Shown here piece after piece: positions 1 to 27,827 of a stretch of DNA of 27,827 nucleotides. The stretch spans positions 1 to 27,827 of IMG/VR virus record IMGVR_UViG_3300044301_002135. One strand, written 5' to 3'. Position 1 is the first letter of the stretch; each line of letters begins with the position of its first letter. A program made the translations under genes and the position numbers. The notes beneath the pieces were generated by a model. The model worked only from the letters and a program-made list of their open reading frames with translations, had not been told where the DNA came from and made no database searches. This DNA is from a virus.

Positions 1-184
1 CATCTGCATTTATCTTTATGGAGTGTGCTAACCTATTCTTATATAATTTGTCGAAAACTTTTTTGCCTTCTTCCTTTGAGTAAGGTTCCTCATTAAATAT
101 CTTTTTTTCTTTTGTATTTAAATAATGCCAAATTTCAAAGTTTTCTTCATAGCTACTCATGCTACTGTATTCAAATTCTTCCAT
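1..184 (-). CDS. Hypothetical protein, 3' end cut by window edge
   Basis: An open frame starts with ATG at 184 and runs 61 codons to the window edge without a stop. The peptide begins MEEFEYSSMSSYEENF and is acidic at first, then Lys-rich. An AGGGG Shine-Dalgarno sequence lies about 8 nt before the ATG, and a promoter-like element lies further upstream (217-245). I do not recognise the family. It follows the small terminase gene in the direction of transcription, so the large terminase or portal could lie beyond it, but that cannot be seen here. Confidence 0.6.
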   Translation of the reverse strand, partial: MEEFEYSSMSSYEENFEIWHYLNTKEKKIFNEEPYSKEEGKKVFDKLYKNRLAHSIKINAD

Positions 185-216
185 AGTATTTTCCCCTATT
201 ACTATAATATATAGTT

Positions 217-245
217 AGCATAGGTTAGAAGTAAAGGAAAGTAAA
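217..245 (-). promoter_or_regulatory. Candidate promoter upstream of the 1-184 gene
   Basis: Read on the minus strand, TTTACT (240-245) and TATGCT (217-222) are separated by exactly 17 nt. A second pair, TTTACT (230-235) and TATATT (206-211), is separated by 18 nt. The block TACTTTCCTTTAC (231-243) recurs almost unchanged at 11858-11871 and 17245-17257, again in front of genes. Predicted transcription start would leave a leader of about 26 nt containing the AGGGG Shine-Dalgarno site. No promoter assay is implied; the inference rests on recurrence and spacing. Confidence 0.45.
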
Positions 246-269
246 GTATAGGTTTAAGAATAAAGGCAA

Positions 270-734
270 CTACTGTTCTTCGTAGTCACCTTCTATAACT
301 TTACCCTCAGGCAAAATACCACCTGATTCATAGTAAAGTTCTTTCATCCTCGCGAGCACCTCATCTTTTGACATGGTGTCCACACGGTTCACGGTCAGTT
401 CGCTACGGTTCACATACAAACCTGCAGCTTTACCACGTGCCACTTCGGCAGTTACCGCAGCAGACCACGCACCATTACGCATAGCTCCATCACGAATCTC
501 TTTAAGGTCTACTAAATGGTTACCCAGCGTGAGTTCAGCTTTACTGGCAGCTTTAGTTTGCAGAGCATGAATGCGGTCTTGTACTTCTGGGTTCGATTTA
601 GAGGTGAGCATAGTACCAGCACGACCTGCATTTTTCTCACTGTACCCAGCTTGTTTTGCAGCATCTTTTTTCTTCATCCCCTTCGCCACATTTTGTGCAA
701 ACTTTTCTTGTTTGGGGGTTAATTTTTTACTCAA
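270..734 (-). CDS. terS: Terminase small subunit
   Basis: The small terminase subunit recognises packaging sites on phage DNA and hands them to the large ATPase/nuclease subunit. Residues about 5-55 match the Terminase_2-type pattern: LTPKQEKFAQ, then KKKDAAKQAGYSEK (helix-turn-helix), then a segment ending PEVQDRI. The later AAGLYVNR segment also fits. I chose the TTG at 734: it sits 6-8 nt after a GGAG and overlaps the upstream stop as TTGA, giving 154 aa. A longer frame from a TTG at 761 exists but overlaps the upstream gene by 31 nt and lacks a clear ribosome site. It closes a tightly coupled run with the two genes before it. The large subunit is not in the window. Confidence 0.85.
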   Translation of the reverse strand: MSKKLTPKQEKFAQNVAKGMKKKDAAKQAGYSEKNAGRAGTMLTSKSNPEVQDRIHALQTKAASKAELTLGNHLVDLKEIRDGAMRNGAWSAAVTAEVARGKAAGLYVNRSELTVNRVDTMSKDEVLARMKELYYESGGILPEGKVIEGDYEEQ

Positions 735-973
735 AACTCTCTCCAAACACGAAGCTTCCAATCACCGTCTTCTTCTATTTTACGAGTGACAAACTTTTTA
801 TCATTTCTTCTGGCGTAGTTACAAACAGCAACTCTTAAACGCTGAACGTCTTCAGAATCCCAGTCTTCTACAGTGAAGTATTGACCAACCTGCATTTTGT
901 GTAGGTTGTACTTATTGTTACGAGGGACTATCTCTGGAATAGGTATGCCCTCTTTAAAAGAGGATTGTTTCAT
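731..973 (-). CDS. Small conserved phage protein, 80 aa
   Basis: The protein opens with a Pro-rich IPIPEIVPR segment, followed by KYNLHKMQVGQYFTVE and ends RVWREF. The layout of a basic N-terminal tail, an M-VG-F strand, a helix with NYARR, and a final KFVTRK...RVWR strand is seen in small uncharacterised phage proteins; no function is assigned to them that I know of. Start and preceding stop overlap as TAATG, and its own stop overlaps the terminase start, so all three genes are probably translated in a coupled way. The many Lys/Arg residues could suit nucleic-acid binding, but this is a guess. Confidence 0.75.
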   Translation of the reverse strand: MKQSSFKEGIPIPEIVPRNNKYNLHKMQVGQYFTVEDWDSEDVQRLRVAVCNYARRNDKKFVTRKIEEDGDWKLRVWREF

Positions 974-1338
974 TACACAATTCTTAGTTTAGGTTTAACA
1001 TGTTCCTTAAAAGGAGATAAAATTCTTTCAAAAGAGTCCCAAAGTTGTAAATCACAGTCCACATACACTTGAATGTTGTCAGGAAACCAAATTCCAATTC
1101 TCATGTGTGGTGCACATTTTTCACCGTTTTTGTGCTCATGTATCATTATTTCTTTTGCAGCAAAAAATACTTCATCAAAGTTTTCGTAACCCATTGATTT
1201 TATCTGCTTTTTAACCTCTTTTTTAAGTGTTGGAAGATCTATTTGTCGATTGTAGTTGCGTTTTTCAGCTACTTCATTAATCAATTCAATATCTCTCCAT
1301 ATTACTTTTCTCATAGGAATATCGGCATGAGGTTGCAT
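973..1338 (-). CDS. Hypothetical protein, 121 aa
   Basis: I do not recognise this family. The protein is soluble-looking with no membrane segment: an N-terminal charged helical part (residues 10-60, many Lys/Glu), a central MIHEHKNGEKCAPHMRIG stretch with three His and one Cys, and a beta-rich end (WFPDNIQVYVDCDLQLW). The His/Cys group could bind metal, but the spacing does not match a motif I know. The start is well supported by AAGGAG 6 nt before the ATG. It heads the small run that ends in the terminase gene and follows a 74-nt gap containing two inverted repeats. Confidence 0.7.
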   Translation of the reverse strand: MQPHADIPMRKVIWRDIELINEVAEKRNYNRQIDLPTLKKEVKKQIKSMGYENFDEVFFAAKEIMIHEHKNGEKCAPHMRIGIWFPDNIQVYVDCDLQLWDSFERILSPFKEHVKPKLRIV

Positions 1339-1355
1339 AAATTTCTCCTTATTTA

Positions 1356-1400
1356 TTTATATAAATATAAACTCTACTTTACTTCTAGCTTGTAGTAAAG
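1356..1400. promoter_or_regulatory. Two adjacent inverted repeats, operator-like
   Basis: The gap 1339-1412 holds two back-to-back inverted repeats. The first is a perfect AT palindrome (TTTATAT-AA-ATATAAA, 1356-1371). The second is CTTTACT (1377-1383) and AGTAAAG (1394-1400) with a 10-nt spacer. The AGTAAAG half-site resembles elements in the gaps near 231-245, 11850-11871 and 17233-17259. On the minus strand the sequence lies directly ahead of the 973-1338 gene, so it may be an operator or promoter for the terminase run. Confidence 0.35.
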
Positions 1401-1412
1401 CACAATTGCATA

Positions 1413-1859
1413 TTATGTTAAAAACTGGGATTCTGTAATTCTTTTTCTTAGATTGGTTGAGGAAAACCCATGTTTTCTTGAGTTATAGTAAAGTGAACCG
1501 CCAGTAGTGCTACAAAGTTCTTTTCCAGTAAACTCTTTTTGTTTGTATTCCTCACCAACAATACGAATATCCCAACAAACAGTTCTTAGAATATCCAACA
1601 GTTCTTCTTCTGTGTTGTATAGAATAATTTCGTCTACATACCTACAACTTCTCAACTGAATCTGTCTTTCTACAATATTTTGCACAGGTTTATTTTTAGT
1701 TTTTGGTCTATCTATTGTAGGATCGCTCTGAAGACCTACAATTAAATAATCACAAATCGTTTTTGCTTCCTCTAACATAAACACATGACCAGCATGAAAC
1801 AAATCAAAAGAACCAAAAGTAATACCTACCCTACACTCTTCATAAGTTAACTCTTCCAC
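1413..1859 (-). CDS. Cytidylyltransferase-like nucleotidyltransferase (TagD/RfaE-C type)
   Basis: This is a member of the HxGH nucleotidyltransferase superfamily, which transfers a nucleotide from CTP or ATP to a phosphorylated substrate. The first strand TFGSFDLFHAGH (residues 14-25) carries HAGH. ERQIQL (64-69) and the terminal FSSTNLRKRI (132-141) match the second conserved signature (I/FSST..R). The length (148 aa) suits single-domain glycerol-3-phosphate cytidylyltransferase or heptose-phosphate adenylyltransferase relatives; the sequence cannot tell which substrate is used. It starts with GTG, overlapping the upstream TAG stop by one base (TAGTG) and placed 4 nt after GGAGG. Possible roles are making an activated sugar or polyol for surface or DNA decoration. 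Confidence 0.8.
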   Translation of the reverse strand: MEELTYEECRVGITFGSFDLFHAGHVFMLEEAKTICDYLIVGLQSDPTIDRPKTKNKPVQNIVERQIQLRSCRYVDEIILYNTEEELLDILRTVCWDIRIVGEEYKQKEFTGKELCSTTGGSLYYNSRKHGFSSTNLRKRITESQFLT

Positions 1860-2053
1860 TATTCCTCCATTTCGGACTGATCTTGCCGACCTGATAAAAT
1901 TTCTGAAATTTCGTCTTCAAGCCTGTTTATCTCTTTATTGAGCTTTACAACCGATTCTTCTGGAGCATGCATACGAATAATCATTCGTACATTGTCCAGT
2001 ATTTCTAAATATCCGTCGTAAGTTCTTATCGGTTTTTCTATTGGTTTATTCAT
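1859..2053 (-). CDS. Small charged protein, 64 aa
   Basis: This is a short helical protein with many Glu, Lys and Arg residues. It starts MNKPIEKPIRTYDG and continues as one long amphipathic, probably coiled-coil helix (SVVKLNKEINRLEDEISEIL). I do not recognise the family. The ATG at 2053 is preferred over an in-frame GTG at 2059 because GGAGG lies 5 nt before it; it overlaps the end of the upstream oxygenase by 8 nt. Its stop overlaps the GTG of the nucleotidyltransferase by one base. Confidence 0.65.
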   Translation of the reverse strand: MNKPIEKPIRTYDGYLEILDNVRMIIRMHAPEESVVKLNKEINRLEDEISEILSGRQDQSEMEE

Positions 2054-2747
2054 CTCCACCTCCGTATAACCAAAACACTAATAAATATCTATCTCCTTTA
2101 TCTTTGACTGGTAGCCCACGATGCATGTGCGTAAAACTAGGGAAAAATAAAGCATGACCATTGGGTAAAGGTTTTACCGTAGTGCGACCATGAAACTCAG
2201 TTCCTCCGCCTTTATAATTACCTGTGTTCAAAGGAACAACCATGCTTATATCTGCGGTTTGGTCGTGGTGCCACGCACCCTGCTTTTTATCTCTAACATT
2301 ATAGTTCGCAATCTGTATAGTTGCAGCAGCATGAGAATACCGTTGCCAAACTGACATAAAGATAGGGTTCATAACATTAAAAACCACCCCAAGCATTGAA
2401 TTAAATAACTCGGGAGATTTTTCATGTAAAACTATTTCTGGTATTTGCCTAAGTTCGTCTTCGTCTTCATTAGGACTAAAGTTAAAGTGCTGTTGCATGT
2501 TTTCTATTTCATCTAACATAGTGTCACAAAACTCTTGAGTAAACAAGGGCACAGAATAAATATCATGACCATGGTCAGTTACATATTCTTGTAACACATT
2601 TTTTACACTTTCCTGTCCATCACTCTCTTGGAATTTCTTTAAACTCGGCAATGCGTCTCTTGTTAGTTCAAGCGTAGTCTTATCAAGCATCCACTCAGCT
2701 TTTATAGTAAGTAAAAAGTTTTTGACTAAGTATGGAGGGGCTTGCAT
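2046..2747 (-). CDS. 2OG-Fe(II) oxygenase, prolyl-4-hydroxylase-like
   Basis: This is a non-heme iron dioxygenase that would use 2-oxoglutarate and O2 to hydroxylate a substrate. The C-terminal half has the double-stranded beta-helix residues: H160-x-D162 (in AWHHDQTAD), the distal His H209 in MHRGLPV, and R220 in GDRYLLVFW for the 2OG carboxylate. The GGGTEFHG...PNGHALFFP layout is that of the prolyl 4-hydroxylase alpha-type (P4Hc) group rather than AlkB or TET/JBP. The N-terminal 100 residues are helical and unrecognised. The substrate is unknown; phage protein, peptide or glycan are all possible. The start is backed by GGAG before the ATG. It heads a three-gene overlapping run with the small helical protein and the nucleotidyltransferase. 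Confidence 0.85.
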   Translation of the reverse strand: MQAPPYLVKNFLLTIKAEWMLDKTTLELTRDALPSLKKFQESDGQESVKNVLQEYVTDHGHDIYSVPLFTQEFCDTMLDEIENMQQHFNFSPNEDEDELRQIPEIVLHEKSPELFNSMLGVVFNVMNPIFMSVWQRYSHAAATIQIANYNVRDKKQGAWHHDQTADISMVVPLNTGNYKGGGTEFHGRTTVKPLPNGHALFFPSFTHMHRGLPVKDKGDRYLLVFWLYGGGDE

Positions 2748-2770
2748 TTACGCTCCACTAAATTCTTTTA

Positions 2771-2787
2771 GTTAGGCTATACCTAAC
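2771..2787. repeat. Short inverted repeat in the 2748-2824 gap
   Basis: GTTAGG and CCTAAC face each other across a 5-nt loop (CTATA on the plus strand). On the minus strand a T6 run lies just upstream of it (about 2801-2806). The gap separates the 221-aa gene from the oxygenase gene, so the element may mark a weak terminator or an operator. Confidence 0.3.
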
Positions 2788-2824
2788 CCTAAGTTTATAA
2801 AAAAGACGCTCTAAGGGGCTGCAT

Positions 2825-3490
2825 TTAGCCCACAATTTCTGCGTATTTGTTTCGTATATCATACTTGATATCTCCTAATTTTATTTCTGGGTTCTTAGCC
2901 AATATTGTACTAACTTTGCTCTTCCTGTAGAGTTTAAGTCTTGCAATATTTTTCTCTGACTTAGGTTGTTTACCTGTCGCACCTATCTTAGCTGTTTCTG
3001 ATAATATCATGCGTTTTCTTTTTGCTTGTTTGACCATGTCTGCTCCTAACGACCTTTTTGGTTTTTCCCTAACTGAAACGACAGCTTCAGTTTCCTCTTC
3101 TTTCCAAAGACCTTCTCTTATTAAGTGGTGTTTAGAAAAATCTTCGTATTTAGGTTTCTTTGCTTTAGTTTTAAAATGCTTCCAAAAAACAAGAGAAGCT
3201 TCTTTCTTGTCTTTAAATTTTTTATTTTTTCTAGTGTGTAGTTTCCAAATTTCTGCTGCTTTATTAGGGGTAAGCCATGGAGGAGGAGCGTATTTTTCTG
3301 GGTCTAGTAAGGAAGCCGAACCACCTTTTAGTTTTCCTACGTCTCTGTCTGTTGTTGAAACTATTCGTGTCCAGTCTATGCCTGCTGGAGTGTTGTTAAC
3401 AAAAACGATTGCTTCCCATGTGTTTGTATTTCCAAAGATTTTGTTTTCGTGACTTTTTTGTGCTTCTGTTTTCACCCTACGGTCTTCCAT
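2825..3490 (-). CDS. Hypothetical basic protein, 221 aa
   Basis: I do not recognise this protein. It is strongly basic, with dense Lys/Arg tracts (HTRKNKKFKDKKEAS, REKPKRS, KQAKRKRM), which suggests nucleic-acid binding. A W-rich middle section (NTWEAIVFV, PPPWLTPNKAAEIWKLH, LVFWKHFK) separates the basic stretches. The C-terminal part (LYRKSKVSTILAKNPEIKL, then DIKYDIRNKYAEIV) looks like a helical, possibly helix-turn-helix unit. The ATG follows GGAG. It stands alone between two gaps, after the DUF932 gene and a strong hairpin. Confidence 0.7.
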   Translation of the reverse strand: MEDRRVKTEAQKSHENKIFGNTNTWEAIVFVNNTPAGIDWTRIVSTTDRDVGKLKGGSASLLDPEKYAPPPWLTPNKAAEIWKLHTRKNKKFKDKKEASLVFWKHFKTKAKKPKYEDFSKHHLIREGLWKEEETEAVVSVREKPKRSLGADMVKQAKRKRMILSETAKIGATGKQPKSEKNIARLKLYRKSKVSTILAKNPEIKLGDIKYDIRNKYAEIVG

Positions 3491-3548
3491 TCTTTTTTCT
3501 CCAATCTATAAACCCTATCTTAAGAAAATTTTTAAGAAATGTAAAGGA

Positions 3549-3573
3549 ATGGTGTCATGAATAATGACACCAT
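3549..3573 (-). terminator. Perfect 10-bp hairpin after the DUF932 gene
   Basis: ATGGTGTCAT and ATGACACCAT form a perfect 10-bp stem; the minus-strand loop is TATTC. It starts about 13 nt after the DUF932 stop. It is followed on the minus strand by an AT-rich stretch without an uninterrupted T run, so it may be an mRNA 3'-end or stability hairpin rather than a classic intrinsic terminator. The same TATTC loop tops the hairpin at 15502-15522. Confidence 0.55.
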
Positions 3574-3585
3574 CCTCCTTACTGG

Positions 3586-4614
3586 TTATGCAGCTCTCGC
3601 ATAGTCGATGGCTTTATCCATCGCTTTCTGCTTCAATGAAGCACGACCACCGAACCACGCATTATGTAGCGAGGCGTCTCGGTCATGACCCCATTTGTGG
3701 TCAACTACAAAAGTAACAGCATTCATCGCTCCCCACCAAGTACCCTTAGAGGATTTAAGGTGAGCTCCTGGCTGTTCTTCAATAGCTTGATGTACCATAC
3801 TAGGTATGCGTTTAAACTCATCAACCATCGATTGACGAGTAGCTATCATCCTAGTATCACTCATCTTTTCTATTTCTTCCTGAGCCACTAATAATTCAGG
3901 TTGAAATAAGTCAGCTATATAGTTAACGACTGAATTTTTATCAAATTGCTTAGAGCTCAAAAACTCTGCAGCTTCTTGAAATTCATCCATTCTGTCTCCA
4001 GCCAACCCTAGTGCTCGTTCAGCAGCCACAAATACTTCGCTATCTATAGCACGTACATGAGGCATTTTAAAACCAGCAGTAGCCTTATCAGACAAAGCCA
4101 TTGTCAGTGTGTTGTTACACACTACCCTTATAGGTGTAAATCTAATTTCATTGGATTTCCCCCACTTATGAGACACACTTACTAATAAGTAACCTAAAAT
4201 TCGGTCATCACCAGGAAGTGTAAAGTCTTTACTGACGTTAGCTAGTCCCCAAACATTTTCTCCTCCTTTAAGAGAACCAGCAGTTTCCATTTTCATGTGT
4301 CCTGCGTCGGTAAACTTCTTAAAAAATTCAAAAGCGTGTGCGTTTTGACTAGGTACAAACCTTGGACCACACGGACCAAAAGTTTTGTTATCACTATCAC
4401 GGACTAACACAGAGTAACCTTCTACACCGATAAGGTCGTCGGAAGTGTTTACGTCTGGGTCAGCGTGAGTAAATAAATGCCTTTTACTAACTGTCCAATC
4501 AAGTCCAGCAGCAACAAGCATTTCTTGTGGTGTTAGGTTGTCTTCAACTTTAACACCTAGCCCATGCCAAGGTACTTCCCCAGCGTAAGCCATTGTTTCT
4601 ACAGCATCTGCCAT
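3586..4614 (-). CDS. DUF932 phage/plasmid-like protein
   Basis: The N-terminus MADAVETMAYAGEVPWHGLG carries the signature of the DUF932 family (phage/plasmid-like protein, TIGR03299 type), which spans most of the 342 residues. Further family-like segments are WTVSKRHLF, GYSVLVRDSDN and the KWGKSNEIRFTPIRVVCNNT stretch. DUF932 proteins are frequent in phages and plasmids and their biochemical role is not established. No membrane segment or signal peptide is seen. The start follows AAGGAG at normal spacing, and an 87-nt AT-rich gap with promoter-like repeats precedes it. It is probably transcribed alone or as the first gene of the left segment, with a strong hairpin just after its stop. Confidence 0.85.
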   Translation of the reverse strand: MADAVETMAYAGEVPWHGLGVKVEDNLTPQEMLVAAGLDWTVSKRHLFTHADPDVNTSDDLIGVEGYSVLVRDSDNKTFGPCGPRFVPSQNAHAFEFFKKFTDAGHMKMETAGSLKGGENVWGLANVSKDFTLPGDDRILGYLLVSVSHKWGKSNEIRFTPIRVVCNNTLTMALSDKATAGFKMPHVRAIDSEVFVAAERALGLAGDRMDEFQEAAEFLSSKQFDKNSVVNYIADLFQPELLVAQEEIEKMSDTRMIATRQSMVDEFKRIPSMVHQAIEEQPGAHLKSSKGTWWGAMNAVTFVVDHKWGHDRDASLHNAWFGGRASLKQKAMDKAIDYARAA

Positions 4615-4680
4615 ATCTTTCTCCTTTCTAAAAATGTTTTCGTATAATTACTAAACATACCCCCTATGATATATATACTA

Positions 4681-4712
4681 AGTATAGAGTATAGGATAAT
4701 CTTAAAGATTAT
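4681..4712. promoter_or_regulatory. AGTATAGGATAAT motif and 17-bp palindrome
   Basis: ATAATCTT-A-AAGATTAT (4696-4712) is a perfect palindrome that overlaps the end of the resolvase-like gene. Next to it is AGTATAGGATAAT (4688-4700), close to AGTATAGGATTAT at 11868-11880 and AGTATAGGTTTA at 245-256. The 4615-4701 gap precedes DUF932. No clear -35/-10 pair is seen, so promoter, operator or weak terminator are all open. Confidence 0.35.
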
Positions 4713-5118
4713 AGGCAAGTTCATAGTCTAACCAGTGTTCAAATGTAAGTACGACAGTCACTGAATTGTCTGGAGCTTCGTTGTGTCTGTTGTAGTTACG
4801 CTCACTTACAGACCATAAAGGAACACAAACTCTAATTGGCTGATGATTGTATTTCCAGATCAGAACAGGTACTGTGTCTCCACAAGACGCACAGACTTGT
4901 GTCCACCAATCTTCTTTATACCAATTACCAGAGGCGTAGCGTTTACACTCAATTGTGTGATTAGGTATGTTCAAGTCTCCTAAGTCCTTTTCTTGATATT
5001 GTTCTAGATTTCTTTTAACCTTAAAATCAACACCTTTTTCTTCAAAGAACGAGTTTAAACGTCTGGCGACATCTCTTTCAAAAGACGCTCCTTTATTTCT
5101 TGAGTTTATTTTACCCAT
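4702..5118 (-). CDS. Holliday-junction-resolvase-like PD-(D/E)XK nuclease
   Basis: The protein has the layout of small PD-(D/E)XK nucleases of the Hjc-like type: an N-terminal basic helix with SRNKGASFERDVARRL (E14), then DLGDLNI (D48), then HTIECKRY, where E57 and K59 form the ExK pair. Family members cut branched or recombination DNA as dimers, so a role in resolving replication or packaging intermediates is likely. Two Cys (CASC, residues 76-79) follow the core and are not part of the known active site. The length of 138 aa is typical. It overlaps the HTH gene by 8 nt and ends the polymerase operon. Confidence 0.8.
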   Translation of the reverse strand: MGKINSRNKGASFERDVARRLNSFFEEKGVDFKVKRNLEQYQEKDLGDLNIPNHTIECKRYASGNWYKEDWWTQVCASCGDTVPVLIWKYNHQPIRVCVPLWSVSERNYNRHNEAPDNSVTVVLTFEHWLDYELAYNL

Positions 5119-5404
5119 TTTTTATTAACCTTATGTTTTTTAATTTCATCCAATCTCTCATGAGTGCGTTCAATGTTTTTGGGTCAGCTTCTTTAAATTC
5201 TTTCCTATAGCTTTTGTATGTATCGTTATAGAGTTTTAGACCCTTATAATAATTACCATCGCCAAGTTTACAATACCTTATTATTTGCCAAACTCTTTGT
5301 TTAGAAACGTCGTATTTAGTTCCTATTTCTTCAAGCGTTGTGTAACTGTTTGTGTATGTCATGTAGATATTAAAGTATAGTTTTTTGAGTTCAGTTTTTC
5401 TCAT
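5111..5404 (-). CDS. Sigma-70 region-4-like helix-turn-helix protein
   Basis: Residues 22-43 (TTLEEIGTKYDVSKQRVWQI) closely follow the -35-recognition helix-turn-helix of sigma-70 region 4.2, with the TLEEIG...V...RV.QI pattern. The rest is basic and helical (YNDTYKSYRKEFKE, then DWMKLKNIRLIKNG). There is no region 2, so it is not a full sigma factor. It could bind DNA as a small regulator, or touch host RNA polymerase. The ATG overlaps the polymerase end by 14 nt; AGGAG lies about 10 nt upstream. The resolvase-like gene begins before it ends. Confidence 0.7.
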   Translation of the reverse strand: MRKTELKKLYFNIYMTYTNSYTTLEEIGTKYDVSKQRVWQIIRYCKLGDGNYYKGLKLYNDTYKSYRKEFKEADPKTLNALMRDWMKLKNIRLIKNG

Positions 5405-7289
5405 TTAAGAAGTACTCCTTATAGTCTATAACCTCTCCCCAACTTTTACCTATTTCTGCGTCAACTTTATTGGGTACTTTAAGTTCAACACAGTCTCTCA
5501 TTATTTCTATTATCTTTTCACACTCCTCTTTATCCTTTATAGAGACATTAAGTTCGTCATGTACTTGGGTATGAGCCACTATCCCCTCTTTATGCAGGTC
5601 TAACATAGCTTGCTTAGTCATATCTGCTGCAGATCCTTGTATAAGTCTATTCATTGCTTTATATGTATAGGCTCTTTTTAATCTACCGCCATACTCGTTC
5701 ATAGCTTTTTCTAAAGGTAGGGGAGTTTCTCTACGGTCAAAAGGTTCGTATAGGTTAAACCTACACTTACGCCCTAGAATAGTTTTAACAAAACCTCTGT
5801 TTGCTCCCATTCTAGAAGCAGAGTCTCGTAGACCACGAATGAAGGGCACTCTTTGATGGTATTGATCAAACAATAACTCTGCTTCTTCTGCACTGATTCC
5901 CAATTGATTGGTTAGTTTGTCCTTACCCATTCCATAACTAAGTCCTAAGTTAATTATCTTTGCTTCTTTACGGCTTATGTTAGCCATGTCTGCTACTATC
6001 TGGTGGAAATCAGCTGAATCATCTTCGTATTCTAGTGCTGCTTCTTCTGCACCGTCTTGATGAGTAAGCACGGAATAGTGTACAGTTAATCTGGGTTCTT
6101 GCTGAGAGTAATCAAAACAACCCCAATGACGACCTTCTTCTGGTATGAACAAAGAACGAATCAGGTTGCCAATCATAGGATCTCTAGCTGGTACTTGTTG
6201 CAGATTAGGGTTACTGCAACTAAACCTACCTGTGACAGTTCCTCCGCTATCTGATCTTAAGGGATGCAGTTCTCCATGTATTCTACCGTCAACCAAATGT
6301 TCTAGTATCATTTTATCTATAAATGTAGTACGAGCTTTATTAAACTTTCTAGCTTTAGCTATAGCCATCGGTAGTTTATGGTCATGGCTCTCTAACCAGT
6401 TAGCCACAAAACTTGGTGCTTTTGTTTTAGGAGTGGTTGGGTATTCTACACCAGCTCTATCAAAAACCTGAGACAATGATTGTGCTGCCCACAGGTCAGG
6501 TTCAATACCATACCAATTCTTTATTTCTTTTATAATCTTTTTCTCTTCAGTTAATAGTTGTTTTTTAACCTGTTGTGCTTTATCGGTATCTATCAACACA
6601 CCTTTTATCCTAGTATCTATAAGCACAGGTAATAAAGAACTCTCTAAGTTATAAATATCAGTTATATCTTCATCTTTTAACCCTGTTTTTAAAATCTGCC
6701 AAAGTCTGTAGGTAAGGTCAGCGTCTTGTTCAGCGTAAGTACCTACATATTCAGGCGGTAGTTTGTACATTTCAGACTTAGGATCAACGCTAAAAACTTG
6801 TGCTGCTTCTTTTAACATAGACTCGTCTTTTATTTCGTTAAGGTACTGTTTGCCTAAACTGTTTAATGAGTAGCTATACTCATTTTCATTCAATAGAGGA
6901 GCAGCCATCATGGTATCGTGTATCTTTCCATTAATTGTATAACCTTCTGCCTTTAACCAACCTACGTCATACTGAGCATTATGAAATATTTTATCGTTCG
7001 ATGCGTCTAGTTGTTTTTGTAACCACCTACGAACCACGTTCTTGTCTAAATTAGCACCACTGTGGTGAGCTATAGGGAAATAGCCTTTCCAACCTTTAGT
7101 AGCTACAGCTATGCCTATGATATATCCTCTATCTTTAAACGCCCACCCTGGACCATGAGTCTTGAGCCACGGATCACAGGTTTCTAGATCAATCGCTATC
7201 TCTTTTTGACCTGTTAGGTCTGGAAAAGAAGGAGGTGGAGCCCACTCCACCTCAGGTAACATAAACTCCATTACACCTTGTTGTGTCAT
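5391..7289 (-). CDS. polA: Family A DNA polymerase (DNA polymerase I) with 3'-5' exonuclease
   Basis: This is the replicative polymerase of the phage. It has 632 aa from the ATG at 7289, which overlaps the upstream stop as ATGA after GAGG. A longer frame from 7334 would overlap the nuclease gene by 49 nt. The exonuclease domain shows D34-x-E36 (AIDLETCD), HNAQYD (N104, D108) and YAEQD (Y185, D189). The polymerase domain shows motif A with D393 (CFDYSQQEPR), motif B with R440, K444, L448 and Y452 (RKEAKIINLGLSYG), and motif C HDE (577-579). There is no 5'-3' exonuclease domain. The residue equal to E. coli Phe762 is Leu (L448), a variant known from marine phage polymerases and linked to altered fidelity and speed. 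Confidence 0.97.
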   Translation of the reverse strand: MTQQGVMEFMLPEVEWAPPPSFPDLTGQKEIAIDLETCDPWLKTHGPGWAFKDRGYIIGIAVATKGWKGYFPIAHHSGANLDKNVVRRWLQKQLDASNDKIFHNAQYDVGWLKAEGYTINGKIHDTMMAAPLLNENEYSYSLNSLGKQYLNEIKDESMLKEAAQVFSVDPKSEMYKLPPEYVGTYAEQDADLTYRLWQILKTGLKDEDITDIYNLESSLLPVLIDTRIKGVLIDTDKAQQVKKQLLTEEKKIIKEIKNWYGIEPDLWAAQSLSQVFDRAGVEYPTTPKTKAPSFVANWLESHDHKLPMAIAKARKFNKARTTFIDKMILEHLVDGRIHGELHPLRSDSGGTVTGRFSCSNPNLQQVPARDPMIGNLIRSLFIPEEGRHWGCFDYSQQEPRLTVHYSVLTHQDGAEEAALEYEDDSADFHQIVADMANISRKEAKIINLGLSYGMGKDKLTNQLGISAEEAELLFDQYHQRVPFIRGLRDSASRMGANRGFVKTILGRKCRFNLYEPFDRRETPLPLEKAMNEYGGRLKRAYTYKAMNRLIQGSAADMTKQAMLDLHKEGIVAHTQVHDELNVSIKDKEECEKIIEIMRDCVELKVPNKVDAEIGKSWGEVIDYKEYFLNEKN

Positions 7290-7966
7290 ACTTCTGCCTC
7301 TCTGCACATGTTTTGTTTTCCAAAATAACACCACTTACACTTAAACTTAGAAGGATTAGCAGGGAACTCCTCCGCAGTGGTCATGGCTATTGCCCTTAGA
7401 TTAAGTCTTTCTTGTTTTACTTTAATGCTTTCTGGTGTATATATGTAGCGGTCAATCTTACCATGATCTAAGTACCACATTTCTGTAGTAATACTTTCTA
7501 GTTCAGGGTAACGACTCAACGCTATAGCTCCATATAATTCACACTGTTCTCTGTGAACTTCTTGGTTACCATCATATCTTCCTGTTTTAAAATCAATTAC
7601 ACGTGCTTCCTTACTAATACCTTCCTCGTATACAAAAGCATCTACTTTAGCTCTACCCCAAGTATCGTCTTCAAACCAACCTGTTTTTTCCCAGTTTTTA
7701 TCTATAGCCCAATCACTTTCACAAATGACGTGTCCGTGTAAATAAAGATCTTTAAGAACTAAAAAAGCATCTTCAAAATCTTGAATTTGTGCAGGCATTT
7801 CTTCTAACTGACCTCTTATAAACTCTTCACACATTTTATGAATGTCTTTACCTCTGTCCATTGCTGGACTTCCAGGTTCTTTTATCTTTTTAATAAACTT
7901 AAATTCTGCTTGTTTGGGACATTTTTCAAAACAGCTTAGTCTGCTATATGACCATTGTTTAATCAT
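7286..7966 (-). CDS. RecB/Cas4-like PD-(D/E)XK exonuclease with Fe-S cysteines
   Basis: A single-domain RecB-family nuclease. The opening WSYSRLSCFEKCP is the family's N-terminal signature. The core residues are H43 (RGKDIH), D109 (GRAKVDAF), D125-x-K127 (VIDFKTG) and the QxxxY motif at 141-145 (REQCELYG). Cysteines C12, C210, C213 and C221 have the spacing of the [4Fe-4S] site in Cas4/AddB-type nucleases (C16 is an alternative first ligand). Such proteins resect DNA ends. AAGGAG overlaps the stop of the preceding gene, so translation is coupled, and the polymerase follows by ATGA overlap. A role in recombination-dependent replication is likely; there is no CRISPR context. Confidence 0.88.
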   Translation of the reverse strand: MIKQWSYSRLSCFEKCPKQAEFKFIKKIKEPGSPAMDRGKDIHKMCEEFIRGQLEEMPAQIQDFEDAFLVLKDLYLHGHVICESDWAIDKNWEKTGWFEDDTWGRAKVDAFVYEEGISKEARVIDFKTGRYDGNQEVHREQCELYGAIALSRYPELESITTEMWYLDHGKIDRYIYTPESIKVKQERLNLRAIAMTTAEEFPANPSKFKCKWCYFGKQNMCREAEV

Positions 7967-7977
7967 GTGGTATCTCC

Positions 7978-8988
7978 TTATTTTATTCTTCTATTAAACC
8001 ACTCCCAACAGGCTTTACGCCAATCACTAGCGACACACTTTTGAATCTCAATCATGGCTTCTTCTGTTTTTCCTTCTTTATGTAGCCACCATGAATCTTG
8101 TATAGGTACGGCTACCTCGTTAAAGAAAGAATCTTTAAACTCCATTTCTTCAAATGGTACTCTGTCTAAAAACCCTAGTAAATCTAGATCCCATGTTTGT
8201 ATTCCTGTGTTGATCATTGGGTATGGTTGTACTTCCCCTATTTTATATGGATTTGAGTCAATAAGGGTTCTTTGTGTATAGAAGTCTATAGCGTCTCTCG
8301 CCACCAATTTTTCTAATAATTCTTCAAAAACTTCTGCGTAGGCGTGATAATTATCACTCACTTGATAATAACGTCCTACAGGAACTCCTATGGCACTAGC
8401 CATGTATTCCTGTAGCATGGACATGTGTACAACATTTGCACCATAAGCCCCCCAAATAATATCATTAGACCTGTTACTAACAGTCATTTGTAACCTGCCC
8501 TTTAAGTCTATCTTGAAATAGATACAAGTATTACAAGGAACGTCAACCCCAACCCTGTTTAAATCTTCAATAGGATCCCACATCTGTAAAACAGAGCGTC
8601 TGTCCTCTGGGTTTTTCTTTAGTCTTTCTATTATCACAGACAATTGATCATACATAAAGAAAGAACGCCATCTCCAACCATAAGCTCCGTGTAAAGTCTC
8701 ACCGTCATCGCTGTAGTTTTTCATACCTTTGTTATAGTATTGTACAAACTTGAGATCATTGCGTCCTTCCAACATCCACAAAGCCTCCATAAAATGAAAG
8801 AAAGGATTGGCGTCTCTTTCCTCCCAAAACAAAACTCTTTCTTTTGGTTTATGGTATACGGTTGTTACTGGGGTTTGTGCCTGATAAACCTCTCCGTTTC
8901 TACTTTCAGATTTTTCTCCGTCGATGTGGAGAATATCCACTCCACGTAGTAGAGCATCGTGTACATTTCTTACCTCAATTACTTGCAT
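7978..8988 (-). CDS. Thymidylate-synthase-like enzyme (possible dUMP/dCMP hydroxymethylase)
   Basis: This is a 336-aa ThyA-fold protein. It has NPFFHFMEALWMLEG, HGAYGWRWR, the phosphate-binding R130-R131, catalytic C152 in VPCNTC, R173-S174-x-D176 and DNYHAY (H215, Y217). It differs from ThyA in ways that may change the reaction. The His after the catalytic Cys is Asn (N153). The Asn that recognises dUMP is shifted by one position (GAYGAN, N185). The folate-binding C-terminal tail is replaced by an unrelated segment of about 70 aa. Such proteins make either dTMP or 5-hydroxymethyl-dNMP. The neighbours favour the second reading: dUTPase, glycosyltransferase and a hypermodification protein are all co-directional. 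AAGGGG precedes the ATG, which overlaps the glycosyltransferase by 14 nt. Confidence 0.8.
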   Translation of the reverse strand: MQVIEVRNVHDALLRGVDILHIDGEKSESRNGEVYQAQTPVTTVYHKPKERVLFWEERDANPFFHFMEALWMLEGRNDLKFVQYYNKGMKNYSDDGETLHGAYGWRWRSFFMYDQLSVIIERLKKNPEDRRSVLQMWDPIEDLNRVGVDVPCNTCIYFKIDLKGRLQMTVSNRSNDIIWGAYGANVVHMSMLQEYMASAIGVPVGRYYQVSDNYHAYAEVFEELLEKLVARDAIDFYTQRTLIDSNPYKIGEVQPYPMINTGIQTWDLDLLGFLDRVPFEEMEFKDSFFNEVAVPIQDSWWLHKEGKTEEAMIEIQKCVASDWRKACWEWFNRRIK

Positions 8989-9760
8989 TTTCTACCCCTT
9001 CTTTATACGCTTTTTTCCAACCTATGATTACGTCTTTACGAGGCAAACCATTCCAAGCTGTTTTAGTTTGTTTCTCCACCACCTTTACACAAGTTGGGTG
9101 TAGGTCATGAAGTTTTTGAGCACCTTCGTTGTGTACGTCAATCGTTCTCCACTCACTACAACCACCGTCAGCGTTAGACGATTTTTGACCCTGAGCGTAG
9201 TAATAACTAACCTTACTAGCTTTACCTCTTCTTAATAGTTGTAAAGCTATGTCAAAGTCCTCCATCACCCTAGTTCTGCCCCATTCAACGTCACTAGGAA
9301 AGGCGTCTAAGTTATACCCTAAAACTCTCATATACCGAGTATTTTCTACAGATAAGTCTTCAACACGGTTATTACCCTCTCTAGCACTTATCCCCACATG
9401 AGCGTAACCTTGATCCATCCACTCATCCAGTAAACCAAATAAAGCGGGATATTCGTTTGATTCTAAATAACGTAAGTGCCAATCAGTTGGGCTTTTACGA
9501 ATATAGAACCGTAAGTCATCGTCTAGCATGACTATTCTTGGATCATCTGTATTTTCTACGATGTATTTACGTTTTGGACCAATACCTATGCAGTCTTTTG
9601 GAACTATTAGTCTTGGGGTGTTTGCATACCGAAAGTATTTGTCAGCTTCGTCTGGGTCTATCACCAAAGTAACAGAACCATCGGTCTGCATTTCTTTAGG
9701 AAACCATTTTAAAGTTTCCTGATTATGAGGTCTTCCTCTTGTTGGTATATATATTTTCAT
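8975..9760 (-). CDS. TAGT-type (TET-associated) DNA glycosyltransferase
   Basis: This is a GT-A fold glycosyltransferase. The start MKIYIPTRGR is the family's first strand, followed by a nucleotide-sugar and metal-binding D80-D81-D82 (MLDDDLRFYIR) and a later VMEDFDIAL with E167-D168 and D170. The 261-aa layout, with IYIPTRGR, a VIDPDEA strand, LIVP, GPKRKYIVEN and DDDL, is that of the TET-associated glycosyltransferases predicted to add sugar to 5-hydroxymethylpyrimidine in phage DNA. No TET/JBP oxygenase is present in the window. A host-glycan substrate is an alternative, but the position between dUTPase (ATGA overlap) and the TS-like gene (14-nt overlap) supports DNA modification. Confidence 0.75.
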   Translation of the reverse strand: MKIYIPTRGRPHNQETLKWFPKEMQTDGSVTLVIDPDEADKYFRYANTPRLIVPKDCIGIGPKRKYIVENTDDPRIVMLDDDLRFYIRKSPTDWHLRYLESNEYPALFGLLDEWMDQGYAHVGISAREGNNRVEDLSVENTRYMRVLGYNLDAFPSDVEWGRTRVMEDFDIALQLLRRGKASKVSYYYAQGQKSSNADGGCSEWRTIDVHNEGAQKLHDLHPTCVKVVEKQTKTAWNGLPRKDVIIGWKKAYKEGVENASN

Positions 9761-10215
9761 TTTGCACCTGTGCTCCCGAACCCACCTATGCTACGCATGG
9801 TGATACTACTAAAATCTAAAACAGGTTGCCACAGCACCTGAACCACAGGCACTACTACTAACTGAGCTATCCTTTGAGTTTTTTCAATAAGGAAATTATC
9901 TTCTCCGTTATTAGTTAGCGGAACCATTAATTCACCTTGATAGTCTGCGTCAATAATCCCTAATGTATTAGTTAAGTGTATCTTTTTAATACCTAAACTA
10001 GAACGAGGTACAAGCAAACCACAAAGCTCAAAGTCACCTAAGTACATAGCTAACCCTGTGCGATATGTATGAGACTCTCCTGGAGCTAACTCATAATCCT
10101 CTGCTGACCGTAAGTCTAAACCAGCTGAGCCTACAGTAGCATACTCAGGGAGTATGTGTGGGTCAGTGTGTTCAAATAAACTTGAGTCTATTATTTTAAT
10201 CTCTACTTTCTTCAT
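9757..10215 (-). CDS. dut: dUTP diphosphatase (dUTPase)
   Basis: Trimeric dUTPase hydrolyses dUTP to dUMP and PPi, keeping uracil out of DNA and supplying dUMP for TS-type enzymes. All five motifs are present in order: GSAGLDLRS (29-37), PRSSLGIK (70-77), GIIDADYQGEL (86-96, catalytic Asp), QRIAQLVVVP (114-123) and RSIGGFGSTG (141-150, the C-terminal lid). The length of 152 aa is normal. Start and stop overlap both neighbours as ATGA. The pairing with the TS-like gene suggests dUMP is fed into synthesis of a modified pyrimidine, though plain dTMP supply would also make sense. Confidence 0.97.
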   Translation of the reverse strand: MKKVEIKIIDSSLFEHTDPHILPEYATVGSAGLDLRSAEDYELAPGESHTYRTGLAMYLGDFELCGLLVPRSSLGIKKIHLTNTLGIIDADYQGELMVPLTNNGEDNFLIEKTQRIAQLVVVPVVQVLWQPVLDFSSITMRSIGGFGSTGAK

Positions 10216-10535
10216 ATAATTTCCTCTCTTTTTTCTAAATCTTTCAGGTAAGCTTTAACACATATATGAGACTCCACTAATAATAAATATCTTCTTAAGT
10301 CTTGTATGTCGTCTAATATTCCTGTCTCACTTGGATCATTTTCTATTGTTTTAAAAATATCGTATCCGTCTTTTTTCACTTGATTTTCTATTCTGTCCCA
10401 CTTACGTGCTAACATCATAAAAGCACCAACACCTCCACGGCTACGCCAACTATCTCCGTAACTTTTTTCTGATTCTTTAAGACTATCTACGTCTTGATCC
10501 GCTAGTTGTTGAATATGGTTAAAATTTGCTGGCAT
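10212..10535 (-). CDS. DUF1599/Nmad1-like nucleotide-modification-associated protein
   Basis: This is a 107-aa all-helical protein. ESEKSYGDSWRSRGG (21-35), then FMMLARKWDRIENQV, then DDIQDLRRYLLL (75-86) resemble the DUF1599 family, also named nucleotide-modification-associated domain 1, whose fold is MazG-like in character (YGDxW near the N-terminus, DxxDLxxY near the end). The catalytic activity is not established; a nucleotide pyrophosphohydrolase is one proposal consistent with the acidic helices. The ATG at 10535 is chosen because AAGGAG lies 6 nt upstream; an earlier start at 10580 would overlap the preceding gene by 44 nt. Its stop overlaps the dUTPase start. Confidence 0.6.
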   Translation of the reverse strand: MPANFNHIQQLADQDVDSLKESEKSYGDSWRSRGGVGAFMMLARKWDRIENQVKKDGYDIFKTIENDPSETGILDDIQDLRRYLLLVESHICVKAYLKDLEKREEII

Positions 10536-10536
10536 A

Positions 10537-11382
10537 TTATTCTCCTTTATATTTAAACTTTGCTCTAGGTCTGCCTTCACCTAAACGCACTCTTTCATAT
10601 TTATCGTATTCACATAGGCAGTGTTCTATTTCTCTCATCTCTAAATCAGGTACAGATGGATCTAGTGTATTAGCAACCTCTCCTGAAATATCCAGTAAAT
10701 CTTTCATCTCTTCATTTAACTGATCAGTTTTTATACTTTGTTCAAGAGGTCTGCCATGTATTCTATTTAACCCACGTTTTGCTCCTGGACCAGCATTAGC
10801 CCACGTCATAATATCTTCGGCTTTATCTAGATATTTTGTGTGTCTTAAGTCGGTAACTACCTCATAAGCCATAAATCCACTAAATCCAGCATAAGGTAGG
10901 TATTCTGCCCATGTGTTTTGTAAACTATTGTGGTGTATAGGTGGTGGGTTTTCATACAATGGGGTAAGTATTTTGTCTATGGTTTGTTCTACTTTAGTTC
11001 CCCCTAAAGTGCCTGTTAACATGTACGCCCCTGTGTAAACTTTTTCTTTCCTATTCATTCTACCTTGCATAATAGCTTTAATACGTTCAGGGTTCCAATG
11101 TTCAGGGAACCCCAGTTCTTCTAAAGTCTCTGGCCAATTTATTTGCCTAGCCATAGCCATAGCAAAAGGTAGATTAGGGTGATCGGCGTAAGGCTCTTTC
11201 CAGTTTTCTCGTATCCATACAGTAACTTTATCTAACTCACGAAACACATTACAGAAACTATAGGTCTGTAGTATTTCATCATCAGTCCACGGAAAAGGAT
11301 CTTCTAGGTGACGCTTTATAAAAATTTTATGTCTTTCATTTATGTAATAAAAGAAACCATCTACGCTACTTGTTGAAACCAT
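10537..11382 (-). CDS. DNA base hypermodification protein, HMUDK_hel / aGPT-PPlase type
   Basis: This 281-aa helical protein matches the phage family named for the 5-hmdU DNA kinase helical domain and alpha-glutamyl/putrescinyl-thymine pyrophosphorylase group. Landmarks, in order, are YYINERHKIF (12-21), PWTDDEILQTY, FCNVFRELDK (43-52), NWPETLEEL (82-90), VYTGAYML, GFMAYEVVTDLRHTK (169-183), WANAGPGAKRGL (194-205) and the terminal LEMREIEHCLCEYDKYER and RLGEGRPR. Family members act on 5-hydroxymethyl-dU in DNA, in the kinase or amine-transfer steps of thymine hypermodification. No P-loop kinase domain is attached here. The start is supported by GGAGG; it overlaps the HCDKH gene by 22 nt. Confidence 0.75.
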   Translation of the reverse strand: MVSTSSVDGFFYYINERHKIFIKRHLEDPFPWTDDEILQTYSFCNVFRELDKVTVWIRENWKEPYADHPNLPFAMAMARQINWPETLEELGFPEHWNPERIKAIMQGRMNRKEKVYTGAYMLTGTLGGTKVEQTIDKILTPLYENPPPIHHNSLQNTWAEYLPYAGFSGFMAYEVVTDLRHTKYLDKAEDIMTWANAGPGAKRGLNRIHGRPLEQSIKTDQLNEEMKDLLDISGEVANTLDPSVPDLEMREIEHCLCEYDKYERVRLGEGRPRAKFKYKGE

Positions 11383-11834
11383 TGCGGTACCTCCCGTTTA
11401 GTCCATTTTGCAAAACTCTTCTTTTCTCCTATGTAGTAACTACGATAGGCAGATATAGGGTCATTAATGATTTTGTACTCATCAGGCATACATTGTGGAT
11501 GTTGTTGTAAGCCTTTACTTTCTATAAGAAGTGGAGATAATTCATTAACGACCTCAATTGATTTATGGTTAGCTGACCGACCGTATCGCCAGCAAAACTC
11601 TTCGTTTAAGTATATGGCTAGTTCTTTTAACCACACCCAATTATCAAGGCTTTTTCCTGCCCATAGAGTACAAGGATGGTTTGCGTGCACTGGTTTATAA
11701 GGAGCACTTTGACCGTTAGTCCACAAAGTAGTACAAAGCATCTGAGCTGATTCAAGTATCATTTTAGATACGTGTTTGTCGCAATGCGTTTGAGCACATA
11801 ATTGAGGGGTTTTGTCTAGTTTAAAAATATTCAT
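11361..11834 (-). CDS. HCDKH-motif phage protein, 157 aa
   Basis: This matches an uncharacterised family common in marine and T4-like phages, starting MNIF.LD and carrying HCDKHVSKMILE (17-28). Other conserved features are H50 and H53 in VHANHPCTLW, CWRYGRSANH, HPQCMPDEYK (112-121) and the final WTKREVPQWF. The cluster of invariant-looking His, Cys and Asp residues suggests a metal or catalytic site, but no activity is known to me. It is the first gene of the hypermodification run. The start codon has no Shine-Dalgarno sequence, and a predicted promoter places the transcript start only a few bases upstream, so this gene may be translated from a near-leaderless message. Confidence 0.7.
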   Translation of the reverse strand: MNIFKLDKTPQLCAQTHCDKHVSKMILESAQMLCTTLWTNGQSAPYKPVHANHPCTLWAGKSLDNWVWLKELAIYLNEEFCWRYGRSANHKSIEVVNELSPLLIESKGLQQHPQCMPDEYKIINDPISAYRSYYIGEKKSFAKWTKREVPQWFQQVA

Positions 11835-11843
11835 ACCGTTTTT

Positions 11844-11873
11844 ATTTTACTTTACTTGTAAAGGGAAAGTATA
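11844..11873 (-). promoter_or_regulatory. Candidate promoter of the hypermodification operon
   Basis: On the minus strand, TATACT (11868-11873) and TAAAAT (11844-11849) are 18 nt apart, with the shared block TACTTTCCCTTTAC (11858-11871). A perfect inverted repeat, CTTTAC-TT-GTAAAG (11850-11863), lies between the two boxes, where an operator would act. The predicted start point, about 7 nt after the -10, is only 2-3 nt from the ATG at 11834. Confidence 0.5.
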
Positions 11874-11895
11874 GGATTATTGCTAAAAATTTTAT

Positions 11896-12480
11896 TCACA
11901 ATCCAGTCCTAAACGTCAAATTAACTCGTTTACCCACATTTTCTATGGTCGGTATTGAATGAGTACTGGTCATTTGAGAGTGCCCATCAAATATGTAAAC
12001 GTCACCATGCTCGATGATGTGGTCTGTTTGGTCCACAGAGTAAGCTAAACCACGTGTGTTTATTTCACTGGTGTTGCTTTCCTCTTTTATGTCCTCACCA
12101 AATTGACGCCACTGAAGTATCCTAGCAGCACCAAAAGAAACACCTACTACTAAATCATCTAAAGTAGGAACTGTGTCAGAGTGGTGAGGTATGGTAGAAT
12201 CACCGTCTTCGTATAAACCACACAAACAAAAATTAAACCGTACAATCTTTTCAAGTTCTTTGTAGACTAATAGTTCGGTTGCCATTTTTATTAACCTCAT
12301 GTTTTGTGTCCACGGTTCAGGTTCATACGTTTTGCCTGCATAATCAAAGGTTGCTGTACCGTAACCTTTAGTGGGTCTTCCTTGTACTTCTCTACCGTTA
12401 AATACTCTGATAGTTGGTTCATCCCAATCGGTTATCTTCGCGTCGTATTCTTTTAAGGCACCTTTTATAATTTTCATCAT
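11896..12480 (-). CDS. AlkB-like 2OG-Fe(II) dioxygenase
   Basis: The 194-aa protein has the AlkB double-stranded beta-helix core: FNFCLCGLYEDG, then H100-x-D102 in IPHHSDTV, distal H174 in STHSIP, and the RVNLTFR signature (185-191) that separates AlkB proteins from other 2OG oxygenases. AlkB enzymes remove alkyl groups from DNA or RNA bases by oxidation; in phages repair of alkylated DNA is the simplest role. It follows the UvrD-like helicase by an ATGA overlap and lies just before the hypermodification operon, so oxidation of a base in that pathway is conceivable. Its start is ATGATG; AAGGAG is 11 nt upstream. Confidence 0.85.
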   Translation of the reverse strand: MMKIIKGALKEYDAKITDWDEPTIRVFNGREVQGRPTKGYGTATFDYAGKTYEPEPWTQNMRLIKMATELLVYKELEKIVRFNFCLCGLYEDGDSTIPHHSDTVPTLDDLVVGVSFGAARILQWRQFGEDIKEESNTSEINTRGLAYSVDQTDHIIEHGDVYIFDGHSQMTSTHSIPTIENVGKRVNLTFRTGL

Positions 12481-13970
12481 GTGAATAAAAACTCCTTACG
12501 AGTTTTTCCTCGTACAATGTGCAAATTATCTATGGTTCTAGTAACACCAACATAAAAAGCTCTACATTCATTATCTGGACTACGGTACAGTTCTTCCCAC
12601 GTCTTATTAGCTAAGTCTGTGAGTAGTACCACATTTTCACACTCCCCACCCTTAGCAGCATGGATTGTGTTTAACCTTATCTTAGAAGAAAATAGTTTTT
12701 CCCCATGTCTTAGGCAAGATATGACATATTCTCTTTGTGTATTACCAATTAAATCAAAACATTCATGCCAAATACAGTCAAGTAATAACCCATGGTCAGC
12801 TTTTAACTCTTTAAGGGATAAATTAAGGTCGTCTCTGACCGTTTTAAGCGTCTTGTAGCCTCTTTTAACGCCTTTACCCACCTTCATATACCCATATATT
12901 TTTCGTATCCTTCCAGCCTCTATAGAGGCTCCCTTACGCAAACTTTCCCAATCTCTAATAGCGGTAATTAAGTTTTCAGAAACTGAGGATTTATTACCTT
13001 TTTGATAAACCCTACCATTAATCTTTAAGTGTTCTTCTACTGCGTTTAGTAAGTAATTGTTTCTTGCTAAAAATAACCAATCTCCCCTTGTTATGTCTAC
13101 GTGTTCAAAACTTGTGTGATAGTTAACCGACCCTTCTTCAGTTTTAGGTTCCCAAACTTTTTCTTTTCTGTTACCTATGCGTTTTACAACCCCTAATGCT
13201 ATGTCGTGTACTTTTCTAGGCACACGATAAGATTGTTTCAAGTACGTGGTTTTGCCCTTTAAGTTTATAAACTGTTCAACATCTGCACCAGCCCATCTAT
13301 AAATAGCTTGATCATCGTCTCCTGCAATATAGACATGCTCTACATTTTCTGCTAATTTTTCTACACACTTCCATTGTAGGGCAGAAAGATCTTGGGCTTC
13401 GTCCACTATTAAAACCTCTAGGTTTGGACTTCCTTTTGAATCAAGAAACATCTCTAACATATCTGTATAGTCTATTAAGAAATTGGTGTCTTTATAATTT
13501 TTATAGTTCTTAATAAACCAATCAAAATGTAGCCAAGAGATATTGGAGTCCGCATAGTTCCACTGCTCTTTAAACCCTACACACTTATTACGTGCCATGT
13601 TTTCTAAAAACAACATGGTGTCTCCCTTGCTATTTAAAGCCATAAGGTTTTCACCATCCCATGCCGAACCTATTCGTTCACCTATTGTTTTACTGAACTC
13701 TCTCAAATTGCTTCTAGCCATTACATCACTTCTGCCTAACCCCAGCCAATAATAACAAAGAGAGTGAAGTGTTCTAAAATAAACCAACTCTTTAGGATCA
13801 TAGCCAAACTTTTCTACCGCTCTTGTTAGTGCTTCGTTGGCAGCTTTCTTAGTGAAAGCAACGTACCCTAATTTTTCTGGTCTCACACCAGACTCTAAAA
13901 ATTCTTCTGCCTTATTTAAAAGGTAGGTAGTTTTACCAGTTCCAGGTGGACCAAGTACCACGTTCCACAT
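12477..13970 (-). CDS. UvrD/Rep-like superfamily 1 helicase
   Basis: All SF1A helicase motifs are visible. Walker A is GPPGTGKTT (7-15), motif Ia is VAFTKKAA, motif II is VDEAQD (189-194), motif III is AGDDDQAIYRWAGA (216-229) and motif IV is QSYRVP (246-251). Motif V is NTIHAAKGGE (434-443) and motif VI is YVGVTRT (473-479). At 497 aa it is shorter than cellular UvrD (about 720 aa), missing parts of the accessory 1B/2B domains, as is common in phages. It would unwind DNA with 3'-5' polarity by family expectation. It begins at a TAATG junction with the primase gene, which suggests the two are made together and act at the fork. Confidence 0.95.
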   Translation of the reverse strand: MWNVVLGPPGTGKTTYLLNKAEEFLESGVRPEKLGYVAFTKKAANEALTRAVEKFGYDPKELVYFRTLHSLCYYWLGLGRSDVMARSNLREFSKTIGERIGSAWDGENLMALNSKGDTMLFLENMARNKCVGFKEQWNYADSNISWLHFDWFIKNYKNYKDTNFLIDYTDMLEMFLDSKGSPNLEVLIVDEAQDLSALQWKCVEKLAENVEHVYIAGDDDQAIYRWAGADVEQFINLKGKTTYLKQSYRVPRKVHDIALGVVKRIGNRKEKVWEPKTEEGSVNYHTSFEHVDITRGDWLFLARNNYLLNAVEEHLKINGRVYQKGNKSSVSENLITAIRDWESLRKGASIEAGRIRKIYGYMKVGKGVKRGYKTLKTVRDDLNLSLKELKADHGLLLDCIWHECFDLIGNTQREYVISCLRHGEKLFSSKIRLNTIHAAKGGECENVVLLTDLANKTWEELYRSPDNECRAFYVGVTRTIDNLHIVRGKTRKEFLFT

Positions 13971-15484
13971 TACAGATCACTCTCCCCAAAGTCCTTAGTA
14001 TCAAGTCCTTCTTTATCTTCTTCACTATAGTTAAACTCATTGATATACCAAACATTAGTTCCTCTACCTTTAATATTAAAGAATTTATGTTTAGCTTTTA
14101 AATCTCTTAGTTTAGAAGCTATCTGATTAACCTGCATATCTGTGAACCTGTGTTTTGCTAAGTAGTCTTTTAAGTCTTTAATTCTAAAATATGTTTTACC
14201 TTCTTCTGTGTAGGGTTTGCCTAACAAGATTTCATCTCTGGTATTAGCTTGAGCCATGTCTGTGCAAAAAGACTCTAGCAGTTCCATAAACTGACCTTCT
14301 ATGGTAACGTCATCACTAACCTCAATAACCTCCATTCCACCATCCATAAGGTTTTGTATCAATGCTTGCCATGCTCTGTCGTTCATACGTGGAGGCATCA
14401 TATTGAGTACTTCCATACAAGAACGTTGAAATTTAAGCTGATTCTGGAGCTGTTCTGTGTTTAGTTCAAGGCGTTTATCGTTAATAGATAAGAACCAGAG
14501 GGGTGGTTTAGTGTCTAATTTAGATAGACTAGAAAAAGTAGGAGTAGTGTTGCCTCCACCAACCCCAAACTTACAGCCACGACACTTAGCTACATTACAG
14601 TAAGACTTAATGGGTTCATCGCTGCATTTATAATTATATTCTTTCTTTTTAAGTGTGCCTATGAGTGTTAAAACTTCTTGGGCAGGTAAAGGTGGGTGAA
14701 CATACTTGCGGTTGTATTCTTCTATTTCTGTTTGCCAGTTTTCTGGGTCAGACTTCTTGAGGTAAACACCTACATTAAACAAACCGTTATTTCTTGTGCC
14801 TTTCGGGAACCCTTGTTTAAGTAATACTTGAAGACACGGTGGTCCATCCTTTATATCATCAAGAATAGGAATTTCTAGTTCTACAAGTTCTTCGTGGGTT
14901 ATAGATCTTTCTTTAACAAAGTCTATAAAATTTATTAAAGACAAGGCTTTGCCTTTAGTGTCAAATCCATATCTTAAGGATTCATCCCCCTCAAAATATG
15001 GCATATTTAACCAACTACCAATATCTCCTCGCTCCACTAAAACTTCTCTTTGTTTAGGAAATATTTCTACACCACCGTAACCCAACCCTGCTGATATTTC
15101 TCTAAGTTTATCTTGCATGTCTGCTGCTGGTGCTTTTTCTTTTAGAAAACAAAAGACATGTGCCCCTCCGCTTTTGCTACGACAGACTACTAAAGGTAGT
15201 TTGAATTCTTCTATTTTTGAAACAAGTTTTTCTAGATTAAGGGAGTATATATCTATGTCTATGGCTCCCCACTTAACGGAGTTCTCTTCGTCTATGGGTA
15301 TTATCCCTAACCCTGCTGTTCCGTTTATGTGATCTTGCCAGTGTTTGGTACTGGCTCCGATTGTTTTTATAGTTTTTGCTTTACCTTGAGTTTTTTGTCC
15401 TAGCGAACCATTTTCTACCATAAAACTACCGTGAGCTCGACTTGAGCCGTGAAAGATTTCATGTAGTTTTTCCGCTATTTCCAA
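13970..15484 (-). CDS. Archaeo-eukaryotic-type primase (TOTE-like AEP)
   Basis: The N-terminal third is an AEP-superfamily primase. It has WGAIDIDIY with D76 and D78 (metal-binding pair) and RSKSGGAHVFCF with S105 and H109 (nucleotide-binding motif). A four-Cys cluster follows (C287, C296, C301, C304), matching the C-x-x-x-P-I...C....C..C pattern after TOTE-type primase domains; it may bind zinc or an iron-sulphur cluster. The C-terminal 170 residues are helical with a winged-helix look (FRIKDLKDYLAKHRF...). The start is TTG at 15484, 8 nt after GGAG; an in-frame stop is immediately upstream, so no longer form is possible. It follows a GC-rich hairpin and is coupled to the helicase. Confidence 0.85.
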   Translation of the reverse strand: MEIAEKLHEIFHGSSRAHGSFMVENGSLGQKTQGKAKTIKTIGASTKHWQDHINGTAGLGIIPIDEENSVKWGAIDIDIYSLNLEKLVSKIEEFKLPLVVCRSKSGGAHVFCFLKEKAPAADMQDKLREISAGLGYGGVEIFPKQREVLVERGDIGSWLNMPYFEGDESLRYGFDTKGKALSLINFIDFVKERSITHEELVELEIPILDDIKDGPPCLQVLLKQGFPKGTRNNGLFNVGVYLKKSDPENWQTEIEEYNRKYVHPPLPAQEVLTLIGTLKKKEYNYKCSDEPIKSYCNVAKCRGCKFGVGGGNTTPTFSSLSKLDTKPPLWFLSINDKRLELNTEQLQNQLKFQRSCMEVLNMMPPRMNDRAWQALIQNLMDGGMEVIEVSDDVTIEGQFMELLESFCTDMAQANTRDEILLGKPYTEEGKTYFRIKDLKDYLAKHRFTDMQVNQIASKLRDLKAKHKFFNIKGRGTNVWYINEFNYSEEDKEGLDTKDFGESDL

Positions 15485-15501
15485 CGATCATACTCCAATG
15501 A

Positions 15502-15522
15502 GGGTGGGGGAATACCCCACCC
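15502..15522 (-). terminator. GC-rich 8-bp hairpin before the primase start
   Basis: GGGTGGGG and CCCCACCC form a perfect stem with a TATTC loop on the minus strand. It sits 14 nt after the ssDNA-binding protein stop and 17 nt before the primase TTG. No T run follows; the GGAG ribosome site starts a few bases later. It could therefore be an mRNA processing or stabilising hairpin, or could set primase levels relative to the upstream genes. Confidence 0.55.
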
Positions 15523-15536
15523 AAACTATATTACAA

Positions 15537-16334
15537 TTAAAATGGAGCTTCTGATTCAGCAGAACCAAAACTATTTTCAAAGCTAATACTGCCTGCAAAT
15601 TGTTTTGCTGCTTCATATAGAAACATTTCTTCTTCAGTAAGCACTCCCGCTAGTTCGATATTCCAACCGAACCACGTACCACGATCGTTAGATTCTGCTA
15701 CAGTCGTAAGTTTATACCTATGACTGTATGATGGTGGTGTAAAGACTTTGCCTGCACTAGACTGAACCTTTATACTCGCCATTACAGAATTCCAAGTACG
15801 GGATTTCTTCAATTGTGTACCAGCCATTGGTATCATTACTTGTTGGTAAGAGTCTCCATCAACCACTAAACCATAATGAGTAGCAGATGTTTGAATGTAA
15901 TTACCATTCTCTAGCATGTCTGCTCCTGTTTTATCTTTAGTTGTTTGAGACAGGATATTAGGGTCTAAGTGTTGTTTTACTAAGCCACCTCCACTTTCAC
16001 GTGGTTGCCACTCTAAAAACATACGCTTATAAGCTACGGGAAGCACCACACAACCATCATCCTCAGTGTAGAGGCTTTTAGTTACGGTATTGATTATATC
16101 CCCTGCTGCAGCACCTTCAACATACTTACCATCTCTTTTATTAACTTCTGGGCTTAACGCTTGAAGTATTTTAAGACGTGGTATAGTAAGATCCTCGGCT
16201 GTAAGGTTTTCCAACCCACTACCAGCATCTTCTTCAAAAGCAGATGAGGTGGTAAGGGCTGTAGTTTTCTTTTCAGCTATTTCTTTTTTCTCAGTTACTT
16301 TTTCTTCTGTCATTTTTTCATTTTTCTCTGTCAT
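15537..16334 (-). CDS. Putative ssDNA-binding protein
   Basis: The 265-aa protein has a Lys/Glu/Thr-rich, disordered N-terminus (about 1-35), a body containing DLTIPRLKILQALSPEV, GAAAGDIINTVT and KRMFLEWQPRE, and a C-terminus ending SFGSAESEAPF. An acidic tail with a final aromatic residue is a hallmark of phage and bacterial ssDNA-binding proteins (SSB, T7 gp2.5). The core is not obviously the SSB OB-fold sequence, so the identification rests on the tail and on the place between replication genes. The ATG overlaps the preceding gene by 4 nt and is preceded by AAAGGTG. Confidence 0.6.
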   Translation of the reverse strand: MTEKNEKMTEEKVTEKKEIAEKKTTALTTSSAFEEDAGSGLENLTAEDLTIPRLKILQALSPEVNKRDGKYVEGAAAGDIINTVTKSLYTEDDGCVVLPVAYKRMFLEWQPRESGGGLVKQHLDPNILSQTTKDKTGADMLENGNYIQTSATHYGLVVDGDSYQQVMIPMAGTQLKKSRTWNSVMASIKVQSSAGKVFTPPSYSHRYKLTTVAESNDRGTWFGWNIELAGVLTEEEMFLYEAAKQFAGSISFENSFGSAESEAPF

Positions 16335-16879
16335 TTTTTCACCTTTATTTTCTGACCTATGTAAACATTAAAGGTTTCTAGAGGTAGGTCGTTCCCCTTT
16401 TCCACCTGCTCCTTGACCACAGCTTTTAGAGTCATAGGCTCTACCCACTTCTTTTGAACTAGGGAGTGTCCATCACCTTCTAGCTGTGTCATGAGTTCCG
16501 AAGCTGCTTCGTCTTCACCTCTACCGAAGTTTGCCGAAACAGTATTCTTTATTATATCCCCTAAACCATTATTTTCTAACCAATGGAAACAAACTTCACG
16601 GTTTTCTGGGGTTATTCTCGCAGAATAGTATTGTTGTATTGACATACTTGTACCATCTGCTAACTTAAATTCACTAACACCAAGTTCTCGTAGTTTATTG
16701 GGGAGTAAATCCTCACTAACCTTACGATGTTCGGCTTTTAGTGTTTTTAAATGTTCTTCTTCTAATTGAATCTTTTCTTCAAGTTCTGCTAAACGACGAC
16801 CTAAGTCGCTAATGTTTCCTAAGTCCTCTGCCTTTATGTCTGGCTGAGTTTCTTTTTCCATTTTATCTATTAAACTCAT
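16331..16879 (-). CDS. Conserved phage replication-region protein with coiled coil
   Basis: A 182-aa protein. Residues about 25-58 form a coiled coil (RLAELEEKIQLEEEHLKTLK and onward). The middle (FKLADGTSMSIQQYYSARI) looks like beta strands, and the end (PMTLKAVVKEQVEKG, NVYIGQKIKVKK) is recurrent in small uncharacterised phage proteins near ssDNA-binding genes. Its function is unknown. The start overlaps the upstream stop as ATGA and is preceded by GGAG. Interaction with the putative ssDNA-binding protein is plausible from the coupling, but not shown. Confidence 0.75.
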   Translation of the reverse strand: MSLIDKMEKETQPDIKAEDLGNISDLGRRLAELEEKIQLEEEHLKTLKAEHRKVSEDLLPNKLRELGVSEFKLADGTSMSIQQYYSARITPENREVCFHWLENNGLGDIIKNTVSANFGRGEDEAASELMTQLEGDGHSLVQKKWVEPMTLKAVVKEQVEKGNDLPLETFNVYIGQKIKVKK

Positions 16880-17190
16880 AACTCCACCTCTACTGGATAA
16901 TATTTATACTCACGATTGTCCCATTTAAGAAATTTTACTCGACCTTGATTCCAGTCTGCAGCAACAGCAGTACATATACCTATAACAGCTGGGTCACCTA
17001 TTAATAGTAGGTGGTCTCTGTCGTTAAAGTATCTTAATTCTTTTTTGATTGTGGAAACTATTTCTTGAGAATTCCACATTAGATTAGTTTTTTCAGGTAG
17101 GAGAAACTTGAACTCTCCGTAGTCCCGAGCTGAAATTATATTTTTCTTTTCGTCGGGTTTTTGAACGATATAAACTGTTGGGTCTTTCAT
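16876..17190 (-). CDS. Small conserved phage protein, first gene of the replication operon
   Basis: A 104-aa protein reading MKDPTVYIVQKPDEKKNIIS..RDYGEFKFLLPE and later HLLLIGDPAVIGICTAVAADW. The alternating strands and the GDPAVIG loop suggest a small alpha/beta fold, but I do not recognise a characterised family and no catalytic motif is clear. It is the first gene after the divergent control region and is coupled to the next gene by ATGA. The Shine-Dalgarno sequence is weak (AAGAG). Confidence 0.7.
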   Translation of the reverse strand: MKDPTVYIVQKPDEKKNIISARDYGEFKFLLPEKTNLMWNSQEIVSTIKKELRYFNDRDHLLLIGDPAVIGICTAVAADWNQGRVKFLKWDNREYKYYPVEVEL

Positions 17191-17230
17191 AACTCTTGTC
17201 TCTTATTTCTTAATTCTTAGTTATCTTTCG

Positions 17231-17259
17231 ATTTTACTTTTAATGTAAGTGAAAGTAAA
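17231..17259 (-). promoter_or_regulatory. Candidate promoter/operator of the replication operon
   Basis: On the minus strand, TTTACT (17254-17259) and TAAAAT (17231-17236) are exactly 17 nt apart; predicted start is about 30 nt before the 17190 ATG. TACTTTCACTTAC (17245-17257) matches the shared block of the other two candidate promoters. TTTACTTT (17233-17240) and AAAGTAAA (17252-17259) form an 8-bp inverted repeat overlapping both boxes, so a repressor could act here. Confidence 0.5.
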
Positions 17260-17282
17260 TAAAAAGTTTAGCATTAAAATGA

Positions 17283-17363
17283 CGGTGTGTTCTTTAGGAA
17301 CTTTGTTTGAGGTATCACCGCCACTACCTCTTACTACTACGCCTATTATTATAGGTAGTTTTT
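17283..17363 (+). promoter_or_regulatory. Attenuator-like leader with alternative stems
   Basis: On the plus strand GAGGTA (17309-17314) pairs with TACCTC (17325-17330). CCTAT (17342-17346) pairs with ATAGG (17351-17355), extended by ACTA/TAGT past a 2-nt bulge, and is followed by TTTTT (17359-17363) like a weak intrinsic terminator. ACTACCT (17323-17329) is also exactly complementary to AGGTAGT (17353-17359), which would break both stems. CGGTG (17283-17287) with CACCG (17316-17320) is a third option. Ligand or trigger is unknown. Confidence 0.35.
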
Positions 17364-17381
17364 AAATTTTAAAAAGGAGAT

Positions 17382-17438
17382 ATGCTTAAATTTTTTAAAT
17401 TAAGTAATAGGGTAATAGGATCAGAGTTTAAACCTTAA
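17382..17438 (+). CDS. Possible 18-aa leader peptide
   Basis: ATG at 17382 follows AAAAAGGAG at good spacing and encodes MLKFFKLSNRVIGSEFKP before TAA. It lies after the terminator-like hairpin and 138 nt before the helicase start. Its ribosome site is among the best in the region, which suggests it is translated. It could be a leader peptide or a short toxin-like or regulatory product; no family can be recognised at this size. Confidence 0.35.
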   Translation: MLKFFKLSNRVIGSEFKP

Positions 17439-17576
17439 CAAAACAGACACATGCGAAGGTATTGGGAAGAGTATTATCAGGGTATTGACGGTTTAGTGGT
17501 AATTATGCTAAAACATGTATTTATTTTTTAACTTATATATACGATACTATGGGAAACCTATTAAGAAAGGAGAAAC

Positions 17577-19019
17577 GTGGTTGACTTTTTATTTAAAACT
17601 AAACCGTATCAACATCAATTAGATGCTTTAAATAGCTCTTATGACAAAGAAGAATTTGCTTTGTTTATGGAGATGGGTTGCGGTAAGTCTAAAGTAGCTA
17701 TTGATAATTTTGTTCATCTCTACAGAGAACAAAAAATCAATGGTGTTTTAATATTAGCTCCTAAAGGGGTGTACGACACATGGTACAGTAAAGAGATTCC
17801 GAACCACGTACCAGATGAAATAAACTATCATGCAGTCAAGTGGTCTAACTCAGGCACAAAAAAGAATAAAAAACTATTAGCTACTTTATCAGAAGAACCT
17901 GATAGGCTTAACATATTAATAATGAATATAGAAGCCTTGAGCACAAAGAAAGGCACTCAGTTTGTAACTGACTTTTTGTTTAAAAGAAAAGCTATGTTTA
18001 TAGTAGATGAAAGCACAACTATAAAAAACCACAAAGCTAAAAGAACAATTAATGCTGTTCGTTTAGGTAAGTACGCATACTATAAAAGAATACTCACTGG
18101 TTCTCCCGTGACTAAGAGTCCACTAGATCTTTATAGTCAAGCGTATTTTCTAGATCCTAGTTTATTGGGGTTTAGTAGCTATTTCTCATTTAGGGCTCGA
18201 TATGCCAATTTAGCCGACCGTAGTGCTAACGGTAGGACGTTTAAGCAGGTAATAGGGTACAAAAACCTTACAGAATTAAACGAGAGTCTCCTTAAATTTA
18301 GCTCTAGGGTATTAAAAAAGGACTGTTTAGACTTACCAGATAAAGTTTATCTCAAGAGAATTATTCAAATGACTGATGAACAAAAACGTGTTTATAAAGA
18401 TTTACAAAAGCAGGCGAAGGCTTCTTTGAGTAAAGGTACAGTAACAATAACCCATTTGATAACACAAATAGTAAGACTACATCAAGTTTCTTGTGGTTTT
18501 GTAGGACTTGACGGTGGAGGTCTAACGGAGTTACCGAGTCAAAGACTTCCAGAACTGATGGAAATTTTGGAAGAAACTGATGGTAAAGTAATTATCTGGG
18601 CAAACTATAGACACGATATTCAAAAGATAGAAAGAGAACTGGCTAAAGTTTATGGAGAAGAATCTGTAGGTACATATCACGGAGACGTGAATCAAGAACG
18701 TAGGGAAGAAGTTATCAATGAGTTTCAAAACCCAGATAGTCCATTAAGATTTTTTGTAGGCAACACACAAACAGGTGGTTATGGAATTACTTTAACTGCA
18801 GCCAACACCGTTATATATTATTCTAATAACTATGATCTTGAAAAACGTCTACAATCAGAGGACAGAGCACACCGTATAGGTCAAACAAATAAAGTTACTT
18901 ATATAGACATAGTCTGTGAAAGAACAGTAGATGAAAAAATAGTTAAATCTTTAAGGATGAAACAAAATATTGCTCAAACAGTACTTGGGGAAGAAAAATG
19001 GAAAGACTGGCTGGTATAG
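17577..19019 (+). CDS. SNF2-type superfamily 2 helicase
   Basis: A 480-aa SNF2/DEAD-like helicase, starting at GTG, 5 nt after AAGGAG. Motifs: PYQHQLDAL (Q-motif region, 10-18), MGCGKSK (33-39, Walker A), VDEST (143-147, a variant of DEAH), LTGSP (173-177, motif III), YHGDVNQERR in the second RecA lobe, and QSEDRAHRIGQT (426-437, motif VI), which is the hallmark of SNF2 proteins. SNF2 phage helicases translocate on dsDNA and may remodel replication forks or proteins bound to DNA. With the UvrD-like enzyme it may stand in for the DnaB-type helicase, which is absent from the window. It and the cupin are the only plus-strand genes. Confidence 0.95.
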   Translation: MVDFLFKTKPYQHQLDALNSSYDKEEFALFMEMGCGKSKVAIDNFVHLYREQKINGVLILAPKGVYDTWYSKEIPNHVPDEINYHAVKWSNSGTKKNKKLLATLSEEPDRLNILIMNIEALSTKKGTQFVTDFLFKRKAMFIVDESTTIKNHKAKRTINAVRLGKYAYYKRILTGSPVTKSPLDLYSQAYFLDPSLLGFSSYFSFRARYANLADRSANGRTFKQVIGYKNLTELNESLLKFSSRVLKKDCLDLPDKVYLKRIIQMTDEQKRVYKDLQKQAKASLSKGTVTITHLITQIVRLHQVSCGFVGLDGGGLTELPSQRLPELMEILEETDGKVIIWANYRHDIQKIERELAKVYGEESVGTYHGDVNQERREEVINEFQNPDSPLRFFVGNTQTGGYGITLTAANTVIYYSNNYDLEKRLQSEDRAHRIGQTNKVTYIDIVCERTVDEKIVKSLRMKQNIAQTVLGEEKWKDWLV

Positions 19020-19020
19020 A

Positions 19021-19353
19021 GTGCAAAAAGTAACCGTAAAAAATATTGGTGGAGAGGTAGTCAAAGAAGACGAAAGGTACATAGTCACTGATAACAGATT
19101 TGGAGACAGTTTAGTCTTGAGCAGTACTTTTTTAACAGCAAAAAAATCCACCACAGGACACAAACACAAAGGCCAAGAAGAAGTTTACTTTTTTATAAAA
19201 GGAAAGGGTGAGATGCAAATAGATGACCAAAAATTTAAAGTTACCGAAGGAGATATTGTTTGTGTTAACGATGGAGAGTTCCACCGAGTTTATAACACAA
19301 CAGACGTTGGGCTTTTATTTATTTGTGTGTTTGAAGGGGATAGGTCTCACTAA
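19021..19353 (+). CDS. Small cupin-domain protein
   Basis: A 110-aa single-cupin protein. Motif 1 is GHKHKGQEEVYFFIKGKG with metal ligands H47, H49 and E53. Motif 2 is EGDIVCVNDGEFHRVYN with H88. All four ligands of a cupin metal site are present, so it may be an epimerase, isomerase or metal-binding sensor; the substrate is not evident. The GTG at 19021 (2 nt after the helicase stop) is chosen for normal cupin length; an earlier TTG at 18970 would overlap the helicase by 50 nt. No clear Shine-Dalgarno sequence is seen for either, so the start is uncertain. Its stop overlaps the facing structural gene by 4 nt. Confidence 0.8.
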   Translation: MQKVTVKNIGGEVVKEDERYIVTDNRFGDSLVLSSTFLTAKKSTTGHKHKGQEEVYFFIKGKGEMQIDDQKFKVTEGDIVCVNDGEFHRVYNTTDVGLLFICVFEGDRSH

Positions 19354-20489
19354 TACCTATTGAGAGGTAGCCCCACCAATCCACCTAAATTCATTCCTGG
19401 TCCTCTTCCTCTACTTATTCCTACACGACCTCTAGGTGGAATTTTTTTAAGCTCAGTTTCGGCTTCTAACATATCCCTGTTTTGACCCACAAGTCCTGGA
19501 ATGTTAAGTAGTTCTTGTATGTTTATGTTTGGCATATTGGGTATAGCTATGTTGGGTATGTTAGGTGCGTTTATACTTGATATAGCAGGCATTGATACAG
19601 GCATCTGACTATCCATTCTACCACCTGGACCGTCTCCATAACCACTTTCTACAGGCATTTGAGGTAATCCAGTTGGATCAAAAGCTGGTGGACCATCGTC
19701 TATAAACATTTGATCTCTACCACCTATGGGTACACCTATGTCTCCCATAGGAAGTCCAGCAATACCACCATCAGGGAAATTTGGTATTTGTGGTGGAAAA
19801 ACAGGTGGCAGATCAGTTTCTGGTGTTACTGTTAGACCAGAAGGCATTCCTTCTTCTAGATCAAATCGGGGATCAAAATCATAGTCTACGGTTTGTAAAA
19901 AGTCTCTGTCATCCATTCTACTACCTGGACCGTCTCCATAATCATTTTGGTTTGCTTTTGCTGCTAGTGCTCTTTCTCGTATGCGGTTGAAAAAACCACC
20001 ACCTAACTCTGGTACGTTTGGTTGTGTTCCTGGTTGTGTTCCTGGTGGTAACATTGGTGGTGTTACTGGTGGTGTTCCTGGTGGTGGAGCAGGAGGCGCA
20101 AGAAATCTTCTGTATGTTTCTCTTTGCATGTCCATCATTTTTTGTCTATCTTCTTGACCACCTGGATTTACTGGAGTTGGGTTTATTAAAGAAGCTAGAC
20201 CTGGACCACGGTTATACATATCTGCTAAACGGTTACCAGCAGGAGCTCCTTGTGCCATAGGCATAGGTGTTCTTGATGGTTGAGGAGGTATACGTCCACC
20301 ATCAGTTTGAGGTAAAATTGATCTTGGCACACTATGGTCAGCTACGCTGTCTTGAGCTGGACCATCGTTTATAAATATTTGGGGTGGTCTTTTATTTCTT
20401 GGGTCTCCTGGAGGAGTAAACCTTTGAATACTAACTGGTTGTCCACCAATCATTGGGGGTGCTTTTATTAAATTTTTTAACATTGCCAT
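19350..20489 (-). CDS. Pro/Gly-rich repeat protein, last gene of the structural operon
   Basis: A 379-aa low-complexity protein rich in Pro, Gly, Met and Asp. The segment YGDGPGSRMDD at 184-194 is repeated as YGDGPGGRMDS at 284-294, exactly 100 residues later. FINDGPAQD (39-47) and FIDDGPPAFD (262-271) form a second repeated pair. PAPPPGTPPVTPPMLPPG (133-150) is a Pro-rich linker, and PNIPNIAIPNMPNINI (309-324) is a short repeat. The C-terminus is Gly/Arg-rich (RGRVGISRGRGPG). I do not recognise a family; a flexible virion, tail or DNA-associated protein is most likely from its place after the large virion genes. Its stop overlaps the cupin stop. Confidence 0.7.
   Translation of the reverse strand: MAMLKNLIKAPPMIGGQPVSIQRFTPPGDPRNKRPPQIFINDGPAQDSVADHSVPRSILPQTDGGRIPPQPSRTPMPMAQGAPAGNRLADMYNRGPGLASLINPTPVNPGGQEDRQKMMDMQRETYRRFLAPPAPPPGTPPVTPPMLPPGTQPGTQPNVPELGGGFFNRIRERALAAKANQNDYGDGPGSRMDDRDFLQTVDYDFDPRFDLEEGMPSGLTVTPETDLPPVFPPQIPNFPDGGIAGLPMGDIGVPIGGRDQMFIDDGPPAFDPTGLPQMPVESGYGDGPGGRMDSQMPVSMPAISSINAPNIPNIAIPNMPNINIQELLNIPGLVGQNRDMLEAETELKKIPPRGRVGISRGRGPGMNLGGLVGLPLNRY
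19611..19944 (-). repeat. Direct repeat 300 nt apart inside the Pro/Gly-rich gene
   Basis: The stretch 19611-19644 recurs at 19911-19944 with only a few mismatches (for example c19622 to t19922). It encodes the RMD and GDGPG segments. The spacing of exactly 300 nt keeps the reading frame, so it reflects an internal duplication. Confidence 0.75.
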
Positions 20490-20490
20490 A

Positions 20491-23400
20491 TTATTTTCCT
20501 ACTCCGTATTTTAACGGTATTCCTAAATCTTTAATTACGTGTCCTCCGATATTAAAATTCCTTTGTTCTTCTTGGATTTGATAACCTGGACCAAACATCA
20601 GTGTCTCTTGCGCTGATACATCAGATGTGAGTTCATCATCAGGATCTTCCCATTCCCTATAGTATATCCTACCAAGTTCTCTAACTAAACCCTTAACTAC
20701 TGGATTTTTTTGCCATTGATTATTTACAATAGCTGTGTACAGTTTGTCTGGGTCTATGAGAAGTGCAAGTTCTTTATTATCGGCTGCTCCTCCTGCAATA
20801 TTTTTAACGGCAGTCATCACACGACCTGGAGTTGTAAATAGACCAACATAAGCACGTGCCAAAGAATTCACACTTTTGAATATGTATGGGTCTTCTGCCA
20901 TCATAGCTCTTACTTTTGGATCATCGAAACTTTTAATTTTTTTAGCTATACCGTCAAGTTGTGTTACAAACTTCTTACCGAACCATATTTCCATGGCATC
21001 GCCATGCTTACCTAAATAGTCTTGTAAGCTAGTACCATCAAAAATCTTTTGACCAAGACTTTGTGATTGCCTTGAAGTATTGTCCATTATGTCTTTAAAG
21101 ATATAGGATTTATAAGTGTCTATTAAATCTTTACTACCGTGAGTAGTAACCGCATCAAACAACTCTTTAGTAGCTGTGAATCCACCTGGAGTCCATGTGT
21201 TTTTAAATAAATCTTCTGGTGTTTTAAAGTTACCTGCTATATCTGATAGATTAGTGTTCCTGAGTATGGCGTCTCTTGTTTGAGCTAAAGCTCTTTCTCT
21301 AGCTTTAAAATTCTCAATAAACTTACCTGCGTTAGCAAACTCTGCCATTTCATCTTCTGTAAAAAATTTCTCCAATAATGATTTATTGTCTCTCATAAAA
21401 TCTGCATGAGCTTTAGGACTTCTAGGTTTAAAAACATCTCCAGTAGTGTCTATCACTTTGTCCATATATGTTTGACGTAACCCACCCTTTATCCCTAACA
21501 AACCGTCTAGGTGTGTAGGATCAAGTAATACATCGTCTATGTATGTAGGAGAGCTAATTGTTCCGTCTGCGTTTTTAGTGATGTTGTTTCTTAAAAAATT
21601 CATAAAACCGTTATAAGCGGTTTTGTCTCCTTGTCTATACGCAGTATTACTCACATTTTGAAGATTTAACATTCTCCCTATTTGATCATTGTTAAACCTT
21701 TCCATTAATTGTCGGTAACTTGCTTCGGCTTCATTAAAAACCCTTAACGCATCAGGGCTACCTGAGTCTTTTAATGTTTTAGCACGAATACTTTCCATAA
21801 CTTTTTGCAACCTAACTAACTCTTCTATATTATTTCCTGCTAACCTCTCTGCTCTTATTATGCCTCTTAGACTTGTTAGATCACCTCTAAAAGCATCATG
21901 AGATTTTTTAGCTCCACTTTCTACACTAGCTAACACATCTGCAATTATTCTTTTACTCCTAGGATCTGCAAATGCTTGTTGATCCATTATATTTTTAAAG
22001 CGTCTAGCTGGTTTAAGTAATGGAGTATAGTCATAAGGTTTCATATTGCCTTTAAACCCAGCTAGTCTTGTAGCTTCTTCGTAGGCTTCGTCAACAGTTT
22101 TTTGTGCTGTTTCTTTTGCTGTTTCAAATGTTTCTCTTATTTGTTTTCCTGCAAGATTTGGATCAATTGATCCGTCAGAGATACCTCTAAAAAGATTGTC
22201 TGATTGTGTGTTTAAATCGGTAATTGCTTTTTCTGCTTCTACTAATCTAGGGTTAGTTTCTAAGGTTTCTTGTGCTGCTTCTCTATATTGTGTTCCTCTG
22301 GTTGCTCGGGCACCTGCTCCTGCTTCCTCTTCTACTATTTCTCTTGTAATACCTTGAGCGGTGAATGGTTCATCTACTGCTTCTCTTATATAGTCTTCTT
22401 GAGCACCATACTTTTCGCTCAATTGTTGTCCTTGCTTACTGCCGATGTTGGCTTCGTCCCTTAACCCTGCTTCTGCTGCCGCTGCTCGACTTTTGACATC
22501 AACGCCTTCTTCTGCGCCTCGAATTAAAACTTGGGGAGAAGTCATAGCAGCTACGTCTTCACCTGCTTCCTCTAATTTTTTATAAGACTCTAAAAATTCA
22601 TCTTCTTTAATCAAAAACTTAGACGGTAAATTAGTTACACCAGCTAATCTTTTAAGTATTTTAAATAAGCCTACACCACCAACACTAAATGCAGCGGTCA
22701 TGCCTGCGTCTTTCATTGCTCTTGTGTTGATGTCATAACCTTCTGGTAGGTATCCTTGCTCGTCTAAGTATTCTAGGTTGTTAAGTCTCCAAAAATACGT
22801 TGCTGCTATTTCTGAAAGTAGCCCTAAAGTAACAGGATTAACTGCTCCGCCAGTAACAGGAGCAGTAAAAATTCCCGCAGCAGCACCACCAATTGCTGCA
22901 CCCACTTCCGCTGCTACTGGTTCAGCAAACGCAAGAAAGTCTCCTTTGTTCATTCCTGGAGGATTGATAACGGTGGGTTGATTATTGTTTAAAGGGTCAT
23001 TAAAAATCATATCCCCAGTGTTAGGCTCTACTCTTACATTATAATCATAGGTACGTGGGATATCATGATCTTCTGCGTAATTCTTTTGTAGGACACGTTG
23101 CACGTAGTTAGAGTCACTTCGTACATCTGCTGGTAATAACTCTATTTGCCTTATGACGTCGCCTTGTGCTCCTGCTGTAAAGTCTACGCCTGTATATTCA
23201 GCTTTAAGTTGAGGACTTGCCTCAGGTAGCCAGTTTTCTATAGCATAAGGGTCGTCTGCCATTATTCCTGCTCTACGTGCTTGATCTTTTGCAAAGTTGT
23301 CCTTCATCAAAGCAGTAACCCCAGAAAATTGGCTAGGGCTCCATTCATAATCCGTTCGGTCATAGAGAGATTCTTTAGGTTTAACATACCCAAACTCAGT

Positions 23401-23526
23401 AAGTTTTTGTAACTCTATATCTTCGTCTTGTTGTTTTTGTGCTTGGGCTGCGGCAGATTGTGCCAATAGACCAGCCTCATAATCATCTAATAAAGCGTCT
23501 AGATCGATTATGTCGTTTTGTGCCAT
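20491..23526 (-). CDS. Very large helical protein, probable internal/ejection virion protein
   Basis: A 1011-aa protein without a recognised enzyme motif. The first 200 residues are acidic and disordered-looking. Two hydrophobic Ala/Gly-rich segments follow (about 201-246 and 272-292), which could insert into a membrane. The long remainder (300-960) is charged and helical with coiled-coil character (for example EEAGAGARATRGTQYREAA, then EAEKAITDLNTQ). This combination is typical of phage internal virion or DNA-ejection proteins of podovirus-like phages; no lysozyme/transglycosylase motif was seen. It starts at a TAATG junction with the 861-aa gene and is followed directly by the Pro/Gly-rich gene. 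Confidence 0.75.
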   Translation of the reverse strand: MAQNDIIDLDALLDDYEAGLLAQSAAAQAQKQQDEDIELQKLTEFGYVKPKESLYDRTDYEWSPSQFSGVTALMKDNFAKDQARRAGIMADDPYAIENWLPEASPQLKAEYTGVDFTAGAQGDVIRQIELLPADVRSDSNYVQRVLQKNYAEDHDIPRTYDYNVRVEPNTGDMIFNDPLNNNQPTVINPPGMNKGDFLAFAEPVAAEVGAAIGGAAAGIFTAPVTGGAVNPVTLGLLSEIAATYFWRLNNLEYLDEQGYLPEGYDINTRAMKDAGMTAAFSVGGVGLFKILKRLAGVTNLPSKFLIKEDEFLESYKKLEEAGEDVAAMTSPQVLIRGAEEGVDVKSRAAAAEAGLRDEANIGSKQGQQLSEKYGAQEDYIREAVDEPFTAQGITREIVEEEAGAGARATRGTQYREAAQETLETNPRLVEAEKAITDLNTQSDNLFRGISDGSIDPNLAGKQIRETFETAKETAQKTVDEAYEEATRLAGFKGNMKPYDYTPLLKPARRFKNIMDQQAFADPRSKRIIADVLASVESGAKKSHDAFRGDLTSLRGIIRAERLAGNNIEELVRLQKVMESIRAKTLKDSGSPDALRVFNEAEASYRQLMERFNNDQIGRMLNLQNVSNTAYRQGDKTAYNGFMNFLRNNITKNADGTISSPTYIDDVLLDPTHLDGLLGIKGGLRQTYMDKVIDTTGDVFKPRSPKAHADFMRDNKSLLEKFFTEDEMAEFANAGKFIENFKARERALAQTRDAILRNTNLSDIAGNFKTPEDLFKNTWTPGGFTATKELFDAVTTHGSKDLIDTYKSYIFKDIMDNTSRQSQSLGQKIFDGTSLQDYLGKHGDAMEIWFGKKFVTQLDGIAKKIKSFDDPKVRAMMAEDPYIFKSVNSLARAYVGLFTTPGRVMTAVKNIAGGAADNKELALLIDPDKLYTAIVNNQWQKNPVVKGLVRELGRIYYREWEDPDDELTSDVSAQETLMFGPGYQIQEEQRNFNIGGHVIKDLGIPLKYGVGK

Positions 23527-26111
23527 TAGGGAGTACCTCTTTGTTTATTTAGGTAATCTTGAAATTTTGCCAGATCTGTGGGATCCATCTGTCTTCTAAG
23601 TCTTTGTAGATACTTAATCTGAGACTCCGAAAACTCATCATCTGGCTTTGCTCTTGTTCCATCGTCCGCAGCCTTAAAGTCCATCCAAAGATCATGAATA
23701 GTATCTGTGCCACGTCCTGAAGGATCCCCTCCTCCTGGAAGCACAGCCACTTCCTGAACGTTGGGGGGTGTCATTCTGCCTGTGTAGTTAATTCCTCCCA
23801 TACCTGAGGTAGAGTTTATTAATTGTTCTTTTAATTCACCTATGTTGTATGGTGCGTCTCTAAATGGTTTTTGATTCTTTTGATCTTCAATTAAGTTAGG
23901 GTATAGAAAATCAATCATTGTCATTTTTTCTTCTGTTTCTGGATCTAGTTTTAATCTTGCTGCGTATCTAGTTTCTGCATCTACTAGACTTTCATGTTTA
24001 CGAATCGCACCGAGAGCTAAATCATCTATCACGGTAATAAATTCTTTTTGTGAAGTTGCATAGGCACCTGCTCTAGTTAAAAAACGTTCAATATCTTTAT
24101 CAGAAATATCTCGACCTTTTTGGTCATCGTTAGCAGCACTCTGTAGTGCTAAAGTTAAGACCATATTAGTAAGTCTCTTTTTACCTAAACCAGAACCCTG
24201 TAAAAATCTTCCTAGATTGGTGTTTGCTACTTGGTCTTCAAACTGTTGACCAAAACCACTAAAATCGGTAGACGTTTCTCCTGGATCTCTTTTACCGTTC
24301 CCGTTTTCGTCATTATAGAAAGCGTAGCCAGATTCTGGATCAGTGAAAACTGTTTGTAATTGATCTACTTGATCTATTACATTTTTACCGAATGTTGTCA
24401 AACTACCTGCCACACCAAACACAACAGGTTTTCCTTCTGCTTCTTGATTTGCTAAAAGATTCTTAATTGTCCAATGAGTTGTTAATATATTGTCTCTGTT
24501 TTTATCTGACTCTATTAAAAATTCTCGAACCCTTGTTTCTTCTTTTCCTCTTTGTGATCCAGTCATCAGAGTGCCCATACCAGCAGCATCCCCTGTCATC
24601 ATTATAGGTTGACCGTCGGGTCCAAAAACTATTGTGTTTTCTTGACCGATAGGTACATACATTTCTTGACCTCTAGGAGTAAGAAGTTCTCTGTTATCTA
24701 TAAAAGTTAATTCTCCTGTGGCTCTATTTCTTACTGCTTTAGCACTAGAAGCACCAACCACCCTAACGTCTGAATTTGGGTTCCCGCTCATGTAGGCATC
24801 TAGTTCTTCTGTAGTATACATTGTTGGCACATTGTCTACCATGTATAGTTTTTTATCTTTCGTTAGATTGCCTTCTCTTATGAGATAACCTTCTGATTGT
24901 TTATTTATTGCACCTGCTTCTGACAATAGTTGAGTTCTAGCAGGAGCATTAGCGTCAGGTTGACCGTCCCTGTCTGCGTCGGTAAATATTGTGTATTCTT
25001 TTACTCCTCCGTCTTCCGCTGTCCAAGGCACAACACTGTCTCCTTTTCTTGACGCTAAATCTGCTTCGTAGCTTGTGTAGTATGTTGGACTTGCTCCATT
25101 ATTTACTCTGTATGCTTTTTTCTCTTTAGTGAGGAGAGCTCTTTCTAGTGCTTGTTGTTCTTTATAGTCTGCCATGTATAGTTGCATAGCAAAGGTTTTA
25201 ATATCCTGTTTTTCTTGTAGTTCAATACCTGCTATTTTATCTTCATAGTCTTTTTCTTCTTTTCTGGCTCCCAAACTATACTGTAAAAACGCATTAGACA
25301 AAGCAGTGCCCCAACTATCTCCTCTCTCACCAGCTTGAATTAACGCAGCTCCTGCTATCATAAAAGGTAGTGATTTGTCAGGTTGAGGAACTAATTCTTT
25401 TAAGTCATCCGTGTCGTAGAATATTTCCGCTGCTTTTTTATAAACTTCTAGCTGTTCTTTCATTGCCTCTGGGTTATTTGGATCAAAAGATGCGTGTATT
25501 TCACTCATAGTGCTGAGCGTGTTTACTGCGTCTTCATCATCTTCACCGTTAGCTGTTGCTCCAGCAGCAGAAGCCATTACTGTTTTTTTCAGTAAGTCGT
25601 CCTCTTCGTCTAGTGTTTCTGAGTCAAGTTCGTCTAAATCAACACCAAAAGTCTCTAAAGTTTGTACTGTTTGAGCTTCGTTTAGATAATTTGATGGGTC
25701 AAGGTCTATGTTTAGTCCACTAGCAGCAAGATCCGTGAAACTGTTGCCCTCATCTATAAAAGAACTAATCTCAGGTGTGTTTGTATCTGTCACTAAAGAT
25801 TCTATACCTATACCAGCAGGTGCTTCTTGTTGACCAAATTCTCCTCCTGGCATAAACGCTTCACGGTTTCCAGTCATTGAAGCAACTTGCATTGCAACTT
25901 GATCTTGAGGTATGCCTGTCATTTGAGATATCTGGTCCACACCCAAACCACTACGAGCTAGTCTCATTATAGTCTGCTCTGGAGATTCATCAGGAGAAAC
26001 CATATTCATATTTTGATCAGTAATGGTTCCACCAAAAGGATTATTAGGATCTCCAGTGATGGTTGTAACTCCAGGGTTAGGATAAGGTCTGAAAGGGTAT
26101 TGATTTGCCAT
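23526..26111 (-). CDS. Large structural protein with calcium-type loops, 861 aa
   Basis: I do not recognise the family. The N-terminus is Pro/Asn-rich (PFRPYPNPGVTTITGDPNNP), followed by a short helix-turn-helix-like segment (GLGVDQISQMTGIPQDQV, 56-72) and a very acidic stretch (158-195). A helical part (220-335) leads to a region with two DxDxDG/DxNxNG-like loops: DADRDGQPD at 378-386 and DENGNGKRD at 601-609, a pattern used to bind calcium in extracellular proteins. The rest is mixed. Length, position between two other virion-type genes and the TAATG couplings to both neighbours argue for a virion component rather than an enzyme. Confidence 0.7.
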   Translation of the reverse strand: MANQYPFRPYPNPGVTTITGDPNNPFGGTITDQNMNMVSPDESPEQTIMRLARSGLGVDQISQMTGIPQDQVAMQVASMTGNREAFMPGGEFGQQEAPAGIGIESLVTDTNTPEISSFIDEGNSFTDLAASGLNIDLDPSNYLNEAQTVQTLETFGVDLDELDSETLDEEDDLLKKTVMASAAGATANGEDDEDAVNTLSTMSEIHASFDPNNPEAMKEQLEVYKKAAEIFYDTDDLKELVPQPDKSLPFMIAGAALIQAGERGDSWGTALSNAFLQYSLGARKEEKDYEDKIAGIELQEKQDIKTFAMQLYMADYKEQQALERALLTKEKKAYRVNNGASPTYYTSYEADLASRKGDSVVPWTAEDGGVKEYTIFTDADRDGQPDANAPARTQLLSEAGAINKQSEGYLIREGNLTKDKKLYMVDNVPTMYTTEELDAYMSGNPNSDVRVVGASSAKAVRNRATGELTFIDNRELLTPRGQEMYVPIGQENTIVFGPDGQPIMMTGDAAGMGTLMTGSQRGKEETRVREFLIESDKNRDNILTTHWTIKNLLANQEAEGKPVVFGVAGSLTTFGKNVIDQVDQLQTVFTDPESGYAFYNDENGNGKRDPGETSTDFSGFGQQFEDQVANTNLGRFLQGSGLGKKRLTNMVLTLALQSAANDDQKGRDISDKDIERFLTRAGAYATSQKEFITVIDDLALGAIRKHESLVDAETRYAARLKLDPETEEKMTMIDFLYPNLIEDQKNQKPFRDAPYNIGELKEQLINSTSGMGGINYTGRMTPPNVQEVAVLPGGGDPSGRGTDTIHDLWMDFKAADDGTRAKPDDEFSESQIKYLQRLRRQMDPTDLAKFQDYLNKQRGTP

Positions 26112-27511
26112 TAGCCTTTAAGTGCTCCGTAAGCAGTAAGTGCTGTGCCTGCTGCTTGCATCAATGGATTAGTTGTGTTACCTGCTTGACCTTGTTGCAG
26201 AGTTGTGCCTCCCATTGCTGGAGCCCAGCCACTAGCCATACCACCTATTTGACCTAAAGTTTGCATAGGTAAGTTATACTGTCCTACGAAGTTGCCGTAA
26301 GCAAGGTCTAGCGCACGTTGATTCATACCACGTTGTAAGCCTCCCATGCCCATCATTCTATTAATGTCTGTACCCATTAAACCACTTACACCCTGACCAA
26401 AGCCAGCCATCTGTTGACCAGCTCCCATACCGAGTTGTCCTAATTGAGCACCAGAGCCAAAGATATCTCTACCAGCTCCACCGTAAATATTTGCTAAGTT
26501 ACCACCTAAACTACCGATTCCTCCAGCAGTAGAACCGTACAGCCCAGCTAAATTGCCACCCATTCCTGCTATTTGTGCTCCCATTCCTGCTCTTTGCCCT
26601 GCCATTGAACCTAACCTAGAACCGATATCTGATTGTTGTGCACCTAAACCTGCTAATAAATTGGCTTGACCTGCTTGTCTTGCTTGTTGAGATTCAAATG
26701 CTGCTTGTGCTCTACGTGCTGCGTCTTGATAACCACCTGATCTTATGGCACCTATTTGAGATGCGGCACCTCTTGCTGCTGCATCTACTAACTCTTCACC
26801 TTGAAGTCTACTACGAGAACCTCCAAAAGCACCTGCGCCAACTTCTCCTGCTCTACGTGCTATGTCTCCTTGAGCAAGACCTTTACGCACATCTTCCATA
26901 GTTTGATCAACAACCTGTTGCTCAAATGGATTATAAAAACCTCCTATACCGCTAGGATCAAACTGACCAGTAGAACCGTACCCTGCCATAGCTGATTCAC
27001 CGAGGCGACCCATAGAACCACCTAAAACATTTCTAGCTCCACCAAGTTCTCTACCAGCTCTACCAACTTGTCCCATTCCTGCTCTGGTTGCACGTCCAGC
27101 TATTTCTGGAGATTGTCTAAGAAGATTCATGGCTTCGTTAGTACTTAATTCCCCTGCTTGAACTGCTTGATCAATCATGTTACGAGTGTCTCCATATGCA
27201 CCTGTTGCTGCACCTAGACCACCCTCAATCATTTGTTCTCCTCTTTGGAAATACGGGGCATAAGAACCCATTCCTTCCGAAGTCATACGGAATGCTTCTC
27301 TTTCTGCAGGAGTAAAGTTTGCTATACGTTGACCTGAGTATGTGTATGGGTTAGCTCCCTCTACACCAAAACCCATCATTCTATTGACAAGTTCTTGATT
27401 CAGTAAAGGCATAATTCCAGGAACATTTGATCCAGGAACACCGCTGTAAAACTGTGCTAGATAATTAGGTGGTAGAGTTTCTACTCGTTGATAACTGCTT
27501 TCGGTTGCCAT
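26111..27511 (-). CDS. Gly/Ala/Gln-rich virion-type protein, 466 aa
   Basis: The segment YNPFEQQVVDQTMEDV (193-208), followed by GAFGGSRSRLQGEEL and GGYQDAARRAQAAFESQQARQ (about 259-279), is a pattern found in phage structural/ejection-type proteins. The C-terminal part (280-400) is almost entirely Gly, Ala, Met, Gln with quasi-repeated GxxxAGxxG units (LAGLYGSTAGGIGSLGGNL), likely to form long amphipathic helices. No enzyme motif was seen. The start follows GGGAG and shares a TAATG with the upstream small gene. By position it is the second visible gene of the structural operon, probably an internal or tail-associated protein. Confidence 0.75.
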   Translation of the reverse strand: MATESSYQRVETLPPNYLAQFYSGVPGSNVPGIMPLLNQELVNRMMGFGVEGANPYTYSGQRIANFTPAEREAFRMTSEGMGSYAPYFQRGEQMIEGGLGAATGAYGDTRNMIDQAVQAGELSTNEAMNLLRQSPEIAGRATRAGMGQVGRAGRELGGARNVLGGSMGRLGESAMAGYGSTGQFDPSGIGGFYNPFEQQVVDQTMEDVRKGLAQGDIARRAGEVGAGAFGGSRSRLQGEELVDAAARGAASQIGAIRSGGYQDAARRAQAAFESQQARQAGQANLLAGLGAQQSDIGSRLGSMAGQRAGMGAQIAGMGGNLAGLYGSTAGGIGSLGGNLANIYGGAGRDIFGSGAQLGQLGMGAGQQMAGFGQGVSGLMGTDINRMMGMGGLQRGMNQRALDLAYGNFVGQYNLPMQTLGQIGGMASGWAPAMGGTTLQQGQAGNTTNPLMQAAGTALTAYGALKG

Positions 27512-27807
27512 TATGCTCTCCCTACACCCATTTGCTGAGCTTTATTTTCATTTTCATTCATCATAGCGTAAAGATACTCAATTCCTTTTTCATGATCACC
27601 GTCTCCTATTCCCGCTACACTCTGTTTAGTCATTACAAATTCGCCATCACTCAACATAGCTGGCACATCATCTGACATTCCTGTTCCTGGTCCAGAGGAT
27701 TCTCCTCCACCACGCATGTCTAATTCATATATTGCCCCACCATCTTTTAGTGTTGGTCTTTGTTGAAATTCAGGGAACATTAGTTTACTGTATTCTTCGT
27801 CGCCCAT
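27511..27807 (-). CDS. Small conserved phage protein, start uncertain
   Basis: At least 98 aa. GPGTGMSDDVPAMLSDGEFV (40-59) is a segment common in small phage proteins encoded among structural genes (typical form GPGTGTSD.IPAMLSDGEFVM). The C-terminal part (HEKGIEYLYAMMNENENKA) is helical. The ATG at 27807 has no Shine-Dalgarno sequence, and the frame remains open up to the window edge (preceding codons encode LRST), so the true start may be outside the window. The function is not established; a chaperone, tail or assembly role is often assumed for such genes. Confidence 0.65.
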   Translation of the reverse strand: MGDEEYSKLMFPEFQQRPTLKDGGAIYELDMRGGGESSGPGTGMSDDVPAMLSDGEFVMTKQSVAGIGDGDHEKGIEYLYAMMNENENKAQQMGVGRA

Positions 27808-27827
27808 GGTTGATCTTAAATAAGCTC

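Follow-up and report, generated by a model that had tools for sequence, protein, structure and literature searches.

A sigma region 4.2-like protein encoded beside the DNA polymerase gene of marine phages and its possible link to TWTACTTTY promoters

A small open reading frame in the replication operon of a viral DNA record raised the question of whether a single helix-turn-helix (HTH) protein could direct the RNA polymerase of the host to the promoters of a phage. The window analysed here is the whole of this virus record, 27,827 bases in length. A first-pass annotation had described, on this stretch, a protein carrying only the HTH by which sigma-70 recognizes the -35 box, and had proposed that, no phage RNA polymerase being visible, it may redirect host RNA polymerase to phage promoters, possibly those with TWTACT-type elements. 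When the first 24,000 bases of the window were compared by megablast with 50,697 named phage records, from which very near records were possibly omitted, no match was obtained. The family A DNA polymerase (PolA) of the window is 49-53% identical to that of 023Pt_psg01, DSL-LC04 and the Pelagibacter phages HTVC023P and HTVC027P.

The HTH gene (5111-5404, minus strand) starts with ATG and encodes 97 amino acids. Its start overlaps the 3' end of the PolA gene (5391-7334, minus strand; PF00476, 203 bits), and its end overlaps the start of a gene for a PDDEXK_15/RusA-like nuclease (4702-5118, minus strand; PF24608, 46.3 bits; phrog_244, 65.4 bits). Relatives of the protein were found in viral contigs, 21 with the single sequence and at 31 loci with an alignment as query. 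At all 31 loci PDDEXK_15 is the next gene with a homologue in the window, so that the HTH gene is more than a chance open reading frame. PolA precedes it wherever upstream DNA is present, with a cytidylyltransferase-like gene intervening at some loci. A scan that started from PolA gave 41 loci, among which the HTH gene was identified in 36/36 whose PolA match reaches its end, while the other five break off within PolA. The open reading frame can thus be regarded as a real, conserved gene, as had been assumed. In the window, the cytidylyltransferase-like gene is located at 1413-1859, far from PolA; its relatives lie between PolA and the HTH gene in L033, L035, L040 and others, which marks the junction as a site of gene movement.

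This position suggests a first alternative, namely that the protein is an accessory of replication or recombination, as a partner of PolA or PDDEXK_15 or as an origin binder, and that the sigma factor of the host reads the TWTACT elements alone. It is favoured by the overlap of the HTH gene with both neighbours and by its conserved place among replication genes. However, more distant members of the family exist (39-50% identity), some of them without an adjoining PDDEXK_15 gene; among 16 such loci (L402-L417) PDDEXK_15 was found in L402 only, so that the pair is separable. In addition, the recognition helix is invariant, as is expected of a protein with one fixed DNA target. We regard the accessory role as a rather unlikely explanation; the part of it that concerns the host sigma factor is considered with the promoters below.

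In the recognition helix (SKQRVWQIIR in the window, residues 34-43; 5276-5305, minus strand), K35, Q36, R37, W39, Q40, I41 and R43 are invariant in 37/37 distinct proteins. The first 50 alignment columns are more conserved than the remainder, with a mean of 0.78 compared to 0.61. Some members of this set had been fetched by HTH patterns; those obtained by way of PolA and of g11361, with which the operon stretch leading to the HTH gene begins, had not. On the DNA level, the helix is encoded by 47 different sequences across 65 contexts, a count that demonstrates synonymous change only, since the contexts were picked by the helix pattern.

The family assignment of the protein was approached by several profile comparisons. 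The window protein scores 22.3 bits with Sigma70_r4 (PF04545), below the cut-off of 24.1, and 23.1 bits with UPF0122/YlxM (PF04297), above the cut-off of 22.7; with Mor (PF08765) it reaches 15.0 of the 24.9 bits required, and with the NCBIfam YlxM model (NF045758) 22.6 bits, far below the equivalog cut-off of 80. The HTH gene gives the sole Sigma70_r4 match at E <= 1 in every record of a set of 11, made up of the window and ten relatives, and the cut-off is passed in one of them (G014, 24.5 bits). All 12 members of an alignment of close relatives match Sigma70_r4 at E <= 0.1. Among 10 diverse relatives, eight match Sigma70_r4 at E <= 0.01, one passing its cut-off (L105, 24.3 bits), and four match UPF0122 at the same threshold, only L122 passing (26.5 bits). 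A profile of 12 close relatives retrieved a YlxM-type protein first from the PDB sequences (1xsv, E 0.051; sigma70, E 0.074), and with a profile of 13 diverse relatives the top match was region 4 of E. coli sigma70 (2p7v_B, E 0.0031), ahead of 1xsv (E 0.039).

An AlphaFold2 model built on a 12-sequence alignment (mean pLDDT 89.4) contains helices at residues 3-19, 24-31, 35-47, 52-69 and 75-88. One long helix thus precedes the HTH and two follow it, so that the description of the protein as an HTH and nothing else was nearly right. The first 50 or so residues of the model match DeoR (Z 5.8; 2.5 Å over 52 residues), SorC (Z 5.3; 1.8 Å over 48), HetR (Z 5.0; 3.3 Å over 54), a serine recombinase (Z 4.5; 1.9 Å over 45) and sigmaA region 4 (Z 4.5; 1ku7, 5.8 Å over 61; 3n97, 2.6 Å over 46). 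A different HTH class by fold had been named as a refutation of the sigma assignment; in this check, similar scores were obtained for serine recombinase, Lrp, DeoR, Mor and sigma region 4. Foldseek gave no match at E <= 0.001 against PDB and BFVD, and MotA is absent among the 50 fold matches listed, an absence which excludes nothing. As modelled, this part of the protein is a generic HTH by fold. By sequence the protein is sigma region 4.2-like, and it is not filed as a sigma factor. The earlier assignment to the -35-binding HTH of sigma-70 is therefore supported on the level of the sequence, although the single sequence gives a weak signal and many HTH classes are compatible with the fold. 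The gene product is predicted to be a small DNA-binding protein with an HTH of the sigma-70 region 4.2 kind.

The fold matches are also in agreement with a second alternative, in which a small regulator of an ordinary type, whether repressor or activator (Mor-, YlxM- or DeoR-like), acts on an operator such as CTTTACWWGTAAAG and not on a -35 box. In the VIA-align comparison DeoR, SorC and HetR (5.8, 5.3 and 5.0) rank above sigma region 4 at 4.5, and the window protein passes the UPF0122 cut-off. A suitable operator is present in the promoter region of g11361, as described below.

The statement that no phage RNA polymerase is visible was confirmed and extended. PF00940 was not detected in any of the 11 records, in which the ten relatives have lengths of 43-65 kb, while the T7 control gave 360.6 bits, and PF00562 was likewise detected in none of them. 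Sigma70_r2 (PF04542) was found in 0/11 records at E <= 0.001, and its controls were detected in 10 of 14 genomes. The records may be fragments, a completeness of 90% or more being assigned to none of the 11. Ten small clade-wide proteins of G014 were scanned and gave no DNA-binding family at a credible score. Two small G014 proteins of 80 and 79 residues (L200:6095-6337, plus strand, and L200:6567-6806, minus strand) are present in all five other large records compared; they are without family matches and adjoin gaps with promoter-like sites in both directions.

Among the four phages with related PolA, none of 63 annotated proteins that were translated matches the HTH profile better than E 0.12, and the G014 HTH protein has no relative at E <= 1e-3 in the open reading frames of the stretches of these phages that were examined. 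One of these 63 is an 85-residue DSL-LC04 protein annotated as 'RNA polymerase sigma-G factor' (OR003939.1, WJZ48105.1; L050:4228-4485), whose gene adjoins that of the primase. It was rejected as a possible relative, as the HTH profile does not find it, and no sigma motif was seen in it.

In the window, two minus-strand elements had been pointed out, and both have the form of a promoter. The one upstream of g11361 (11844-11873) reads TATACT-N18-TAAAAT and contains the palindrome CTTTACAAGTAAAG. The one upstream of g16876 and the replication genes (17231-17259) reads TTTACT-N17-TAAAAT, and TTTACY-N17-TAAAAT is kept in 5/5 distinct upstream regions shown, that of the window included. Further promoter-like sites on the same strand are located upstream of g973 (1371-1399, TTTACT-N17-TAGAGT) and g2825 (3517-3545, TTTACA-N17-TAAGAT). 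A weaker candidate precedes the DUF932 gene (4666-4693, TATACT-N16-TATCAT) and is not kept in all relatives, and overlapping TATACT/TTTACT candidates with TAnnnT 17-18 bp on are present in the gap at the low end of the window (206-250). Counted as a bare hexamer, TWTACT occurs in the window no more often than by chance (59 compared to 62.9 expected), and a generic sigma70 scan of positions 1-19500 remained at chance level (53 compared to 54.3). In contrast, the spaced promoter pair was found in 6/9 intergenic gaps compared to 0.26 in shuffles, and in a repeat in 5/8 compared to 0.23, the number of gaps differing because open-ended reading frames were treated differently. Genes were called by a length-greedy script. 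The spaced pattern was chosen after the window had been seen, and the heptamer and neutral-pattern tests given below are less biased. The proposed TWTACT elements thus stand as sigma70-spaced pairs in use across the clade, but not as a bare hexamer.

In the second alternative, the operator would lie in the promoter of the operon, that of g11361. TATACTT-N3-CTTTAC-WW-GTAAAG-TA was kept in 19/19 distinct g11361 upstream regions, all from records with the HTH gene (for the record of L111, the HTH gene is on L008). The 14-bp palindrome CTTTACWWGTAAAG, which separates the -35 box from the -10 box, recurs in all 19 regions and may be an operator; its CTTTAC-N2-GTAAAG core in every such region speaks for this second alternative. 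However, among the promoters read, the full palindrome occurs in that of g11361 only, whereas TWTACTT is present across records, and in the more distant loci L403, L406 and L409 the left half of the palindrome is not conserved while TTTACTTTT and GTAAAG are. A role as an ordinary repressor or activator appears improbable to us.

Across the clade, TTTACTT was the top heptamer upstream of genes when six records of 53-65 kb with the HTH gene were pooled, being present in 35/148 gaps compared to an expectation of 6.0 in dinucleotide shuffles. Taken singly, all six records have it among the heptamers listed, one of them at the first rank; the lists for the short window and for G001 do not contain it. 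In four pooled relatives without the HTH gene, the top heptamers were GGAGAAA, AGGAGAA and GTTTGAC. TAnnnT follows TTTACTT at exactly 17 bp in 17/37 sites, other distances having 0-8. TATACTT sites have no 17-bp peak (1/11), sites near a gene start such as that of g11361 dropping out. Sites with T at -33 were counted 22 times in sense and 2 times in antisense orientation in 121 single-direction gaps. Taken together, heptamers, spacing and direction showed that the clade has sigma70-spaced promoters with a TWTACTTTY-like -35 element. No title among the matches listed in an open-access literature search names the HTH protein family or marine-phage TTTACTT promoters, and no word beginning with 'sigma' or 'promoter' is contained in the available part of the main texts on HTVC023P-type phages (PMC9599517) and on the HTVC027P transcriptome (PMC12753301).

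Reading of these promoters by the host sigma factor alone, as implied by the accessory role of the HTH protein, is in agreement with the finding that TTTACT equals TTGACA at 4/6 positions and has the normal 17-bp spacing. Against it stands the base at -33. When T[AT]NACN-N17-TAnnnT was used as a neutral pattern, 52 loci bearing the HTH gene (235 distinct gaps) gave T 39, G 3, A 3 and C 0, compared to 3.2, 1.6, 3.3 and 1.5 in shuffles. The best 80 of 586 HTVC023P-type loci without the HTH gene (367 gaps) gave T 10, G 18, A 4 and C 1, compared to 7.5, 3.0, 7.4 and 2.8, so that the relatives with 49-53% identical PolA favour G and not T. Some loci with the HTH gene overlap, and identical gaps and sites were counted once; L098, L101-L104, L111 and L125 were left out because their DNA stops short of the HTH gene. 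L291, one of the 80 loci, has an open reading frame with E 0.0075 for the HTH profile, which was not counted as a member. In whole records, T 35 and G 3 were counted in 169 gaps with the HTH gene, compared to T 2 and G 4 in 82 gaps without it. The Fisher value obtained (4e-7) is overstated, since orthologous gaps are not independent. As the HTH gene, the clade and a hypermodification cassette nearly always occur together in these comparisons, the difference at -33 may also mark phylogeny or host. As a weak control, distant homologues of g11361 from loci that lack the HTH gene were considered; the TWTAC pattern was found in 0/44 of their distinct upstream regions, taken from the best 80 of 585 loci, with most regions in other gene contexts and a few stretches cut short.

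The difference at -33 was then related to the residues of the recognition helix. In 37/37 proteins K35, Q36 and W39 align with the positions which we take to be R584, E585 and R588 of sigma70, so that these base-reading residues are not kept in the HTH protein; with K, Q and W in their places, a sigma70-like mode of reading is assumed for it. According to the accessible text of PMC2613000, E585 of sigma70 contacts -33 and R584 contacts -31, and specificity at -33 is relaxed by the exchange E585Q as well as by R588H. The phage groups would therefore differ in just that base which is read by the differing residue. This correspondence between protein residue and -33 base is a prediction from the alignment. 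The link of the HTH protein to TWTACT is circumstantial, consisting of co-occurrence and of Gln at the E585 position.

The window additionally contains a cassette for thymidine hypermodification (7978-11382). It comprises genes for ThyA-like (7978-8988), TAGT glycosyltransferase (8975-9760) and HMUDK/aG-PT-PPlase-like (10537-11382) proteins, identified by family and profile matches, and for a dUTPase-like protein (9757-10215), identified by sequence. Thymines in the phage DNA may consequently be modified. This is the basis of a third alternative, in which TTTACTT promoters belong to T-hypermodified DNA and are read by another factor, or by host sigma meeting modified T, while the HTH gene merely co-occurs. 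The cassette (ThyA-like, HMUDK, TAGT) was also found in those HTH-bearing loci whose region was covered. Moreover, YuA-type phages share homologues of it, ThyA and HMUDK in PAE1 and Sonora and HMUDK in YuA and CN1, and have TTTACTTYTT-type promoter sites: six in YuA, seven in Bordetella CN1 and three each in PAE1 and Sonora, with a TATACT or TAGACT box 16-18 bp on. The GC-rich records of YuA (W07; L342-L344) and Bordetella CN1 (W08; L345-L347) contain TTTACTTCTTCGG-type promoters ending in CACTATACT.

A homologue of the HTH protein was not detected in YuA-type phages, either by profile (PAE1, Sonora and also PaMx11) or by phmmer (YuA, CN1, PAE1 and Sonora). The element thus does not by itself need the HTH protein, and the proposal that the latter redirects host RNA polymerase is supported in part only: the HTH, the lack of a detected RNA polymerase and the promoters are in its favour, the YuA-type promoters are not. 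The YuA promoters may be described in the original YuA paper. A YuA-type two-HTH protein (PAE1 orf61, Sonora 51) was rejected as a homologue, the HTH profile giving a score at noise; the Sonora protein has 15.9 bits with Sigma70_r4, below the cut-off, and a similar protein is present in PaMx11, which is without the TTTACTT element.

The distribution of the element speaks against the third alternative. Among nine phages with an HMUDK homologue that were examined beyond the clade, a TTTACTT promoter was identified in four (YuA, CN1, PAE1 and Sonora) and not found in five (PaMx11, Ab18, Epa5, AIIMS and Rhizobium I65), the scan covering 50 kb each of PAE1, Sonora and PaMx11, 60 of 64 kb of Epa5 and the whole of the others. 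Hypermodification alone is, therefore, not sufficient for the element to be present. The element was also missing in a tenth phage, which had been selected among the PolA matches. Furthermore, 0/88 open reading frames of G014 are common to the YuA type yet absent from the element-less phages, so that the YuA case looks convergent or dependent on another reader.

A phage-like contig (L362/L420) from a metagenome-assembled genome (MAG) labelled Marinimicrobia carries AEP, UvrD, Cas4-like, g10212, PolA and the HTH gene, and contains no ThyA, HMUDK or TAGT between UvrD and PolA. The UvrD query was detected in this MAG and HMUDK was not, a result which shows little alone. This contig, which is partly masked, suggests that the HTH gene is not tied to the hypermodification cassette. 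One TTTACT-N17-TAGACT site was found on it and was not counted, and masked runs lie near the expected promoter gap. The MAG label is a possible hint to the host. Altogether, the hypermodification explanation seems to us quite unlikely.

The reading that we prefer, tentatively and with somewhat under even confidence, is that the HTH protein, as predicted from its sequence, serves host RNA polymerase as an auxiliary reader of the -35 box. It would bind TWTACTTTY at the place of the -35 box, 17 bp from the -10 box, and would help or replace region 4 of the host sigma factor at the phage promoter, while region 2 of the host sigma factor would still be used on the -10 box. By this contact, host RNA polymerase would be steered to phage promoters and activated there. 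Since the HTH gene overlaps PolA in an operon that starts with a TWTACT promoter, feedback of the protein on this operon would be possible, as would the activation of phage genes at about the time when replication begins.

A wider version, which we consider doubtful, would be that a free-standing viral region 4.2 had its target moved from TTGAC to TTTAC by the exchange of Glu to Gln at the residue reading -33 and that promoters followed genome-wide. The result would be a hybrid holoenzyme of host core, host sigma region 2 and viral region 4, specific for phage DNA and possibly suited to hypermodified thymines.

If the HTH protein reads the -35 element in trans, this would be a minimal sigma appropriation, in which one viral domain stands for one sigma domain. 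It would also be a natural re-tuning of a well-studied contact, that of sigma70 E585 with the -33 base, and would provide a promoter rule for a marine phage group seen here in metagenomes only, by which the transcription units of these phages become predictable from sequence. Should the HTH protein turn out to have another role, the TWTACTTTY promoters of the clade, together with the similar promoters of YuA-type phages, would still call for a reader yet to be named.

Compared to known systems, the nearest by working principle is the sigma appropriation of T4, and the nearest by sequence are sigma70 region 4 and YlxM. With domain 4 of E. coli sigma70 (PF04545), the first hit of the PDB search with the diverse profile, the HTH protein has the motif LEE[IV]G...V[ST]..R[VI].QI in common. 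In contrast to it, the HTH protein is free-standing, scores below the Pfam cut-off and has K, Q and W at the positions of R584, E585 and R588. Sigma region 4 is a four-helix domain that includes region 4.1 and binds the beta flap, and it has two helices ahead of the HTH, whereas one is present in the model. YlxM/UPF0122 is likewise a small protein with a sigma region-4-like HTH, whose Pfam cut-off is passed by the window protein; however, ylxM adjoins an SRP gene, while the HTH gene is part of a phage replication operon and its product stays far below the NCBIfam YlxM cut-off.

In Bacillus subtilis SigO/RsoA, sigma regions are divided between separate proteins; there, a region 2-like partner is encoded, whereas none was found in the 11 phage records. 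Mor and C of phage Mu (PF08765) are activators with an HTH that act together with the RNA polymerase of the host, and a likeness in fold was identified for both (Mor, 1rr7, Z 4.5, 2.2 Å over 47 residues; C, 9l0x_I, Z 4.7, 4.6 Å over 53). Mor has a further domain, and the HTH protein does not reach its Pfam cut-off. The YuA type (Rabinowitzvirinae) has TTTACTT at the -35 place alike, although an HTH homologue was not detected there.

For T4 MotA/AsiA, the literature describes a MotA box in place of the -35 element (PMC6755090; PMC11598898), next to a host -10 element that is retained (PMC6755090); MotA itself has two domains and binds to sigma region 4 after the latter has been remodelled (PMC6755090). 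The MotA fold combines an activation domain and a double-wing domain. The predicted promoters described here have the same layout by sequence, with TTTACTT at the -35 place and TAnnnT at 17 bp. If our preferred reading is right, the HTH protein would work in a manner similar to MotA, here with one 97-residue protein containing a single HTH.
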